Part shown: positions 1-64,000 of the stretch, one piece after another
Numbering within the stretch: position 1 is the first letter of the stretch
Layout of the letters: each line of letters starts with the position of its first letter
NCBI GenBank assembly: GCA_947503285.1
Contig: CANNDD010000004.1
Span: 124,001 to 188,000, forward strand
From: an uncultured Croceitalea sp.
Lineage (GTDB): Bacteria > Bacteroidota > Bacteroidia > Flavobacteriales > Flavobacteriaceae
Reading direction: 5' to 3'
DNA: 64,000 nucleotides
The notes under the pieces: generated by a model
Told to the model about the DNA's origin: nothing
The model's input: only the letters and a program-made list of their open reading frames with translations
Database searches by the model: none
Translations under genes and position numbers: made by a program

Positions 1-720
1 GGCTTTCGAGATTACCGGGGCGGCGGTCGCAGTTCAGCCCGTGAGACGGCTAGTAGGGTAGTGGCCGGGGCTATTGCCAAGCAATTTCTAAAAGGGGTAC
101 AAATCAATGCATTTGTCTCACAAGTGGGTAGCTTAAAATTGGAAACGCCTTACCAAGAATTGGATTTTAAGGCGATTGAATCCAATGCCGTTCGATGTCC
201 TGATACCGTTACGGCAGCTAAAATGGAGGAATACATCAAATCCATCAAAAAACAAGGTGATACCATTGGGGGTGTTATCAGTTGTGTGGTTCAAAATGTA
301 CCGATTGGTCTTGGGGAGCCTGTTTTTGACAAACTGCATGCAGAACTTGGCAAGGCCATGCTTTCCATTAATGCCGTCAAAGGGTTTGAATACGGTAGCG
401 GATTTGCCGGCGTTGAGATGAAGGGCAGCGAGCACAACGATCAGTACAACAGTGATGGCAGTACCCGTAGCAATTTAAGTGGAGGCATACAAGGCGGTAT
501 CAGCAATGGCATGGATATTTATTTTAAAGTGGCTTTTAAACCTGTAGCAACGGTTTTACAAGCCTATGATACCATTGATAAAGAGGGAAACAAAGTGACA
601 ACTCAAGGTAAGGGTAGGCACGATCCTTGTGTAGTACCTCGGGCAGTACCAATTGTGGAAGCAATGGCGGCCTTGGTTTTGGCCGATCATACCCTTTTGG
701 CCAGAACAAATAAGGTTTGA
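1..720 (+). CDS. aroC: Chorismate synthase, C-terminal part (5' end outside window)
   Basis: This enzyme converts 5-enolpyruvylshikimate-3-phosphate to chorismate, the last step of the shikimate pathway, using reduced FMN. The frame is open from base 1, which encodes [19 protein letters not shown], the family's Arg-rich signature. It continues through the GDTIGG, GLGEP and [12 protein letters not shown] segments and ends near residue 239 of the visible part. The HNDQY and [11 protein letters not shown] stretches also match the family. The 5' third of the gene lies before the window. A GTG at base 61 is internal and not a real start. Identification is from direct motif recognition and is firm. 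Confidence 0.95.
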
Positions 721-859
721 TACAATATTTAGGGCATACCTCCAATTTCTTATTTTCCTAATTATATAAAAATCCCATTTCGTGAATTTTATGGAACAAG
801 TATAAATGCAATACTTGGTCCATAATCTTTGAAGTTGTATTTGTTTTCGATTTTTGTAT

Positions 860-907
860 TTGAGTTTAAACTTGAATTTGAACTTGAGCTCGTACTTGAG
901 TTTGAAC
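860..907. repeat. Four 12-bp imperfect tandem repeats upstream of the symporter gene
   Basis: The units TTGAGTTTAAAC, TTGAATTTGAAC, TTGAGCTCGTAC and TTGAGTTTGAAC follow one another without gaps. They end 40 bases before the symporter start codon, so they could belong to its promoter or leader. No function is known to me. Confidence 0.7.
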
Positions 908-947
908 TTCTTACTTTAAATAGTATCTTACCTCGCAAATTTCTACT

Positions 948-2273
948 ATGCGTAAACTTGAACTTCATTGGAAAATCCTGATTGGGATGGTCCTGGGTAT
1001 TCTATTTGGATTTTTGATGACCGGGTTTGATTGGGGCGCTTCATTCGTTGGGGACTGGATACAGCCCTTAGGAACCATCTTCGTAAAGCTTTTGAAGCTC
1101 ATCGCCATACCGCTCATCATAGCCTCCTTGGTAAAAGGAATATCTGATTTGAAGGACATTTCGAAGTTTCGAAACATCGGTCTAAGAACCATAGGCATTT
1201 ACATCGTCACTACCGTAGTTGCGATTACCATCGGTTTGGTTTTGGTAAATATCGTACAACCTGGCAACGGTATTTCTGAAGAAACGGTCACTAAATTGAC
1301 CGATACGTATGCCGGTTCTGAAGGTGTTACCAAAAAAATGGATGAGGCCATGAAGCAAAAGGGTAGCGGACCACTTCAATTTTTGGTCGATATGGTTCCC
1401 GACAATGCCCTAAAGGCGATGAGTGATAACGGTTTGATGTTGCAAGTCATTTTCTTTACCATTTTTCTAGGTATTTCGATGTTATTGATTGGGGAAAAAA
1501 GGGCAAAACCCCTAAAAGATTTTTTTGACTCCCTAAATGACGTCGTGCTTAAAATGGTCGATTTGATCATGCTTTCGGCACCTTATGCCGTTTTTGCACT
1601 TTTGGCAGGTGTAGTCGTTTCATCGAGTGATCCAGATTTATTGCTTGCCTTACTTAAATATTCCGCTACAGTCGTGGTCGGGTTACTATTGATGATCGTA
1701 TTTTATGGCATCGTTGTGGGTACGGTGACCAAGAAAAATCCATTTTGGTTTTTAAAACAGATGAGTCCTGCGCAACTTCTGGCGTTTTCGACCAGTTCAA
1801 GTGCCGCCACCTTACCTGTGACCATGGAGCGTGTGGAAGAACACATAGGGGTTGATAAAGAAGTCTCCAGTTTTGTATTGCCCGTAGGGGCTACCATCAA
1901 TATGGATGGCACAAGCCTGTACCAAGGTGTGGCCGCAGTATTTATTTCGCAAGCTCTGGGATTTGACTTAACTTTAGGTGATCAGTTGACCATTGTCTTG
2001 ACCGCATTGTTGGCCTCTATAGGCTCCGCGGCGGTACCTGGGGCTGGTATGGTCATGTTGGTGATCGTTTTAGAGGCCATTGGTTTTCCTGCCGACAAAC
2101 TGGCCATCGGGTTGGCCCTCATTTTCGCAGTGGATCGACCGTTGGATATGTGCCGGACGGTCGTCAATGTTACCGGGGATGCCACGGTTTCCATGGTAGT
2201 GGCCAAATCAGTGGGTAAATTGGGAAAACCAAAAATCAAAGAATGGGATGACCATTACGAGGAAGTAAAGTAA
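948..2273 (+). CDS. Dicarboxylate/amino acid:cation symporter (DAACS family)
   Basis: This is a secondary transporter of the GltP/DctA type that imports acidic amino acids or C4-dicarboxylates with Na+ or H+ across the inner membrane. The 441-residue length is usual. Family signatures are present: the serine-rich reentrant loop STSSSAATLPVT, the NMDGTSLYQG motif of the seventh helix, and the second reentrant loop ending GSAAVPGAG. Many hydrophobic segments are visible. It stands alone, 20 bp before the ATP-grasp operon on the same strand, so read-through into that operon is possible. Substrate cannot be decided from sequence; glutamate or aspartate would suit the downstream glutamate-related enzyme. 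Confidence 0.93.
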   Translation: MRKLELHWKILIGMVLGILFGFLMTGFDWGASFVGDWIQPLGTIFVKLLKLIAIPLIIASLVKGISDLKDISKFRNIGLRTIGIYIVTTVVAITIGLVLVNIVQPGNGISEETVTKLTDTYAGSEGVTKKMDEAMKQKGSGPLQFLVDMVPDNALKAMSDNGLMLQVIFFTIFLGISMLLIGEKRAKPLKDFFDSLNDVVLKMVDLIMLSAPYAVFALLAGVVVSSSDPDLLLALLKYSATVVVGLLLMIVFYGIVVGTVTKKNPFWFLKQMSPAQLLAFSTSSSAATLPVTMERVEEHIGVDKEVSSFVLPVGATINMDGTSLYQGVAAVFISQALGFDLTLGDQLTIVLTALLASIGSAAVPGAGMVMLVIVLEAIGFPADKLAIGLALIFAVDRPLDMCRTVVNVTGDATVSMVVAKSVGKLGKPKIKEWDDHYEEVK

Positions 2274-2292
2274 ATTATCAAAAATAACAACC

Positions 2293-3324
2293 ATGAACAT
2301 CTGCTTTTTAATGTACCCATGGGAAGAGATCGACCCTGAAAACGACACTAGTCTAGCTTTAATACATGAATGTGTAAAACGGGGGCATGGTGTGGCACTG
2401 TGCAGTCCGGCTAATCTCACGATTCGCAATAGTGTTACCAACGCTTTTTGTACAGTGGTCGATAAAATGGAAAAAGTCTCCAGTAATTTAAAGACCTTTT
2501 ACAAGCAGGCCAACTTACGGGAAGAGATGTTGCCTTTGGCCGGTTTTGACGTCATCTTCATGAGGGCCAATCCACCTTTGGATCCCTTAATGCTCAACTT
2601 TTTGGATTCCGTAAAGGATGATGTCTTTATCGTAAATTCCCTACAAGGGTTGAGAGAGGCCAATAACAAACTGTATACAGCCGCTTTTGGGGATAGTCAT
2701 AGTAATATCATTCCGGTTACCCACGTATCCAAGAACAAGAATTATTTGGTGCGACAAATCAAGGAATCAGCTGCAGATAAGATGATTTTGAAGCCGCTTA
2801 ACGGCTTTGGCGGTTCAGGGGTCATTCTGATTGAGAAGTCTGCAATGAGCAATATCAAATCATTATTGGATTTTTATGTAACCAATTCAGATGGAACCTC
2901 TAACTATGTCATACTTCAAGAATATATTGAAGGTGCTGACCAAGGGGATGTCCGTATTCTTTTATTGAATGGAGAACCCATTGGCGCCATGAAAAGGGTG
3001 CCTGGCAATGATGACCATCGTTCCAATGTTTCTGCTGGGGGTTCCGTAGCAAAACATAGTCTGAGTAAACAAGAAAAAGCATTGTGCAAACAAATAGGCC
3101 CCAAATTGGTCAAAGATGGCCTTTATTTCGTAGGCATCGATGTTATAGGGGGCAAGCTGGTCGAGGTCAATGTAATGTCACCGGGGGGAATTACCTACAT
3201 GAATAAAGTCTATAAGACCAAAATACAATGTAAGGTCATCGACTTTATCGAAAGTAAGGTCCTAGATAAACTGGAAGCTTTTAATCGAAGGTCACGTCTA
3301 CGTAACGAAGTGCAGAATGCTTAA
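2293..3324 (+). CDS. ATP-grasp ligase, glutathione synthetase-like
   Basis: ATP-grasp enzymes join a carboxylate to an amine or thiol through an acyl-phosphate. This 343-residue protein has the prokaryotic glutathione-synthetase layout: an N-terminal Rossmann-like region (MNICFLMYPWEEIDPENDTS), a nucleotide-binding glycine loop KPLNGFGGSGVILIEK near residue 165, the acidic ILQEYIEGADQGDVRI strand, and VEVNVMSPGG near the C-terminus, which carries metal ligands. Its last 8 bp overlap the next gene, so the two are translationally coupled. Flavobacteria usually lack a full glutathione pathway, and no gshA-like gene is visible here, so a different peptide or amino-acid substrate is likely (inference). 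Confidence 0.85.
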   Translation: MNICFLMYPWEEIDPENDTSLALIHECVKRGHGVALCSPANLTIRNSVTNAFCTVVDKMEKVSSNLKTFYKQANLREEMLPLAGFDVIFMRANPPLDPLMLNFLDSVKDDVFIVNSLQGLREANNKLYTAAFGDSHSNIIPVTHVSKNKNYLVRQIKESAADKMILKPLNGFGGSGVILIEKSAMSNIKSLLDFYVTNSDGTSNYVILQEYIEGADQGDVRILLLNGEPIGAMKRVPGNDDHRSNVSAGGSVAKHSLSKQEKALCKQIGPKLVKDGLYFVGIDVIGGKLVEVNVMSPGGITYMNKVYKTKIQCKVIDFIESKVLDKLEAFNRRSRLRNEVQNA

Positions 3325-4141
3325 GCTTTCCGTAGCTCAGATTATTTCAAAAATTGAGATGGAACAGCCCTTTGAGGCTGTTTCAGATGATTATTCCTTT
3401 ACCTTAAAGGTTGCGGAGTATGTGCCCTTTGTCTGTGGCGCGGTTCACGACGGTCACCAATTCAGAAAATCACTTTGGGACAATTGTTTGCATACGGAAT
3501 ACGAACGTTGGTATGAGGAAGATCCTTGTACGAAACAAATGGTACGATCACAACCTATAGTTATTGCAGGCTGTGACAGCCGTTTTGAATACGATCTAAA
3601 CCGCCCGCCTGAAACTGCCATTTTTGATACGGCATGGGGCAAAAAGCTATGGAAAAACCCACTTCCAATAAAAGAAAAGGAGCATAGCCTTAAAAAACAT
3701 GAATGTTTCTACCAAGTGGTGCATGCGCTCATCACCAAACTGGAATCCCTGCACGATAATGTCATCGTTTATGATATGCACAGCTACAATTGGAAACGAT
3801 GGGATAGGGAAGTACCCACTTGGAATTTGGGCACAAGTAATATTGATAACCAACGTTTTGGGGGAATCGTGGAGCAGTGGCGATCAAAATTGGGGAGTAT
3901 CGAATTGCCCTACGATATTCCACAGACGGCCTTGGTCAATGATACCTTTCAGGGTAATGGCTATTTTTTAAAATACATCACCAAGAACTTTAAGGATACT
4001 TTGGTACTGGCCACAGAAATTTCCAAGGTCTATTGTGATGAGTCAACGGGTATTATTTATCCCGAAGTGGTAAAAACCGTTGAAGAACGACTAAAACAAT
4101 TGATACCTTTACAGACTGAAGAATTTTTGGCCCAACTATGA
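3317..4141 (+). CDS. N-formylglutamate amidohydrolase-like protein
   Basis: The family hydrolyses N-formyl-L-glutamate to glutamate and formate (HutG type) or related N-acyl amino acids, using zinc. The 274-residue protein shows the expected elements: VPFVCGAVHDGHQF near residue 35, DCSRFEYDLNRPPE-like text (CDSRFEYDLNR) near 93, VIVYDMHSYNW near 150, and a LVNDTFQGNGYFLKY segment near 213. No histidine-degradation genes flank it, so a hut role is not supported. It overlaps the ATP-grasp gene by 8 bp and the DUF1704 gene by 4 bp (ATGA). Its real substrate is probably made or used by these two partners. Confidence 0.85.
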   Translation: MLKLSVAQIISKIEMEQPFEAVSDDYSFTLKVAEYVPFVCGAVHDGHQFRKSLWDNCLHTEYERWYEEDPCTKQMVRSQPIVIAGCDSRFEYDLNRPPETAIFDTAWGKKLWKNPLPIKEKEHSLKKHECFYQVVHALITKLESLHDNVIVYDMHSYNWKRWDREVPTWNLGTSNIDNQRFGGIVEQWRSKLGSIELPYDIPQTALVNDTFQGNGYFLKYITKNFKDTLVLATEISKVYCDESTGIIYPEVVKTVEERLKQLIPLQTEEFLAQL

Positions 4142-5310
4142 TTCCGGTAAAACAACAAAACGAGCTGCAACGGCAATATCCCGCACTTTTCGATATTGAT
4201 TCCAACTTGAATCGATTGGTGAAGCGTATTGAATTGTTAAGCTATGTGAACCCATTGAATACCGAGAAAGAAAAGCATCGCTTTTTTGCTTCAAAATGCA
4301 CTTGTGAGCCTGAATTCAAATATCCAAAACTCAAATTTGACCCGTACAAGTTGCAGCGGTTGTTTTTTTCGCAGCGCTTAGACCGTATCGAAGACGATAC
4401 CATTCGAAAATTTTACCAAGAGGTGGTGTATTACTACGCCAATATGATCCAATGTATCGAAACTATAGGTAGGGGCAAAAAATTCTACTACAACTCCCTA
4501 AGGGTACATGGTACCCCAACGGAGAAAGATGTGGACAATGCCCGTTTCATCTTACATTACAAAGATGAACCAGCATCTTCCGATATGGATAAGGTATATT
4601 CCCCAGAAGAGGCCAAAACCTATTTTGAAGAATTTGCGCAGCAATACGATTTTCCGTTGAACATTCGGTTTTCAGTGCATATTGCAGCCGACGCTATGGT
4701 TAGCAATGCCACTAAGACCCTTTTCATAAAAAAGAACAGCAAATTCAGTAAAAATCAGCTGTTGACCCTGGCGAATCATGAAATTGGGGTTCATTTGGTC
4801 ACCACCTACAATGGACTACAACAGCCCTTGGCCATTTTTTCAAACGGATTGCCAAAAAATGTGGAAACCCAAGAAGGTCTGGCCGTGCTTAGTGAATATA
4901 TGGGCGGGGCATTGACCCTTAAGCGTTTAAAAGAGCTGGCATATCGTGTCATGGCAGCAGACAGCTTGATCAAGGGCTATTCCTTTGCCGATACCTATGA
5001 TTTGATTCATGGGCAGTACAAGCTGAACCGCGACGAGGCCTTTGCAATAACACTCCGCGCACATCGCGGTGGGGGGTTTACCAAAGACCGCTTGTACCTA
5101 AGTGGACTTCGAAAAATCTACAGGCGCTATCAAAACGAAGAACCTTTGGATGTTCTATTAACTGGTAAAGTAGCATTAGATAACGAACAGTCTATCAATT
5201 ACATGAAGTCATTAGGTTTGGTTAAACCAATTACACACAAAAGCCACTCTTTCAAACAAAAACTGAATACCAATGCTACATTGGATTTTATTCTGAATAA
5301 TTTAAAGTAG
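4138..5310 (+). CDS. DUF1704 zinc metallopeptidase-like protein (QEGLA-motif, MATCAP-like)
   Basis: The DUF1704 family includes bacterial proteins annotated as flavohemoglobin-expression-modulating QEGLA proteins and the animal tubulin-detyrosinating carboxypeptidases MATCAP1/2. The family's proposed zinc site is intact: H214-E215-I-G-V-H219 and Q245-E246-G-L-A, giving an HExxxH plus downstream Glu arrangement. Length (390 aa) fits. It has no signal peptide and should be cytoplasmic. It is the last gene of a three-gene operon with an ATP-grasp ligase and an amidohydrolase. Peptidase activity is known for the animal relatives; activity here is inferred from the conserved ligands. Confidence 0.85.
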   Translation: MIPVKQQNELQRQYPALFDIDSNLNRLVKRIELLSYVNPLNTEKEKHRFFASKCTCEPEFKYPKLKFDPYKLQRLFFSQRLDRIEDDTIRKFYQEVVYYYANMIQCIETIGRGKKFYYNSLRVHGTPTEKDVDNARFILHYKDEPASSDMDKVYSPEEAKTYFEEFAQQYDFPLNIRFSVHIAADAMVSNATKTLFIKKNSKFSKNQLLTLANHEIGVHLVTTYNGLQQPLAIFSNGLPKNVETQEGLAVLSEYMGGALTLKRLKELAYRVMAADSLIKGYSFADTYDLIHGQYKLNRDEAFAITLRAHRGGGFTKDRLYLSGLRKIYRRYQNEEPLDVLLTGKVALDNEQSINYMKSLGLVKPITHKSHSFKQKLNTNATLDFILNNLK

Positions 5311-5447
5311 CACAAATTCAACTTAAGGGTCATCGACTTCGTTCAGTGTAAACTATAGTCGAGAGGTTATATAATAAGGTCTCGACCGCAACTGTATGCC
5401 GGAAGGGCAAGCTAAGTTGACAATACGAAATGACGACACTTACATTC

Positions 5448-7475
5448 TTAAAGCGAAATATACCTGCCCCTAGGATATTTTACTTGAAACGAAAAGCTCT
5501 CCGTTTTGGTTTCTTGGGGTTGTAGTTCCATTTTCCAAGTAAGCAACCCTTTCTTTACATCGTAATCTGCAGTATTCGTTACAACATCGGTTACTTTTAT
5601 TTCTTTTTGCTGTGATTTGGGAATACGATCCACCAATTTCAAGTCAATAGCTATTCCCTTATTGTTTTTGACCTCTAAATTGTAGGTACGATCCAAAATA
5701 CGGTTACTTCCGGTAAAGGATTTACTCTTAAAGTTACGCTCTTGTTCTCGGGTAACGGTAATATTCGGGTCGATACCCAAAGAAAGTACCATTTCCTTTT
5801 TTGTGGTATAGGGGTCTAATACGGTCTTACCAGCATAAGTACCCTCAAAATAGATGTTGGCCTCTCCAGGTAAAAGTTGGTGTTGCTCCCAATTGCTAAA
5901 ACTAGCCGTTAGAAATACATTTTCATTGATAATAGGGGTCGCAAAGTACTCGTATGTCGCTGGTAGTTTAAACGTATTGATTTCGATGGCGGTAATATCG
6001 TTATCGGAAGGGATGGAATATGATTTTTTGATGGCAAACTCCGTTTTGGTGGCCCCTTCGCTGGTACTGCTTTTTTTAGTGGTAATAACGACTACTCCAG
6101 AAACCCCACGACTTCCATATAGTGCCGAAGCATCAGCACCTTTCAAAATATCAATGGATTGAATTTCATTGGCATCCAAATCCCCCTCAGTGAAACCATC
6201 TATTGGCACTCCGTCAATAATGTAGAGGGGCTCATTGGATGAAATGGAATTTGTACCACGTACTCGTATCCCAGGCGCACGACCAGAAACAGCACCGGAA
6301 GCACCATATCCTATTACAACTACTTCTTCCAGAGACTCGACACTCTCTTCCATATTCAAATTAATTATAGAGGAATATAAGGGCACTTCTTGCGAATGCA
6401 TCCCTAGGTAAGAAAAACTTAATTCTTGTCCAAAAGGCACTTCCAATTCATAGTTGCCATCAAAATCGGTTTGGGTACCCTTGTTGGTTCCTTTTATAAT
6501 AACACTGACACCGGGTAGGGGTTGACCCGAAGCGTCGGTGACTGTACCGGCCACTTTTTTAACACTCGGATTAAAGGCATAGCCTTTTTTCTTTTGTGAC
6601 GGACGATACCTTTTGGTATAAGCTGATGTGAAATTGAGGTAATGGGCCTCAAGTTTGGGCTTACTGATATTGTATTCCGGATTTCCAGTAGAAAGTATGA
6701 CATTCACATTGTCCCAATCTTTTCCAGTGTTTTGATATACATTGGCTTTATAGGCAAGCTTTAAGGGTGCATTTAGTTTTGTGGATTTGATATTATAATT
6801 CGGTACCCAACCAGCATCATTGACCAAATATTTCAAAGTTACGGAAAGGGAGGTGGCAATAGGGGCATCAAATGTAATGGTGATTTCACCTTGTTCTTTT
6901 TCCGGGGCATTGTTAGTTTCGGCCAATTGCTTTTGTAACGCTTTTGTTTGTAACCTCAATTCATTGATCTTTAGATTGGTTTCAAAGATTTCGTTTTTGA
7001 TGGCAGTAATGCGTTCCCGGTAGTATTGACTGATCTCTTTTACTTTTTCTAAGCTCAATGCCTGATTGTCGGTACTGACCATACGATTGGTGGTAATCAC
7101 CTTCTCTTCTTCTTCCAAACCATGGATCTGATTTTTCAATAAAGCGATTTCATGTTCCAACTGTATAAATTGGTCTTCCCATTGCTTGAGTAGTGGGTCG
7201 CTTTCTGATTTTTCGAGATAATTGATATCGTAGGCAATGGACAGAATGGAAACGGCATTGAGTCCAGAGACTTGAATGCTACTTTCATCAATTTTATGGG
7301 AAAGCCCTGTGAACACTACTTCATTGGAACCTTCTTTCAAAAGGCAGGTAGCTGTTCGGGTGATTTCAGCACCGCTTAAATACACGGTGACCTTCTTGAT
7401 TTCAGAAGGAATTTTTAGGTCATTGGCCAAAAGAAGGCCAGGAATAAGAACTACAAATGCGATTAGACTTTTCAT
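5448..7475 (-). CDS. DUF4139 (MuiA-like) protein with inserted carboxypeptidase-regulatory and TonB-plug-like domains
   Basis: A signal peptide (residues 1-17) indicates export. Residues ~20-90 resemble the DUF4140 N-terminal domain and ~95-190 form a charged coiled coil. DUF4139 starts near 200 but is interrupted: residues ~306-376 form a CarboxypepD_reg-like beta-sandwich (AGTVTDASGQPLPGVSV) and ~384-468 closely resemble the SusC-type plug (PLYIIDGVPIDG, EIQSIDILKGADASALYGSRG, VVVITTKK). DUF4139 sequence resumes at ~478 and runs to the end. There is no TonB-dependent beta-barrel. Total length is 675 aa, longer than a plain family member. Function is unknown; the chimaera suggests interaction with outer-membrane transport components. 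Confidence 0.85.
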   Translation of the reverse strand: MKSLIAFVVLIPGLLLANDLKIPSEIKKVTVYLSGAEITRTATCLLKEGSNEVVFTGLSHKIDESSIQVSGLNAVSILSIAYDINYLEKSESDPLLKQWEDQFIQLEHEIALLKNQIHGLEEEEKVITTNRMVSTDNQALSLEKVKEISQYYRERITAIKNEIFETNLKINELRLQTKALQKQLAETNNAPEKEQGEITITFDAPIATSLSVTLKYLVNDAGWVPNYNIKSTKLNAPLKLAYKANVYQNTGKDWDNVNVILSTGNPEYNISKPKLEAHYLNFTSAYTKRYRPSQKKKGYAFNPSVKKVAGTVTDASGQPLPGVSVIIKGTNKGTQTDFDGNYELEVPFGQELSFSYLGMHSQEVPLYSSIINLNMEESVESLEEVVVIGYGASGAVSGRAPGIRVRGTNSISSNEPLYIIDGVPIDGFTEGDLDANEIQSIDILKGADASALYGSRGVSGVVVITTKKSSTSEGATKTEFAIKKSYSIPSDNDITAIEINTFKLPATYEYFATPIINENVFLTASFSNWEQHQLLPGEANIYFEGTYAGKTVLDPYTTKKEMVLSLGIDPNITVTREQERNFKSKSFTGSNRILDRTYNLEVKNNKGIAIDLKLVDRIPKSQQKEIKVTDVVTNTADYDVKKGLLTWKMELQPQETKTESFSFQVKYPRGRYISL

Positions 7476-7582
7476 GAGGGTCAGTTTAGAATTTAAACCA
7501 AACTTCCATTGAAAAACTTGTTTTGAAAATTAACAATGATCAATCGTGCCTATTGGGCTAGGGAAGGGGTGCTTTGAATGAG

Positions 7583-7990
7583 TCAGCCCAAAAATTTAGC
7601 TTGTAACTCGGGAGTGGGAATCATACAGGCGTCTTTTCGGCCAAACCACCGATAGCGGTAACGGGCCACGAAATCGTAAATGGCATTACGAATTGGTGTG
7701 GGAATCCATTTAAGTATAGAAAACAGTGTCCAAAGGCCACCAAATTCACTACTGATCTGTAATATAGCATCAGACTTGATGTAATACGCAACTCCGGGTT
7801 CCACCAAAATGATGGAATCGGTCTTTGAAGTATTGATACCCCGTTCCGCAATCATTTGTTCCCCAATGTCACTTTGTAAGGGTGCATACCGAAAGGTGTC
7901 TTTTTTATCCCGCTTGATGACAAATTGAATAGCGCCGTTGCACAGGTTACAGACCCCATCAAAAAGAATTATTTTTTTGCCTTCTTCCAC
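7583..7990 (-). CDS. Thiol-disulfide oxidoreductase DCC family protein (DUF393)
   Basis: A small 135-residue protein beginning with the family hallmark FDGVCNLCNGAIQFVIKRD, in which the D-x-x-C-x-x-C motif is the putative redox centre. The RYAPLQS and WFGRKDACMIPTPE segments also match. It has no signal peptide. The family is thioredoxin-fold-like, but its substrates are unknown. It lies apart from its neighbours by about 100 bp on each side and is probably monocistronic. Confidence 0.9.
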   Translation of the reverse strand: MEEGKKIILFDGVCNLCNGAIQFVIKRDKKDTFRYAPLQSDIGEQMIAERGINTSKTDSIILVEPGVAYYIKSDAILQISSEFGGLWTLFSILKWIPTPIRNAIYDFVARYRYRWFGRKDACMIPTPELQAKFLG

Positions 7991-8096
7991 GTTGTAAAGA
8001 TACCACTGGGTATGCGGAAAGCCTATTTTTTAGGAAGGATTTAAGAATCTAAGGCCATGGGTTCTTTTAAAGGTTATTTGATAATGATACAAATAA

Positions 8097-8789
8097 TTAC
8101 AATTGCCTATTCAGAAACCCCGTAAAAAGCACCTCCATATTACTCAGGAGTACTTGATATTCTTCAGATTGGGTAAGTGTTTTTAAAGCCTCTTGATTGC
8201 CTCTCAAAACGACGAGGCTGTCCATCACACAAGGCACTTTTTGTTCCTCTTCCTTTTGAACCACTAAATTGGCCTGAATGGTTCCGCCATAGAAAAGTTC
8301 TACGGAATGGGAAACAGCCAAATCAGTTACGCTCTCCCAAAACGAAGCGGATCTGGGAGCCGAACCAAAGTATTGTAGTAGATAGTTGGTTTTACCATCA
8401 AGCGGCTTCTCCGTTAGTTGGTGCATCTTAGAAAAACCAAAGGAAAACTTTTGAAGGGCCTTATTCCGTAACAGACTGCTCAATTGAAAGACTTTGTTTT
8501 CGACCAAGTTCTTGAAATGATGCCCTGAAGGATAGCGCACAATAAGCAGGGTATCGCGTTCGCCGATCCCATTCTCAGTAAGTTGGCCTTTAAAAATAGC
8601 TTGGGCGCCATTGGCACGGGCAATTTTACCAGCTATCTTGGTATATAGGGCATAAAGCCATGGCCGCTTGCAATAGAACCAGTTGATGGCATATATGGGA
8701 TTTTCCAAATCAGCGGTTTCGTCCACTCCGCGAATCAAAATCTTTGTGGTAGCTGAAATCCCACATTCGATGTTAGGTTGGTTTGTCAT
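8097..8789 (-). CDS. Uncharacterised protein with a DUF1330-like segment
   Basis: A 230-residue cytoplasmic protein without signal peptide or membrane segment. The stretch LIVRYPSGHHFKNLVENKVF near residue 83 resembles the core of DUF1330/EthD dimeric alpha-beta barrels, and a second similar half may follow. Its start codon overlaps the stop codon of the molybdopterin oxidoreductase gene by 4 bp, so the two are co-translated and probably share a task. I do not recognise a named function; possible roles are small-molecule binding or assistance to the oxidoreductase. Confidence 0.6.
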   Translation of the reverse strand: MTNQPNIECGISATTKILIRGVDETADLENPIYAINWFYCKRPWLYALYTKIAGKIARANGAQAIFKGQLTENGIGERDTLLIVRYPSGHHFKNLVENKVFQLSSLLRNKALQKFSFGFSKMHQLTEKPLDGKTNYLLQYFGSAPRSASFWESVTDLAVSHSVELFYGGTIQANLVVQKEEEQKVPCVMDSLVVLRGNQEALKTLTQSEEYQVLLSNMEVLFTGFLNRQL

Positions 8790-10939
8790 GTAGTCTGTTT
8801 TATAAGCGTAACGGGTTGCCCTGAAAAGGCCGCATTGCCGGTAACTGGGTCCATTCTTAAATTGTCGGTGATATCGTTTAAGCTAACTCCCGCATGTTTG
8901 GAAGCTACCTGTAATCGGGTCCCTTTGCGATGATGTCCAAATCCATGGGGGATACTGACCACCCCGGGCATGATATTAGGGGTGATTTCCGCGGCTATCT
9001 GCAACTGTCCCGTTCGGGATTGCACCAAAACGGTGTCATTTTTCAAAATGTTCAATCGCGTGGCATCATCGGGATGTAGCATAACGGTACATCGATTCTT
9101 TCCGGTCATTAAAGAGGGGCTGTTGTGCATCCAAGAGTTATTGCTACGCAGATGCCTTCTGCCTATCAGTAAAAATTCGTTTTCCTTTACCTTTTCCACC
9201 CTTTTTTCGGGCAGTGCTTCTAAAAGTTGGGTAAAAGGCTTTACAAAAACTTCATGGTCCAATTCAATCTTTCCGCTTTTGGTGAGTAAAACTTCCGGAA
9301 TCTGAGATTGAAGGGGACCTAAGGCAATTCCGTGTGGATTTCGCTTTAATTTCCCAAGGGTAAGGCCGGTAAACCATCTTTTGGGATGTGACAAGCGACC
9401 GTAAGGGCCAAGTTGCAGGCCCAAATTGAGCAACCTTTCCGGAGAAAGTCGTTTCAATATCCAAGGAAGTTTTTTGGGCGATGCTTTTTCAAAGTGTAGG
9501 AGCAAGGCTTTGGCAATTTGCCAATCATAACGTTGTTCTTTGGAAATGGGATACAGTGGTTTGGAAAACTTCGCGGTATTATGCACTGCAAACAAGTTAA
9601 AGATCAGATCGTAATGTGGAACTTCCAAATGGGAAGCGGGCGGTAAGATGATATCGGCATGAGCACTGGTCTCATTGATAAAGATATCGATGGATACCAT
9701 AAAGTCCAGTTCTTGCAAGCCTTTTTCCAATTCCTTGCCATTGGGGGTTGCCAATACGGGATTACCCGCATGCGTAATCAATGCCCGTATCTTACCCTTT
9801 CCAGGGGTTTGTAGTTCTTCGGCCATGACCGATACGGGGAACTCGCCTTGAAACTCGGGCTTTTGACTGATCCTACTATGCCAACGCCCATGTTTTTTCT
9901 TGAAATGCTTTTCCTTAATCAAGGGAACGGCCGGATTGGGGAACAGTGTAGTGCCCGGTCTATCAAAATGGCCACTTAAGATGTTGATGGATTGCATCAA
10001 CCAGTGGCACAGCCCACCATGTTCTTGTGTAGACATGCCCATTCGTCCATACAACACCGCTTTGGGCGTATCTGCATACTCTAAGGCCAGGCGTTCCAGA
10101 ACACTGGAGGGAATTCCAGTCAAGGATGCAATTTGAGTGGTATCGGCATTTTCAACTAAATTCAGAATGGTATCTTGCCCTTTAAGAAAGGGTTGAAGCC
10201 TACCGGGATTGATTTTTTCATGTGTAATAAGCACTTTTAGAAAACCGATAAGGAAATAAATGTCAGCTCCAGGTCGGATAAAGAGGTGTTCGCTGGCCAA
10301 ACGCGAGGTTTCCGTTTTTCTAGGGTCCAAAGTAATTACTTTTCCACCTCTGTTTTTTATCGCTTTTAAGCGTTGGGTCACCCCAGCCGCACTCATGATA
10401 CTGCCGTTCGAGGCTGCTGGATTAGCCCCTATCAAAATCATAAAATCCGTATGGTCAATATCAGGAATGGGAATACGAAGGGAATGTCCAAAAAGGTAAT
10501 ACGCCATGACATGATGGGGCAACTGATCCATTGAGGTAGGGGTGAAGACATTGTGTGTCCCCAGAATACGCTTGAGCTCATTGGTATAGAATAATATACC
10601 CATATTATGCACCGTGGGATTGCCAAAGTAAAGTCCAACAGCATTTTCACCATGCGCTTTCCTAATGTTGTTAATGCGCTGGCCCACTTCATCAAAAGCT
10701 TCTTCCCACGAGATTGGGTCCCAACCCCCTTCTTTGTTCTTCTTTACTGGGGTTTTTAATCGATCCGGACTTTCATGAAGCTCTTGAATGTGTGCGCCTT
10801 TGGGGCATATACTCCCTTTACTGAAGGGGTCTTTTTCATCGCCTTTGACACTGATGATCTTTTCACCCTCGTACGCTATTTCAAGACCGCACATGGCCTC
10901 GCAGAGGTTGCAAACGCGATAATGGTTTTTTATGGCCAT
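8786..10939 (-). CDS. Molybdopterin oxidoreductase with N-terminal [4Fe-4S] site
   Basis: A 717-residue cytoplasmic member of the DMSO reductase superfamily. The N-terminal cluster site is complete: C10-x2-C13-x3-C17 and C45 followed by Pro-Lys-Gly. The central domain shows MILIGANPAASNGS and KVITLDPRKTETS, typical of the bis-MGD-binding folds, and the C-terminal molydop-binding domain carries HPDDATRLNI and IPHGFGHHRKG. No Tat signal is present. It lacks partner Fe-S or membrane subunits nearby; the only coupled gene encodes the DUF1330-like protein. Substrate is undetermined; formate, or an organic oxide or hydroxylated compound, are possibilities. Confidence 0.88.
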   Translation of the reverse strand: MAIKNHYRVCNLCEAMCGLEIAYEGEKIISVKGDEKDPFSKGSICPKGAHIQELHESPDRLKTPVKKNKEGGWDPISWEEAFDEVGQRINNIRKAHGENAVGLYFGNPTVHNMGILFYTNELKRILGTHNVFTPTSMDQLPHHVMAYYLFGHSLRIPIPDIDHTDFMILIGANPAASNGSIMSAAGVTQRLKAIKNRGGKVITLDPRKTETSRLASEHLFIRPGADIYFLIGFLKVLITHEKINPGRLQPFLKGQDTILNLVENADTTQIASLTGIPSSVLERLALEYADTPKAVLYGRMGMSTQEHGGLCHWLMQSINILSGHFDRPGTTLFPNPAVPLIKEKHFKKKHGRWHSRISQKPEFQGEFPVSVMAEELQTPGKGKIRALITHAGNPVLATPNGKELEKGLQELDFMVSIDIFINETSAHADIILPPASHLEVPHYDLIFNLFAVHNTAKFSKPLYPISKEQRYDWQIAKALLLHFEKASPKKLPWILKRLSPERLLNLGLQLGPYGRLSHPKRWFTGLTLGKLKRNPHGIALGPLQSQIPEVLLTKSGKIELDHEVFVKPFTQLLEALPEKRVEKVKENEFLLIGRRHLRSNNSWMHNSPSLMTGKNRCTVMLHPDDATRLNILKNDTVLVQSRTGQLQIAAEITPNIMPGVVSIPHGFGHHRKGTRLQVASKHAGVSLNDITDNLRMDPVTGNAAFSGQPVTLIKQTT

Positions 10940-11201
10940 ACTTTAGACAATTATGGTTCTAAGCTAATCAAAACCAAAAGCCCGAACAAATGAATTTATG
11001 GTCAGCAATAGCTATAGCTATTTCAAGCGGCAAAACTTGGCACCTGTCTGAGTGACGAATTTCGGAAGGCAGGCGAGACCTTTTTCCGTTGAAAATTTTA
11101 AGGAGACCGCTATTGATTTTATTGGTACTTAAGCCAAACCTAAGAAGTATTTAAAATACCATCTGGAACATAGCAAAGTGGTCTTGATTTCTCTGGTGAT
11201 C

Positions 11202-12014
11202 CTAATCAAAATAAACTATTTCGCGCTCTTGGATCTCGATGGCTTTCTTATCTTGATATTTGATTCTTTTAATCCAATTCCGTTCTGAATCGTACACATA
11301 ATCGTACTTAAATTCTTCCGTATTTTGGCTGCTTAAGGTTCTTTTATAGCTAACGTCCCCATTTTCATTATATTGAAATTTAGTCTCGGTAAAAAGTGTC
11401 CAAGGCTTAAAGTTGAATTGGGATTCCCTCACTACACGACCGCTCCCATCATACATATAATCTATGGATAATAATTTGTCGCCTTGCGGATTGTATTTCT
11501 CTTTATGGATTTTATTCTCCTGCTGATCATAAATGATGAACTCTTTTGGGATGGTGTCATTGGTATGGCCAAACTCCGTCATTTCAATTTGATTTTCCTT
11601 TTTCCGATATGTCCGTTTGCCCAAAATATTTTTTCTGATATCGTAGATGACCTCAGAACGTCGTTGGCCATTTGAATCGACAACTATTTCTACCGATTGG
11701 TATATCTTGTCCCCATCCGTTAAATAAAACCTGTTCTTGAATCCTTTTTCATTATATTCAGAAATCGTTTGATAGTGGCCTCCATCATACAACACTTCGT
11801 TTCCATCCCCATTATAGGCATAAATAAAAGTGCTTTTCTTTTCCCCTTTTTCAATCCCTTCGCCATTAAAGATAGGTTCGTAGTAATGGGATATGGTCTT
11901 TTCTACTTTACCTTTTAAATTTTTCTTGGCGAGGTCATTGTGCTGAAATGCTACGGCGCCTTGCAGACAAAAAGTGAGCACACAACTAATGAGAACGGTT
12001 GATTTTTTGGTCAT
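11202..12014 (-). CDS. Secreted protein of unknown function with YD-like repeats
   Basis: The preferred start is the ATG at 12014, which gives a clear signal peptide (MTKKSTVLISCVLTFCLQG, cleavage near AVAFQ); an upstream in-frame start at 12053 would spoil it. The mature part is rich in short repeating units such as YAYNGDGNEVLYDGG, YMYDGSGRVVRES and FQYNENGDVSYKR, each with an aromatic-x-Asn/Asp-Gly pattern. This recalls the RHS/YD-repeat and MORN-like wrap proteins found as secreted proteins in Flavobacteriaceae. No enzymatic motif is seen. It is the single gene between two intergenic spaces. Confidence 0.7.
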   Translation of the reverse strand: MTKKSTVLISCVLTFCLQGAVAFQHNDLAKKNLKGKVEKTISHYYEPIFNGEGIEKGEKKSTFIYAYNGDGNEVLYDGGHYQTISEYNEKGFKNRFYLTDGDKIYQSVEIVVDSNGQRRSEVIYDIRKNILGKRTYRKKENQIEMTEFGHTNDTIPKEFIIYDQQENKIHKEKYNPQGDKLLSIDYMYDGSGRVVRESQFNFKPWTLFTETKFQYNENGDVSYKRTLSSQNTEEFKYDYVYDSERNWIKRIKYQDKKAIEIQEREIVYFD

Positions 12015-12122
12015 GGGTGTGTTGTATTGGTTTGTACCTGAATGAAGTTCCAATAATTATGCCGATTTCTTAAGATACTTATCTTAAAACGAACAATGCC
12101 ATCTTGTCAAAGCCACCAAGCA

Positions 12123-14009
12123 CTACAGCGAATTTAAAAAACCGTTTAAATCAGTTTCCTTATCAAGACCCAATTTCTTTTTGAGTCGGTATTTTGACTT
12201 TAAGATACTGTCCGGTAGTACATTTAAAGTGGCGGCAATTTCTTTGGTGGTCAAACTCATGCGTAAAAATGCCGCAAGGCGGATTTCCTTTTCAGAAATA
12301 TCAGCAGAAAGGGTTTTCAATTTTTGGTCAAAGTCATTGTGTACCTCTGCGAAATAGGTTTTAAAAACTTCCCAATCCTTGTCAGAGGCATTCTCTTTTT
12401 TAAGTAGCATTACGATTCGCCGAAACTCCGTTTTAAATTTATCGGGTGAGTTTTTTACGTTCTCTAGATTTTCCATCAACTCTTGAATAAAGGTATTTTT
12501 CTGTACCAAATGCAGTGTTTGACTGGCTAGCTCTTTTTGTTTATGCTCAATTTCCTTTTTCAGGATTTCTTCTTGTTTTTCGCGGGCGATACGGTTCTTT
12601 TTGATACGTTGGCGGTATCCAAAGGCGGAAAGCCCAAATAAGGCTAGGGCAGAGGCCATGCCTCCAGCATATAACCCCTTGGTTAATTTATCTACTTTTG
12701 CCCTTTCATTTAGGGTTTTGATTTCCTCTTCTTGAAGGGCTATTGAAGCTTCTTTTTTTTCGGTTTCAAAGGCAATTTGCATTTGTTCAATTTGTTTAGT
12801 TTTCTCAATCGAAAAAAGACTATCGTTGATTATTTGAAATTGACGCTGATCTTTTAATGCCTCTGCATAATTCCCGTTAAGTTCATGAGCTTTAGATCGA
12901 TAGCTTATAGCCATTTTAAGTTGGTCGGTAGCGTCTATGGAGTCTGCAAGTTTTACCGTTTGGTTTAAATAATAAATCGATTTTTTGAATTCTCCATTCA
13001 AAGCATATGCGTTTCCGATTTCACCCATCGCACTTATAATATTGAAATAAGAATTTTGTTTTCTATTTATTTCAACACTTTTCAATAGATTAGTAATTGC
13101 TAAGTCATACTTACCTTGTTTAGTATTTACCATTCCAATATTCGCCAGTGCGTTGGCCGTGTTATCAATAAATTCAAATTCTTCGCTGATGGTCTTACTT
13201 TTATTGTAATAAAATAGAGCCCCTTCATAGTCATCTAATTCTACATATATGTTTCCTATATCCACAAGGGTATATGATTGATAAAGGTTGTCAGCAGTAC
13301 TTTTGTATATCTCCAATGCCTCTTCAAAATCATTTATTGACTTTTGGTAATTTCCTTGGAAATAATTGATTCTACCCAATTGTCTATATAAATCGGCTTT
13401 TCTGAAGGGCTCCTTATCGATTGTATCCAAGACTTTAAGTGCTTTCAGTGTACCTACCATTGCTTTTTCATAATCTCCTTTGTTGATATGGGTGTTGGCT
13501 GCATCACCTAAAGCTATGCCGTACCGGAAATAATTTTCACTTCGTAAGTAAATTTCGGAAACAGAATCCTTTAACTTCAAAGCAATATCATAGTTGCCTA
13601 AAGTATCTTCGATATTGGCCAGATTAAGAAGAGAACTAGTCAATAGTAATTTGTCAGATAGTTTTTTTGCATTATCAATGACCTTATTATAGTAGATGAT
13701 TGCCGAATCATTGACAGCTGTAATAAAAAAATAGTTGCCCAGGCAATAATTTCCAATGGCAATCCCCTTTTCATAATTATAACGCTCTGATAGTTCCAAA
13801 ATGTGTTCAGCATGACGTTTTGCAATGGAATGGTCGTTATATAGTTGTACATTGAACAATTCTCGTAACGTAGCTACTTTTTCTTCATGTGCAGTTTGCT
13901 CTTGGTAAACATTTGATAAGCTGTCTATTCTGGCTTTACCTTGAAGTTGGGAAAAAATATAAATCGGAAAAAAGAATAGGAAAGTTACAAAAGTGAATTG
14001 CGTTTTCAT
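12123..14009 (-). CDS. TPR-repeat membrane regulator with C-terminal LuxR-like HTH
   Basis: A signal peptide (residues 1-20) leads to about eight tetratricopeptide repeats (for example YFRYGIALGDAANTHINKGD and ANIGMVNTKQGKYDLAITN) up to ~residue 400. A coiled coil follows, then one membrane helix (GLYAGGMASALALFGLSAFGY, ~445), a basic coiled coil, and a C-terminal LuxR/GerE-like helix-turn-helix (EKEIRLAAFLRMSLTTKEIA). The topology implies an exported sensor that passes a signal to a cytoplasmic DNA-binding domain. Such proteins are common in Flavobacteriia. It is divergent from the CDC-like gene, and repeated sites lie between them, so control of that gene is plausible. Confidence 0.85.
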   Translation of the reverse strand: MKTQFTFVTFLFFFPIYIFSQLQGKARIDSLSNVYQEQTAHEEKVATLRELFNVQLYNDHSIAKRHAEHILELSERYNYEKGIAIGNYCLGNYFFITAVNDSAIIYYNKVIDNAKKLSDKLLLTSSLLNLANIEDTLGNYDIALKLKDSVSEIYLRSENYFRYGIALGDAANTHINKGDYEKAMVGTLKALKVLDTIDKEPFRKADLYRQLGRINYFQGNYQKSINDFEEALEIYKSTADNLYQSYTLVDIGNIYVELDDYEGALFYYNKSKTISEEFEFIDNTANALANIGMVNTKQGKYDLAITNLLKSVEINRKQNSYFNIISAMGEIGNAYALNGEFKKSIYYLNQTVKLADSIDATDQLKMAISYRSKAHELNGNYAEALKDQRQFQIINDSLFSIEKTKQIEQMQIAFETEKKEASIALQEEEIKTLNERAKVDKLTKGLYAGGMASALALFGLSAFGYRQRIKKNRIAREKQEEILKKEIEHKQKELASQTLHLVQKNTFIQELMENLENVKNSPDKFKTEFRRIVMLLKKENASDKDWEVFKTYFAEVHNDFDQKLKTLSADISEKEIRLAAFLRMSLTTKEIAATLNVLPDSILKSKYRLKKKLGLDKETDLNGFLNSL

Positions 14010-14084
14010 AGAAGGTTGATTATAAAACCAAGATACCTATAATATCGTTTCTACAAAATCGGGATTCTATGTCCAAACAAACCC

Positions 14085-14256
14085 TTGTCCATAAAAAATC
14101 CTTAAAAAATCAATGAATGGATATAGTCACAAAACGTTTTAAATCATTGATTTACTAATATTTAGAGTATTTTTCATTTGTTTTCTAAAAATAAACTGTC
14201 CATAGCGGTTTTAAGCCCAATCCATAAACCTTGTCCATACTTTGTCCATGGACAAA
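14085..14256. promoter_or_regulatory. Cluster of TTGTCCAT sites including a perfect palindrome
   Basis: Four copies of TTGTCCAT or CTGTCCAT lie at 14085-14092, 14196-14203, 14231-14238 and 14242-14249, all in the same direction. The last is half of the perfect 16-bp palindrome TTTGTCCATGGACAAA at 14241-14256. The last two copies start 11 bp apart, one helical turn. An additional 10-bp inverted repeat (AAATCAATGA 14107-14116, TCATTGATTT 14144-14153) lies between. The region separates the TPR-LuxR regulator from the CDC-like gene, so these are candidate operators. Confidence 0.6.
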
Positions 14257-14318
14257 ATTAGGTATGAGGTCGGTCTGCTTCTAGTTTTGGGGTGTTGAAT
14301 CTTAAAAACCAAGAAATT

Positions 14319-15911
14319 ATGAAAACAAATCAATCACAGTTAAAAAACGCTTTAAGGACCTTGTCCTTTATGCTCGTCGTAATCATCATTGGCTGTAGTA
14401 GCGATGATTCTATGGAACCTGTTGGAGGTTCGGATGATGATGGACCCGTTGGGGAAGAATCCATCAGTGAGGTCATTGCCAATCTTTCTTATGACCCAGA
14501 CCAACTTTTAGGAGTAGTTGGTTCTGGAAGCACTACCAGTCAAAAAGTACCAGTAAACACCGTGGATGCCCCTCCTGAATTTGAAAACAATGTCACTACA
14601 AATTGTACGACGACGACTTATAGTTTAGAAACGAATTTTGAGGATATTGCCATTTTGAAACCGAATGCAGGTATCATTTGGCCAGGGGCATTGGTGAAAA
14701 TTGATAATGACCTTCGTGGTGGACTTCCCACTCCAGTAACATTGGGCAGGGCACCTGTTGATTTGAGGGTAGATTTACCAGGTATTGGAGAAAATGGTAA
14801 TGTAGCTGTAGATAACCCTACTTTTAATTCTGTAGATGCTGGTATTGATACGGCGCTGGAATGGTGGAATGCCAATGCCTACGATGAAGGTTACGTAAAT
14901 GAAGGAAGTTCATTTACAAGCGAGAAGACGGCTTATAGTTCAAAGCAAGTAAGTTTGGAATTGGGAATTAATATTGAATGGGCCTCAACTGACTTTAGCT
15001 CACAACTCAATTTTCAAAGCACTAAAGAAAGAAGGGTCGCCAATATGGTATTTAAACAAGTGTTCTATACAGTATCCATGGTTCCACCAGCCTCACCCAC
15101 TGCAGTGTTCAATGAAAATTTGAGCTCGCAAGATGTAGCTTCGACCTTTAGTTCGAGTGCACCTCCGGGATACATACAATCAGTTAGCTATGGAAGAATC
15201 ATCATGTTCCGATTGGAAACCAATTATGAATCAACTGATGTTCAGCTAGAAGCTGCCTTAGGATATGCCGCAGGAAAAAACAATAGCATTGAAGTGGAGA
15301 GCGAAGCAACATTGAAGAGTATTTTGGCCAACTCCAGTATTACAACGGTGGTCATAGGTGGTAATGCCGAAGTGGCAACAGAGGCGGTTACAGCCCGTGA
15401 CTTTGGAGATTTGGCGCCAATCATACAAGGGTCCAATGCGGTGTACAGCAGAGATAATCCTGGATCTCCCATTTCGTATACGGTACGTTTCTTAAAAGAC
15501 AATACCATTGCCAAGATGGGGTATACGGATAATTACCAGGCTGAAATTTGCAGTAGTGAAGGTGTTCAGCATAGAACGGTTGATTTTATCAATGATACCG
15601 GTCGTGATTTTAGGTTCGCATTGAGTTATGAGAATGAGCTGCAGGGTTCAGGTGGCTCCATTACCAAAGATGATTTGGATAAAACGGAAAATGCCGGTCT
15701 TTGGGTGGATAGCACTACCAGTGGCTCCATTAAAACCATACAACCACCTAATGGGGCATATAACATCAGAATATGGGTGCAAGATGATGATGAAGCTGAT
15801 ATTTATCAATACGATATAGGGGATACTACTAGCAGCAGTAATAGTTGTCACCGAGCTACTACTGGATTTTTAGGATGTTGCCTAGAAATACAGCGGGTTA
15901 CCTGTCAGTAA
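14319..15911 (+). CDS. Cholesterol-dependent-cytolysin-like (thiol-activated cytolysin family) lipoprotein
   Basis: This family forms large beta-barrel pores. The ATG at 14319 gives a 530-residue protein with an SPII signal (hydrophobic core then VVIIIGC, lipid-attachment Cys26); a GTG at 14292 would add nine unneeded residues. Family features include IIWPGALVKIDNDL, ISYTVRFLKDNTIAKM near the end of the pore-forming part, and SVSYGRIIMFRLETN in the core fold. The Trp-rich undecapeptide of cholesterol-binding toxins is absent; the C-terminal domain is short and has several Cys residues. It therefore resembles the CDC-like (CDCL) proteins known from Bacteroidota rather than true cytolysins. A strong terminator follows. 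Confidence 0.85.
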   Translation: MKTNQSQLKNALRTLSFMLVVIIIGCSSDDSMEPVGGSDDDGPVGEESISEVIANLSYDPDQLLGVVGSGSTTSQKVPVNTVDAPPEFENNVTTNCTTTTYSLETNFEDIAILKPNAGIIWPGALVKIDNDLRGGLPTPVTLGRAPVDLRVDLPGIGENGNVAVDNPTFNSVDAGIDTALEWWNANAYDEGYVNEGSSFTSEKTAYSSKQVSLELGINIEWASTDFSSQLNFQSTKERRVANMVFKQVFYTVSMVPPASPTAVFNENLSSQDVASTFSSSAPPGYIQSVSYGRIIMFRLETNYESTDVQLEAALGYAAGKNNSIEVESEATLKSILANSSITTVVIGGNAEVATEAVTARDFGDLAPIIQGSNAVYSRDNPGSPISYTVRFLKDNTIAKMGYTDNYQAEICSSEGVQHRTVDFINDTGRDFRFALSYENELQGSGGSITKDDLDKTENAGLWVDSTTSGSIKTIQPPNGAYNIRIWVQDDDEADIYQYDIGDTTSSSNSCHRATTGFLGCCLEIQRVTCQ

Positions 15912-15930
15912 AAAGAAATCATATTGGTAG

Positions 15931-15986
15931 CAGTCGGCCGCTCAGGTTGTAGATTCAACAACCTGATGCCGGCTGTTTATTTTTTA
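15931..15986 (+). terminator. Two-part stem-loop followed by a T-rich tract
   Basis: CAGTCGGC (15931-15938) pairs with GCCGGCTG (15968-15975), and inside it AGGTTGT (15944-15950) pairs with ACAACCT (15958-15964). A T-rich run follows. It lies 20 bp past the cytolysin-like gene and just before the end of the convergent gene, so it may serve both strands. Confidence 0.85.
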
Positions 15987-15994
15987 TCTCACTT

Positions 15995-17014
15995 TTACTG
16001 TATGCTATCGATAGCCATATTTAGAAGACTCAATGTAGCGGCAATTCCATCTTCCTCCGAAAGAACATCACCTTCGTATTCAATACCGATATGCCCTTTG
16101 AACCCCGAATCTTTTACAATCTTCAACATTTTGTAAAAATCGGTATGGATTTCATTTCCGCTATCATCAAATTGGTGTGATTTTGCACTTACCCCCTTGG
16201 CATAGGGCATTAACTGAGCCATGCCTTTATAGCGATCATATTCATCGAGGCAACCATCCGGTCCACGTTCGATACAAAAATTACCAAAATCGGGAAGGGT
16301 GCCTACATTATCCATATTTACTTGGGTCATAACCCCTGCCAACCACGTTCCATTTGAGGAATACCCTCCATGATTTTCAACGATAATATTAATTCCTTGG
16401 GTAGCGCCATACTTGCCCAATTGCGTGAGCCCATCAACGGCATTTGCAGCTACTTCTTCCGCAGTTCCTTCTCCCGCCGCATTGACACGAATGGAATGAG
16501 CCCCTAAAAACTTAGCGATATCCACCCATTTAAAGTGATTTTCTACTGCCTGTTTTCTAGTTTCTGCATCCGCATCCCCAAGGTTACCCAATGCATCGCA
16601 CATGATTAAACCAACGGAAACACCGGCTTCTTCACATCGCTTTTTAAAATCGTCCCAAAAGGCCTGATCATCAACTTTTCCGTAGTAAAAAGTGTTTACC
16701 AATTCAATGGAGTTGACGCCGAATTCGCCGGCCATCTTTGGAAAATCCCTTGGGTCGGCATCCCCCAATAAGATGTCATCGGGTGATTCTTGCAACGTTT
16801 TCACAAACCATTCCCAATATCCCTCTTTCTTTGGCCCCAAAAATGCCCTGTGAAATGACCACTGGGCAAGTGAAATTTGAAAGTCAGTTGTTTTCGATGC
16901 TGCTTCTTGGGTCGTTTCGGTCATTTCATTCGATTCGGGATCAGGTGCCGACTTCGTACGGCAAGAGATGATGAAAATGATACTTAATAGGGTAATGATC
17001 GTGCTTTGTTTCAT
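15995..17014 (-). CDS. Sugar phosphate isomerase/epimerase-like lipoprotein (TIM barrel)
   Basis: A 339-residue protein with a lipoprotein signal (MKQSTIITLLSIIFIISC, Cys18) followed by an AP-endonuclease-2/xylose-isomerase-like TIM barrel. Typical strand motifs are FQISLAQWSFHR, GVNSIELVNTFYYG, GAHSIRVNAAGEG, INIIVENHGGYSS, and GHIGIEYEGD near the end; the Glu in VENH and EYEG are the usual metal ligands. It should act in the periplasm or at the outer membrane, probably on a sugar or inositol derivative. Single gene, converging on the cytolysin-like gene. Confidence 0.88.
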   Translation of the reverse strand: MKQSTIITLLSIIFIISCRTKSAPDPESNEMTETTQEAASKTTDFQISLAQWSFHRAFLGPKKEGYWEWFVKTLQESPDDILLGDADPRDFPKMAGEFGVNSIELVNTFYYGKVDDQAFWDDFKKRCEEAGVSVGLIMCDALGNLGDADAETRKQAVENHFKWVDIAKFLGAHSIRVNAAGEGTAEEVAANAVDGLTQLGKYGATQGINIIVENHGGYSSNGTWLAGVMTQVNMDNVGTLPDFGNFCIERGPDGCLDEYDRYKGMAQLMPYAKGVSAKSHQFDDSGNEIHTDFYKMLKIVKDSGFKGHIGIEYEGDVLSEEDGIAATLSLLNMAIDSIQ

Positions 17015-17047
17015 GAAGAAATGATTTAAGGGTTGGTCACCGATTAT

Positions 17048-17069
17048 GAAATACGGTTTTCCGTATTTC
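17048..17069. promoter_or_regulatory. Perfect 9-bp inverted repeat upstream of the sugar isomerase-like gene
   Basis: GAAATACGG (17048-17056) and CCGTATTTC (17061-17069) are separated by TTTT. It lies 34 bp before the start of the minus-strand lipoprotein gene and about 70 bp after mutS2 ends. No T tract follows on the minus strand, so an operator or leader hairpin is more likely than a terminator. Confidence 0.5.
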
Positions 17070-17141
17070 TGTTAAAAATAATAAGTTCCCAACAGAATTT
17101 GGCTATGATTTAAGAGGTAATTGTCCTAAAAGAAGGAATGT

Positions 17142-19313
17142 TCATTTTTTGGCTTCGACCAAATCCAATTGCTCCACGCTTACATTCGTGGTAAATAGGC
17201 CATAGTTGACTACGGCTTTATTTTTTTCCAACTTATAAATGGTACCTACAGCTTTTCCGTCAAAGAGGCGCACCCGGTCACCGACTTTGAAAACAGGTCT
17301 TGGTTTCGCCTTTTCAGCTTGAGCAGCTTTTTTCTTGTTGATGACCTTTTCTTTACGGACCTTGACTATTTTTTGTTCCAGCTCATTGGCAACCTGCTTC
17401 TTTTGTGCCTTTTTGGCCTTTGCCTGCTTCGCAGTGGTCTTTTTGCGTTTGCTATTTTCAGTTTCCACAATACGCAACAACTCAGATATCAACGGCCGCT
17501 TTTTATTGTCCAAAAAGTACTTTTCGGCAGCATCGTTCAATTTATTGCCCAAATAGATCATGCGCTGGTTGTGGTCATACTGCTCTTGGTAGTTCTCCAA
17601 CTTCGATTTGACCTTGGCGTTAAGCGCTTCCAATTTTTTGGCCTCTTCCCGGGCCTTGGTTTCCTCATCTTGCAAACGGGAACCTGTTTTAGCCATTTTA
17701 CTACGTTCTTGTTGTAGTTTTGAAATGGTCGCATCAAAACGGACCTTGCCGCGGTCAATCTTTTTTTTGGCCTTATTGATCAATGAATAGGGGATTCCAT
17801 TTTTCTGGGCTACCTCAAAGGTAAATGAGCTGCCTGCTTCGCCCAAAATCAACTGAAAAGTAGGCTGTAGGGTCTTATTGTCAAAACGCATGTTCGCATT
17901 TGCGGCATGTGGCAGTTCATTGGCCAAAAGCTTTAAATTGGCGTAATGCGTCGTAATGACACCATAAGCGCCCCTTTCGTAAAAGACCTCTAAAAAACTC
18001 TCGGCCAGGGCACCTCCTAATTCCGGGTCTGAACCCGTGCCAAATTCGTCTATCAAAAAAAGTGTTTTGTCGTTGCACTTTTTCAAGAACTGATTCATGT
18101 TCTTTAGACGGTAACTATACGTGCTCAAATGGTTTTCAATGGATTGGTTGTCGCCAATATCAGTTAGGATCTTCTCAAAAAAACACACCTTACTCCGTTC
18201 ATGTACCGGAATCAACAAACCGCTTTGTAACATGACTTGTAACAGGCCGATAGTCTTCAACGTAATGCTTTTGCCCCCCGCATTCGGCCCTGAAATGACA
18301 ATGATTCGATTTTTAGGATGTAACTCAATGGTCTGGGGCCATGTCTTTTCCTTTTTTGACTTATTGCTTAAATATAAGAGTGGATGGTAGGCATCACGCA
18401 ATACTAAATGACGTTCTTCAGATAGTTCAGGAAGGATGGCATTGAGTTCTTCAGCATACTTTGCCTTAGCAGAAGTGATGTCAATATGGGTAAAATAGTG
18501 CTGGTAATTGGATAACAATTCTTGATAGGGCCTGATCTCGTTGGTCAGCGCGTTTAGGATCCTTTGGATCTCCTCTTTTTCCTCAAACTCAAGGTTACTG
18601 AGTTCTTGACTGAATTGCAAGGTGGTCTCAGGAACGATATAAACGATGCTTCCTGTTTTTGAGGCACCCATTACGGTACCCCGTACTTTCTTACGATACA
18701 TGGCCTTTACCGCTAAAACCCTTCTATTATCCACAACCGATTCACGAATCTCATCTAAAAAATCAGCCGTCTGATAGCGGGTCATGGCTGCATTAAAGCT
18801 TTGGTTGATCTTACCACGTACTTGGTTGATCTGGTGACGGATATGTTTCAAATCCAAAGAAGCGTCATCGCGGATCTCACCAAACTTATCAATGATATTG
18901 TCAATACTATTGGGGATGATAAGGTTCTCTTCAAACAATTCGGCATACGCGAAGAGTAGGGGATAATAGTCTTTAAACTTTTTGAAGAATTTTTTATGCA
19001 CCGTCACCTGACTACACAACGCCCCTATCCTTCTAAAACCGGAAAGCTCTAAAGTCGTGTTTTCGATGTTCAATAACTTCAATTCTTTGGTAATCGCATC
19101 AAAACCGTGATTGGGGATCCTGTTATCATTCGCAAAAGATGCCAGGTATTCCGACGTTTGTCCTAAAACGGTTAGCAAAGACCTTTGGTCAACTAAGGGC
19201 ATTAAATGAAGTACTTCCTCTTTACCCAACGCTGTATTACATCGGGCCTTTAGTTGCTCCAATACGGTAGGGAACTCTAAGTCTTGAAGTGTTTTTGTGT
19301 TTATCTGCTGCAT
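17142..19313 (-). CDS. mutS2: MutS2-type DNA-binding ATPase without Smr domain
   Basis: MutS2 proteins bind branched or stalled nucleic-acid structures and, in some bacteria, rescue collided ribosomes. The 723-residue protein has the core/lever helices, Walker A GPNAGGKSITLKT (~residue 345), Walker B LFLIDEFGTGSDPELGGAL, a long charged coiled coil (~520-600), and a Lys/Ala-rich linker to a KOW-like end (FKVGDRVRLFDGKAVGTIYK). The sequence then stops: no Smr endonuclease domain is present. Loss of Smr is a real feature of this protein, as the frame closes normally. It ends upstream of the lipoprotein gene. Confidence 0.92.
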   Translation of the reverse strand: MQQINTKTLQDLEFPTVLEQLKARCNTALGKEEVLHLMPLVDQRSLLTVLGQTSEYLASFANDNRIPNHGFDAITKELKLLNIENTTLELSGFRRIGALCSQVTVHKKFFKKFKDYYPLLFAYAELFEENLIIPNSIDNIIDKFGEIRDDASLDLKHIRHQINQVRGKINQSFNAAMTRYQTADFLDEIRESVVDNRRVLAVKAMYRKKVRGTVMGASKTGSIVYIVPETTLQFSQELSNLEFEEKEEIQRILNALTNEIRPYQELLSNYQHYFTHIDITSAKAKYAEELNAILPELSEERHLVLRDAYHPLLYLSNKSKKEKTWPQTIELHPKNRIIVISGPNAGGKSITLKTIGLLQVMLQSGLLIPVHERSKVCFFEKILTDIGDNQSIENHLSTYSYRLKNMNQFLKKCNDKTLFLIDEFGTGSDPELGGALAESFLEVFYERGAYGVITTHYANLKLLANELPHAANANMRFDNKTLQPTFQLILGEAGSSFTFEVAQKNGIPYSLINKAKKKIDRGKVRFDATISKLQQERSKMAKTGSRLQDEETKAREEAKKLEALNAKVKSKLENYQEQYDHNQRMIYLGNKLNDAAEKYFLDNKKRPLISELLRIVETENSKRKKTTAKQAKAKKAQKKQVANELEQKIVKVRKEKVINKKKAAQAEKAKPRPVFKVGDRVRLFDGKAVGTIYKLEKNKAVVNYGLFTTNVSVEQLDLVEAKK

Positions 19314-19382
19314 TTTCTTTTTCTAGCGCTGGCAAAGATACGTATTCTGACAGCTTACCATTTATACGGTATGCATGCGTTT

Positions 19383-21659
19383 TTAGCCGGTATATTCAGA
19401 TAACAGCTTATCTAAGGCCTCCACGACCTGTTCGGCATCCGTTTTCGTAAAACACAAGGGAGGTTTGGTTTTTAGCACACTGTCATCCGGTCCATCGGTA
19501 CTAATGAGGATATGTCTTTGACGGAGGCCATTTTTTAGATATTGTGCAAGTTTATGGTGGGTATTGATCGTACCGGCATGAACAATATCGATTCCTAAAA
19601 AAAGCCCTGAACCCCTTACATCACCAATGGTCTTGTGTGTTTTTTGTAGCGCTGTAAGCATATCTTTGTAGTAATCGCCAACAGCTTTGGCATTTTGTTG
19701 CAGACCTTCTTCTGCTATGACCTCTAAAACCGATAGACCAACGGCACATGATACGGGATTCCCTCCAAAAGAACTAAAGAACTCCACGCCTTTTTCAAAA
19801 GAGGCCGCTATTTCATCCGTGGTCACTACAGCGCCGATAGGGTGGCCATTGCCCATAGGTTTGCCTAAAATCACCATATCAGGGATGACACCATGCATTT
19901 CAAAACCCCAAAAATGATTACCCAATCTTCCAAATCCCGTTTGTACTTCATCACTGATACAGATCCCACCTTGCTTCCTAATCATCGGGTAGACTTTTTT
20001 TAAATAACCAGGCGCCAAAGGTACTTGACCCCCACAGCCAACGATAGGTTCGGCAATAAAGGCGGCAATTTGTTCGGTGTTTTCGGCAATCAAGCTTTTG
20101 AGATCATCCGCATAATGCGCTCCTGCTCCAGAACCGGTGTAGGCACCCCTAAAAGTATCCGGAAGCTTGGTTTTTATAACATAATCTTTCTGTCCTTGCC
20201 CTTTGGCGCTATTGAATTTGTAATCGCTGATATCAATGGAAATTTGGGTGTTGCCATGATAACCATGTTCGACAACACAGATCTTTTCCTTTTTGGTATG
20301 GGCTTTTGCCATTCGAATGGCAAGGTCACTGGCCGCACTTCCAGAATTGACAAAGAAGACCTTATTCAATGATTTGGGGAACTTGGAAAGCAATTTTTGG
20401 GCATACTCCGGTAATAAGTCATAGAGATAGCGGGTATTGGTATTCAATACTGACATTTGTTTTAGGGCAGCCGCCACGACTTTCGGATGACAATGGCCTA
20501 CATGCGGAATATTATTGTAAGCGTCCAAAAATGTATTCCCCTCTTGATCATACATGTATTGAAACGCGGAACCAGACATAGGGATAGGTTTCATATAACT
20601 GACGGATAAAATAGAGCTCAGGTGCTTTTGCCTGCGTTTCAAAAGGTCATCCGTAGTACCCTTTTTTTGGTTTTTAAATCCAACAGCACTTCTGAATTCT
20701 TGATTCACCATTACTGGATTCAACTTAATCCATCGGTATAGCATAGCCCACGCATTTTCTTCACTAACAGCTACATAACTATTTTCTGGATGCATCCGTT
20801 TGGCATAGGCAGCATTACAAACACTGGTACAAAGCCGTGCGGCAATCAAATAATACAATAGGGCTATTTCATCCTCTTTAAGGGGTACACTATCATGATA
20901 TCCTTGAAGAACCGAACAAGCCCATACCAAAGGGTTATCTTTATCATAAGCGATATAGGTCATGGCAATGGCAACCTCATTGACCAATGGGGCGTAAGTC
21001 AGATCTCCGAAGTCAATGATTCCGGAAACACGTGCTCCTTTTAAGAGTAGATTCCATTCGTTCGCATCATTGTGAATGACTTGTTTGCGAAGCACCGGTA
21101 AAAAGGGGGCTACATGAATCTCATATTGTTGGAAAAAATAATGGACTAGGCTTCGATTTCGTCGATTTTCAATGAACGGTAAAAACTTTTTGTTCAAATG
21201 AAAGTGCTGTAGATCCCACTCCCAGGTGCGTGCCTTTAACACATAATCATCAAACTTTTCGAGTTGTATATCCATTTTTCCCAAGAACGTTCCAATCGAT
21301 TTGGCGATTGTTTTAGCGATGGTCACATCACCCACGAAAGTACCTTCTAGAAAAGACAACAGCCTTATAATATTCTTTTTGCCATCAATGACGACCACCT
21401 TGAGGTAATTTGAATCCAATAGTGGAATAGGAACTGGGTAATCGCCGGTATTCGTTTTGGCCAAGTGCAAAAGAACGGTATTCTCAGCAGTAAGTATATC
21501 CCATAAAAGCTTTGTGTACTGGTATGTTTTAAAAATAAAACGATTGGTATTATTTACCACCAAGTAGTTGGTATTAGCATAGCCCACCAATTTTTTGATT
21601 TCCGGTACCTGAAAACCATATTCCCCTTGTAGCACTTCCTTTAAACCCAAAGCAGTCAA
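19383..21659 (-). CDS. Fusion of an APH-type kinase domain and a class III aminotransferase
   Basis: Residues ~1-300 form an aminoglycoside phosphotransferase/choline-kinase-like domain with the catalytic [10 protein letters not shown] loop (H196, D198) and IIDFGD (D216). Residues ~330-758 form a class III PLP aminotransferase with [16 protein letters not shown], the VEHGYHGNT segment, [19 protein letters not shown] and [13 protein letters not shown], which carries the PLP lysine. Such fusions resemble AGXT2L-type phospho-lyases, where a kinase makes a phosphorylated amino alcohol that the PLP domain eliminates. It overlaps the DUF1611 gene by 4 bp, hence one operon with the D-glutamate-type genes. 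Confidence 0.85.
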
Positions 21660-22696
21660 TTTTCAAATATCGCATTGACCAAAACTTCCGTTCCGTTACG
21701 CACCACGTCAGTGGTGGGTAATCCGGTAAGTTTTGAGATTTCGTCAATTTTGCCGCGGGCTTCCGCATCCTTTAATCCTACGGTATTCAAGGCAACCCCT
21801 ATGGTTTTTGTCGGGGTATGTGCACCACAAACGCTTGCTACGGCCTCATTTAAACGAATAAATTCATCTAAAGGTGGAATTTTAATATGCGATACGGGAT
21901 AGCGTAAATGGGTATGGGCCGCTTTATGGCAAAGTATCAGGTGTGTGGGCTGTGAACCTCGAATCAAAGGTAAGGTCGCCGTACTACCCGGATGTGCTAA
22001 AGAACCCTGACCTTCAATAATAATGATTTCTTTGTCCGCTTGCTCTAAAACGGCCTGTTCCACGGCTCCAGCGGCCTGATCTACCTTGATGGCATCTAAA
22101 GGTATGCCATTGCCCATAAGGGTAATCCCTATTTGTCCGGTCGGTACGAAACCGACTTTGTTGCCCCTTTTCTTTAAAGCCGCATACAGTTCAAGACCTG
22201 AGGTCATCTTACCTGCCGCCATATCGGTACCGATCATTAAAATACGTTTGTTGTCAAGCTTAGCAGCTTTAGCCGTGGCAATAGGATAGGAGGGTGCCGG
22301 TTTTCGAACATCCCATATGCCCTGTCCCTTTTGGGTCAAAAGATGACCAAAACGGGTATTCAAATCATCGTGCAAGCCATTTATCAATGAAAGTCCATTT
22401 TTTAGGGCATATGAAATGGGTTCATCCCATGCTGAGGGAAACCGCCCACCAGAGGGGGCGATACCAAGCACAATGATTTCACTACCAAGGGCAACAGCTT
22501 TTTCAACGGAGCCCAAAACCGGAATTTGATAGGGTAAGCCGACCGCTTCTTGCACGGTCATGCCCGCATAGTTGGAATCTATAATGCAGGTTATGGGGTG
22601 TTTAGAGAACCGCATAAGGCCATAGCCCATTTTTCCTGAATCGTTATCCAAGGCACCTTCCATATAGATGCATAGCTTTTTGGTGGAATCGAACAT
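21656..22696 (-). CDS. dgcN: DUF1611 protein, probable D-glutamate N-acyltransferase (DgcN-like)
   Basis: Starting at the ATG at 22696 gives MFDSTKKLCIYMEGALDNDS, which fits the family and leaves a 10-bp gap to the epimerase gene; the longer frame up to 22789 overlaps it and is unlikely. The N-terminal part is Rossmann-like and the C-terminal part is a P-loop-like domain with MIGTDMAAGKMTSGLELYAA near residue 155 and IIIIEGQGSLAHPG. DUF1611 members act as DgcN, acetylating D-glutamate. Pairing with an enolase-family epimerase supports this. Acyl donor and exact substrate are inferred. Confidence 0.75.
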   Translation of the reverse strand: MFDSTKKLCIYMEGALDNDSGKMGYGLMRFSKHPITCIIDSNYAGMTVQEAVGLPYQIPVLGSVEKAVALGSEIIVLGIAPSGGRFPSAWDEPISYALKNGLSLINGLHDDLNTRFGHLLTQKGQGIWDVRKPAPSYPIATAKAAKLDNKRILMIGTDMAAGKMTSGLELYAALKKRGNKVGFVPTGQIGITLMGNGIPLDAIKVDQAAGAVEQAVLEQADKEIIIIEGQGSLAHPGSTATLPLIRGSQPTHLILCHKAAHTHLRYPVSHIKIPPLDEFIRLNEAVASVCGAHTPTKTIGVALNTVGLKDAEARGKIDEISKLTGLPTTDVVRNGTEVLVNAIFEN

Positions 22697-22706
22697 AAAA
22701 AACGTT

Positions 22707-23750
22707 TTATAAATTATGCTTAAAAGCACCTCCGTGACCAGCAATATCCAAGGGCATGGTAATTTCATTGACCAAGGGTGCCCCTTCACAAGGGTCAGGA
22801 TCCAAATTTAGATGGGAATCTAGATCAATATGGTCCAGTATTCCTGAGACGGCGGCTGCAGCGGCAATTGAAATCGAAGACTCACCCATACAACCGATCA
22901 TGGTCTTTAATTTAAAGGCATGGGCCGTAGCAATTATTCGTAAAGCACCCGTGATACCACCACATTTCATCAATTTCATATTGACACCGTCAACGGCATG
23001 GGCCCATTTGGGAATATCAGTAGCGAAACGACACGATTCATCAACAAAAATGGGTAGTGGCCTATTTTTATAAAGTTGGGAAAGATCGTATTCTTGGCCT
23101 TCTTTTAAGGGCTGTTCCACATAGCCGCACTCGCGTGCCGCCAGCCACTGCATCATATGTTTGGCATCATCTAAAGACCAGCCCCCATTGGCATCGACCC
23201 GAATCGAAATCGGATACTTTTTATGATAGTCCAATACTTCATTGTATAGGGCCTTATCAGCTTCAATTCCGTCAGTACTCCCCAATTTGACCTTTAAAGT
23301 CCGTAATCCCATATTCTCCAAGATCAACGGCAGTCGTTCTTTAGCTTCATTCGGCCCCATGATACCAATGGTAATGGAGGTAGCTTGTTTTGGTTTTGAA
23401 AAACCCAATAGCTGATAGAGGGGTAGGCCTGCTTTTTTTGCCAGAAGGTCCCAAAGCGCGATATCCAAGGCGGCCAAAGCACACGGGGCTATATTAGAGC
23501 TCAAGCCGGCATCATAGGTTTCAAAAGGGGAGGTAAGATCGGGCTTTGTCGCTAAAAATCGTTCCAAGGCTTCTTGTGCGGCCTCAGGGGTAGCAGCACC
23601 CTCGGATTCCCCTGGTGAGGTTTCTCCCCAACCTGTGTAGTTGCCATCGGTCACGGAAACGTATAAATTCGATTGCCCATCACGCACCCCCCTGCTGATA
23701 CGTAATGGAAACAATTTTTTTAGATATAAGGTTTTATAGGCTATTTGCAT
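22707..23750 (-). CDS. dgcA: Enolase-superfamily dipeptide / N-acyl amino acid epimerase
   Basis: A 347-residue member of the muconate-lactonizing-enzyme subgroup. The catalytic lysine motif TLKVKLGS (KxK), and the metal ligands in RVDANGGWS, YVEQPL and IFVDESC, are in order, and the second lysine lies in GVNMKLMKCGGI. This matches L-Ala-D/L-Glu epimerases and the DgcA N-acetyl-D-glutamate racemase. Next to a DUF1611 gene the second role is favoured, giving D-Glu to N-acyl-L-Glu; recycling of murein dipeptide is the alternative. It is first in the minus-strand operon, divergent from ung. Confidence 0.85.
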   Translation of the reverse strand: MQIAYKTLYLKKLFPLRISRGVRDGQSNLYVSVTDGNYTGWGETSPGESEGAATPEAAQEALERFLATKPDLTSPFETYDAGLSSNIAPCALAALDIALWDLLAKKAGLPLYQLLGFSKPKQATSITIGIMGPNEAKERLPLILENMGLRTLKVKLGSTDGIEADKALYNEVLDYHKKYPISIRVDANGGWSLDDAKHMMQWLAARECGYVEQPLKEGQEYDLSQLYKNRPLPIFVDESCRFATDIPKWAHAVDGVNMKLMKCGGITGALRIIATAHAFKLKTMIGCMGESSISIAAAAAVSGILDHIDLDSHLNLDPDPCEGAPLVNEITMPLDIAGHGGAFKHNL

Positions 23751-23858
23751 CCGCTTGATTTGTTTTTTCGGTATTGTTCCCTAAAGTATTGGATTTTGAC
23801 TTTTAATTCAAGAATAAGTTCGATCAAAGTTTAAATTTGTATTCAAAATTAGTCGGTC

Positions 23859-24524
23859 ATGGATGTGAACATAGATGCAACTTGGAAAACCCATTTGCAG
23901 CCCGAATTTGAAAAACCCTATTTTAAGCAATTGGCCGCATTCGTAAAAAAGGAATACCAACATCATACGTGTTACCCCAAGGGAAAGGACATTTTCGCGG
24001 CATTTGACCATTGTCCGTTTCAAGAGACCAAGGTCGTCATCATTGGCCAAGATCCCTATCATGGGCCGAACCAAGCAAATGGACTATGCTTTTCAGTAAA
24101 GGACGGTATTCCGCATCCTCCTTCGCTGGTCAATATCTTTAAGGAAATCAAGGTCGATCTGGGTATTGCATACCCTAAAAGTGGCAATTTAGAGCGCTGG
24201 GCGGCACAAGGCGTCCTATTATTGAATGCTACCTTGACCGTTAGGGCCCATCAGGCTGGTAGTCATCAGAACAAGGGTTGGGAACAATTTACCGATGCCG
24301 TTATTCGGTTGGTGTCCCAAAGGCATGAAAATTTGGTTTTTTTATTATGGGGAGGCTTCGCCAAAAAGAAAAAACAGCTCATCGATACCTCAAAACACCA
24401 TGTGTTGGAGTCAGGACATCCTTCACCATTAAGCGCAAATAGGGGCCTATGGTTCGGCAACGGTCATTTTAGTAAAACCAATGACATCTTAAAGCAAACG
24501 GAAAGACCGTTGATAAGTTGGTGA
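23859..24524 (+). CDS. ung: Uracil-DNA glycosylase, family 1
   Basis: Removes uracil from DNA in base-excision repair. The 221-residue length is normal. Motif A is VIIGQDPYHGPNQANGLCFSV (GQDPYH with the catalytic Asp), the uracil-binding Asn lies in LLLNATLTV, and the DNA-intercalation loop is HPSPLSANRG (HPSP). WGGFAKKK also matches. Single gene, divergent from the dgcA-like gene. Confidence 0.97.
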   Translation: MDVNIDATWKTHLQPEFEKPYFKQLAAFVKKEYQHHTCYPKGKDIFAAFDHCPFQETKVVIIGQDPYHGPNQANGLCFSVKDGIPHPPSLVNIFKEIKVDLGIAYPKSGNLERWAAQGVLLLNATLTVRAHQAGSHQNKGWEQFTDAVIRLVSQRHENLVFLLWGGFAKKKKQLIDTSKHHVLESGHPSPLSANRGLWFGNGHFSKTNDILKQTERPLISW

Positions 24525-24602
24525 CTAAAAATTAAGAAGGACTGTTAAAACAATAAGAAAATTATTACGTTTGTTGTATAGGTACGTATAAAAATCCATG
24601 GG

Positions 24603-25004
24603 GTGGGTAGAATAAAATCGATTTTATTGATTGATGACGATGAGACGACCAATTTTCTTAATAAACTATTTGTCAAACAATTAGATTCAAATTTAGAAGT
24701 AAATGTCGTGCTCAACGGAAAAGAGGCTATTGACTTTCTGGTTCTAAACGGAAAAGAGATAACCCCTTGCCTAATAGTGTTGGACACCAACATGCCCGTC
24801 ATGAATGGCTGGGAATTTCTTGCGAATTATGACGAAAAGTTCGATGCCGACTTCAAAGAAAGAAACACTGTCGTAATGTTGACCGCCGTCGATACGGAAA
24901 AGGTGGTCGCCAAGGCGATGGCTGACCCGAATGTGGATGATACGGCGCAAAAGCCTTTATCGGACCTGACTTTTCGCGTGCTGATCAACAAACACTTTTC
25001 TTGA
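24603..25004 (+). CDS. Single-domain response regulator (receiver)
   Basis: A 133-residue CheY-like receiver with no output domain. The acidic pocket is in ILLIDDDETTNF, the phosphoacceptor Asp in VLDTNMPVMNGWEF, the conserved Thr in VVMLTAVD and the Lys in AQKPLSD. The start is GTG at 24603; an ATG at 24598 is out of frame and soon stops. No histidine kinase is adjacent, so its partner is elsewhere. It converges on the substrate-binding protein gene, leaving one base between stops. Confidence 0.88.
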   Translation: MGRIKSILLIDDDETTNFLNKLFVKQLDSNLEVNVVLNGKEAIDFLVLNGKEITPCLIVLDTNMPVMNGWEFLANYDEKFDADFKERNTVVMLTAVDTEKVVAKAMADPNVDDTAQKPLSDLTFRVLINKHFS

Positions 25005-25005
25005 T

Positions 25006-25854
25006 TCAAGGGTACAGGAATCTATCGTCCTTCCTGATTTGAGAAAGCAATTCTAAGGATACTAAGCGTTCTTGAACGTCTTTCAAACTTTGACTTGACA
25101 GCTGTTGCTGTCCCCAAGTGGTCAATGACAACCATTGTCGTACATCGGTTACATCATGGCCATATCGATTGGCTATGGTACGGTCGATACTTGGAATTTT
25201 CTTGAATTCCATCGAATAGGTATTGATGACTTCCAATATATGGCCTAAAAGCGAACTGTTGTTTGAAATAAAATCATCTGTGGCGGCAATAACAAAACAG
25301 GGCCAAGGGGTTGGACAATCATCCAAACGCCTAAAAACCTTGGCATCCACCAAGGGTTTCGTGGTGAAGCGCTCCCACATAAAATAATCGGCCTGACCTT
25401 GACTTAATGCCGCAACCGCCCCATCTAGATTATGAATGATCTCGAACTGCAGGTTTTCGGTATTCCACCCTTGATTATGAGCATTTACAAAGGCCATCAA
25501 ATGGCTTCCACTTCCTTTTCTACTTATGGCGGCCTTAGTACCTTTAAGATCGGCCAGTGCATGATAAGGGCTTTTGTAGGCCACATGGATACCCCATAAT
25601 AGGGGTGAGGCGATATATTCTTGTACGATTTTTGTGGAATTACCTTCAGAAATACTTTTAACGATTCCTTCAGTTAAAATGATGGCCAAATCGGTTTCCC
25701 CGTCGGCTAGCATTTGCGACATCCTACCCGTGCCTTCAGGAATATCGGTCCAACTTAAATCAATACCTCTATCTTCGAAGGCACCATCAGCAATGGCCAT
25801 GTGCCACGGAAGGTTAAAATGCTCAGGCACCCCGACAATCTTAACTTTTTTCAT
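25006..25854 (-). CDS. Periplasmic-binding-fold protein, NMT1/THI5-like
   Basis: A 282-residue type 2 periplasmic-binding fold: VGVPEHFNLPWHMAIADGAF, then DGETDLAIILTEGIVKSI, RKGSGSHLMAFV and SQGQADYFMWERFTTKPLV follow the pattern of NMT1/SsuA-type proteins. Unusually, no signal peptide is present, so it should stay in the cytoplasm. No ABC permease or ATPase gene is nearby. Its start overlaps the stop of ppk1 by 4 bp (ATGA), so it is translated with ppk1. Ligand unknown; a cytoplasmic enzyme of the same fold is possible. Confidence 0.8.
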   Translation of the reverse strand: MKKVKIVGVPEHFNLPWHMAIADGAFEDRGIDLSWTDIPEGTGRMSQMLADGETDLAIILTEGIVKSISEGNSTKIVQEYIASPLLWGIHVAYKSPYHALADLKGTKAAISRKGSGSHLMAFVNAHNQGWNTENLQFEIIHNLDGAVAALSQGQADYFMWERFTTKPLVDAKVFRRLDDCPTPWPCFVIAATDDFISNNSSLLGHILEVINTYSMEFKKIPSIDRTIANRYGHDVTDVRQWLSLTTWGQQQLSSQSLKDVQERLVSLELLSQIRKDDRFLYP

Positions 25855-27917
25855 CTTACTTTACGTTTCAAATAGTCATATATCGTATACTGCGAACGAA
25901 TTTCAGGCTCTTTTGGTAAGGGAAGAACCCTTTCATTCGAACTCTTGGCATCCAAGAAGCGTGCTTTTACATTATCGGATAATTGAATTTGAAGGATAGC
26001 CCTTAATTCACCGAAGATGTCCGAATCCAATATGGGGGTGAGCACTTCAATCCGTCTATCCAAATTTCGAGTCATCCAATCCGCCGAACCCATATACATC
26101 AGTTCGTCACCTCCGTTTTCGAAAAGGTATATCCTTCCGTGCTCTAAATAACGGTCTATGATGCTGGTAATGACTATTGGTTTTTCATTTGGTAACATAT
26201 CCTCTTCCTTTTTTGGAACAAGACAACAAAAACCCCGAACGATCAGCCTTACTTCAACACCAGCCTCACTTGCTTCATATAGGGCATTGATCATTTTGGT
26301 GTCTTCCAGACTATTCATTTTTAAGGTAATCTTACCCGCTTTGCCTGTTTTAACGAAATTCATCTCATTCTGAACCAGCTCCATGAACTTGTTTCGGGTC
26401 GTAAAGGGAGAGACCAATAGGTGTTTTAATTTGGGTATAATGAGCTTTCGTTCTAAAACATCAAATACCTGTGAAAGATCTTGCGTAATTCTATCATGTG
26501 CGGTGAACAAGCCATGGTCGCAATAGAGTTTTGCGGTTTTTGAATTGAAATTCCCCGTAGCGATGTATGCATATCGCTTTAATCGGCCTTCTTCCTCCCT
26601 TTCTACCAAGGCAACCTTAGAGTGTACCTTTATATTCGGCACGCTAAACAATACTTTTGCCCCTTTTTCCTCAAATGTGCGGCCCCAGGTAATGTTGTTC
26701 TTTTCATCAAAACGGGCCTGGGCCTCAACAAATAACAATACCTTCTTTCCATTTTTAAGGGCCAATAAAATGGAATCGGTCAATTTCGAGGATTTCGCGA
26801 TGCGATAAAGGGACATTTTTATCGTAGTAACGCCCTGGTCTATTGCAGCCGCATGAATAAAACGCTCGACTACGGAAAAACTTTGGTATGGGAAATGAAC
26901 CAATTGGTCTTTTTCAGAGATATCGTCAAAGATAGCCTCACTTAAAGATAATTTCGGATGTTCCAGTGGGGGTAGGGGTCGATATTGTAAGGCTTCGGTA
27001 TGTTCAGGAATCGGAAAATCAAAAAAATCGGACATATTGTGATAGCGGCCACCTGATATCATGTCCACAGTGCCAAGTCCTAAGCTGTTTTTCAAGATGT
27101 TCCGTAAGTTTTCAGGTAAATCGGCATCGTATAACAATCGGGTCGGTTGTCCGGATTTTCGTTGCCCTAAGGACTGATATATCTTTTCGACCAAATGCGT
27201 ATCTTCGTAATCATCTTCGAGATAGAGTTCGGCATCCCTTGAAATCTTTATGCTGTAAGAACCAATGACCTCCTCCCCTTTAAAAAAATCATTTAGGTTA
27301 AGCCTCAAAACGTCATCTAGAAAAATAAAATTCGATCCTTCACCTGGCAAGGCAATAAATCGCTCGCACTCTTTTGAAGGTATGGTCAACACATCGAACT
27401 TACCTTGACCAAAATCAATCAACAGATACAATTGGCCATCAGCAGGTTCAAAAGTGGTATCAGTGTCCAGCAGCTTACAAAATGGTTTAATATTGGCATT
27501 GAAATAGGCGGTAAGAAATGCTTTCTGCCCTTCATCCAATTCCGCAATGTCTCGAATATAGATTTGGTGTTTTCTAAGCTCGTTTAGCGTATCATCCACT
27601 ACACGACCAAAGACCTCTTGTTGCTCGTTTACCGTTTTTAAAATGAACTTCAATTTTTTATTCGCCTTTAGCACCAACTTTTTGCGGAGTTGTTTATCCA
27701 CTTTCTTAAGTTGTCGCAATTGTGATATGCGTACTTTGAAAAACTCATCAAGGTTGGATGAAAAGATGGCTAAAAACTTTAAACGCTCCAAAAGTGGAGT
27801 GTCTTTATTCGCTGCTTCAAGCAACACACGTTCATTAAAGTAAAGCCAATTAATGTCGCGATGCTTGAATTTTCTGTGGTTCATATTGCTATTTTCTGAA
27901 TGTTGGTAATGAATCAT
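25851..27917 (-). CDS. ppk1: Polyphosphate kinase 1
   Basis: Polymerises ATP gamma-phosphate into polyphosphate. The 688-residue protein has the N-terminal RDINWLYFNERVL signature, the first catalytic histidine in NIKVHSKVALVER, IATGNFNSKTAKLYCDHG, and the second histidine in YLEHGRIYLFENGG, followed by MYMGSADWMTRNLDRRIEVL. The start may be 27917 or, more likely, the internal ATG at 27884, since the family sequence begins at about RKFKHRD. Coupled by a 4-bp overlap to the binding-protein gene. Confidence 0.95.
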   Translation of the reverse strand: MIHYQHSENSNMNHRKFKHRDINWLYFNERVLLEAANKDTPLLERLKFLAIFSSNLDEFFKVRISQLRQLKKVDKQLRKKLVLKANKKLKFILKTVNEQQEVFGRVVDDTLNELRKHQIYIRDIAELDEGQKAFLTAYFNANIKPFCKLLDTDTTFEPADGQLYLLIDFGQGKFDVLTIPSKECERFIALPGEGSNFIFLDDVLRLNLNDFFKGEEVIGSYSIKISRDAELYLEDDYEDTHLVEKIYQSLGQRKSGQPTRLLYDADLPENLRNILKNSLGLGTVDMISGGRYHNMSDFFDFPIPEHTEALQYRPLPPLEHPKLSLSEAIFDDISEKDQLVHFPYQSFSVVERFIHAAAIDQGVTTIKMSLYRIAKSSKLTDSILLALKNGKKVLLFVEAQARFDEKNNITWGRTFEEKGAKVLFSVPNIKVHSKVALVEREEEGRLKRYAYIATGNFNSKTAKLYCDHGLFTAHDRITQDLSQVFDVLERKLIIPKLKHLLVSPFTTRNKFMELVQNEMNFVKTGKAGKITLKMNSLEDTKMINALYEASEAGVEVRLIVRGFCCLVPKKEEDMLPNEKPIVITSIIDRYLEHGRIYLFENGGDELMYMGSADWMTRNLDRRIEVLTPILDSDIFGELRAILQIQLSDNVKARFLDAKSSNERVLPLPKEPEIRSQYTIYDYLKRKVR

Positions 27918-27974
27918 ATAGTATGGTCACCTTTAACGCAGTCTAAAGGTCGTTTGACGTGACGCTCCAGATGA

Positions 27975-27994
27975 GGTCTCGACTGCGCTCGACC
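27975..27994. repeat. Short palindromic GTCGAG-type intergenic element
   Basis: GGTCTCGACTGCGCTCGACC forms an imperfect palindrome in the space upstream of ppk1. A related inverted pair, GTCGAGA (5358-5364) and TCTCGAC (5380-5386), lies between two convergent genes near 5.4 kb. They look like members of a dispersed short repeat family. Confidence 0.45.
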
Positions 27995-28088
27995 TGACAT
28001 GGATAATGATGTTCGTGACTCATTACGGATATTGATTCCGATTTCATCAAAAATAGGTATTCGAGCCACAATATAGTTAAAGGCAACG

Positions 28089-28955
28089 TTAAGTCAATTT
28101 CTCTAGGCAATATTGAATCAAGGTATCCACCGTTCTCTTTGGGTTCTTTGAGAAATCACCGTTTGCCCGATTGGCAAGAATGGCGTTCATGGATACGGCC
28201 CTGTGTCCCAAGAGTTTGGATAACCCATAAATTGCGGCGGTCTCCATTTCTAAATTGGTGATATGCCTGCCTTGAAATTGGAATTCACGTAGTTTTTGAT
28301 GAAAGTCAAGAAGTTTAGGCTGCAAACGCAGTGCCCTTCCCTGTGGGGCATAAAACCCGGCATTGGTTACCGTAATCCCCAATCGCATGTCATTTGAGCG
28401 TAGTGTTCTGGCCAGACTTTCATCCGCTTCAAAAACATAAGGGGCGATATGGTGTGGTTGCCAGTCAATATGGTTATCGAGCGCCGTTTTTAATGCGGTA
28501 TATTGTTGTTCTTCGGCATTATAAAAATGGAGTAGGCCGTCAAGACCGATACCGAATTCAGATAGTAGAAACGAATCAACGGGGATATCTTCTTGTATTG
28601 CTCCTGAAGTGCCGATACGAATGATATTCAATGATTGGGTCCGTTCTTTTACCCTACGTGCCTTTAGGTCAATATTGGCAAGGGCATCCAATTCATTTAA
28701 AACGATATCGATATTATCCGTACCGATTCCCGTAGAAACCACTGAAATTCTTTTACCATTGCAGGTCCCCGTGTGGATGTTGAACTCACGCTTGCACTTT
28801 TTGAGCGTTATGGTGTCGAAATATTTGGTCACCTCGGGTACACGATCCGGATTACCCACTAAGATAATGGTACCCGCAATGTCTTCGGGTAGAAGGTTCA
28901 AGTGATATACACTGCCATCGTCATTAAGGATCAGCTCAGATGCGGCAATGGCCAT
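28089..28955 (-). CDS. Nucleoside phosphorylase (PNP/UDP family)
   Basis: A 288-residue enzyme of purine/pyrimidine salvage that cleaves nucleosides with phosphate. The phosphate-binding loop is ILVGNPDRVPEVTKYF, followed by VSTGIGTDNIDIV, IRIGTSGAIQEDIPVDS (the family signature) and the NLEMETAAIYGLSKLLGH region, whose Glu binds ribose. Uridine-phosphorylase-like. It begins 1 bp after the DUF1835 gene ends, so the two are co-transcribed. Confidence 0.93.
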   Translation of the reverse strand: MAIAASELILNDDGSVYHLNLLPEDIAGTIILVGNPDRVPEVTKYFDTITLKKCKREFNIHTGTCNGKRISVVSTGIGTDNIDIVLNELDALANIDLKARRVKERTQSLNIIRIGTSGAIQEDIPVDSFLLSEFGIGLDGLLHFYNAEEQQYTALKTALDNHIDWQPHHIAPYVFEADESLARTLRSNDMRLGITVTNAGFYAPQGRALRLQPKLLDFHQKLREFQFQGRHITNLEMETAAIYGLSKLLGHRAVSMNAILANRANGDFSKNPKRTVDTLIQYCLEKLT

Positions 28956-28956
28956 T

Positions 28957-29889
28957 TTAGAGCTTTAAGATTCGTTCAGCGCGCTCATTATATAAAAAAT
29001 TGTACTTCAGGGCACCACCCAAATAGGCATCATTATCACGAAGAAGCGCGTAATAGTTGGCTTTACCATCCATAACCTCTTTTCCTTTCTTTGATATGCG
29101 AACAGGATTGAAAGAAGAAAACAAGGGCTTTAGTGATGTGATGATACGTTCATATTGGCTATCGCCATATCCATAGGGATCTTGTCGTGCTAAAATCGTA
29201 CCTAACAGCGCATGCCTTGATTTGGGCTTTTCTGTAGCCGCGACCTTCAAAATGGTATTCTCCACCTTATTAAGCCCATTTTTGATGGTCGGAAAACGTT
29301 TCAGATGCGCTTGTACCGCAGCTGATAAATAATCAAAACTATAGTTTTCAAAATCGGTCAAATTTTCTAATCGTATCGGGTTGTCACTACAATACAACTG
29401 CCATACATAATCCGCGTACTCGATGTCGTCTTGAGATAACACCGTTCTATTTTCGTAACGGTCCAACAACTGCGCATCGGTCAGCTCATTCAATGCGAAC
29501 ATGTGCTCGCTATCGTCTTCCTTACCACTGCAGATAAGGGATATTTCAGCATGCCGACGATGGGTCTTTAGCCAACTAAGTACGGCCAACATATTAATTT
29601 GGCAAAAAAGATCGTATTCAAACCAAAGCACGATCTGGTCTTGTTGCTTGTGGTTGCAAAGTGAGCGGTATTCCTTCAGGGTCTTTTCTACGAACCACGA
29701 TTTGGAAACCTTGTAATTCTTATTCAAAAACTCAAAACGGGTCTTCCAGAATGACTCGCTACCAACGGTACTCAACGTTTTTCCCTCACACAACATTTCA
29801 CGCCATGTGATAATATCCCCTTTGAGGTTCAAGGTATTCAACCTATCGGTGAAGCTGTCCCCATTAGTGATATGCAACAATGATTTCAT
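28957..29889 (-). CDS. DUF1835 domain-containing protein
   Basis: A 310-residue cytoplasmic protein. It opens with LLHITNGDSFTDRLNTLNLKGDIITWREMLCEGK and contains IVLWFEYDLFCQINMLAVLSWL, both typical of DUF1835, a family of unknown function found mostly in Bacteroidota and Bacillota. It is the first gene of a two-gene unit with the nucleoside phosphorylase. Confidence 0.85.
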   Translation of the reverse strand: MKSLLHITNGDSFTDRLNTLNLKGDIITWREMLCEGKTLSTVGSESFWKTRFEFLNKNYKVSKSWFVEKTLKEYRSLCNHKQQDQIVLWFEYDLFCQINMLAVLSWLKTHRRHAEISLICSGKEDDSEHMFALNELTDAQLLDRYENRTVLSQDDIEYADYVWQLYCSDNPIRLENLTDFENYSFDYLSAAVQAHLKRFPTIKNGLNKVENTILKVAATEKPKSRHALLGTILARQDPYGYGDSQYERIITSLKPLFSSFNPVRISKKGKEVMDGKANYYALLRDNDAYLGGALKYNFLYNERAERILKL

Positions 29890-30034
29890 TTTTAGGGTGG
29901 GTTTGTTTAGGTTAGACCACTAAAGTAAAGCTTAAACAAAAAAAACAAAAATATTTTTGCCAAAAGGAGTACGTGTTATCGAAGAATTTAACAGTTGAAC
30001 GATTAAAATTGACATATTTCTTGCCGAAAATGCC

Positions 30035-30364
30035 TTATCCTCCAACTCGTTTGACCACGAACCCTTTATCTTTCAAAAATTGCATAATCTTATCGCGATA
30101 GTCGCCTTGTATGATGATGGTATCATTCTTGTAACTGCCGCCGACACTTAGAAAGGATTTGATATCCTTTGCCAATTTCTTAAAATCCGCATCCGCCCCG
30201 GTATAGCCCTCCAATATGGTAATGGGCTTGCCTTTTCGTTTTTCGTATTTGCAACGAATGGGGGCGTCTTGCATCCAATAATCAGGTTGCCCACCGTCTT
30301 CCGTTTCCTTTTCCTCAGGAACATGGTCTGGGAAAAGATTCTTTAACTGCTCACTTAAGTCCAT
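30035..30364 (-). CDS. SUI1/eIF1-like translation factor
   Basis: A 109-residue protein with a short acidic N-terminus and the SUI1 fold: CKYEKRKGKPITILEGY, KKLAKDIKSFLSVGGSYK and IIIQGDYRDKIMQFLKDKGF. Bacterial YciH-type homologues bind the ribosome and affect initiation fidelity, but the role in Bacteroidota is little studied. It starts 2 bp downstream of the 2OG-oxygenase gene, so they form an operon. Confidence 0.92.
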   Translation of the reverse strand: MDLSEQLKNLFPDHVPEEKETEDGGQPDYWMQDAPIRCKYEKRKGKPITILEGYTGADADFKKLAKDIKSFLSVGGSYKNDTIIIQGDYRDKIMQFLKDKGFVVKRVGG

Positions 30365-30366
30365 AG

Positions 30367-31317
30367 TTATTCCTTGACTAATCCGAGTTCAATCAATCGC
30401 TCGTGCAGGTATTCGCCCGCGGTAATATCCTCAAATTGCTTTGGATGTTGCTCATTTACACAATTAGTGAGGCAATTCAAGGGCATTTCACTGATGGGAT
30501 GCATGAAAAAAGGTATCGAATACCTCGAAGTGCCCCATAGTTCTTTCGGCGGATTCACCACTTGATGGATGGTCGATTTTAATTTGGTATTGGTCAATCG
30601 GGATAACATGTCACCCACGTTGATCATAAGCTGATCTGGTGCCGCAATGGCATCTACCCATTCCCCATTGTGGTTTTTCACCTGCAGTCCTTTACCATGG
30701 GCCCCCATGAGTAAGGTAATAAGGTTGATATCGCCATGCGCCGCGGCACGAACCGCATTTTTAGGCTCTTCGGTAATGGGCGGGTAGTGGATGGGGCGTA
30801 AAATCGAATTCCCGTTTTTTATCCATTCATCGAAATAGGTCTCTTCCAAATCCAAGTGCAAGGCCAGGGCACGGAGCACATATTTTGCGGTTTTTTCAAG
30901 CATCTTGAAAGTCTCCTTACCAACACTATTGAAATTTGGTAATTCACTTACAATGACATTGTCAGGATACTCCGCTTCGAGTTTGGGGTCATTCTGAACA
31001 TACTGGCCGAAATGCCAAAATTCCTTCAGATCCCCTTCCTTTCTTCCCTTTGCATGTTCCTTGCCGAAAGAAGTATACCCGCGTTGCCCGCCGATACCAT
31101 CAATTTCATACGAATCCTTTACATGCTGCGGCAAGGCGAAAAACGCCTTGATTTCGCTGTAAAGCTCCCGCACCAACCCATCTGACAAAAAGTGACCGCT
31201 CAAGGCCACGAAACCGATATCTTCAAAAGCACTTCCGATTTCTTTGATAAACTTGGCTTTTCGCGAAGGGTCACCTGCTGTAAAGTCTCTTAGGTCAACA
31301 CTGGGAATGGCGTTCAT
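30367..31317 (-). CDS. Isopenicillin N synthase-like 2-oxoglutarate/Fe(II) dioxygenase
   Basis: A 316-residue oxygenase with the DIOX_N domain (IPSVDLRDFTAGDPSRKAKF) and a 2OG-FeII domain. Iron ligands are H and D of AAHGDINLITLL and the His in LKSTIHQVVNPP; the Arg that binds the co-substrate carboxylate is in SRYSIPFFMHP. The family hydroxylates or desaturates small molecules in plants and bacteria. The substrate is not evident. Co-transcribed with the SUI1-like gene; divergent from the E1 dehydrogenase gene. Confidence 0.92.
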   Translation of the reverse strand: MNAIPSVDLRDFTAGDPSRKAKFIKEIGSAFEDIGFVALSGHFLSDGLVRELYSEIKAFFALPQHVKDSYEIDGIGGQRGYTSFGKEHAKGRKEGDLKEFWHFGQYVQNDPKLEAEYPDNVIVSELPNFNSVGKETFKMLEKTAKYVLRALALHLDLEETYFDEWIKNGNSILRPIHYPPITEEPKNAVRAAAHGDINLITLLMGAHGKGLQVKNHNGEWVDAIAAPDQLMINVGDMLSRLTNTKLKSTIHQVVNPPKELWGTSRYSIPFFMHPISEMPLNCLTNCVNEQHPKQFEDITAGEYLHERLIELGLVKE

Positions 31318-31430
31318 GGCACTACGATTTAATGAAGGTCAAAGTTAATCAATCTTTAAGAACCTTTTGTTTTCAACATCTTTTGATGGTACACTTTTTT
31401 ACTACTTTTATCCGAAAGAAACCAAACCTT

Positions 31431-33407
31431 ATGCGCTACCATATCGGCAATCTTGAAAATGAAGTCTTGGTCGACTTATATGAAAAGATGCTCAAACCCC
31501 GAATGATCGAAGAAAAGATGCTCATCTTGCTTCGACAGGGAAAAATCTCAAAATGGTTCAGTGGTATTGGCCAAGAAGCAATTTCAGTAGGGGTAACCGC
31601 TGCTTTGAAGGCCGAAGAGTACATTTTGCCTATGCATCGCAACCTTGGCGTTTTTACTACACGCGAGGTGCCCTTAAACCGTCTTTTTTCGCAATGGCAG
31701 GGCAAATCATCAGGATTCACGAAAGGTCGGGACAGAAGTTTTCATTTTGGCTCCCAAGAACATAAGATAGTGGGTATGATTTCGCATTTGGGGCCCCAAC
31801 TTGGGGTGGCCGATGGAATCGCCCTTGCTGAAAAATTGAGAAAAACAAAACGGGTCACTGCCGTGTTTACCGGTGAGGGCGCGACCAGCGAGGGGGATTT
31901 TCACGAAGCGTTGAACGTCGCCTCGGTATGGAACCTGCCCGTGCTTTTTTGCATTGAGAACAATGGTTATGGCTTATCGACCCCGACCAACGAACAATAC
32001 AATTGTGAACACTTGGCCGATAGGGCAAAGGGTTATGGTATGGAATGCCGCATCATAGATGGCAATAATATACTCGAGGTCCATTCAAAGGTCGCGGAGC
32101 TTTGTAAGGCAATTAGAAAGCGCCCAAGACCAATTTTGTTGGAATTCAAGACGTTTCGAATGCGTGGGCATGAAGAGGCCAGCGGCACGAAGTACGTTCC
32201 CCAAAAACTCATGAAAAAATGGGCGCAAAAAGACCCCATAACCAACTATGAGGACTTCTTGCTGAAAAAAGGGGTGTTGACCGAGGCCAACATTGCAGCG
32301 TCGAAAACACATATTACCGAAGAAATCAATGCAAACTTAGCCTTGGCTTTTGAGGAACCGATGATGGAATCATCTGAAACAAAAGAGTTAAATGATGTAT
32401 ACCATAATTTTGATTTTGAGCATTTAAAACCCTCTGAAAACACTAAGGATATTCGTTTGGTGGATGCCATTTCGGATGCTTTACGACAGTCCATGGAACG
32501 CCATAACGAATTGGTGATCATGGGGCAGGATATTGCCGAGTATGGCGGCGTTTTTAAAATTACGGAAGGGTTCACCAAAATGTTCGGAAAGAATAGGGTA
32601 CGAAACACCCCGATTTGTGAGTCCGCTATTGTTTCTGCGGCCATGGGGCTTTCCATCAACGGTATGAAGGCCATCGTAGAAATGCAGTTTGCCGATTTTG
32701 TAAGCTCTGGTTTCAATCCGATCGTAAATTATTTGGCAAAAACCAACTACCGTTGGGCCGAAAAGGCAGATGTGGTCATTCGAATGCCTTGTGGTGGCGG
32801 GGTGGGGGCAGGACCCTTCCATTCACAGACCAATGAGGCCTGGTTTACAAAAACACCCGGATTGAAGGTGGCCTACCCAGCTTTTCCGAAAGATGCGAAA
32901 GGACTATTGAATACAGCCATAAACGATCCAAACCCCGTTCTTTTTTTCGAACATAAAGGGTTATACCGCAGCATCTATGGGGCGGTACCCGAGAATTACT
33001 ATACCTTGCCATTTGGCAAGGCCGCCCGTGTTCGGGAAGGAAATGCAGTTACCATTGCCTCTTATGGTGCCGGGGTGCATTGGGCATTGGAGGTGCTTGA
33101 AGAGAATACGGAAATTGACGCCGACCTTCTTGATCTAAGGACCCTAAAACCTCTTGATATTGAAAGTGTCTACACTTCGGTCAAAAAAACAAATCGATTG
33201 ATCATTCTACAAGAAGATTCCTTATTTGGGGGGATTGCAAGTGATATTGCTGCCATGGTCATGGAAAATTGTTTTGAGTATTTGGATGCTCCCGTAAAAA
33301 GAGTAGGCAGCCTGGAGACCCCTATACCCTTCGCGACCAACCTAGAGGCAAATTACCTGCCGAAAAAACGATTCGAAAAGGAACTGAAGGCCTTACTCGC
33401 TTATTGA
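31431..33407 (+). CDS. 2-oxoacid dehydrogenase E1, alpha-beta fusion
   Basis: A TPP-dependent E1 component of a branched-chain or pyruvate dehydrogenase complex, with alpha and beta subunits in one chain. The ATG at 31431 begins MRYHIGNLENEVLVDLYEKM, the natural alpha start; an upstream ATG at 31332 would add 33 unlikely residues. Alpha part: FTGEGATSEGDFHEALNVAS (TPP site) and RMRGHEEASG. Beta part from ~residue 350: RLVDAISDALRQSMERHNEL, MGQDIAEYGGVFKITEG, then LLDLRTLKPLDIES. Length 658 aa is as expected for this fused form in Bacteroidota. Confidence 0.93.
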   Translation: MRYHIGNLENEVLVDLYEKMLKPRMIEEKMLILLRQGKISKWFSGIGQEAISVGVTAALKAEEYILPMHRNLGVFTTREVPLNRLFSQWQGKSSGFTKGRDRSFHFGSQEHKIVGMISHLGPQLGVADGIALAEKLRKTKRVTAVFTGEGATSEGDFHEALNVASVWNLPVLFCIENNGYGLSTPTNEQYNCEHLADRAKGYGMECRIIDGNNILEVHSKVAELCKAIRKRPRPILLEFKTFRMRGHEEASGTKYVPQKLMKKWAQKDPITNYEDFLLKKGVLTEANIAASKTHITEEINANLALAFEEPMMESSETKELNDVYHNFDFEHLKPSENTKDIRLVDAISDALRQSMERHNELVIMGQDIAEYGGVFKITEGFTKMFGKNRVRNTPICESAIVSAAMGLSINGMKAIVEMQFADFVSSGFNPIVNYLAKTNYRWAEKADVVIRMPCGGGVGAGPFHSQTNEAWFTKTPGLKVAYPAFPKDAKGLLNTAINDPNPVLFFEHKGLYRSIYGAVPENYYTLPFGKAARVREGNAVTIASYGAGVHWALEVLEENTEIDADLLDLRTLKPLDIESVYTSVKKTNRLIILQEDSLFGGIASDIAAMVMENCFEYLDAPVKRVGSLETPIPFATNLEANYLPKKRFEKELKALLAY

Positions 33408-33568
33408 TAGTTACGAAAAGCGTTAACATTTAACGCACTTGAAGTAAGCTTCCTTCGGTCATTATCCCAAATTTGCAGTGAAGGAAAGGGAATAAGCTTT
33501 AACAAAATTTAACACAAGGTGGACGTCTAATTTCCTTGGAACACGTATTTATTTAAAATCCAACATAT

Positions 33569-34051
33569 ATGAAAACAATAAAACTTTTAGGGATAGCGGT
33601 CATCGGACTGTTAGTCGTCGCCTGTACAGGTACAAAGGCTGCTCGTCAACAAGGAAATCTATTGAGCGGCACCTGGATATTGAACGATGTAGGCTACGAG
33701 AACAATACCGGCAGTTTCAAAGCGGTTATTTTCGGTGATGCCGAAGACATTTGTTTTGAGGGCAGCCAATGGTTTTTCAGGGATAACAACAACACCGGCA
33801 GGTATACAATCCAACCCAGTTCACTTTGCCAATCTGGCGATCGTTTCATAAAATGGTCCATTTACGAGCCTGCCAATCGATTGAGTCAATTACAGTTCAA
33901 GTTCATAGACGAAAAAAGAAACGATATTTCAGGTGGTGTGGGATACCGTTTGGATATCGTCAATCTCAACGAGCAGACCATGACGTTAAAGTCGAATGTT
34001 TCGGTTGACGGAGAGCCCGTAACCCTAGTTTATCAATTTACTAAACAATAA
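33569..34051 (+). CDS. Lipocalin-like lipoprotein
   Basis: A 160-residue protein with a lipoprotein signal (LGIAVIGLLVVAC, Cys19) followed by a short GTKAARQQG linker and LLSGTWILNDVGYEN, the start of a lipocalin-like beta-barrel; further strands such as NTGRYTIQPSSLC and FIKWSIYEPANRL follow. The gene sits 5 bp before the OmpA-like gene, a pair frequently seen in Flavobacteriaceae. Its ligand is unknown. Confidence 0.85.
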   Translation: MKTIKLLGIAVIGLLVVACTGTKAARQQGNLLSGTWILNDVGYENNTGSFKAVIFGDAEDICFEGSQWFFRDNNNTGRYTIQPSSLCQSGDRFIKWSIYEPANRLSQLQFKFIDEKRNDISGGVGYRLDIVNLNEQTMTLKSNVSVDGEPVTLVYQFTKQ

Positions 34052-34056
34052 GAACA

Positions 34057-34749
34057 ATGAGAAAATACGGATTTAAAAGCACCTTGGTGCTAGCAGCCCT
34101 TGCACTACTAATTGGTTGCAATGCGGTTCAAAACGCGAATAATAAGCAAAAAGGAGCTGTAATCGGGGCATCGGGCGGTGCCGTACTTGGAGGTGTCATA
34201 GGCAATAACGTAGGAAAGGGGAATACCGCTTTAGGAGCCATTATCGGGGCCGTGGTGGGCGGTGCTGCCGGTGGATATATTGGTAATCGTATGGACAAAC
34301 AGGCAGAACGCATAGAAGAGGAGATTCCCGGTGCGGAAGTGAAACGGGTAGGTGAGGGTATCAATGTGACCTTTACCCAAGATGCAGGGGTGTTCTTCGA
34401 CACCAACAAATCTGATGTGAAAGGGGAGTCTGCGAATACACTGAATAAACTTGCGGGCATTTTTAAAGAATATCCGAACTCCAATATTTTGGTAGAGGGC
34501 CATACCGATAGCGCTGGAAGTGATGAGTACAATTGGACCTTATCACAACAAAGGGCCGAATCGGTCTCCGATTATTTAATGGCCCAAGGTATTTCCGCCA
34601 ATCGTTTTACCACGAAATGGTATGGGGAAACACAACCCAAAGAGAGCAACGAGACCGCTGCGGGCAAAGCGGCGAACAGAAGGGTCGAGCTGGCCATTAT
34701 CGCCAGCGATGCACTTAAGCAAGAAGCCTTCGATAACACAAAGGATTAA
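34057..34749 (+). CDS. OmpA-family lipoprotein with glycine-zipper region
   Basis: A 230-residue protein with a lipoprotein signal (LALLIGC, Cys21), a glycine-zipper stretch (residues ~30-80, repeated GGxxG) and a C-terminal OmpA peptidoglycan-binding domain: FFDTNKSDVKGESANTLNKL, ILVEGHTDSAGSDEYNWTLS and NRRVELAI, with the Asp and Arg that contact diaminopimelate. It should anchor the outer membrane to murein. Forms an operon with the lipocalin-like gene and is followed by a terminator. Confidence 0.93.
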   Translation: MRKYGFKSTLVLAALALLIGCNAVQNANNKQKGAVIGASGGAVLGGVIGNNVGKGNTALGAIIGAVVGGAAGGYIGNRMDKQAERIEEEIPGAEVKRVGEGINVTFTQDAGVFFDTNKSDVKGESANTLNKLAGIFKEYPNSNILVEGHTDSAGSDEYNWTLSQQRAESVSDYLMAQGISANRFTTKWYGETQPKESNETAAGKAANRRVELAIIASDALKQEAFDNTKD

Positions 34750-34772
34750 TAGCAAAACCTGCACAGAATACA

Positions 34773-34805
34773 AATCCCGGTCAAATTACCGGGATTTTTT
34801 GTTTT
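34773..34805 (+). terminator. Rho-independent terminator after the OmpA-like gene
   Basis: AATCCCGGT (34773-34781) pairs perfectly with ACCGGGATT (34788-34796) across a 6-nt loop, followed by TTTTGTTTTT. It separates the lipoprotein operon from the polyketide operon that begins 20 bp later. Confidence 0.95.
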
Positions 34806-34824
34806 TAAGAAGTACCTTAAGGCC

Positions 34825-35949
34825 GTGAATCATGAAGTGGTCATTATTGGGGGCGGATTAGCAGGTTTGACAGCGGCAATACATCTGGCCAAATGCGATA
34901 AAAAAGTACTGGTCATTGAAAAAAACCACTATCCGAACCATAAGGTGTGTGGGGAGTACGTTTCCAATGAGGTCAAACCCTATTTGAACTATCTGGGTGT
35001 AGCTATCGAACAACATACCACCGTTGCCATTGACACCCTTGAGATCAGTACGCGAAAAGGAAAATCCATCAAAACGAAATTACCCCTTGGTGGATTTGGA
35101 ATAAGCCGCTATGCTTTAGACGGGCTACTTTACAAAAAGGCACTTGAACATAAAGTATCGTTTTTATTTGATACCGTAACCAATGTTGACTTTCATACCG
35201 ATAGGTTTGAAATAGAAACAGCGCAAAACGGTAAGTTTGAAAGCGGGTATGTGCTTGGGGCCTATGGCAAACGGTCCCTATTGGACAAAAAACTAAAGCG
35301 CAGGTTCATTGCGCATAAATCGCCATGGTTAGGGGTCAAATGCCATTACGATGTTAAGGACTTTCCTGATAATCTTGTCGCCTTGCATAATTTTGACGGG
35401 GGATATGGGGGGCTTTCCAAAACGGAAACAGGGGCAATCAATTTTTGTTATCTGACCACTTTTGAAAGCTTCAGGAAGTTCCCCGATATTTCAGGATTCA
35501 ACAAAATGGTAGTGCGGGAAAATCCACGACTGGCCGAATTTTTGGAAAATGCCGAACCCATATTCAAAAAGCCCTTGAGCATTGCGCAAATCTCTTTTGA
35601 GCCGAAAGAACCTGTTGAAAAGCATGTGTTGATGTGTGGTGATAGCGCAGGACTGATCCATCCCCTTTGCGGTAATGGCATGGCAATGGCCATTCATTCA
35701 GGAAAAATCGCTGCAGAACAAATATTGCAACATGAAAGTACGGTCAAAAGTACTAGGGCAGACTTAGAAAAATCGTATACGATTCAATGGAAACGGCAAT
35801 TTGACCACCGTTTGTGGATGGGGCGGCAATTACAACGCCTTTTGATGAATTCAACAAGTGCCAATATCGCCATGAACACGGTGGCACGTTCTGAAAAAAT
35901 ATTACGATCTATGATTCGTCGTACCCATGGAAAACCTATATTAGTATAA
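34825..35949 (+). CDS. FAD-dependent oxidoreductase of the geranylgeranyl-reductase/monooxygenase type
   Basis: A 374-residue flavoprotein. The dinucleotide fold VVIIGGGLAGLTAAIHLA is at residues 4-21, the substrate-domain motif NHKVCGEYVSNEVKP follows at ~40, and the GD motif is MCGDSAGLIHPLCGNGMAMA near residue 270. GTG at 34825 is the start; the nearby ATG is out of frame. It is first in an operon and its stop overlaps the methyltransferase start by 1 bp. In this setting it probably oxidises or reduces the polyketide product, as in other type III PKS clusters (inference). Confidence 0.88.
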   Translation: MNHEVVIIGGGLAGLTAAIHLAKCDKKVLVIEKNHYPNHKVCGEYVSNEVKPYLNYLGVAIEQHTTVAIDTLEISTRKGKSIKTKLPLGGFGISRYALDGLLYKKALEHKVSFLFDTVTNVDFHTDRFEIETAQNGKFESGYVLGAYGKRSLLDKKLKRRFIAHKSPWLGVKCHYDVKDFPDNLVALHNFDGGYGGLSKTETGAINFCYLTTFESFRKFPDISGFNKMVVRENPRLAEFLENAEPIFKKPLSIAQISFEPKEPVEKHVLMCGDSAGLIHPLCGNGMAMAIHSGKIAAEQILQHESTVKSTRADLEKSYTIQWKRQFDHRLWMGRQLQRLLMNSTSANIAMNTVARSEKILRSMIRRTHGKPILV

Positions 35950-36665
35950 TGGATTTCACCCTTCGAAGCACCGAGCTCGAGTTAATGGACAACCCCAACA
36001 TGGACGCCGAAAAATATCGGGAAGCCTATCTCGACATCAACAGGTGCAACAAACTACTCGGTGGATATGGAATTACTATTAACGCTGTTAAAAAGCTGAT
36101 TGAATCAAGTGATAAAAAATCGTATACGATTTTAGATATGGGTTGCGGTGATGGTGAGATGCTTCGCAGGTTGGCAAAAACCCTAAACGATAAAGCCATT
36201 ACCTTTAAATTCATAGGTGTCGACCTAAGGGACGACGTGCTTCAAAATGCAAAGAGGAAGTCAAAGGCCTATCCTTCGATATCCTATCTCAAGCAGAATA
36301 TTTTGGAACTCGGTACTGATTTTGATTGTGACATCTTACTCTGCACCTTGACCATGCATCATTTTACGGAAGAACAGATTCAGGTCTTCTTGGATAAATT
36401 TTCAAAACTGGCAAAGTTAGGTGTGGTCATTAACGACCTACAGCGCAGTAAACTTGCATACGCACTTTTTAAACTGTTCAGTATATTTTTTATTAAGACC
36501 TATGTGGCCAAGTATGACGGATTGGTATCCATAAGCAAAGGATTTTTGAAAAATGAATTAGAGGACCTTGCTAGGGGATTGCCAACTATGAACCATGAAA
36601 TCAAATGGAAATGGGCCTTTAGATATGTATGGGTCATGAAAACAAAACGACACAATACCTTATGA
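35949..36665 (+). CDS. SAM-dependent methyltransferase of the polyketide operon
   Basis: A 238-residue class I methyltransferase: YTILDMGCGDGEMLRRLA (motif I), FIGVDLRDDVLQNA (motif II), then CDILLCTLTMHHFTEEQI (motif IV). It overlaps the flavoprotein gene by 1 bp and the type III PKS gene by 4 bp (ATGA), so it belongs firmly to this operon. Small aromatic polyketides are often C- or O-methylated, so the PKS product is the expected substrate. Confidence 0.88.
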   Translation: MDFTLRSTELELMDNPNMDAEKYREAYLDINRCNKLLGGYGITINAVKKLIESSDKKSYTILDMGCGDGEMLRRLAKTLNDKAITFKFIGVDLRDDVLQNAKRKSKAYPSISYLKQNILELGTDFDCDILLCTLTMHHFTEEQIQVFLDKFSKLAKLGVVINDLQRSKLAYALFKLFSIFFIKTYVAKYDGLVSISKGFLKNELEDLARGLPTMNHEIKWKWAFRYVWVMKTKRHNTL

Positions 36666-37717
36666 CCCCAGTAAGAATAACCGCCGTTTCAAAGGCTTTA
36701 CCCCAATATAGTCGCACCACGGAGGATATTATTCCGTTCGTTGATTTATGGCTATCCAATCAAGAAGAACGCTTTCGTAGAAAAGTGGTCAAAATATTCG
36801 AAGGGGCGGGGGTGGATAAGCGTTATGGCATTATGGACATCGATGAGGTGTTCCATGCCACTTCTTTTGAGGAAAAGAATGCCATTTACGTTCGAGAGGT
36901 CAAAAAACTGGGCTCTAAAGTCTTACGGAATGCCCTGCAAAAGGCAGACTGGCAAGCCGATTCCCTTGACTACATTATTACGGTAAGTTGTACTGGTATC
37001 ATGATTCCTTCTTTGGATGCCTATTTGATCAATGAATTGCACCTTAAACAAGATGTGGTACGATTGCCTGTTACCGAAATGGGTTGCGCTGCCGGGGTAT
37101 CGGGTTTGATCTATGCAGCGAATTTTTTAAAGAACAATCCCGGTAAACGGGCGGCCATCGTTGCCGTCGAGAGTCCGACCGCGACTTTTCAGCTTAACGA
37201 TTACAGCATGGCCAATATGGTTAGTGCCGCTATTTTTGGTGATGGCGCTGCTTGCGTGTTACTTTCGTCAGAGCAAGGGGGGCAAGGCCCTAAGATTATC
37301 GGCGAAGAAATGTACCACTTTCAAGATGCTACCCATTTAATGGGATTTGATTTGACGAATGCTGGCTTAAAAATGATATTGGATCCCGCGGTACCCGAGG
37401 TAATCGCATCCCACTTTCCTGAAATTGTCCATCCTTTTTTAGAAAAACACGGTTCGAATATCGAGAAGGTGGATCATCTGGTCTTTCATCCTGGAGGACG
37501 TAAAATAGTTCAGACCGTTGAGGACCTTTTTGGTAAATTGGGAAAAAATATTGACGAGACCCGTGCGGTACTCCAAGAATATGGAAATATGAGCAGTTGT
37601 ACCGTGCTGTATGTTTTAGAACGTTTTATGGATCAGGCCATTGAAACAGGTGAACAGGGGCTTATTCTGAGTTTTGGTCCCGGTTTTTCAGCACAACGGG
37701 TATTAATTGAATGGTAA
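36662..37717 (+). CDS. Type III polyketide synthase (chalcone/stilbene synthase family)
   Basis: A homodimeric ketosynthase that extends an acyl starter with malonyl-CoA and cyclises it to a pyrone, resorcinol or phloroglucinol. Counting from the ATG at 36662 the protein has 351 residues, with the complete catalytic triad: C142 in VTEMGCAAGVSG, H276 in VFHPGGRKI and N309 in EYGNMSSCTVLY; LSFGPGFSAQRVLIEW closes the fold. A longer frame to 36629 exists, but the 4-bp overlap with the methyltransferase decides the start. It is the core of the cluster. Starter and ring type cannot be read from sequence; the accompanying FAS-type enzymes suggest an acyl-ACP or a custom fatty acyl starter. Confidence 0.93.
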   Translation: MTPVRITAVSKALPQYSRTTEDIIPFVDLWLSNQEERFRRKVVKIFEGAGVDKRYGIMDIDEVFHATSFEEKNAIYVREVKKLGSKVLRNALQKADWQADSLDYIITVSCTGIMIPSLDAYLINELHLKQDVVRLPVTEMGCAAGVSGLIYAANFLKNNPGKRAAIVAVESPTATFQLNDYSMANMVSAAIFGDGAACVLLSSEQGGQGPKIIGEEMYHFQDATHLMGFDLTNAGLKMILDPAVPEVIASHFPEIVHPFLEKHGSNIEKVDHLVFHPGGRKIVQTVEDLFGKLGKNIDETRAVLQEYGNMSSCTVLYVLERFMDQAIETGEQGLILSFGPGFSAQRVLIEW

Positions 37718-38506
37718 ATGGCAGTAACCGAAACGAATAAATGGGCATTGGTATTGGGTGGAAGTTCTGGCCTAGGGCTTGCCGTGGTAAAGAAATTGGC
37801 GGCACATGACTTCAATATACTGGTTGTACACCGTGATAGACGAAGTGATTTGCCTGAAATTGAAAAACAATTTGATAGTGTACGTTCAACAAGAATGACA
37901 CTAGTGGCTTTTAACGTTGATGCCACTAGTATCGAAAGACAGAACGAACTTATCCCCAAAATAAAGGCACAACTCAAAGATGAAAAAATCGCTGTTTTAG
38001 TCCATAGTATTGCAAAGGGCAACCTAAAACCAATGCAATCCATGACCGAATCGACCTTGCAGCACCAAGATTTTAGTTTGACCATAGGCGCTATGGCGAC
38101 CTCGTTTTATGATTGGGTGAAGTTACTTGTTAATCAAGAGCTATTTAACGAAGATTTACGAACCATAGCTTTTACAAGTGAGGGAAATACAAAGGCATGG
38201 TCAAATTACGCTGCGGTCTCTGCAGCAAAAGCGGCCCTCGAGGCCATGATGCGGAATATTGCGCTAGAGTTTGCGCCTATGGGCATCAAATCGAATTGCA
38301 TTCAGGCCGGGGTTACGGAAACAAAGTCTTTTACAATGATACCCGGTAGTGCGACTTTAAAGGCTGCTGCATTGGAGCGAAATCCGAATAAAAGGCTTAC
38401 CACCCCTGAAGACGTGGCCAATGTGGTCTATCTTATGACTACCCCGGAAGCAAAATGGATAACGGGAACCGTACTAAAAGTGGATGGAGGGGAAAGTTTG
38501 CGATGA
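37718..38506 (+). CDS. FabI-like enoyl-acyl reductase (SDR family)
   Basis: A 262-residue short-chain dehydrogenase with WALVLGGSSGLGLAVVKK at the N-terminus and LVHSIAKGN where FabI has its HSIA motif. The active site reads Y-AAVSAA-K, i.e. the Tyr-x6-Lys spacing of enoyl-ACP reductases rather than the Tyr-x3-Lys of ketoreductases. This points to double-bond reduction during acyl-chain building. It follows the PKS gene directly and overlaps the dehydratase gene by 4 bp. Confidence 0.82.
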   Translation: MAVTETNKWALVLGGSSGLGLAVVKKLAAHDFNILVVHRDRRSDLPEIEKQFDSVRSTRMTLVAFNVDATSIERQNELIPKIKAQLKDEKIAVLVHSIAKGNLKPMQSMTESTLQHQDFSLTIGAMATSFYDWVKLLVNQELFNEDLRTIAFTSEGNTKAWSNYAAVSAAKAALEAMMRNIALEFAPMGIKSNCIQAGVTETKSFTMIPGSATLKAAALERNPNKRLTTPEDVANVVYLMTTPEAKWITGTVLKVDGGESLR

Positions 38507-38955
38507 AAACGGATTACGAATACATCTTACGGCAATTACCCTACAGTGAACCCTTTTTGTTTGTAGACACTCTTGAGAATGTCAATGACGAAGGGGTAGT
38601 GGGGCACTATACCTTTGCTGGGGATGCGGACTTTTACAGAGGTCATTTCAAGGATCTTCCCGTTACACCCGGTGTTCTTTTAACGGAGTGCTGCGCACAG
38701 ATAGGCGTCGTATGCCTCGGAATACATCTTTTAAAGGAAAAGCTGTCGAAAGCACTTAAAATCGGACTATCGAGTGCTGAAATGCAATATCTCAAGCCCG
38801 TCTACCCAGGTGAACAGGTTCGTGTTGAGTCTGAAAAAGTGTATTTTAGGTTTCAGAAGTTAAAGTGTAAGGTGAAGCTATTCGATACGAAGGGGGATTT
38901 GATCTGTAGCGGAACGATTTCGGGAATGTTCAAAGTTGACGGTGATGAAAAATAG
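38503..38955 (+). CDS. FabZ-like hotdog 3-hydroxyacyl-ACP dehydratase
   Basis: The ATG at 38503 (ATGA overlap with the reductase gene) gives a 150-residue hotdog protein. The active-site segment YRGHFKDLPVTPGVLLTECCAQ carries the His and Glu used by FabZ, and the LPYSEPFLFVDTLENV start is also typical of FabZ. It should dehydrate 3-hydroxyacyl-ACP in the dedicated acyl-building branch. It overlaps the ketosynthase gene by 11 bp. Confidence 0.9.
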   Translation: MKTDYEYILRQLPYSEPFLFVDTLENVNDEGVVGHYTFAGDADFYRGHFKDLPVTPGVLLTECCAQIGVVCLGIHLLKEKLSKALKIGLSSAEMQYLKPVYPGEQVRVESEKVYFRFQKLKCKVKLFDTKGDLICSGTISGMFKVDGDEK

Positions 38956-40219
38956 GGTAGTGGTGACCGGCCTTGGGGTTTGCGCCCCGAACGGAGTTGG
39001 CCTAGAGGCATTTGAACAGACCTTGCAATCCAATACCAGCGGAATCACATTTCATAGCGAATTAAAAAATCTAAATTTTTCATGTCAAGTCGGTGGAAAA
39101 CCGAATATTGAAGATATAAACCTAAATAAGTACTTCACTAATGTTCAGTTAAAGGGATTGAATGCCAGCGGGCTCTTTTATGGGGTTATGGCAGGTTTGG
39201 ATGCCTGGAAAGACGCCAATTTAAAGTGTGATGGAGCTGATGCACCCAATTGGGACACTGGAATCGTTTTCGGAACTGGAATACTTGGCGTGGATAAATT
39301 CAGGGAGGCAATTTATAAAGTGGATGAAGGTCAAGTACGACGTTTGGGTAGTACGGCGGTCATTCAAACGATGGCAAGCGGCATCAGCGCCTACTTAGGG
39401 GGGCTTATTGGGGCCGGCAATCAAGTGACAACGAATTCCTCTGCATGCACAACGGGAACAGAAGCCATTTTAATGGGTTTTGAGCGCATTCAGTCAAGAA
39501 AGGCAACACGTATGCTTGTAGGAAGCTGCAGCGACAGCGGCCCCTATGTATGGGGCGGATTTGACGCCATGCGCATTCTACCTAGAAAATTCAATGAAAA
39601 TCCTTCGGCAGCAAGCCGTCCTATGAGTGCGACGGCATCCGGCTTCGTTCCGGGTAGTGGGGCAGGGGCGCTGGTCTTGGAATCGTTGGAAAGTGCCCTA
39701 GAACGTGGTGCCACCATATATGCGGAAATACTGGGAGGACATCTGAATAGTGGTGGACAACGGTTAGGAGGTAGCATGACCGCCCCGAACAATACCGCGG
39801 TAAAACGTTGTATTCAAGAAGCGTTACAAAATGCAGGTATTGACACCCATGCCGTTCAAGCGATAAACGGGCACCTTACCGCGACTGCGAAAGACCCGGT
39901 TGAAATCAAGAACTGGAGCGAGGCCTTGCAACGTACCGGAAAGGACTTTCCAAAAATAAACTCCTTTAAAAGCCATTTCGGACATTGTTTGGCCGCAGCT
40001 GGCAGTATCGAATGTGTCGGGACGGTCTTACAACTGAAAAACCAAAAACTATATGGCAGCCTGAATTGCCTTGATGTGCACCCCGAAATCTTGAAAACCA
40101 TAGATGAAACTTGTATTCCAATGCAGTCTATGGATTTCGAATCAAAAATTATCGCAAAAGCCAGTTTTGGCTTTGGAGATGTAAATGCCTGTATTATTTT
40201 TAGCAGGTATAGCGCTTAA
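38945..40219 (+). CDS. FabF-like beta-ketoacyl-ACP synthase of the cluster
   Basis: A type II ketosynthase. From the ATG at 38945 the catalytic Cys168 lies in TNSSACTTGTEAI. The first His is in NGHLTATAKDPVE, where most enzymes have HGTxT, so the loop is altered but the His is kept. The Lys and second His are in FKSHFGHCLAAAGS. The chain of 424 residues is normal. Unlike a chain-length-factor subunit, the Cys is present, so it should be active alone. It condenses the dedicated acyl chain on the ACP encoded 3 bp downstream. Confidence 0.92.
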   Translation: MKNRVVVTGLGVCAPNGVGLEAFEQTLQSNTSGITFHSELKNLNFSCQVGGKPNIEDINLNKYFTNVQLKGLNASGLFYGVMAGLDAWKDANLKCDGADAPNWDTGIVFGTGILGVDKFREAIYKVDEGQVRRLGSTAVIQTMASGISAYLGGLIGAGNQVTTNSSACTTGTEAILMGFERIQSRKATRMLVGSCSDSGPYVWGGFDAMRILPRKFNENPSAASRPMSATASGFVPGSGAGALVLESLESALERGATIYAEILGGHLNSGGQRLGGSMTAPNNTAVKRCIQEALQNAGIDTHAVQAINGHLTATAKDPVEIKNWSEALQRTGKDFPKINSFKSHFGHCLAAAGSIECVGTVLQLKNQKLYGSLNCLDVHPEILKTIDETCIPMQSMDFESKIIAKASFGFGDVNACIIFSRYSA

Positions 40220-40222
40220 ACT

Positions 40223-40480
40223 ATGGATGAAAAAGAAAAGTACGAGAAATTAAAGCATATTGTAAAGATATATCTTCCTGATGATGTATCAATTGGGGAT
40301 GTTAACCTAAACAGTAACTTTACAACTGAGCTGAACATCAATTCCGCCAATCTGGTCGATATTGTGTTGGATGTGGAGGATGAATTTGACATTCGTCTGG
40401 AAAATGAGGATATGGACGGCATGCAAACCGTTAAAGATGCCTTGGCCATCATCGACAAAAAACAAAATGAAAAGGCATAG
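40223..40480 (+). CDS. Acyl carrier protein of the cluster
   Basis: An 85-residue, acidic four-helix carrier protein. The 4'-phosphopantetheine attachment serine is in ELNINSANLVDIVLDVEDEF, where the usual DSL is replaced by NSA; the flanking helix pattern is intact. It is preceded by the ketosynthase gene (3-bp gap), so it probably serves this pathway only. No phosphopantetheinyl transferase gene is in the window. Confidence 0.88.
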   Translation: MDEKEKYEKLKHIVKIYLPDDVSIGDVNLNSNFTTELNINSANLVDIVLDVEDEFDIRLENEDMDGMQTVKDALAIIDKKQNEKA

Positions 40481-40537
40481 CATTTAGGCTTAGGACACAG
40501 CGATGCCGATAGTTCAAAAAATCAAACACAAAAATCA

Positions 40538-40984
40538 ATGAGCACAGTTTGGGAATCGATTCAAACGAAATTGAATGTCGACAAAAAACTATTGTTGACC
40601 TATTGTCTAGTCTACTTTATTTGGGGCATGATTATGGACTGGTTTGGGGCACAGGTTGAAATTGCGCGGTTTACCTATTGGTGGCAGGTCATTACCTGTT
40701 ATATTCTATACATGGTGCCGATTTCCCTATTATTAAGGGGCTTGCCATTTCATGCACAATACGCCTATGGCTTAATCGCCATGGGACTATTGGAATTTGG
40801 GGGATATGCTTTTGAGACCTCTTATGCCTATCCGAACAATATTCTAGATCGATTCTTTAACGTACGTAACTTTAGCCTGGGAATGGCCTTGTTCTTTGCG
40901 CTTTACTTTCCCTTGGGAAATTGGGGAGTGGGAAAGATTCATAATTTTCTGTTCAACACCAAGCAACGTGAATCGGTTGGGTAA
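40538..40984 (+). CDS. Small multi-pass membrane protein at the end of the polyketide operon
   Basis: A 148-residue protein with about four hydrophobic helices (LLTYCLVYFIWGMIMDWFG, WWQVITCYILYMVPISLLL, AYGLIAMGLLEFGGYAFE and FSLGMALFFALYFPLG). No family is recognised with confidence. It follows the ACP by 57 bp, so it may be the last gene of the operon, perhaps positioning or exporting a lipid-like product. Confidence 0.6.
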   Translation: MSTVWESIQTKLNVDKKLLLTYCLVYFIWGMIMDWFGAQVEIARFTYWWQVITCYILYMVPISLLLRGLPFHAQYAYGLIAMGLLEFGGYAFETSYAYPNNILDRFFNVRNFSLGMALFFALYFPLGNWGVGKIHNFLFNTKQRESVG

Positions 40985-41060
40985 TTGCGTCAAACTTTTG
41001 ACGGAAACGACACCTGTTTAAAGGGTACATTCCATATTTTTTGGATAAAGTTTAGAAATT

Positions 41061-41432
41061 ATGCGAAATACAAAATTAGTGTGGATCATACTCCTGGTTT
41101 TTATGGGAAGGATTTCGGCCCAGGACCCCTATTTACAGGGTGATCCTAGTCCAAAAGTGGAGGCTGAGGCAAAAGAACTCCTACAACAATACCAACCCAA
41201 TTTGGTCATGGACAGTAACCAAGTACTACTTTTTGAAAAAACACTTATAGAGTATTTAATGCGTCGGGAAAAAATCTACGTATTGGATGCCCCCGAAAAG
41301 GAGAAGAGATATCTGTTAAAGAAACTAGATAGGTACGAGAATGGTGAAATGTCGAATATTCTCACCAGGCCCCAATTACGTTACTATTTCAAAATCAAGC
41401 GTCAATTACAGCCAGCCGGAGCTTTGCTTTAA
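41061..41432 (+). CDS. Small secreted protein of unknown function
   Basis: 123 residues with a signal peptide (VWIILLVFMGRISAQD) and a charged helical remainder (EAEAKELLQQYQPNLVMDSN). No family is recognised. It overlaps the convergent YceI-like gene by 4 bp at the stop codons. Confidence 0.65.
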   Translation: MRNTKLVWIILLVFMGRISAQDPYLQGDPSPKVEAEAKELLQQYQPNLVMDSNQVLLFEKTLIEYLMRREKIYVLDAPEKEKRYLLKKLDRYENGEMSNILTRPQLRYYFKIKRQLQPAGALL

Positions 41433-41938
41433 TCCAATTCAAAATCAAAATAGACCTTGACCAGGTTGTCTTCACGCTTCTTTTTGATACGGATATCGAA
41501 GTCAGAGGTATACAATTGACCTTCACCCTTGAGCGAATCGGATGATTTTTTAAAAAGAATCGACCATGCCTTTGTAATTCCCTTTATCGTCAAATTCCCC
41601 TTAATCATATAATCGTTTTCCATTTTAGTGATGGACGTACTTTCAAAGTAAAGCCTAGGATGGTCATCTTCATCAAAATATTTCCCATTTTTAAGCGACC
41701 AATTACGCAAACCGTTGTTGGTATCCAATGTTTTAACGGCTACGGAGCCTTTGAGCACACTATTCTCGAGGTTTTGAAAGTCTATGCTTGATTCCGATTG
41801 AAAACCTGCAATTTGCCCCTTTACTTTTTTGGCAACGAATTCAAAGGTAATCGCCGCATTGCTGATTTGATTTTGTTGTGCAAATATCAAATAGGAAACA
41901 CTGAAAAGAAGCAGACTAAGTAATGGTTTTTTGATCAT
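41429..41938 (-). CDS. YceI-like secreted lipid-binding-fold protein
   Basis: A 169-residue protein with a signal peptide ending ...LIFAQ. The YceI fold is a lipocalin-like barrel that binds isoprenoids or amphiphiles. Here ITFEFVAKKVKGQIAGFQSE, VAVKTLDTNNGLRNWSLKNG and YMIKGNLTIKGITKAW follow the family pattern, including the lineup of KYFDEDDHPRLYFES where typical members read F-x(2-4)-P-x-I/L-x-F-x-S. Single gene. Confidence 0.85.
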   Translation of the reverse strand: MIKKPLLSLLLFSVSYLIFAQQNQISNAAITFEFVAKKVKGQIAGFQSESSIDFQNLENSVLKGSVAVKTLDTNNGLRNWSLKNGKYFDEDDHPRLYFESTSITKMENDYMIKGNLTIKGITKAWSILFKKSSDSLKGEGQLYTSDFDIRIKKKREDNLVKVYFDFELD

Positions 41939-42391
41939 GGACAGGCCTTTAACGTACCAAATTTAAGTCGAAAAATCCATACAAAGCTTACGAGGACGGA
42001 CCGATATCCCTTTTACTTTCTAATGTTACAAATCTTTGTTGGCGCCAGGGGAGTGGTGCTTTCCTGTTTTAGGCCAGACATTGCGATAAAGGATGGGAAT
42101 ATTTTATTTTGTTTAACGTTCTGTTCATTTTTAACTTCCGATTAAGACGTTATTCCACGCTGTCACCTATAAAATTAAGGGGATAAGAGGTGAATTCCAG
42201 AAAGGAGTCATACATTTTAAAAATTGAATTTAAATTACTAATTATCAATATCTTATTGATTACTTAACATAATGGTAACCACTGTTAAAATCCGAAAATA
42301 AGATATTCGTCATACTATAATTTATGGGATTTTCCGTAACTTAAACAAAGAAACCACGACCAAAAGCACACTAAGGCTAAAACAGCATTCG
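41939..42391. other. Intergenic region, 453 bp, no gene seen
   Basis: Both strands carry scattered stops and no coding-like frame. I saw no convincing hairpin, repeat or RNA gene. It contains the promoter regions of the divergent genes on either side. Confidence 0.6.
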
Positions 42392-42718
42392 ATGACGGTA
42401 ACATCAGACATAAAGGATTTAGATCAATTGGTCGTTCGTCTAGAACGTAACCACAAATGTGTTTTAAGATTGTCGAAAAAAATGAATTCCTATATCTATG
42501 AACCTAGAAATTATGAATGCTTTATTCGACTGAGGGATCTCAGGGTAAGTCTGAAGGAGTTGGCCAAGGACCATATGCAACTATTTAACGAGTTGCAGCA
42601 TGAGGATTATGATTTTAAGGAGGCTGTTAAAAATGTTGAGGGTCTTTTAAAACGTTTTAAGAAATTTGACCGTGATTTAGCCCAGTACGTATTGGATACA
42701 AGGGGGGATTGTCAATAA
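42392..42718 (+). CDS. Small all-helical hypothetical protein
   Basis: 108 residues, highly charged, predicted helical, with heptad-like runs (DLDQLVVRLERNHKCVLRLS and NVEGLLKRFKKFDRDLAQYV). No signal peptide and no recognised family. It is the last plus-strand gene before the accessory island. The ATG at 42392 is the only good start. Confidence 0.55.
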   Translation: MTVTSDIKDLDQLVVRLERNHKCVLRLSKKMNSYIYEPRNYECFIRLRDLRVSLKELAKDHMQLFNELQHEDYDFKEAVKNVEGLLKRFKKFDRDLAQYVLDTRGDCQ

Positions 42719-42775
42719 TTGCGGGTTTATGTAGTGGGTAGTATCGAGGTTCATGACATATCTTGATATTTTCTA

Positions 42776-43036
42776 TTTTACATAATATAAATTATGATAC
42801 AGATTGGTTGATATGTTTTTCTGATTCAACTTCTTAGCTGTAAGTCATAATTCTATTATATAAAATATCCCTCGCGTTTGTAGCTTTTATTCGAATTACC
42901 AACAGGGTCATCAACCTGTTTAATTTACGCTACGAGAAAATTTTTCACACAAGAGAAAATTTATTCTGAACTTCGAAATTCGTCAATCCTGACGACAAAC
43001 CTTTCGTCTGTACTCATAATTTGCCGTTATGTAAAA
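42776..43036. repeat. Outer inverted repeat TTTTACATAA / TTATGTAAAA of island block A
   Basis: TTTTACATAA (42776-42785) is perfectly inverted at 43027-43036. The pair encloses most of the first R1 copy. Equivalent pairs border the other blocks (46358-46707 and 50990-51043). Confidence 0.65.
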
Positions 43037-43267
43037 TAGCCGCTTGGCCAACAGCATATTGCTTTCATAAAATCAAAATGCTCTGGCATTTTATTTTATA
43101 CGCAATTCTCAGCCGCTTGGCCAGCGCCATTTAAAAGCTAACCTTTTAGATATATTCAAAACTCTCGTATTCGAGGAAATGTGTGCAAGATTTTTTTCTA
43201 CAGCATTCTCGTCAGTTTGCCGCAACAGCTAAAATTTTCTCTGCGAGTAAAATTCTTAGCCCTTGCT
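42845..43267. repeat. Repeat R1, copy A
   Basis: Direct repeat of 46517-46942. The first ~177 bp (42845-43021) match copy B except for one 1-base indel; the rest is diverged but clearly alignable to TTAGCCCTTGCTA. It contains AACAGG/CCTGTT inside GTAGC/GCTAC, and a hairpin at 43058-43106 (ATTGC, ATAAAAT, AATGC with complements) bordered by the 13-bp direct repeat AGCCGCTTGGCCA (43038-43050 and 43111-43123). No coding frame is evident. Confidence 0.9.
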
Positions 43268-43360
43268 AACCTCTCGTCTTGATTGAATCTTTTCTTTAGG
43301 TGTCTCTAATATTATGTAAAATAGGATTTCAACATCGTAACCAGGAAGTGTTTCTTTTAT

Positions 43361-43578
43361 CTTTTTTTCTTGATAAAAAAAGAAACAAAAAAATCAAGGC
43401 TTACAGATAATTTTAGAAACAATGTACGGCTCAGTCACTATATTCTAGAAAGCGTTTTAACTCTTAAGACTTCTTTAAACTATTTGAAACATTAAGTTGG
43501 TTAACAAGCCTAATTACCAACCCTCTAGAATATGGACGTTCCCCTCGCCTATTGTTTGGCTAAAATTCTCTTAGGCCA
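43361..43578. repeat. Repeat R2, copy A (structured)
   Basis: Direct repeat of 47454-47672; it ends 4 bp before the stop codon of the ATPase-TPR gene, i.e. at its 3' side. Stems include CTTTTTTT/AAAAAAAG at the left end and ATATTCTAGA (43440-43449) with TCTAGAATAT (43524-43533). In copy B the same stem is ATATTTTAGG/CCTAAAATAT, with paired compensatory changes. Confidence 0.9.
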
Positions 43579-43581
43579 TAA

Positions 43582-45219
43582 CTACCTTGGTAATTCGACT
43601 TTTACTCTATAATTATTTAAAATCGAATTAAATTTATCATTATCATAAACCTTCTTATAAATTTTATCTTCGTTTAAAAACCTTTGAAAATCCTTACTCC
43701 TTAAACCAAAAGAAAAGGCCAATTGTAAATTTTTAAAAAATTCGTTTAAATTATTCTTTTGTAAATAAATTTCCGCCAAAGTCGATGTCGCAATTGGGTT
43801 CTGAGGTTTTAACTCTAGAGCTTTATAGACATACTCGAATGCCTTATCTAAATCACCCTTTAACCTATATGCATTAGAAATTGAATTATACCCAGCCTCA
43901 TGGCCCGGTAATACTTGTAAAAATTTTTGATAATATTCTATGGCATTTTCGAAATCTTTTTGATTAAGGTAAATATTTCCCAGTAGATGAAGAGACGCAT
44001 AATGTCTAGGGTTTTTCCGAACTATATCTAAACAGATTTTTTCTGCCGCCTTTATTCTTTTAAGGTAATAACAAGCTAAAGCTTTTTCAAACTTATAATC
44101 TAAGTTTTCCGGTTTAAGGGCTATGGCAGTTTCAGCATAATTCAAAGCCTCTTTGAAAGAATCTATTTCTTTATAAGCTTGAGAAAGAAGAAATAATGCC
44201 TCAGGAGATTCATTATTCAAAGTTAAGGCTTCTTTCAACTTCTTAATTTTTATTGCATTGTCTCGACTAGCCTTAGATTCTTCTATCAGAGATTCAACTT
44301 CTTTTAAGACTTTGAATTGCTTAATTTCCCGTTTTGTCAACTCATTTTTTGTTAATTCTCCAAATAGTTGCAAATAATCTTCTTCAATAGGAACAACACT
44401 TTTTTGGTTTCTTTTGGTAGAGTAATTTATTTTAAATTTTTCTTCTTCTTCTAACTCTGGGTCTGAGTGGATTACAAAAACTTTTTCAATTAGCTCTTGT
44501 TCTTTATTTATTATTGTCTTAGCCTTGTTTATAAACCTTAATTCTTTGTATCTGTCTTCTGGTCTAGCATAATATGGTATTCTTGTCAAAACAAAATATA
44601 TCTCTGGTAATTTATCTGTTAATTTATTTGTGTCACTTTTCAAACTACTAATAACCCTGGCAATTCCAGAAATATTTTCTTCATTGTTAGCCGCTAAGGT
44701 TACCACAGTATCTGCCAATAAGGTCATTGCTATTCCCGAAATATCGGTTATTCCAGTTCTTGAATCAATTAAAAGAAAATCTGGGTTTAACTCATTTTTT
44801 ATTAACTCCTTAAGATGGAGCAATAATTGAACACCGTGGCTTGAATCTGAATAAAACAAATTTTTCCAATCAACAGAAGCTAACTTTTTCCAATAATCGT
44901 TTGAATTAATATTACCAGCAGGCATTATATTAATTGAACCGTTTAACTTACTATTATATTTAATATCAACGATGTGATTTTCTATTTTCTGAGGTATAAA
45001 ATCATCTTCTTGAAAATCAACTAAGTATTCAACCATACCCTTGTCAACTTGATTTAAATCAAGATAATCTCCAAATTTTAAGTGTAATCCAGGCGCCTCT
45101 AAATCAAAATCAATGAGGCAAACTTTCTTGCCAAAATCAGCAAGTCGCATTGCAATATTTGACAAAGTCAATGACCTTCCAACACCACCTTTATAAGAAT
45201 AGAATGTTATTGTTTTCAT
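43582..45219 (-). CDS. KGGVGR-type ParA/MinD-like ATPase with C-terminal TPRs
   Basis: Starting at the ATG at 45219, 1 bp after the antitoxin stop, the 545-residue protein begins MKTITFYSYKGGVGRSLTLS. The deviant Walker A has Arg where ParA/MinD has Lys-Thr (GVGR instead of GVGK). CLIDFDLEAPGLH and FLLIDSRTGITDISG are the switch and Walker B regions. From ~residue 325 about five TPR units follow (for example HLLGNIYLNQKDFENAIEYY). Families with this KGGVGR ATPase occur in defence-island contexts. It is translated from the same unit as HigBA. Role unknown; ATP-dependent sensing or effector scaffolding is plausible. Confidence 0.85.
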   Translation of the reverse strand: MKTITFYSYKGGVGRSLTLSNIAMRLADFGKKVCLIDFDLEAPGLHLKFGDYLDLNQVDKGMVEYLVDFQEDDFIPQKIENHIVDIKYNSKLNGSINIMPAGNINSNDYWKKLASVDWKNLFYSDSSHGVQLLLHLKELIKNELNPDFLLIDSRTGITDISGIAMTLLADTVVTLAANNEENISGIARVISSLKSDTNKLTDKLPEIYFVLTRIPYYARPEDRYKELRFINKAKTIINKEQELIEKVFVIHSDPELEEEEKFKINYSTKRNQKSVVPIEEDYLQLFGELTKNELTKREIKQFKVLKEVESLIEESKASRDNAIKIKKLKEALTLNNESPEALFLLSQAYKEIDSFKEALNYAETAIALKPENLDYKFEKALACYYLKRIKAAEKICLDIVRKNPRHYASLHLLGNIYLNQKDFENAIEYYQKFLQVLPGHEAGYNSISNAYRLKGDLDKAFEYVYKALELKPQNPIATSTLAEIYLQKNNLNEFFKNLQLAFSFGLRSKDFQRFLNEDKIYKKVYDNDKFNSILNNYRVKVELPR

Positions 45220-45220
45220 A

Positions 45221-45727
45221 TCAAGCACACATTTCAAAAATTGAACCTCTTTGTCTTACTCTTCTTTGTATCTCAAAAGGGTTAACACCTCTGGAACTTA
45301 AAAATTTAAAAGGTTTTGGCTGCTTTGCTTCTACTGAAACGGCAGTCTCATCCTTCATCAACTTATATTCAGTATTAAGTATTTCTTGGTCTATTTTAAG
45401 TAGCTGTGAAAACTCACGAATCATGTTTTTAGACAAGCCTCGTTTTTTATTAAGAACCATAGAAACAACACCTTTAGAACCAATCAAAGGCGTTAAATCC
45501 TTTTGAGTGATTTCTAAATATTTCATCTTTAATTTAATAATTTCAATAGGGTCACCTTTTGCAATTGGATAGTTTTCTTGCTCATATAAATCCACAAGTT
45601 TTTCTAAAAGCTCAAACTCGTCGATTAGCTCTTGTTTTTTTTCAAAATCAGGATTATCCCCTAATTTTTCCATTAAGGCTATCGCGTTCTTGTACTCTTC
45701 TTCCGTTTTTATTACTTTAATCTTCAT
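45221..45727 (-). CDS. higA: HigA-like antitoxin with C-terminal extension
   Basis: Starting at the ATG at 45727 (MKIKVIKTEEEYKNAIALM, the standard Bacteroidota HigA opening) the protein has 168 residues; a TTG 18 bp upstream is the alternative. A central Xre-type HTH (EITQKDLTPLIGSKGVVSMVLN) is followed by an additional ~50-residue tail (KPFKFLSSRGVNPFEIQRRV), longer than the usual antitoxin. It lies between the toxin and ATPase genes with 14- and 1-bp gaps. It should neutralise HigB and repress the operon through the palindrome at 46138. Confidence 0.85.
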   Translation of the reverse strand: MKIKVIKTEEEYKNAIALMEKLGDNPDFEKKQELIDEFELLEKLVDLYEQENYPIAKGDPIEIIKLKMKYLEITQKDLTPLIGSKGVVSMVLNKKRGLSKNMIREFSQLLKIDQEILNTEYKLMKDETAVSVEAKQPKPFKFLSSRGVNPFEIQRRVRQRGSIFEMCA

Positions 45728-45741
45728 CTGGTTGCGATTTT

Positions 45742-46104
45742 TCAATTAAACATATCCACATCATACTGCTCATTCTTTTTGCAAAGTGCTGTGTATTCTT
45801 TATGCGTACCTATCCATTTTAAATAAAGTCTAGATTTTTTTAAACTTGGATGAAACTGATATTTAAAAATTAGTCTTAAATGGTTTCCTTTCAAATCAAA
45901 AACGACTCGATTACTTGATTCTGATTTTTTGTCTTTTTTTCCCAGTAAATCGACCGCTTTAGCCCCAAACTCAATAACCATGTCCTGTGGTTTCTCCCAT
46001 GTACAAAATCTAACTAGAGTGACCCACGTTTCTATAGCCACTTGATACTGAGGATTCTTCTCCCCAAAATCTTTTAAGTGTTTTATAGTTATGATGTGAA
46101 TCAT
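45742..46104 (-). CDS. higB: HigB-family mRNA interferase toxin
   Basis: 120 residues of the HigB/RelE superfamily: MIHIITIKHLKDFGEKNPQY, SSNRVVFDLKGNHLRLIFKY and LYLKWIGTHKEYTALCKK, which are characteristic strands of the Bacteroidota HigB group. Toxins of this family cut mRNA on the ribosome. First gene of the operon, in the reversed toxin-first order normal for higBA. A -7 element and an operator lie upstream. Confidence 0.92.
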   Translation of the reverse strand: MIHIITIKHLKDFGEKNPQYQVAIETWVTLVRFCTWEKPQDMVIEFGAKAVDLLGKKDKKSESSNRVVFDLKGNHLRLIFKYQFHPSLKKSRLYLKWIGTHKEYTALCKKNEQYDVDMFN

Positions 46105-46122
46105 TTCTGTTCTAATTTACAT

Positions 46123-46154
46123 CAAAAGTAATTAAAAGTTCTCATTTTGAGAAC
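46123..46154 (-). promoter_or_regulatory. higBA promoter and operator palindrome
   Basis: On the minus strand TACTTTTG (46130-46123) fits the Bacteroidota -7 consensus TAnnTTTG, 18 bp before the higB start. Just upstream lies the perfect palindrome GTTCTCA (46138-46144) - TTT - TGAGAAC (46148-46154), placed as an operator for the HigA HTH would be. Confidence 0.7.
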
Positions 46155-46220
46155 CTTTATTATATATTTAACTTAGCCTTTTTGTTTTTATTGCTTTTTT
46201 GAAAACTTTATAACAAGAGA

Positions 46221-46379
46221 CATTTCACACACATTACACTCCCCTCCTACCGTCGGCTCGTATAATAAGTGTTCCATTACCTTTTGAGAAGAAAATTTTT
46301 AGAAAGAAAAAAATCAATGAAGAGGGTAACAACTTTCGCTTTTAACCAAAGCTCAAGTTACATAACGCGGAACATTATG
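46221..46379. repeat. Repeat R3, copy A
   Basis: Direct repeat of 50844-51010, with a third partial copy at 53765-53824. It lies ~115 bp upstream of the higB start, i.e. on the 5' side of the cargo. Shared words include CTCCCCTCCTA, ATAATAAGT, TTCCATTACCTTTT, TTTCGCTTTTAACCAAAGC and the terminal TTACATAACGCGGAACATTAT. A plus-strand frame crosses it but looks like non-coding repeat. Confidence 0.88.
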
Positions 46380-46707
46380 ATACAGATTCGTCTAATGTGT
46401 AAAACGGCGCATGCTTGCATTTTACATAATTGCAGATATGACCTTCGCGTCAGCGAATCATATCGTCAGCCATTATGTAAAAGCCGTTTTACTGGAATGG
46501 TACTTGACGGCTGTAGGTCATAATTCTATTATATAAAATATCCCTCGCGTTTGTAGCTTTTATTCGAATTACCAACAGGGTCATCAACCTGTTTAATTTA
46601 CGCTACGAGAAAATTTTTCACACAAGAGAAAATTTATTCTGAACTTCGAAATTCGTCAATCCTGACGACAAACCTTTCGTCTGTACTCATAATTAGTCGT
46701 TATGTAA
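46358..46707. repeat. Large imperfect palindrome joining R3 to R1, block B
   Basis: TTACATAACG (46358-46367) is perfectly inverted at 46698-46707. Inside, at 46401-46490, AAAACGGC/GCCGTTTT encloses TTTTACATAAT (46420-46430)/ATTATGTAAAA (46472-46482), GATATGA/TCATATC and TTCGC/GCGAA around the loop GTCA: four nested perfect stems. No coding frame explains this. Confidence 0.85.
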
Positions 46708-46942
46708 AATTGCCGCTCGGCCAACAGCTTATTGCTTTCATAAAATAAAAATGCTTAGGCATTTTATTTTATACGCAATTCCCAGCCGCTTGGCCAGCGC
46801 CAAAAAAAGCAAAACCTTTTAGATTCTTTTGTAATATGCGATTTATGAGAAATTCTCCGCCAGTAAATTTTTCATAGAATTCTCGTCAACTTGCCGCAAC
46901 AGCTAAAAATTACTCTGCGAGATAATTTCTTAGCCCTTGCTA
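46517..46942. repeat. Repeat R1, copy B
   Basis: Counterpart of 42845-43267. The hairpin at 46731-46779 keeps all stems of copy A (ATAAAAT...ATTTTAT around AATGC/GCATT) while the loop differs (TTAG versus TCTG). It is followed by the gene at 47005-47439, whereas copy A runs almost directly into R2. Confidence 0.9.
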
Positions 46943-47004
46943 CCTTCCTCGTCCATAGAAAACTTTTTTAAATTTCTATTTGACATAATGTTGAGATATG
47001 CCAG

Positions 47005-47439
47005 TCATTTGAAATTCTCTATTTGATTGTAGATTATATATTCGCCTAACTTCTCCATACCTTTTGAAAAGACCTTTATTTCATAATTTGATAGATAGGT
47101 ATGCATACCAACGTTATTCTCGAAAAAGACGAAATCATCTGGTTTTGCTAGGGTTTTCGAAGGTATCAGGAATATTAGAGGCTCTTTCTCAGGGATAAAG
47201 CCCAATAATGCTACCCAAAGGTTTTCTTTAGGCTCGCCCAACTTTTCTTTGGGAACTTTTGAGCTTTGTTGGGTAATCAAATCCATTGGTTGTAAAAAGA
47301 TTTCTGATTGCTTTCCGTTTTCACTTTTTATAATAAAATCAACGCTTTCCCTGCCATTTTCTTTTCGTACGATTTTAAGGCCTGCATTGGTCATTTCCAA
47401 CTTTAAAAAACTTTCTGCTTGGCTTTGAAATTCTTCCAT
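47005..47439 (-). CDS. Hypothetical protein, possible PD-(D/E)xK-like fold, between R1 and R2
   Basis: 144 residues, cytoplasmic. The segment ESVDFIIKSENGKQSEIFLQ resembles the D-x(n)-E-x-(K/Q) core of restriction-like nuclease folds, and ENLWVALLGFIPEKEPLIFL resembles the second half of small proteins of that type. The match is only by eye; a non-catalytic relative is equally possible. It is a one-gene insertion between repeats R1 and R2, which adjoin each other in copy A. Confidence 0.5.
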   Translation of the reverse strand: MEEFQSQAESFLKLEMTNAGLKIVRKENGRESVDFIIKSENGKQSEIFLQPMDLITQQSSKVPKEKLGEPKENLWVALLGFIPEKEPLIFLIPSKTLAKPDDFVFFENNVGMHTYLSNYEIKVFSKGMEKLGEYIIYNQIENFK

Positions 47440-47453
47440 TCAATAAAGTTACT

Positions 47454-47672
47454 CTTTCTTTTTCCTTGATGAAAAAGAAACAAAAAATCAAGGCTTACAG
47501 ATAATTTTGGAAACAATGTACGGCTCAGTCGCTATATTTTAGGATCCATTGTAACTCTTAAGACTGTTCTAAGACCAAAGAAACATTTGAATTATCAAGA
47601 AAAATGGTAACCAGCCCCCTAAAATATGGCCGCTCCCCTCGCCTATTGTTTTGCCAAAATTCTCTTAGGCCA
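47454..47672. repeat. Repeat R2, copy B (structured)
   Basis: Counterpart of 43361-43578, ending 6 bp before the stop of the restriction enzyme gene. Its left hairpin is TTTCTTTTTC/GAAAAAGAAA; the second stem is ATATTTTAGG (47534-47543) with CCTAAAATAT (47618-47627). Confidence 0.9.
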
Positions 47673-47678
47673 GATTCA

Positions 47679-49646
47679 TTATTCAGCGGTTAACTTTTTT
47701 ATCAACTCTAAGGTATCACCTTCGTTCGAATTACTTTTCATGTACTCTTCATATTGGTTGTAGCTATCTTTTATTAGTTCTTGATAAGTAACCAATCTCG
47801 TATTTGCAGTCGCCATCATTTGAATTTGACTTTCCTTTGTTCTTGGGTCTTCCCAACCTTTCAAAACTTTACCAACTATACAGACACATTCAATAACAGG
47901 GTTATTCTCACCAGCTTCTTCTAATAATTTTCTCAGACCAGATTTATATTTATCAACTTGTTTTTGTAAAGCATATACATCGGTACTGACACTTGCTCTT
48001 TTGAGTTCAATGATAATATGTTTTCCAGAAGCTTTTTTATATTTAATATCTACGCGTCCTTTTTCTTCTTCTGGCGTTAGACTTGCATCAATATTATCAA
48101 ATTCTGAACTTATTTGCTTCTCCATGTAAGGATGTTCAGTCGCTCTATCCCATGAAGGATCAAGAAGCCATAGATGATTGAACAAAAACTCTTGAAGAAT
48201 TTTTTCTAAAGCATCATTATCATGTACGTGTTCTTGAAATTTTTCTAAAACCTCTATTCTCTGCTTAGTTATTTGGTAGTATAAAGAAGCTTCAATATCA
48301 TCAAAATTTTTAAAAACTGTTACGAAATCAGCTATATTATCAATGGATACATTCTCAAGAGTGTCTAATGCATCCTTATAACGCAAACTCTCAAATGCGA
48401 TAACAGCATGCGAAAACAGGGTACTTCTATGATTGTCATCAACGGTAATTTGATTTATTTTTGAAAATAAAGCTTTAGCCTTTTTTTTAGAATCAGAGCC
48501 AAGTTTTTTGTACCAATTTTCTATATGTTCGTTTTTTAAGGCTTCATTTTCAGCTTCATCACTTTTGAAGATAATTCTCTCTTTCTCAATATGTTTTAGT
48601 TCTGATTTTATAAATGATTTCAAATCGACATACCTGCTATCATCCTCTATTAATCCTTGCCTACTTGAAGTTGCTATATCTGGCAGCTTATTATCATCAA
48701 GGAAATCTGCTCTAATTTCACCGAATATGTATTTAATATATAAACTCCCCTCCCGATATTCATCTAGTATATTTTCCTGTGAAACTTTTCCTCTCATTAA
48801 GATTGGAATTTTATTCAAATTATCGTACTCGTCTTGAAGTTGGTTTGATTCTTTAACCAACCCAATCCATCCTGATATTTTGGAGTCTTCATTTATTAGA
48901 TTATCTCTTTTTTCCGATTTTTCTACATTTTTTGCTAGAGTCAAATATTCTTTTGATTCTTCGCCATAATACCATAAATATTGAATTTTGTGAAAGTAAT
49001 CCCGGTCTTCAACTTTAATATCTTTTCCATCAATTTTTACTAAAAAGTTATTCTTAGCTCCAATTATGCTAAAACGTCTTGAAAGTCTCTTTTTTAAATG
49101 CCTAGACGTTTGACTAATATTTTTTTTAAGCTCATTTAGAACTATTTTAGTCCCATTTGATACGTGAAATCCCTCGCAAGACAAATCTTCTGGAAAATAT
49201 GGACTCTTACTTTTAGAATCAATTTGGGTTTTTATTTTAGATGAATCCAATAGTAGACCGTTACGATCGCCTTCTGTTGTCGCGCTGTAAACGGATATTT
49301 TATTTGCTATTGAAAATAGAGATAGTTTCCCTATTCCTTTGCGTCCCATAACAGGTCTACTATGTTTTGGAGTTATAACCTCATTATTTTCTCTTTTTCG
49401 ATATCCAACTGTTAAAAATTTCTTGTTGATATCAGATAATGACATCCCATGTCCATCATCAGTTATAATAATCTCATCATTTTCAACATCTATTTCGATA
49501 TTTACTTTTTCGGCATCGGCATCCCATGCATTTGCGACAACTTCTGAAATTACGGAGGGAATATTGCTATATAAATTAATACCCAAATGATTTAAAACAT
49601 TCAGGTCAATAGTCATTTCATATTTAGCGCTACTTCTGTCGCCCAT
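47679..49646 (-). CDS. GHKL-ATPase restriction endonuclease, BbrUII/HgiDII-like
   Basis: 655 residues. The N-terminal GHKL ATP-binding domain has SEVVANAWDADAEKVNIEID (N box), IITDDGHGMSLSDI (G1) and GRKGIGKLSLFSIA (G2). After a long middle region, a C-terminal nuclease core of PD-(D/E)xK type reads GRVDIKY...HIIIELKRA (D533, E547, K549). This combination is that of HgiDII-type type II restriction enzymes. The cognate methyltransferase gene is 33 bp upstream. HgiDII recognises GTCGAC, but the specificity of this enzyme is not shown by sequence alone. Confidence 0.85.
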   Translation of the reverse strand: MGDRSSAKYEMTIDLNVLNHLGINLYSNIPSVISEVVANAWDADAEKVNIEIDVENDEIIITDDGHGMSLSDINKKFLTVGYRKRENNEVITPKHSRPVMGRKGIGKLSLFSIANKISVYSATTEGDRNGLLLDSSKIKTQIDSKSKSPYFPEDLSCEGFHVSNGTKIVLNELKKNISQTSRHLKKRLSRRFSIIGAKNNFLVKIDGKDIKVEDRDYFHKIQYLWYYGEESKEYLTLAKNVEKSEKRDNLINEDSKISGWIGLVKESNQLQDEYDNLNKIPILMRGKVSQENILDEYREGSLYIKYIFGEIRADFLDDNKLPDIATSSRQGLIEDDSRYVDLKSFIKSELKHIEKERIIFKSDEAENEALKNEHIENWYKKLGSDSKKKAKALFSKINQITVDDNHRSTLFSHAVIAFESLRYKDALDTLENVSIDNIADFVTVFKNFDDIEASLYYQITKQRIEVLEKFQEHVHDNDALEKILQEFLFNHLWLLDPSWDRATEHPYMEKQISSEFDNIDASLTPEEEKGRVDIKYKKASGKHIIIELKRASVSTDVYALQKQVDKYKSGLRKLLEEAGENNPVIECVCIVGKVLKGWEDPRTKESQIQMMATANTRLVTYQELIKDSYNQYEEYMKSNSNEGDTLELIKKLTAE

Positions 49647-49679
49647 AAAATTATCTTCTAAGTAATTTTTGAAATTGAA

Positions 49680-50744
49680 TCACACACTTGACGGAGTCAA
49701 ATGATTTTTAATTATTGCCTGACCAATTCTTTTCGCGTATTCTGGTGGTACCGCGTTTCCAATTAATCTTGCCATACTTTCCATACTGTTCCCAACAAAC
49801 TTATAGGATTTAGGGAATGATTGTAATGTAGCACCTTCTCGTATTGATAATGCTCTATTTTCCACTGGATGAACAAAGCGTCCATTTGAAACACTGAAAA
49901 ACTTTGTAGTAATTGTTGGAGACGGTTTATCCCACCATAGCCTTCCAAAAGTATCTTTGAAAGATGAATCTCTTCCAACAAAACAATTTAATTGAAGCTC
50001 AGGGTCATTTGCAAAACTGAGGCGATTACCTCCATTTTTCTTGACTTTTTTTAGACGGCGTAAAGTTAACTCACTAATATTAGACACTGAGTGATTAAAA
50101 TTTGTTCTGTCTTTGTGACCCGCGCTTATCTTAGGAAAACCATTTACTTCACCAATAACATCTCGCACATTTAGCTTCTTACCCCCTTTAACTGGTTCTA
50201 ATTCTTTATTCGTAACTCTATTAGCTATTAGGGTAAATCTTTTTCTATTTTGAGGAACTCCGTATTCGGAGGTATTATGTACTTTAAAGTGAACGGTATA
50301 TTTATTTTTTTCTAACCAATTTATGAACGCTTCTAATCCGCTTTCTCCTTTTTTACGAAGCACTCCCGGAACATTTTCAACAACAACATAGCCTGGGTTA
50401 AAATACCTTACGAATCTTTCAAATTCAACTAATAAATTTTTTGATTCTTTGGACTTTTTCTTATCAGTATTTATTATACTCCAAAACTGGCAAGGACTGC
50501 ATCCGATTAGAAGTAAATTGTCATCATTTCGCTTAAGGCTAAGCCGTGATTGAAGGTCTTTCTCTTTTAAATCAAAAACATTTGCTTTTATAAATTCAGC
50601 TCCTTTTATGTTTGTTTTATAGGTTTCTCGACAGTTTTCCTCGTAATCAATACCTGCTAAAACTTTAATTCCAGCCTTTTGCATTCCATAACTCATTCCT
50701 CCGCCGCCACAAAAGAAATCAACAGCTTCTATTTTTTCAGTCAT
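49680..50744 (-). CDS. DNA (cytosine-5) methyltransferase of the restriction-modification pair
   Basis: Starting at the ATG at 50744 (MTEKIEAVDFFCGGGGMSYG) gives 354 residues; an upstream start at 50765 is possible. C5-methyltransferase motifs are in order: I (DFFCGGGG), IV with catalytic Cys85 (GCSPCQFWS), VI (VVENVPGVL), VIII (QNRKRFTLIA), target-recognition region (~190-290), IX and X (REGATLQSFP, IGNAVPPEYAKRIG). It protects host DNA from the adjacent GHKL restriction enzyme. The likely -7 element TAATTTTG lies at 50770-50763. Confidence 0.93.
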   Translation of the reverse strand: MTEKIEAVDFFCGGGGMSYGMQKAGIKVLAGIDYEENCRETYKTNIKGAEFIKANVFDLKEKDLQSRLSLKRNDDNLLLIGCSPCQFWSIINTDKKKSKESKNLLVEFERFVRYFNPGYVVVENVPGVLRKKGESGLEAFINWLEKNKYTVHFKVHNTSEYGVPQNRKRFTLIANRVTNKELEPVKGGKKLNVRDVIGEVNGFPKISAGHKDRTNFNHSVSNISELTLRRLKKVKKNGGNRLSFANDPELQLNCFVGRDSSFKDTFGRLWWDKPSPTITTKFFSVSNGRFVHPVENRALSIREGATLQSFPKSYKFVGNSMESMARLIGNAVPPEYAKRIGQAIIKNHLTPSSV

Positions 50745-50843
50745 AAAAAAGCACACTTTTAACAAAATTACGAAAATTAATTTTTGATTTTAGTTTTATT
50801 TTGTAAGTGAATTTCTACGTTTAAAAACATGGAAATTTGAGCT

Positions 50844-51010
50844 AAGAGAAGCCATTCCACACACATTAAACTCCCCTCCTATCGTCGGGTCGCATAATAA
50901 GTATTCCATTACCTTTTAGAAGAAAGTTTTTAGAAAGAAAAAAATAAAAGAAGATTTGTAAATACTTTCGCTTTTAACCAAAGCTCAAGTTACATAACGC
51001 GGAACATTAT
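50844..51010. repeat. Repeat R3, copy B
   Basis: Counterpart of 46221-46379, ~100 bp upstream of the methyltransferase start, so again on the 5' side of the cargo. It ends in the same TTACATAACGCGGAACATTAT, which here begins a compact hairpin. Confidence 0.9.
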
Positions 51011-51043
51011 AGAACAAAAATGTTCCATAATCCGACGTTATAA
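50990..51043. repeat. Compact attC-like hairpin between cargo modules
   Basis: ATAACG (50994-50999)/CGTTAT (51036-51041), then CGGA/TCCG, a 3-nt one-sided bulge ACA, TTAT/ATAA, an A-C mismatch and GAACA/TGTTC around AAAA. Inverted outer boxes, an asymmetric bulge and conserved ends recall integron attC sites, but the outer boxes do not match GTTRRRY exactly and there is no wide central spacer. Confidence 0.6.
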
Positions 51044-51076
51044 AAAATTGTGATAAGTTATATACCTAATAGCTGT

Positions 51077-51382
51077 CTATTCCCAACCTTTATGGAGGTT
51101 CCAATCATAGTCCATGCGGTGACTTAAAACCCTAAGAATAAAAATTCCGCTCGAAGTTTGCAGATAGAATATCGTGTGCACTTTATAAGAGAATCTTTTT
51201 AAATCTTCAATAAATTCTGAGGCATCTCGGCCTAAATTCCCATTTTCAGCAAGTATTTCAAATGCTTCATGCATATCATAAAAATACTTTTGTGCTTGAG
51301 TAAGTCCGAATTTGTATATGCCAAACTCGTACATTTCGGCCAAATCAATCTCAGCTTTAATGGATAACTTATAAACGCCCAT
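51077..51382 (-). CDS. parE: ParE/RelE-superfamily toxin
   Basis: From the ATG at 51382 the protein has 101 residues: MGVYKLSIKAEIDLAEMYEF, QAQKYFYDMHEAFEILAENG, RFSYKVHTIFYLQ, IFILRVLSHRMDYD, the classic ParE pattern with VLSHRMD at the end. ParE toxins inhibit DNA gyrase. It overlaps the antitoxin gene by 14 bp. Expressed after the antitoxin, the usual parDE order. Confidence 0.92.
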   Translation of the reverse strand: MGVYKLSIKAEIDLAEMYEFGIYKFGLTQAQKYFYDMHEAFEILAENGNLGRDASEFIEDLKRFSYKVHTIFYLQTSSGIFILRVLSHRMDYDWNLHKGWE

Positions 51383-51626
51383 CTTCCCGCATGCGTACTT
51401 CAACTTCTTTCATGATATCGGGTAAAGATTTAGAACTAACACCACTTTCAAGCCCTTCAACTAGTTTCGTTTTAAGAGAAAGAAATTTAGATTTTTTGGC
51501 TTGATCCTGACGTACAAGATTTCGCAAATACTCACTGTCGTTAGTATATTCGCCTGCTTCGATTTGAGCTTTTATCCATTTATCTTGCTGTTCAGTAAAG
51601 GTTACCGTTTTACGAACTGTTGCCAT
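51369..51626 (-). CDS. parD: ParD-like antitoxin
   Basis: 85 residues with an N-terminal ribbon-helix-helix (VRKTVTFTEQQDKWIKAQI, NDSEYLRNLVRQD) and a C-terminal toxin-wrapping helix. First gene of the parDE pair. It should bind ParE and repress the operon. Confidence 0.92.
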   Translation of the reverse strand: MATVRKTVTFTEQQDKWIKAQIEAGEYTNDSEYLRNLVRQDQAKKSKFLSLKTKLVEGLESGVSSKSLPDIMKEVEVRMREDGRL

Positions 51627-51709
51627 ATTAAAATGTTTAAATTGTCATACTATTGGTGTAATATAATGAAAGGATTTTGATATTTCAACAATATATGATA
51701 AGGATTTCC

Positions 51710-52522
51710 TTACTTTTTTCTGGATTTCAATTCTTCTTTTGCAAAAGATTCGGTAACCAACTCAAATTTGGTCTTTCCTAAAAACACCAATTCAGTTCTT
51801 AGGTAATAATTTTTCTTTGCTTCTAAATTTATTTTGATCTTCTTTCTTTTTATTTCAAACTCCGTTAATCCTGACTCAACCATAAAAACTTCATATTCCC
51901 CATTTGAAATAGTTCCAATTTTTTTGCCATTGGCCTTCAAAGTAAAATAGTTTAATGCCCCTGCAACTTTACCACGTCTATATACATGAACATAGGCTCT
52001 GGTTTCTGTAACCTTTTCAAAATCAATCTTATGTAATTTATTTTGATTGGATACGTTTGATAGTCCATCTATTGTATTTGTATCAATTGGTTTTGGGTTT
52101 GATTTGTCTTTAGTACCAACTGTATCGTTTATTCCAATTCTTTGATTGTTTTCGGCAGGTAACCCAACTATTACGGATCTCTTTTTAAGTGTATTTTTTT
52201 TAGGGGTTACCCCCTTGGTCTTTTTTATAGGATCCTCCTCTTTGTTAACGATGGTGTCAGTTACTACTTTATTTATTTTGGCAGGAACTCCTAGTTCTTT
52301 TTCCTCTAGCGACTCATTTGGCGCGAAAAAGAAGAAATAGATCATTCCTGTAAGCATTAGTACAGATGCGGAAACAAAAAGATATAATCCGCCGTTAGTG
52401 CCCTTCGGAATTTTCGTGCTTACGTTTTTCCACAGAACATCTTCTTCAAATTCAATACCTATAAGACTATCCAAACTATCAACTTTGGTTTTGATGAAGT
52501 TATCAAATTCGTTTTCTTTCAT
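51710..52522 (-). CDS. Single-pass anti-sigma-like protein with DUF2846-like exported domain
   Basis: 270 residues: a short cytoplasmic N-terminus (FDNFIKTKVDSLDSL...), one membrane helix (GLYLFVSASVLMLTGMIYFFF, ~45-65), a Lys/Thr-rich linker, and a C-terminal exported domain from ~residue 165 (RAYVHVYRRGKVAG, NGEYEVFMVESGLTEFEIKR, NYYLRTELVFLGKTKFELV). The start overlaps the sigma-factor stop by 4 bp, as anti-sigma genes do. The exported domain resembles the separate secreted protein at 53113-53502, an unusual arrangement. Confidence 0.75.
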   Translation of the reverse strand: MKENEFDNFIKTKVDSLDSLIGIEFEEDVLWKNVSTKIPKGTNGGLYLFVSASVLMLTGMIYFFFFAPNESLEEKELGVPAKINKVVTDTIVNKEEDPIKKTKGVTPKKNTLKKRSVIVGLPAENNQRIGINDTVGTKDKSNPKPIDTNTIDGLSNVSNQNKLHKIDFEKVTETRAYVHVYRRGKVAGALNYFTLKANGKKIGTISNGEYEVFMVESGLTEFEIKRKKIKINLEAKKNYYLRTELVFLGKTKFELVTESFAKEELKSRKK

Positions 52523-53049
52523 GGCGTACTGTTTTTAACTACCAGCTTTTTTAGTATTGCCCTAGCCTTAGTCAATTGTGACCTCGAAGTGCTTGTAGCA
52601 ATATTTAATTTTTCGGAAATTTCAGCATGTGAATAGCCTTCTATCGCATATAGATTAAAAACCGTGCGATAACCTATGGGTAGGGAAAGGATCATTTTAT
52701 AAATATATTGGGCATCAACATCCAAATTAATGGTGTAACTATTTTCAATTAGTTCGTTTTCCTCTAAATCATAAAACAACATTTTCTTTTTTCTTAAAAA
52801 AGAGAGGCATTCATTGACCATAATTTGCCTTACCCACCCCTCAAAACTCTTGGCATCCCTATACTCAACTTTAGTTAGATTATTGAAGACCTTTATAAAG
52901 CCTTCGGCTAAAATATCCTCAACATCTTCCTTATTTGAAACGTATCGATAGCAATGGACAAACATTTTTTGGGCATACGTTTTGTAAAGCTTTTTTTGGG
53001 CTCTTCTATTTCCATGAATGCATTTTATAACTATTTGATTACTAATCAA
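52519..53049 (-). CDS. ECF-type RNA polymerase sigma factor
   Basis: 176 residues. Region 2 is GNRRAQKKLYKTYAQKMFVH to SNKEDVEDILAEGFIKVFNN, with KSFEGWVRQIMVNECLSFLR completing it; region 4 is LPIGYRTVFNLYAIEGYSHA with SEKLNIATSTSRSQLTKAR. The first in-frame start codon is TTG at 53049; no ATG precedes the conserved region, so a non-ATG start is needed. Coupled by a 4-bp overlap to the anti-sigma-like gene. Confidence 0.9.
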   Translation of the reverse strand: MISNQIVIKCIHGNRRAQKKLYKTYAQKMFVHCYRYVSNKEDVEDILAEGFIKVFNNLTKVEYRDAKSFEGWVRQIMVNECLSFLRKKKMLFYDLEENELIENSYTINLDVDAQYIYKMILSLPIGYRTVFNLYAIEGYSHAEISEKLNIATSTSRSQLTKARAILKKLVVKNSTP

Positions 53050-53112
53050 AAGACTTATATTTTAAAGGTTGAAATTCAATAAAGTACTAGTAGCTACTGT
53101 TTACATACTATA

Positions 53113-53502
53113 TTACTTTATGCTTTTTAATTCCGTTTTTGCAAACTCTTCAGTAACAACTACGAAATCAGTCTTTCCAAGAAACATATTACGCACCAAA
53201 ACGGAACGGAGGTAATAGGTTTTTCCTGCTTGTAGTTCAAGTGCTATGGTTTTACCCCTTACTTCAAAATTGGTTTTCCCTACCGGTAACTTTAAAATTA
53301 TTTTTTTTCCATTTTTGATTTTACCTGTTTTTTCTCCATTGATTTTAAGGTTAAATACAGCACCGAAACCTACAAAATTGTTAGGCCGATAAACACAAAC
53401 AATAGCGTTTGCCCCTGATTCTTTGGGAGGATCGCTTTTTTGATTTGGAAATGTAGCAAGAGAAGAAAACAAGAATGCCAATACTAAAAGTGTTTTTTTC
53501 AT
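53113..53502 (-). CDS. Secreted DUF2846-like protein, paralogue of the anti-sigma exported domain
   Basis: 129 residues with a signal peptide (LLVLAFLFSSLATFPNQ). The mature part (CVYRPNNFVGFGAVFNLKIN, KLPVGKTNFEVRGKTIAL, YYLRSVLVRNMFLGKTDFVV, EEFAKTEL) aligns end to end with the C-terminal domain of the membrane protein at 51710-52522. It lies 63 bp upstream of the sigma gene on the same strand and so is probably the first gene of a three-gene unit. Possible roles are ligand, competitor or target of the regulatory pair. Confidence 0.75.
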   Translation of the reverse strand: MKKTLLVLAFLFSSLATFPNQKSDPPKESGANAIVCVYRPNNFVGFGAVFNLKINGEKTGKIKNGKKIILKLPVGKTNFEVRGKTIALELQAGKTYYLRSVLVRNMFLGKTDFVVVTEEFAKTELKSIK

Positions 53503-53529
53503 TTTCGATTATTTAAAGATTGATACTAT

Positions 53530-53700
53530 GAACTCATTTAGGCTTTTTGGATTGAAGCGAAAATCAGTCATTTTTTGTTCGATTGAAGTCTTTTTTAAGG
53601 TGCGTAGCTGGGCTACGGAATGAGAAAAAGACAAAAAGCGAGTGAAAAAGAGCTCCCGAACCGTCGGGATTTAGCCAATTGAAAAAGCCAAAATGAGTTC
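53530..53700. repeat. ~170-bp palindromic element with nested hairpins
   Basis: The arm 53530-53554 is nearly complementary to 53676-53700 (GAACTCATTT / AAATGAGTTC, GGCTTTTT / AAAAAGCC, ATTG / CAAT). Inside are GTCTTTTT (53588-53595)/AAAAAGAC (53625-53632), GTAGC/GCTAC (53604-53616) and TCCCGA/TCGGGA (53654-53669). No coding frame. A MITE-like or folded DNA/RNA element. Confidence 0.75.
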
Positions 53701-53764
53701 TATATATAGAATGCATTAAACCACAAAAACGCTGTCTAAGGATCAAAATTTATAATAAAAGCCC

Positions 53765-53824
53765 GTTCCACACACTTTTTCGCAGGTAGGCTACCCCCCT
53801 CCCACCATCGGCTCGCATAATAAG
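53765..53824. repeat. Partial R3 copy at the right edge of the island
   Basis: TTCCACACAC, CCCTCCCACCATCGGCTCGCATAATAAG match the first part of R3 (copies at 46221 and 50844), with an insertion after CACACAC. The rest of R3 is missing. It appears to mark the right limit of the accessory island. Confidence 0.7.
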
Positions 53825-54153
53825 CCCGGCCGAACGTGCCTTTTTCGGTATGGGTGGTGTCTATTCATTGCTTATGCATTATTTTTAAGGAATTCATGAA
53901 CCTAGAATTCAATTTGGCCAAAGCCTAATCGTATTCGTTCATTTCATTATCTTTTGGAAAGAAAGTTTAAAAAAGTCAAAGGACTCTTACCGACTTGAAA
54001 CAACAGCCAATGGCATTATTTTGGAAGGTCTTGTAGACCTTTGAAAATATGAGTGAGATGCAGCTCAGAAAGTGGGCAAATTCTTAACCATTGCCAACCG
54101 CTCATCTACAAAAGCTTTTTTTTGGATTCCCTCGGTAGTATATCAAAAAGGGG
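53825..54153. other. Intergenic remainder, no gene seen
   Basis: No coding-like frame. A short hairpin AAGGTCT (54025-54031)/AGACCTT (54035-54041) lies ~110 bp past the stop of the esterase-serine hydrolase gene but lacks a T tract on that strand. Confidence 0.5.
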
Positions 54154-56139
54154 TTATTCTTTTACAAATGCAGGGACCACCGTTTCAAAAATAGGTTTCA
54201 TGATTTTGTCATCATCCCGGTCGTGCCCAGAGATAACAATGGTCAAGTCCAGTTCTTCCACAACCATGACACGCTGTCCCCCTCCACCCCAAGCTAAGCA
54301 CATCGCATAGGTTTTGTTACCCACTTTTACCGGGCTATAATACCAAAAGTATCCGTACAAATAATTCTTCGGCATCCAATCTATGGCAGGTCTTACGATA
54401 CCGCTGGTTGCTTTTTTAAGATAGGCTGCGGAAATGAATTGTTTTCCATCCAATTTACCCTTGTTTTGCACCAAATGGCCTAATTTAAGCATGTCCCGAG
54501 ATGTCATACTGACCTTCCATCCGGCTTGTGGTAATCCGCTGGCGTGTTTTGACCACTCATAGTCGGTAATACCCAATTTATCAAGTAGCTCCGTTTTGAT
54601 AAAATCCGCTGCGGTGCCCGGTACCACGGCATCGATGACCGTCATCACCATCATCGGATTAAAATTTCCGTATAAATAGGTTTGAGACGCTGAGGTAATA
54701 GGTGCGGTAGCTTCCAATAAGGCCTGAACCAACCCCTGCCCTTTCAAACGAACCGAATCGTTTTCAATTTCTTTCCACGCTTCTCGGTCAATCGTCAATC
54801 CACCCTGCATGGTCAATGCCTTATGAAGTGTTATTTTCTCCACCCCTGGCGCAAACTTTTTAGGATCCAAATCTTTTAAGAAATGGATCAACGGTTTGTC
54901 GAGGTCGTCCATACTTAAATATCCCATTTCAATGGCCCTACCCAGCACCAAACTGGTATACCCTTTTACGGCAGAGGCCTGTCCGTGCGGCACATTGATA
55001 CGGCCCTTTTTGTAATAGGATTCATAAACCAATTTATTCTGATGTGAAATTAGTAGCGCATCATAATTGCCATAATTGCCATCGAAAATATCTTGCGAAA
55101 GTTGTAGTATAGCCTCTCGGTCTTTGCCAGTTACCGATAAGGTATCCACTGCAATTCCATCTTTTCTGTCAGCTGGTGTTGTACTTACATATGGATTATT
55201 TAGGTGCGGAATATCCCAAAACGGGACATCATAGCCTTCGCTTGAAATAGGACTCAACAAAGAGGACAACCAGGCGACACTTTCTATAGCAATCCTTGGG
55301 AACGCAGTTTGATGATCACCTTCCATTGTTTTATTTCTTACAGATAAACTTAAATCCTTTCTATTCTCCAACAATTTTAAATATTCGTCGATAGGTTCGG
55401 TCTTATCTTTTTCTAAGGTGCCATATGCAATAAATACATTGGCATGCGATGTCTTGCTGTTAATGGACGCCTTAGGCACAAGTGTAGAATTAATCTCAGA
55501 AAGATAGGGCACTAAGCCCTTACTTAATGGACTACCAAGAATGTAATTATTAAAAGTATCGGGTTGGGTCAATAAGATATACGCACCAAATGCACCGCTT
55601 AGCGAGTAACCGAAATAGGAACGACTGTTGGGATCCGTGCGATAGTTGTTATCCACATATTTAATCACATTGTTGCGAATAAATTCTAAATGATTTTTGG
55701 CTTCACCAAATTTTAATTTGGGATGATTAGGATTTGTCTTTTTCCAGAATGAATAATCGGTAAACCGGCTTGCGTGCGCCCCATATTGTTCCATTAAATC
55801 TTCTGAAACGTCTTTCTGCCATGAAATTCCAACTAGAATTATATCTTCAAGAATGAATTCTTGGGAGGCAGCTAATATTTCGAGATGCCACATCGCATCC
55901 GTATAATAAAGTACAGGATAGGTTTTATCAGTATTCTCAGAATAATCTTCTGGCAGCTCTACGTACAATTCATAGTTTCTTTCCGTATTCGAATCTTTTA
56001 TGGGAACTACCTGAATCTGTGGCGATACCAAGGGGGATCCCTTTGTAATCGACGCCAATTCTTTTGCATCATTTTGCTGCGCAATGGCAGCCGTTGTACA
56101 CATGGTGATGGAGAGTACTATGAATTTAATTACGTTCAT
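54154..56139 (-). CDS. Secreted fusion of an esterase-D-like alpha/beta hydrolase and a beta-lactamase-type serine hydrolase
   Basis: 661 residues with a signal peptide (cleavage near AAIAQQ). Residues ~30-290: putative esterase of the Fes/BesA type, with nucleophile in YFGYSLSGAFGAYIL, VLYYTDAMWHLE and the catalytic His in MEGDHQTAFPR. Residues ~330-660: serine beta-lactamase-like fold with the S-x-x-K motif in HGQASAVKGYTSLVLG, the Y-x-N motif in YLYGNFNPMMV and LAWGGGGQRVMVVEELDL at the end. Both active sites look complete. It follows a related gene by ~60 bp, probably one operon. Confidence 0.88.
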   Translation of the reverse strand: MNVIKFIVLSITMCTTAAIAQQNDAKELASITKGSPLVSPQIQVVPIKDSNTERNYELYVELPEDYSENTDKTYPVLYYTDAMWHLEILAASQEFILEDIILVGISWQKDVSEDLMEQYGAHASRFTDYSFWKKTNPNHPKLKFGEAKNHLEFIRNNVIKYVDNNYRTDPNSRSYFGYSLSGAFGAYILLTQPDTFNNYILGSPLSKGLVPYLSEINSTLVPKASINSKTSHANVFIAYGTLEKDKTEPIDEYLKLLENRKDLSLSVRNKTMEGDHQTAFPRIAIESVAWLSSLLSPISSEGYDVPFWDIPHLNNPYVSTTPADRKDGIAVDTLSVTGKDREAILQLSQDIFDGNYGNYDALLISHQNKLVYESYYKKGRINVPHGQASAVKGYTSLVLGRAIEMGYLSMDDLDKPLIHFLKDLDPKKFAPGVEKITLHKALTMQGGLTIDREAWKEIENDSVRLKGQGLVQALLEATAPITSASQTYLYGNFNPMMVMTVIDAVVPGTAADFIKTELLDKLGITDYEWSKHASGLPQAGWKVSMTSRDMLKLGHLVQNKGKLDGKQFISAAYLKKATSGIVRPAIDWMPKNYLYGYFWYYSPVKVGNKTYAMCLAWGGGGQRVMVVEELDLTIVISGHDRDDDKIMKPIFETVVPAFVKE

Positions 56140-56202
56140 TTTTAGCTTCTTTTATATAGTTATAGTTTTGGTATAATAGAGACCCCTACGGTATGGATTA
56201 TT

Positions 56203-57441
56203 TTAGTCTAGATCAAACAGACCGGATGTGGCAAGCTGCCGAGAAATAACATGAAGTCGGCTGCTTTCGCGATTCGTATTGGCCGTTCCAAAAAATGCAA
56301 TGACGAGATCTTTTTCAGGTGATATGTAAAGGCCTTGCCCACCGTGTGCCAATTTGTAAAAATCGCCATCTTCGTATACTGCACTCCACAGGTAACTGCT
56401 GTATTTCTTTTCTTTTGGATCTCGCGATATATCAAGGTTTTTATTGACATCTCGAATTTTAAGTAGGTGCGCATCGGAAATTATCGGGTTTTCGCCAGTT
56501 CTACCACTGGGCGTAAAGGCAAGGCCAAACCTGGCAAGATCTCGAAGTGTGGATGACATGCCATTTAAAAATGCGGCAGACGTACCGTTCGCATTGATCC
56601 CCAAGAGTGCATTATCTTCCGATCCTATTTTTCCCCATATTTCCTGTTCCACAAAATCCTGAAAGCTTAGGCCGCTGATTTTTTCGACCAACAGGGTTAA
56701 CACAAGAACATCCGCAATCGAATATTGGTGTTTTGTTCCCGATGGTGCAACGGATTTCGCTGTTGCCAAATCCTTGATAGGGTCAAAACGTTCTTCGTAA
56801 GTCTCGAAAGGACTATCGGTTCCAGAACTCATGGAAAGGATATCGATTACCGGAACACCATCCCAACCTGAATTTTTAAGGATGTCAAAGTAGTAATCAA
56901 TGGGCTTGCTCGTATCAATCAAGCCCCTATCTTCTAAAATCGCAATGGAAGTACTTACAAAGACATGGGTTGTTATGAGATGGGTGTGTAAATCGGTCGG
57001 AAACATCCTAGGATAACCTTCAAAAACGATTATACCCTTGTGGACAACAATCAATCCATTAACTTCTGCTTGTTGTATATAATCGTTTAAAGACAATCCA
57101 CCTCCTTTTTTTAAATCCGTTGTGGTGCTAAAGTTTTTTATAGTATCCCTGGGTGCTTCCTCTAGAATTTTAGGGGTATCCGACCTAAGAATTTGTGAAT
57201 AATTCATTATCTCTGGGAAATTCAAATATGCATACCGCTCTATCTTGCCACCTACCGTCCATTCGCCACCTTCTAAAATGTGTTTATGGAATGCGTATTG
57301 TTCTTCTTTTGTGAATCCCGAATAATTATAGGTTTCATATTTTGGTTGTGTTTCGCTTTCAGTATAGGATATCTTATTTGGCTCGTTTTTGCATCCTAGA
57401 AAAAGAACGATTAAAAGAAGTAATCCGGTTTTGCTTTTCAT
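56203..57441 (-). CDS. Beta-lactamase-related lipoprotein with degenerate S-x-x-K site
   Basis: The ATG at 57441 gives MKSKTGLLLLIVLFLGC, a lipoprotein signal; frames starting at 57489 or 57456 would mask it. The fold follows the serine-hydrolase family: GLIVVHKGIIVFEGYPR, IDILSMSSGTDSPFETYEER, YSIADVLVLTLLVEKISG and LAHGGQGLYISPEKDLVI. At the place of S-x-x-K, counted back from EDRGLID as in the neighbouring enzyme, the text is HLITTHVFVSTSIAIL with no lysine. It may be inactive or bind ligands only. Upstream gene of the pair with 54154-56139. Confidence 0.8.
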   Translation of the reverse strand: MKSKTGLLLLIVLFLGCKNEPNKISYTESETQPKYETYNYSGFTKEEQYAFHKHILEGGEWTVGGKIERYAYLNFPEIMNYSQILRSDTPKILEEAPRDTIKNFSTTTDLKKGGGLSLNDYIQQAEVNGLIVVHKGIIVFEGYPRMFPTDLHTHLITTHVFVSTSIAILEDRGLIDTSKPIDYYFDILKNSGWDGVPVIDILSMSSGTDSPFETYEERFDPIKDLATAKSVAPSGTKHQYSIADVLVLTLLVEKISGLSFQDFVEQEIWGKIGSEDNALLGINANGTSAAFLNGMSSTLRDLARFGLAFTPSGRTGENPIISDAHLLKIRDVNKNLDISRDPKEKKYSSYLWSAVYEDGDFYKLAHGGQGLYISPEKDLVIAFFGTANTNRESSRLHVISRQLATSGLFDLD

Positions 57442-57634
57442 GGTCTTTGGTGTCATAATAAGTTGGAAACAACATGTCGATTCAGGCATGAAAATATGGA
57501 ATGTGCCGTATCAAATAGTGTAAATAGGACGAGCATCACAATTAAATGACAAAACCCGCTCGTCATTGATATAAGCCTTTCATCAGAAATTACGGAAGCT
57601 TGTAGTTATATATGGTATTTTTATCCACTTTGTA

Positions 57635-58642
57635 ATGTCAGCGTGTATGTTTAAAAGGTCGGTAAAGAACACAATACTCCTCAATATAGGCGCCTTCGTA
57701 TTGGTAGCCCTACTTGAAATATTGGGCGGATGGTTGTTCAAGGATAAATATGATACCACCTATTCTTTTTATGTCTGGCAACTAAGCTATGCAGTGGCCA
57801 TTATGGGTGTTATATGGGTAAACCATTTTATCCTCATTCCGTTCATTTATGATAAGAAAAGGTATATAATCTATGGTTTGCTGCTTATTGCGACCATATT
57901 TATGGGTGCTTTTTTAAAGGCCTATCCAAACTGGATAGGTGTTTATAAAATGTCTTCTTTTCTAATTTATACTACAGGAACCGGAATGGCTGCATTCTTT
58001 GTAAGAAGGAATATCATCTTCAGAAGGGCGAACGATGAAAAAGAGAAATTACAAAAAGAGCTGGAATTGAACTATCTAAAAGAACAGGTAAATCCACATT
58101 TTTTATTCAACTCATTAAACAGTATTTATTCCCTGTCAAGACAGCAATCATCAGAAACCCCCGATGTGGTCATGCAACTTTCAGAATTGATGCGGTATCA
58201 ATTAGAGAGTGCTAAAAAAGATGCGGTCTTATTAAAAGAAGAACTTGAATTTATAGAAAACTATTTATTGCTAGAGGAAAAAAGATTGAGTAAACGTTGC
58301 ACTATTGAATTTTCTATTGATGGGCCGGTATCTCATAATACCATAGCACCGATGTTGCTTATCCCATTCGTAGAGAATGCCATTAAACATGGTGCCCAAA
58401 GTACCAATCAACAGAGTACGATTGATATTTCTACCTCCATTAAAGATAACACACTCCATTTTCGCACTGTAAATTCAAAGCCTACCGTAGTCCCTAAATC
58501 AAAGCGGGAGGGCATGGGGCTTGAGAATGTGGAAAGACGTCTAAACCTGCTCTATCCCGAATCGCACGTGTTGAAAATCAGTGATACGGAAAAAGTATAC
58601 CGCGTTGATTTAACCATTGATCTAAAAGCCCCGAATAAATGA
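57635..58642 (+). CDS. LytS-family sensor histidine kinase
   Basis: 335 residues with about four membrane helices in the first ~125 residues, no large periplasmic domain, a coiled coil (NDEKEKLQKELELNYLKEQV), the phosphoacceptor box VNPHFLFNSLNSIYSLS and an ATPase domain (LLIPFVENAIKHGA, GMGLENVERRLNLLYP). The kinase gene overlaps its regulator by 4 bp. Divergent from the serine hydrolase genes. Confidence 0.92.
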   Translation: MSACMFKRSVKNTILLNIGAFVLVALLEILGGWLFKDKYDTTYSFYVWQLSYAVAIMGVIWVNHFILIPFIYDKKRYIIYGLLLIATIFMGAFLKAYPNWIGVYKMSSFLIYTTGTGMAAFFVRRNIIFRRANDEKEKLQKELELNYLKEQVNPHFLFNSLNSIYSLSRQQSSETPDVVMQLSELMRYQLESAKKDAVLLKEELEFIENYLLLEEKRLSKRCTIEFSIDGPVSHNTIAPMLLIPFVENAIKHGAQSTNQQSTIDISTSIKDNTLHFRTVNSKPTVVPKSKREGMGLENVERRLNLLYPESHVLKISDTEKVYRVDLTIDLKAPNK

Positions 58643-59334
58643 TGAAAATTGGCATCATAGATGATGAGATCCTAGCGCGTAAAGTGTTGGAAGACTATTG
58701 TTCGAAAATCAACACCTTTGAATTGGTACTAAGTACCGGAAATCCGCTTGAATTTGTCAATTTCTCCCAATACAACGAACTTGACCTTGTTTTTTTGGAT
58801 ATTGAAATGCCCGAGCTCAACGGAATGGGTATTTTACGCTCCATGATAAACCCACCAAAAGTTATCTTGACGACTGCTTATTCTGAATACGCGTTGGAGA
58901 GTTATGAGCATGGGGTTGTTGATTATTTACTGAAGCCCATAAAAATTGAACGGTTTTTGAAAGCAATAAACAAGGTTTCGTCTTCAAATCTAAAACAAGC
59001 AAAAAAAAATAGTGGGAACGAAGAACTTCAAATAAGGCACGATGGGGTTCCGGTCAATATTCCCTTTACATCCATTTTGTATATTCAGAGTTTTGGGAAT
59101 TATTTGAAGATATTTACCGATTCAAGAATGTACCTGATTTCAGAAACACTGATCCATATCGCGACCTTACTATCCGAAAACTTCCAACGTACCCATAAAT
59201 CGTACATTGCCAATTTAGAAAGGGTGACCAAAGTAACTAAGACACATTTGTCGATTGAAAACAAGATCGTGCCCGTTAGTGCGATGTATAAGGTCATCGT
59301 ATCAAAAAAAATAGCGGGTTTACCAAAATCATAG
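58639..59334 (+). CDS. LytR/AlgR-family response regulator
   Basis: 231 residues: receiver domain with IGIIDDEILARKVL, phosphoacceptor in LVFLDIEMPELNGMGIL and Lys in VDYLLKPIKIERFL, then a LytTR DNA-binding domain from ~residue 130 (ILYIQSFGNYLKIF, FQRTHKSYIANLERV). Partner of the LytS-like kinase. Confidence 0.93.
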   Translation: MMKIGIIDDEILARKVLEDYCSKINTFELVLSTGNPLEFVNFSQYNELDLVFLDIEMPELNGMGILRSMINPPKVILTTAYSEYALESYEHGVVDYLLKPIKIERFLKAINKVSSSNLKQAKKNSGNEELQIRHDGVPVNIPFTSILYIQSFGNYLKIFTDSRMYLISETLIHIATLLSENFQRTHKSYIANLERVTKVTKTHLSIENKIVPVSAMYKVIVSKKIAGLPKS

Positions 59335-59402
59335 CCAAGGTGATTCCCCTTTGCCTTCGCATCTAACCTGGAATCAGCGAATCTCTTAGTAACGGACTTT
59401 TC

Positions 59403-59432
59403 AGATGCCAAAATAGGCATCGATTTAAATCG
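59403..59432. promoter_or_regulatory. Hairpin and 14-bp palindrome upstream of the barrel-protein gene
   Basis: GATGCC (59403-59408)/GGCATC (59415-59420) is followed by the perfect palindrome TCGATTTAAATCGA (59419-59432), about 120 bp before the start at 59554 and 70 bp after the LytTR regulator. No T tract is present. A candidate operator. Confidence 0.4.
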
Positions 59433-59553
59433 ACTTGAATAAGGAAAAGGGTAAAGGTGCGTTACTCTTTTGGCTATTCCTTAAGTATTAATTACACAAT
59501 CTTTAACGAAAATTGATTCTTGTAAAGATATTTTTGTTTTCAACCAATCAAAT

Positions 59554-60201
59554 ATGAGACATAAATCGCAGGTGCCTGTATTTTTGCTATTCTTGTGCAC
59601 CACCCTTAATTACGGGCAAAACACATCAAAAGATCAAACTTCGGAAACCCGGCTCCCTGAACACTTTTGGGATAGAACCGAATTCAAAGTGGGGTTCGTA
59701 GGCACTGTATTTTGGAGTAATGGCCTGTCAGTTGGAACCGAATATCTTTGGAAGGAAAGCGGGAAAACGAAAATTCGTAAAGGCAACGAGCGTACGAATA
59801 CCCATCAGTTCTTATTTAATGGGAATTTGGGATTCGTAACGAACTTCTCATCAAAAACGGATACTGGGGTGTACACTAATTTTGGTCTTACATGGCGACG
59901 CACCAATAAAAAGGGCAAACAATTCGGTATCGAACTAAACCCCCTTGGGTACTATCGTTCTTTTTTGCCTGAGACCTATGAGGTTGATGGCGATTCGGTA
60001 GATCGGGTATTCTTACCAGGCCGTGGATTTTATTCACCCTCCTTATCAGTAGGAATAGGTAAACAGCGTAAAGGGAAAGTACGTTCTGGAAGCTATTTCA
60101 ATATCAATTATAGCCCGCGATTTAACTATAATGCAGGAATACTCCCAACTTTTTTCTTGCAATATGGTTTTCGGTTCAACTTTAAAAATAAAAAACAATG
60201 A
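59554..60201 (+). CDS. Secreted, probably outer-membrane beta-barrel-like protein
   Basis: 215 residues with a signal peptide (VPVFLLFLCTTLNYGQ). The mature part alternates polar and apolar residues with aromatic strand ends (FKVGFVGTVFWSNGLSVG, YTNFGLTWRRTNKKGK, YFNINYSPRFNYNAG) and ends in LQYGFRFNF, like a terminal barrel strand, though a short tail follows. It overlaps the next gene by 4 bp. No family recognised. Confidence 0.6.
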   Translation: MRHKSQVPVFLLFLCTTLNYGQNTSKDQTSETRLPEHFWDRTEFKVGFVGTVFWSNGLSVGTEYLWKESGKTKIRKGNERTNTHQFLFNGNLGFVTNFSSKTDTGVYTNFGLTWRRTNKKGKQFGIELNPLGYYRSFLPETYEVDGDSVDRVFLPGRGFYSPSLSVGIGKQRKGKVRSGSYFNINYSPRFNYNAGILPTFFLQYGFRFNFKNKKQ

Positions 60202-61241
60202 AACAGTTTGTTACCCATAACTTCAAAATAATGGTTCTGGCAATGGCGACATTGTTTGTGAATTCCTGCTCAAATGAGCATACATTGAATAATCTTGACG
60301 CTACGGTCTTTGTACGTCATAAAGGTGCCGATATGCCGGCCTATATCAAGGGAAATGCCAATGAAAAGATATTTCTTATCACCTTACACGGCGGTCCGGG
60401 TGGTGCCGGTTTAGGTTTTCAAGGAAATGCGTTTGATCGGATTGAGGATAACTATGGGGTGGTCTATTTTGACCAACGTGGTTCCGGTATGTCACAGGGG
60501 AGCTATTCAGAAGATGAGGTCACTATTGATTTGATGGCTGAGGATGTGCTTGCCTTGGTGAAAGTCATACAGCGTATTTATGGCAATGACTCCAGGTTCT
60601 TTTTATTAGGCCATAGCTGGGGAGGTGCCCTGGGCCCCGCAACTTTATTAAAAGATCAAAGTGCATTTTTAGGATGGATCAATGTCGATGGTAGTCACAA
60701 TCCGAGAGATCTCTACTTTGAATATATTAAGAACTTTGAGCGGGTTGCCGCAGTCCAAATTGAACTTGAAAACAGTGTGTCCTTTTGGGAATCTGTTTAT
60801 GAAGAACTGGATAAAATCGATAGAAATACGGTCAGTCTTGACGATTTTGCCATTTTGAATAGCCTTGCGTTCAATGCCGAGGATTCTTTAAAAAATGATA
60901 ATCTTATCAACGGACCGGAAAATGGGGGAATTCGGGTTTCTGATTATAATCTACTCACTTTTGTATGGAACTTATTAAAAATCCAATCCATCTTAGATGA
61001 GGATATTATAGGGGAATTGTCATACACAGAACAACTTTCAGCGATTCGCATCCCTTCATTGGTACTTTGGGGGAGGTATGACATGGTCGTTCCTGAATTC
61101 TATGCCCAAGAAGCTTTTGACAATTTAGGTTCCAACGAAAAAAAACTTGTGTTTTTTGAAAGATCGGGACACTCACCCATGTCCACGGAACCAGATCGGT
61201 TTGCTGAGGAGGTGATACAATTTATAAATCAGAATAAATAA
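60198..61241 (+). CDS. Alpha/beta hydrolase lipoprotein, proline-iminopeptidase-like
   Basis: 347 residues with a lipoprotein signal (MATLFVNSC). The oxyanion-hole segment TLHGGPGGAG, FDQRGSGMSQ, nucleophile in LLGHSWGGALGP, Asp in LWGRYDMVVP and His in RSGHSPMST form a complete hydrolase. HGGPGG and DQRGSG are typical of prolyl iminopeptidases. It is co-translated with the barrel-like protein, so it probably sits in the same membrane. Confidence 0.88.
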   Translation: MKQFVTHNFKIMVLAMATLFVNSCSNEHTLNNLDATVFVRHKGADMPAYIKGNANEKIFLITLHGGPGGAGLGFQGNAFDRIEDNYGVVYFDQRGSGMSQGSYSEDEVTIDLMAEDVLALVKVIQRIYGNDSRFFLLGHSWGGALGPATLLKDQSAFLGWINVDGSHNPRDLYFEYIKNFERVAAVQIELENSVSFWESVYEELDKIDRNTVSLDDFAILNSLAFNAEDSLKNDNLINGPENGGIRVSDYNLLTFVWNLLKIQSILDEDIIGELSYTEQLSAIRIPSLVLWGRYDMVVPEFYAQEAFDNLGSNEKKLVFFERSGHSPMSTEPDRFAEEVIQFINQNK

Positions 61242-61397
61242 TACCGTGTTCATTCCAGATACATTACAATTTTGGCTCTCACAAAAAACCTATACATTGC
61301 TTTTAGGGAAGTTTTAAACCGGTCATGAAACCTTTTAAACGTTATTTCGCCTTGTCAATACTAATTTTAAGGCAATCAACCCATGATTTGTACTCTT

Positions 61398-61430
61398 TAA
61401 AATGGTAGCTTAAAAAGTAGTACCATTTTA
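61398..61430. promoter_or_regulatory. 10-bp inverted repeat upstream of the DUF1080 gene
   Basis: TAAAATGGTA (61398-61407) and TACCATTTTA (61421-61430) are perfect complements with a 13-bp spacer, 51 bp before the DUF1080 start codon. Operator or leader hairpin. Confidence 0.5.
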
Positions 61431-61481
61431 CTGGAAAATGGGAATATTATTGTAGTTTTTAAAGCTTAAAATAAAAGCGGA

Positions 61482-62255
61482 ATGGTTCGAAACATCTTTC
61501 TTGGCGCAGTTATAATCGTATTTCTAATGGTGTCTTGCGGAACGGACGGAAAATCCAAAAAACAAACTTGGAGGACTAAAAAATGGGTAGCTGAAAACCA
61601 AGTGCACAACCAATTATCAGACAGTGAAAAGGAACAAGGTTGGGTCTTGCTTTTCGATGGAGAAACTTTAGATGGGTGGCACCTCTACAATAAACCGGAT
61701 TCTACCCAGTTTTCTGCATGGGAAGTGCGCAATGGCACCCTTTTTTGTAACGCGACCAATGAGAATAGGGTTTTTGGCGATTTGACTACCGACAGGGAAT
61801 ATGAAGATTATGAGCTGGTTTTTGATTGGAAAATGGCCGTACGTGGAAACGGAGGTGTTTTTATCAATGTACAGGAATCGCCCCAATATAAGGCTACCTA
61901 TCAAACCGGACCGGAATACCAATTGTTGGAGCCAACCCATTCAGATACGAAAACCCCCTTGAAACGCGCGGGCTGCCTTTGGGGAATATCGCCCCAGCAC
62001 AATCCGGTTGAGGTGCACAATACCGAACAATGGAACACCTCTAAAATTACACAGCGAAACGGAAAAGTTGAGTTCTACCTCAATGGAAAACTAACCGCTA
62101 AAGAAGATTTTACATCGACGGCTTGGCGTGATAAAATCGCTGCTTCACGTTTTAAGGACACCAAAGGTTTCGGAGCGGCTACCCAAGGAAAGATCGCCCT
62201 TCAAAACTGGTATTTCAATGCTTGGTTCCGCAATATGAAGATCCGGGAACTTTAG
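61482..62255 (+). CDS. DUF1080 (3-keto-disaccharide hydrolase-like) lipoprotein
   Basis: 257 residues with a lipoprotein signal (IIVFLMVSCG, Cys19). The laminarinase-like fold begins LLFDGETLDGWHLYNKPDS and includes YEDYELVFDWKMAVRGNGGVF and RNGKVEFYLNGKLTAKED, all hallmarks of DUF1080. Some members hydrolyse 3-keto-glycosides. Here it stands alone, without the usual oxidoreductase partner. Confidence 0.92.
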   Translation: MVRNIFLGAVIIVFLMVSCGTDGKSKKQTWRTKKWVAENQVHNQLSDSEKEQGWVLLFDGETLDGWHLYNKPDSTQFSAWEVRNGTLFCNATNENRVFGDLTTDREYEDYELVFDWKMAVRGNGGVFINVQESPQYKATYQTGPEYQLLEPTHSDTKTPLKRAGCLWGISPQHNPVEVHNTEQWNTSKITQRNGKVEFYLNGKLTAKEDFTSTAWRDKIAASRFKDTKGFGAATQGKIALQNWYFNAWFRNMKIREL

Positions 62256-62303
62256 AAAGACCCCCTTTGCAATTTTACCGGCAGTTTTTCAAATTCATTG
62301 CCC

Positions 62304-62447
62304 TTACGATAGCTCTTCCATTGCAACGACTTTACTAGCGAATACTTCCATTTGGTGTTCAGAACGTTTCAAGGCTGCCTTGGTATGCTTTACTTTACTT
62401 CCAACATCGGATGATAGCCCTTGGGTAATGGCAAGATCACCTCGTAG
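62304..62447 (-). pseudogene. Possible 3' remnant of a lost gene
   Basis: One minus-strand frame reads about 47 residues of normal composition (LRGDLAITQGLSSDVGS, then a charged helix ending FASKVVAMEELS and a stop) without any start codon upstream. It lies between two convergent genes. It could be a decayed gene end or chance. Confidence 0.25.
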
Positions 62448-62460
62448 TTAGTATTTAATC

Positions 62461-62937
62461 TTAATCCGTGATATATTCTTTTAGCGCTAACATTCTTTTT
62501 TCTTGAATTTCCTTATAGTCTTTCCCTTTGTATTTCTCAAAGGTCCTTTTTGAAATTCCGGTGTACCAAACCGTTTCGGTAAGGATATTGTTACTTGGGT
62601 CTATGGTCCTTTTGACATATACGTTACCAGAAGACAATTTATACCGTAACGTGTAGCCCTCGTTTTCGACAAAATCAGTAATCGCTATCTCAAAGAGTTC
62701 ACCTGTGGCTAAGATGGCCTGACAAACACCCTTTTTTTTGAGCGCTCCGGCACATCGTACATCGACCACCGAATCGTCCCATTTGTCAAAGTTGGGAAAA
62801 TCGATAAGGGTGTTCCACAGTTTTTCTTGCGGGGTATCAAGTTGCAGGGCATACGTATATACCTTTTCAGCCTTGTTTGATTGCGCTAGTAACATTAAAG
62901 GGCCAATAATAAATAAGATTCGCATTAGCTTTTTCAT
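62461..62937 (-). CDS. Secreted SRPBCC-family protein
   Basis: 158 residues with a signal peptide (MRILFIIGPLMLLAQS). The helix-grip fold pattern is ALQLDTPQEKLWNTLIDFPN at the N-terminus, KWDDSVVDVRCAGAL, a hydrophobic-ligand barrel and a C-terminal helix (GKDYKEIQEKRMLALKEYI). START-like domains bind lipids or other hydrophobic compounds. Downstream of the Crp/Fnr gene by ~100 bp. Confidence 0.75.
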   Translation of the reverse strand: MKKLMRILFIIGPLMLLAQSNKAEKVYTYALQLDTPQEKLWNTLIDFPNFDKWDDSVVDVRCAGALKKKGVCQAILATGELFEIAITDFVENEGYTLRYKLSSGNVYVKRTIDPSNNILTETVWYTGISKRTFEKYKGKDYKEIQEKRMLALKEYITD

Positions 62938-63042
62938 GGTTTCTCGATTTTTTGGTGTTATGTATGGATATCAATACCTAAAAATCACGAATACGACATA
63001 AAAAAACTGTGTCATATGACACACTAACAAAAAATTAAGAAA

Positions 63043-63618
63043 TCAAGCTGCGGAAAGTCGCCTACGAATTCGATGAAGGGTTTCCCTAGAGGTTCCTATT
63101 AGGGAAGCCAAGATACTTACGGGAACCTCTCGCACAATCTTGGGGTTTGTATTTAAGATATCGAGATAACGCTCTTCCGCTGACATGCTTAGCTGTTTTC
63201 TGACTTCTAATGCTTTGGCCGATAAAATCTGTTCGGTAATGTTTTGGATAAAATTACTAAGTATTACATTCTTGGCCTTGATCTTTAAAAAATCCGATTT
63301 TTTAAGTTCATGGAAACGCACATCGCTAAGGGCCTGACATTCATCTAAGGTCGGTCTTTGATGGAAGAAACTATCCATGATCGTCCAACAAAAATTTGGT
63401 GCGATAATCTTTAAGGTTACTTGATTTCCAAAATCATTATGCGTGTAATAATGTAGAAACCCTTCTGTTACAAAGTAAATTGAACCAACGGTCTGGTTGG
63501 CTTGGATAAGCTTTTGCTTTTTTGATAGACTCCCCTCGTGAATATGGCCTAATAAGAAATCCATATTTGCTTCGGAGAGTGCTCCAAAACCGTTAAAATA
63601 CGCACGCAGCATTTCCAT
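63043..63618 (-). CDS. Crp/Fnr-family transcriptional regulator
   Basis: 191 residues: an N-terminal cyclic-nucleotide-binding-like jelly roll (QTVGSIYFVTEGFLHYYTH, VTLKIIAPNFCWTIMDSFFH), a long dimer helix, and a winged HTH (VSILASLIGTSRETLHRIRR). The usual cAMP-binding Arg-Ser/Thr pair is not evident, so the ligand may differ or be absent, as in many Bacteroidota members. It precedes the SRPBCC gene on the same strand. Confidence 0.9.
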   Translation of the reverse strand: MEMLRAYFNGFGALSEANMDFLLGHIHEGSLSKKQKLIQANQTVGSIYFVTEGFLHYYTHNDFGNQVTLKIIAPNFCWTIMDSFFHQRPTLDECQALSDVRFHELKKSDFLKIKAKNVILSNFIQNITEQILSAKALEVRKQLSMSAEERYLDILNTNPKIVREVPVSILASLIGTSRETLHRIRRRLSAA

Positions 63619-63887
63619 ATATTAAAGATACACTTTTAAGTCAAATCGAGAAATGTCGTTATATGAAGGGCAGCGTGTGGCTTACAGTCTTTTTCGTGAT
63701 TTGATTGTTGTTCGTCAATCCGTTTGTCTTTTATATTTTATTCCCTTGTGCTGCTGAATAGTGTTGTCAATACTCAATTTTGTGCTTTTAAAACACTTTT
63801 CAAAGGAATCAGAAGCAATCCAACGTACTAAAGACCAAACCCATTAATAGGTATCTTTGATAGCAGAACAAATTTTATTTTCATGCC

Positions 63888-64000
63888 ATGCCACTTAAAC
63901 CAACCGCTACGACCACCATCCTCTTAATAACCCTCAACCTTATCTTGATTTGCGCTTGCAAGCAAAAGAAATCAGCCGAGGAAATAACTTCAGAAAACCC
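63888..64000 (+). CDS. Lipoprotein gene, 5' part only
   Basis: ATG at 63888 opens a frame that runs out of the window: MPLKPTATTTILLITLNLIL then ICAC, a lipoprotein signal with the lipid Cys24, followed by a charged linker (KQKKSAEEIT). Product unknown. The other nearby ATG (63883) is soon stopped. Confidence 0.7.
   Translation, partial: MPLKPTATTTILLITLNLILICACKQKKSAEEITSEN

Follow-up and report, generated by a model that had tools for sequence, protein, structure and literature searches.

What allows entirely different genes to stand between copies of the same repeat blocks on a bacterial chromosome? The question is raised by an island of minus-strand genes in the window, the whole 64,000-nucleotide stretch of an uncultured Croceitalea sp. 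contig that we analysed. An initial annotation made from the sequence alone had described a cassette-like array in which the structured blocks R1, R2 and R3 recur, the cargo between them differs and all genes point the same way. This description holds, as do its repeats, its assignment to a single strand and its gene order (higBA, ATPase-TPR, 144-aa ORF, restriction-modification, parDE). The cargo genes are as follows.

43582-45237, minus strand: KGGVGR-type ATPase with TPR repeats, PADLOC model PDC-M28B
45221-45745, minus strand: presumed antitoxin HigA, adjoining HigB, with no family match
45742-46104, minus strand: HigB toxin, Pfam PF09907, with no NCBIfam match
47005-47439, minus strand: orf144, member of a recurring family
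47679-49646, minus strand: BbrUII/HgiDII-type restriction enzyme, NCBIfam NF050001 (772 bits, cut-off 550)
49680-50765, minus strand: cytosine-5 DNA methyltransferase, PF00145 and TIGR00675
51077-51626, minus strand: parDE
51710-52522, minus strand: DUF2846-like gene
52519-53049, minus strand: ECF-type sigma factor gene

The matches to NF050001 and to cytosine-5 methyltransferases bear out the restriction-modification call. Orf144 has matches in 15 loci, its own included, and no sequence match in Pfam, NCBIfam or the PDB. Cargo had been characterized as defence or toxin-antitoxin genes, which is often the case (13 of the 20 large cargo proteins scanned match PADLOC models) but not exclusively so.

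Each block occurs twice in the array. The R1 copies (42837-43136 and 46510-46809) are 95% identical, those of R2 (43378-43578 and 47472-47672) are 85% and 77% identical in two stretches, and those of R3 (46211-46378 and 50843-51010) 78% and 96%, likewise in two stretches; a weak remnant of R3 lies at 53764-53824 (18.8 bits, E 4e-4). R3 terminates in GTGTG, an ending that raises the idea of a group II intron, which we do not adopt.

The left edge of the island is the chromosomal dif, the site where replicated chromosomes are unlinked, and the GC skew turns there. With up to two mismatches, the 23-base dif core (42774-42796) is found in exactly one copy per genome in 37 of 59 relatives and has no match in the other 22; a reversed-core control gave zero matches. 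From dif outwards, short C modules alternate with large D modules, as defined by the alternating orientation of the half-sites in five further Xer sites of the window, I1, F1, I2, F2 and I3. The layout is given below.

42775-42802, minus strand: chromosomal dif (XerC arm 42792-42802, 6-bp centre 42786-42791, XerD arm 42775-42785)
42803-43008, minus strand: C module 1, a 206-bp spacer between two XerC half-sites
43009-43037, minus strand: inverted dif-like site I1 (XerD arm 43027-43037, 7-nt centre, XerC arm 43009-43019)
43027-46374, minus strand: D module 1, with R3, higBA, ATPase-TPR, R2 and the proximal part of R1
43038-43300, minus strand: structured proximal part of R1 within D module 1
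43379-43577, minus strand: R2 of D module 1, a conserved long hairpin
46221-46374, minus strand: R3 of D module 1
46355-46385, minus strand: Xer site F1 in forward orientation, with an XerC arm, a centre of 9 nt and an XerD-like arm
46386-46681, minus strand: C module 2, 296 bp, which contains a palindrome (46421-46481) together with a portion of the second R1 copy
46682-46710, minus strand: inverted dif-like site I2
46700-51006, minus strand: D module 2, with R3, methyltransferase, restriction enzyme, R2, the 144-aa ORF and the proximal part of R1
47473-47671, minus strand: R2 of D module 2
50852-51006, minus strand: R3 of D module 2
50987-51048, minus strand: hairpin in which F2 (50987-51017) and I3 (51020-51048) nearly abut, a minimal C module 3
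51038-54050, minus strand: outermost D module, with parDE, the DUF2846-like gene, the sigma factor gene and the R3 remnant; far end decayed, outer border inferred

The limits first assigned to the island need correction: dif forms its left boundary, and on the right it appears to decay at about 54.05 kb, beyond 51626, with no F site recognised at the outer border. R1, a genuine repeat, is not a single unit: it runs from the end of one module across an inverted dif-like site into a spacer module, of which it covers part. The statement that no recombinase is visible has to be replaced. Although none was found among the window cargo proteins scanned with Pfam and NCBIfam, the module borders are dif-like XerC/XerD sites and both genes lie elsewhere in the source genome, xerD with a match over its NCBIfam cut-off and xerC as a candidate that is the best match but stays below the cut-off.

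D modules follow the order F, R3, cargo, R2, in places a small ORF, R1 and the inverted site I. They have XerD half-sites inside and cargo of 2.6-11.5 kb (52 units), usually with several genes; C modules have XerC half-sites inside; those of the window measure 206 bp, 296 bp and roughly 2 bp, and elsewhere they do not exceed some hundreds of bp. The F core, (..)TAAT-centre-TATG, stands at 132 of 137 distinct R3 starts, most commonly as CTATAAT-GTTCYGCG-TTATGTAAC, and the outer part of its XerC arm, which lay outside the search model and pattern, equals that of dif. Between the 11-bp arms, the F centre is 9 nt long in 125 of 128 sites and 10 nt in the remaining three; the I centre has 7 nt in the window, as it has in 51 of the 55 far I sites outside it. 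Since dif has a centre of 6 bp, F and I may not recombine as duplexes. An I-site pattern lies upstream of 62 of the 132 F sites and is absent from 70, compared with a mean of 1.4 and a maximum of 5 in 50 shuffles. The inverted sites F and I can pair into a predicted dif-like hairpin. Single-stranded DNA of 50985-51045 folds at -13.3 kcal/mol (z -7.2), matched by none of 200 shuffles, and arm covariation in 19 short hairpins, close relatives among them and their sites chosen independently of complementarity, amounts to 3.37 of 5 against 2.18 (0 of 5000 shuffles).

Structure was also examined in the R blocks. Hairpin covariation is seen in 34 sequences of the proximal R1 block, and in 27 R2 sequences 98.7% of the cells of the hairpin are paired and eight pairs are changed on both sides, both structures having been derived from the same alignments on which covariation was counted. 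Further pair types in R2 showed no excess (15 versus 15.6 in shuffles). DNA-energy folding of one R2 was weak (z -1.6); support for its structure comes from covariation. RNAalifold returned almost nothing for R3 (11 pairs, one changed on both sides), and Rfam gave only three matches over 41400-54500, with E of 1.9-3.4 and each below its gathering score. The 95% identity of the window R1 copies does not stop at I1 but continues for about 100 bp within the D module, a pattern resembling gene conversion.

The blocks are widespread in the family. R1 is present in six of eight genomes of the genus, the source included, where it adjoins the same genes and its long matches show 75-89% identity; R3 matches 129 of 299 sampled family genomes, again with the source, and the best E is 1e-8 or lower in 99. 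A chance origin of the repeats is thereby excluded, and the check proposed in the initial annotation, whether other genomes contain the blocks, has a positive outcome. Many related bacteria show this arrangement as well. In a sample of the order, 51 of 296 genomes match, the own family included, and many genomes of one large family genus (g128) show no or a weak match. R3 matches in other families are short (E at least 4.5e-7), fall on positions 54-131 of the query, its A/T-rich middle, and are read as chance. No match to the R blocks was found in 72,556 plasmids.

Orientation relative to dif is equally regular. R hits share a single orientation within their own locus in 371 of 371 cases, and 80 loci were retrieved with the F-site pattern itself. 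At the 37 loci where R blocks accompany a single dif (36 without one duplicate), all 135 R hits lie on the strand of dif and on its XerC side, which was the chosen fetch region in nine loci and is matched by the remaining 28. Among 26 regions fetched around R3 hits, 12 contain dif at up to two mismatches, where about 0.1 are expected, and 14 do not. R3 decay shows no age gradient away from dif: the nearest copy is the better one in 7 of 13 cases (rho -0.17, p 0.30).

Comparison of relatives at the same locus reveals other cargo in place. Four genomes of the genus have the site and no common cargo; among their eight cargo units the only nucleotide match at 1e-10 is an 80-bp stretch within a single genome. 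Relatives of the window cargo are absent from the congeners G001 and G006, yet adjoin R3 in G136 and G295. Two genomes of different genera, G221 and G082, have in common a 9,298-bp unit of 99.46% identity, with one end at F and the other in the middle of I, the site type of I1; their flanking C modules differ. Single units also occur at second dif-like sites. At one of these, the left flanks of G246 and G329 agree at 98.4% over 2,505 bp, the modules differ and the changeover lies at F. No empty second site was found among the four genomes of the genus to which these two belong: the interval between the flanks is occupied in G246 and G329, and only the right flank has a match in G013 and G328. 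The homology in G328 begins at the dif-like site, next to a different sequence on the left, and no R block was found at this locus. Nor was any circular form found. A counter-example to site-bounded swaps is provided by G025 and G006, which have cargo and R2 in common at 92.5% and whose change points fall at the R3 end and immediately behind R2 instead of at Xer sites.

The comparisons show dif, dif-like sites, a constant order and strand, varied cargo at one conserved place and, between two genera, a common module whose ends lie at the sites. Very probably, modules are exchanged by the host XerC/XerD at dif, perhaps via a folded single strand, with homologous recombination between R blocks as a second route by which cargo would be reshuffled. 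We infer the part of XerC/XerD: the enzymes with which the cell unlinks its chromosomes appear to move the modules. A new unit of D and C module would enter at dif by XerC strand exchange and leave a working dif behind. The partner in this exchange may be a folded single strand whose F and I sites form a dif-like hairpin, in the manner of attP1 and attP2 of CTXphi. An intact dif closes the array, which keeps dimer resolution possible and allows further modules to be inserted. A more far-reaching version of this model we put forward only tentatively and hold to be rather doubtful: that the dimer-resolution machinery is used in an integron-like manner, single-stranded D+C units folding at the F/I hairpin and being joined to dif by XerC, with dif rebuilt each time, so that dif would be the acquisition point of a family-wide library of one-way phage-defence cassettes and R1-R3 dedicated cis elements for transfer.

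Other explanations have to be weighed against Xer-mediated exchange. Local segmental duplication, suggested by two similar block copies in this genome, is refuted and has next to no probability left, because blocks with other cargo are found in 6 of 8 genus and 129 of 299 family genomes and relatives carry other cargo at the same place. Homologous recombination alone is a stronger candidate: incoming DNA would replace the cargo by RecA-type crossover in R1-R3, and dif would merely be where the array began. The likeness of R blocks between neighbours (77-96% in the window) and congeners (75-89% for long R1 matches), the change points of G025/G006 and the R1 identity across I1 all fit. Such a hotspot, in palindrome-based form one of two options of the initial annotation, is supported as a component by G025/G006, but the borders are formed by Xer sites; as the whole explanation it is decidedly unlikely, leaving unaccounted for the F/I unit borders, the R hits on the strand of dif, the 99.46% block that ends in the I centre and the single units at second dif-like sites.

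Integron cassette arrays hold one-way exchangeable genes at an anchor site and have folded sites, and the structured sites, mostly one-way genes and toxin-antitoxin and defence cargo found here resemble them. A classical array that has lost its integrase is nevertheless very improbable and largely refuted, since none of 16 genome matches to the integron integrase exceeds the cut-off (best 90 bits versus 265) and the anchor is dif; recombinase and sites differ as well, the borders being dif-like, and the cargo forms multi-gene units. The likeness to integrons drawn at the outset is apt as regards behaviour. The modules might instead be remnants of dif-integrating single-stranded DNA prophages or satellites, PhiCjT23-like or filamentous, that lost their structural genes, R1-R3 being former replication or packaging signals. 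The structured module ends with covariation would agree with this origin, as would, in the available portions of the reports, the dif sites flanking PhiCjT23-like Flavobacterium prophages (PMC9719478) and the paired sites of CTXphi-like elements (PMC4246890). It remains unlikely: a 1.5-kb query with R3, R1 and R2 had no match in 50,697 phage records, the F-site patterns had no exact match in viral contigs, four viral contigs with the R2 pattern contain no R block, and the 25 commonest Pfam families per set (151 cargo proteins) include no replication or capsid family.

Judged from portions of the cited reports, the closest counterparts of the Xer-bordered modules are the dif (pdif) modules of Acinetobacter plasmids and of a module island on one Acinetobacter chromosome (PMC13141974, PMC12907356). 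They too are built of C and D modules set between Xer sites of alternating orientation and carry toxin-antitoxin and other accessory genes; host XerC/XerD, the presumed enzymes here, act on them, and single modules are swapped between flanks, as here in G221/G082 and at one border in G246/G329. However, the main chromosomal dif is considered there not to take part in module formation (PMC12907356), whereas the present array ends in it; the pdif spacer has 6 bp, compared with centres of 7 and 9 nt; and carriage is on Rep_3/OrfX plasmids, in contrast to chromosomal dif and R blocks unmatched in plasmids. One-way R hits per locus, long structured R1-R3 ends common to D modules, short C modules, Flavobacteriaceae hosts and frequent phage-defence cargo also set our arrays apart. 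CTXphi-type IMEX integrate at dif by host Xer with inverted attP sites of 12- and 5-7-bp centres (PMC4246890) and share the location and two inverted sites with unusual centres able to pair within a strand, but no phage genes were recognised in the window modules, which form tandem units with many cargos and partly resident spacer modules. PhiCjT23-like prophages share flavobacterial hosts and flanking dif sites, but carry replication and capsid genes (PMC9719478), and the R1-R3 query is unmatched in the phage collection. Filamentous and tailless prophages of marine Vibrio likewise use dif as a hotspot and hold defence genes in an accessory locus; they are whole prophages with viral genes, and the available part of that report mentions no R1-R3 frame (PMC11630473). 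LME-1 of Legionella also resides at dif; it uses the host recombinase, as presumed here, but is one element with its own dif mimic and a single-recombinase system (PMC9765430).

No description of arrays of this kind in Bacteroidota turned up in the literature searched. If the proposed exchange is correct, dif, usually seen as a housekeeping site, would serve as the docking point at which members of a large bacterial family share genes, many of them for defence, with no dedicated recombinase. The search for new anti-phage systems would have a simple address: the interval from R3 to R2 on the XerC side of dif. The arrays would also bear on how Xer tolerates inverted sites next to dif, and a second integron-like strategy would become testable in cultured strains.

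The repeats R1, R2 and R3 lie where the initial annotation had placed them, and the gene content it had described between them is borne out. The reading direction is that of the minus strand, along which each unit runs R3, cargo, R2, in some cases a small ORF, and R1. In 1-kb steps the GC content at 42-54 kb is 0.30-0.35, and that of the rest of the window is 0.33-0.48, mostly above 0.39. The features are:

42775-42802, minus: dif at the left end of the array, CTGTATCATAA TTTATA TTATGTAAAAT, an 11-6-11 Xer site
43582-45237, minus: ATPase-TPR gene, standing behind higBA
46386-46681, minus: second C module
46421-46481: palindrome inside the second C module
47005-47439, minus: orf144, a small ORF
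50987-51048: paired Xer sites F2 (forward) and I3 (inverted)

XerC and XerD half-sites alternate along this array. The C modules (206, 296 and about 2 bp) lie between XerC halves, and the cargo-bearing D modules between XerD halves. The palindrome consists of two XerD-like arms (TTTTACATAAT...ATTATGTAAAA); the 131 bp around it are 92% identical to the congeneric genome G001, and it is possibly a nested minimal module.

At up to two mismatches, the 23-base dif core occurs exactly once per genome in 37 of 59 relatives (reversed control, 0), and it was unmatched at this threshold in 22, including the congeneric G003 and G005. Over the window, cumulative GC skew reaches its maximum at dif, as expected for the terminus. 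The genome's XerD scores 339.8 bits against a cut-off of 329.6; its XerC, at 303.5 bits, falls under the cut-off of 335.15, yet XerC is its best match. In G007, G004 and G002, related genes of about 432 codons flank dif at its XerD side; the window lacks such a gene. Their positions in the loci are:

L030, 10060-11358
L032, 12146-13444
L033, 1914-3215

R1 is present in six of the eight genomes of the genus, the source included, adjoining dif and beside the same genes, which by eye are of fatty-acid type. Across the family, 129 of the 299 genomes sampled contain an R3 match at E <= 1e-3, where some weak matches may be due to chance, and 99 (counted manually) contain one at E <= 1e-8. In other families of the order-level sample, R3 matches were only short and weak. 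A dif with at most two mismatches was found in 12 of 26 regions around R3 matches, some of them extended toward the side where dif was expected, compared with about 0.1 expected for a randomly placed R3; the 14 regions lacking it include second loci, contig ends and regions possibly stopping before dif. Where a locus holds a single dif together with one or more R matches above 35 bits (37 loci), all 135 R matches lie on the same strand as dif and on its XerC side; nine loci had been fetched on that side only, the other 28 are concordant, and one (L140) duplicates another. Orientation of R matches is uniform within each locus (371/371). A scan of named genomes with an F-site pattern returned at least 118 stretches; the 80 used come nearly all from Flavobacteriaceae or their genera. 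Among the matches listed are Maribacter, Aquimarina, Lacinutrix, Flavivirga, Polaribacter, Zobellia and others, the exceptions being one Cytophagaceae and one Pleomorphochaeta metagenome bin.

The first part of R3 is the second half of F, a dif-like site that most commonly reads TTTGTACTATAAT-GTTCYGCG-TTATGTAACTT. The 164 R3 matches above 40 bits, 18 of which lack the start of the model, gave 137 distinct starts; a recognisable F core is present in 132, 80 loci having been collected via an F-site pattern. Among the 128 starts with enough upstream sequence, ATAAT and TTATG are 8 nt apart in 125 and 9 nt apart in three, which places 9-10 nt between the 11-bp arms. The outer part of F's XerC arm, which neither the F-site pattern nor the R3 model covers, is that of dif. 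The inverted site I, within R1, reads TTTTACATAACGGCAAATTATGAGTACA; its pattern occurs upstream of 62 of the 132 F sites (50 single-letter shuffles: mean 1.4, maximum 5) and was not found upstream of the other 70. Facing each other across the C module, F and I can pair as a hairpin, and F2/I3 is predicted to fold as single-stranded DNA with an energy of -13.3 kcal/mol (z -7.2). For hairpins of the short type, the five outermost bases of the XerC arm match their own partner at 3.37 of 5 positions versus 2.18 for other loci (0 of 5000 shuffles; 19 sites picked regardless of complementarity, some of them related). In the long type (55 far I sites), there seems to be one additional base in the inverted XerC arm; when it is omitted, at a position picked post hoc, complementarity with the F arm rises on average from 7.6 to 9.2 of 11. 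Integron attC sites contain extrahelical bases, of which this extra base is reminiscent.

R2 folds into a long hairpin that shows compensatory changes: pairing holds in 98.7% of cells, and 45 cells carry changes on both sides (shuffles, 14.1 +- 2.6; slid controls, <=6); the pair-type count shows no excess over shuffles. The R1 hairpin likewise covaries (55 cells versus 18.4 +- 3.3; slid controls, <=3). R3 is conserved, yet without a clear fold. The R blocks may be cis elements for single-strand replication or transfer, or signals for cargo expression. Near R2/R1, 15 loci from several genera encode a protein family of 136-144 aa, represented here by orf144, for which sequence searches recognised no relative; it is a candidate module-specific factor.

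Within this constant frame the cargo varies. In 52 distinct R3-to-R2 units the cargo measures 2,643-11,472 bp (median 4,965). Of 214 cargo ORFs of at least 80 aa, 174 follow the element's direction; cargo families were tallied over 151 proteins, taking the 25 commonest families per set. Among the eight cargo units of G000, G001, G006 and G007, the only nucleotide match at 1e-10 is one of 80 bp between two G006 units. The two complete cargos of the window are unmatched in the congeners G001 and G006 at 1e-30 and have relatives in other genera, in two and four of 397 genomes (own not counted); those in G136 and G295 are located about 1 kb and 85 bp, respectively, from an R3. When one large protein per unit was scanned for 20 of the 52 units, 13 of 20 matched PADLOC models at 1e-15 or better, some partially, including restriction enzymes, Gabija GajA, Septu PtuA, DRT, PifA, Tmn and PsyrT. 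The ATPase-TPR protein matches the PADLOC candidate PDC-M28B and possibly forms one defence operon with higBA. By eye, the cargos of G001 (transporter-like genes on the opposite strand) and G007 (regulator-like genes) are not defence-like.

Direct traces of movement were found. G082 and G221, of different genera, have 9,298 bp in common at 99.46% identity:

L103, 8463-17758: common unit
G082 contig C11 (L242, L102): common unit

The stretch starts at an F site and ends inside an I site, where both genomes read TTTTACATAACG and diverge beyond; the flanking C modules differ on both sides. We read this as a D module, ending within the Xer sites, that has crossed between genera, presumably in a recent transfer. 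G246 and G329, from another genus, have a second site that is dif-like. Their left flanks at this site are 98.4% identical over 2,505 bp and near-identical onwards as far as the XerC arm of F, past which the R3 copies have diverged and the cargos lack similarity. The second site of G246 holds a different module in a relative (L249). G033 and G013 likewise hold single units at a distance from dif, with a dif-type XerC arm and a foreign right arm. In all, three genomes (L107, L110, L104) have complete single units that lie at dif-like sites away from dif. Against a purely Xer-based model count two observations: G025 and G006 have cargo plus R2 in common at 92.5% identity, the change points lying within R3 and immediately past R2, and the two R1 copies of the window remain 95% identical across the inverted site I1. 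Because of these, we read the R blocks as probably also subject to homologous recombination or gene conversion.

CTXphi integrates via the pair attP1/attP2, whose centres of 12 and 5-7 bp are, according to PMC4246890, unsuited as duplex. The paired F and I sites are likewise off-canonical, with centres of 9 and 7 versus 6. On the strength of this parallel, the off-6 centres, the F/I pairing and the arm agreement, we prefer an as yet unproven mechanism in which a folded single-stranded D+C unit and dif would be joined by XerC strand exchange, completed through replication; dif would thereby stay intact at the array end, and the inner border would be occupied by F, which would serve poorly as a substrate. 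Within the same explanation, modules could alternatively be exchanged as duplex in the Acinetobacter manner. Acinetobacter dif modules use the same half-site logic with C and D modules, as PMC13141974 describes, and the window array follows this alternation and works like them; however, two of their defining features, a 6-bp spacer and a plasmid backbone, are absent here. For this reason we file the arrays as Xer-exploiting modules that differ from the Acinetobacter type. A literature search, with most subscription journals and bioRxiv outside its coverage, turned up no array of dif cassettes from Bacteroidota. PMC12907356 states that the main dif is regarded as having no part in the formation of modules; the arrays described here speak against this view.
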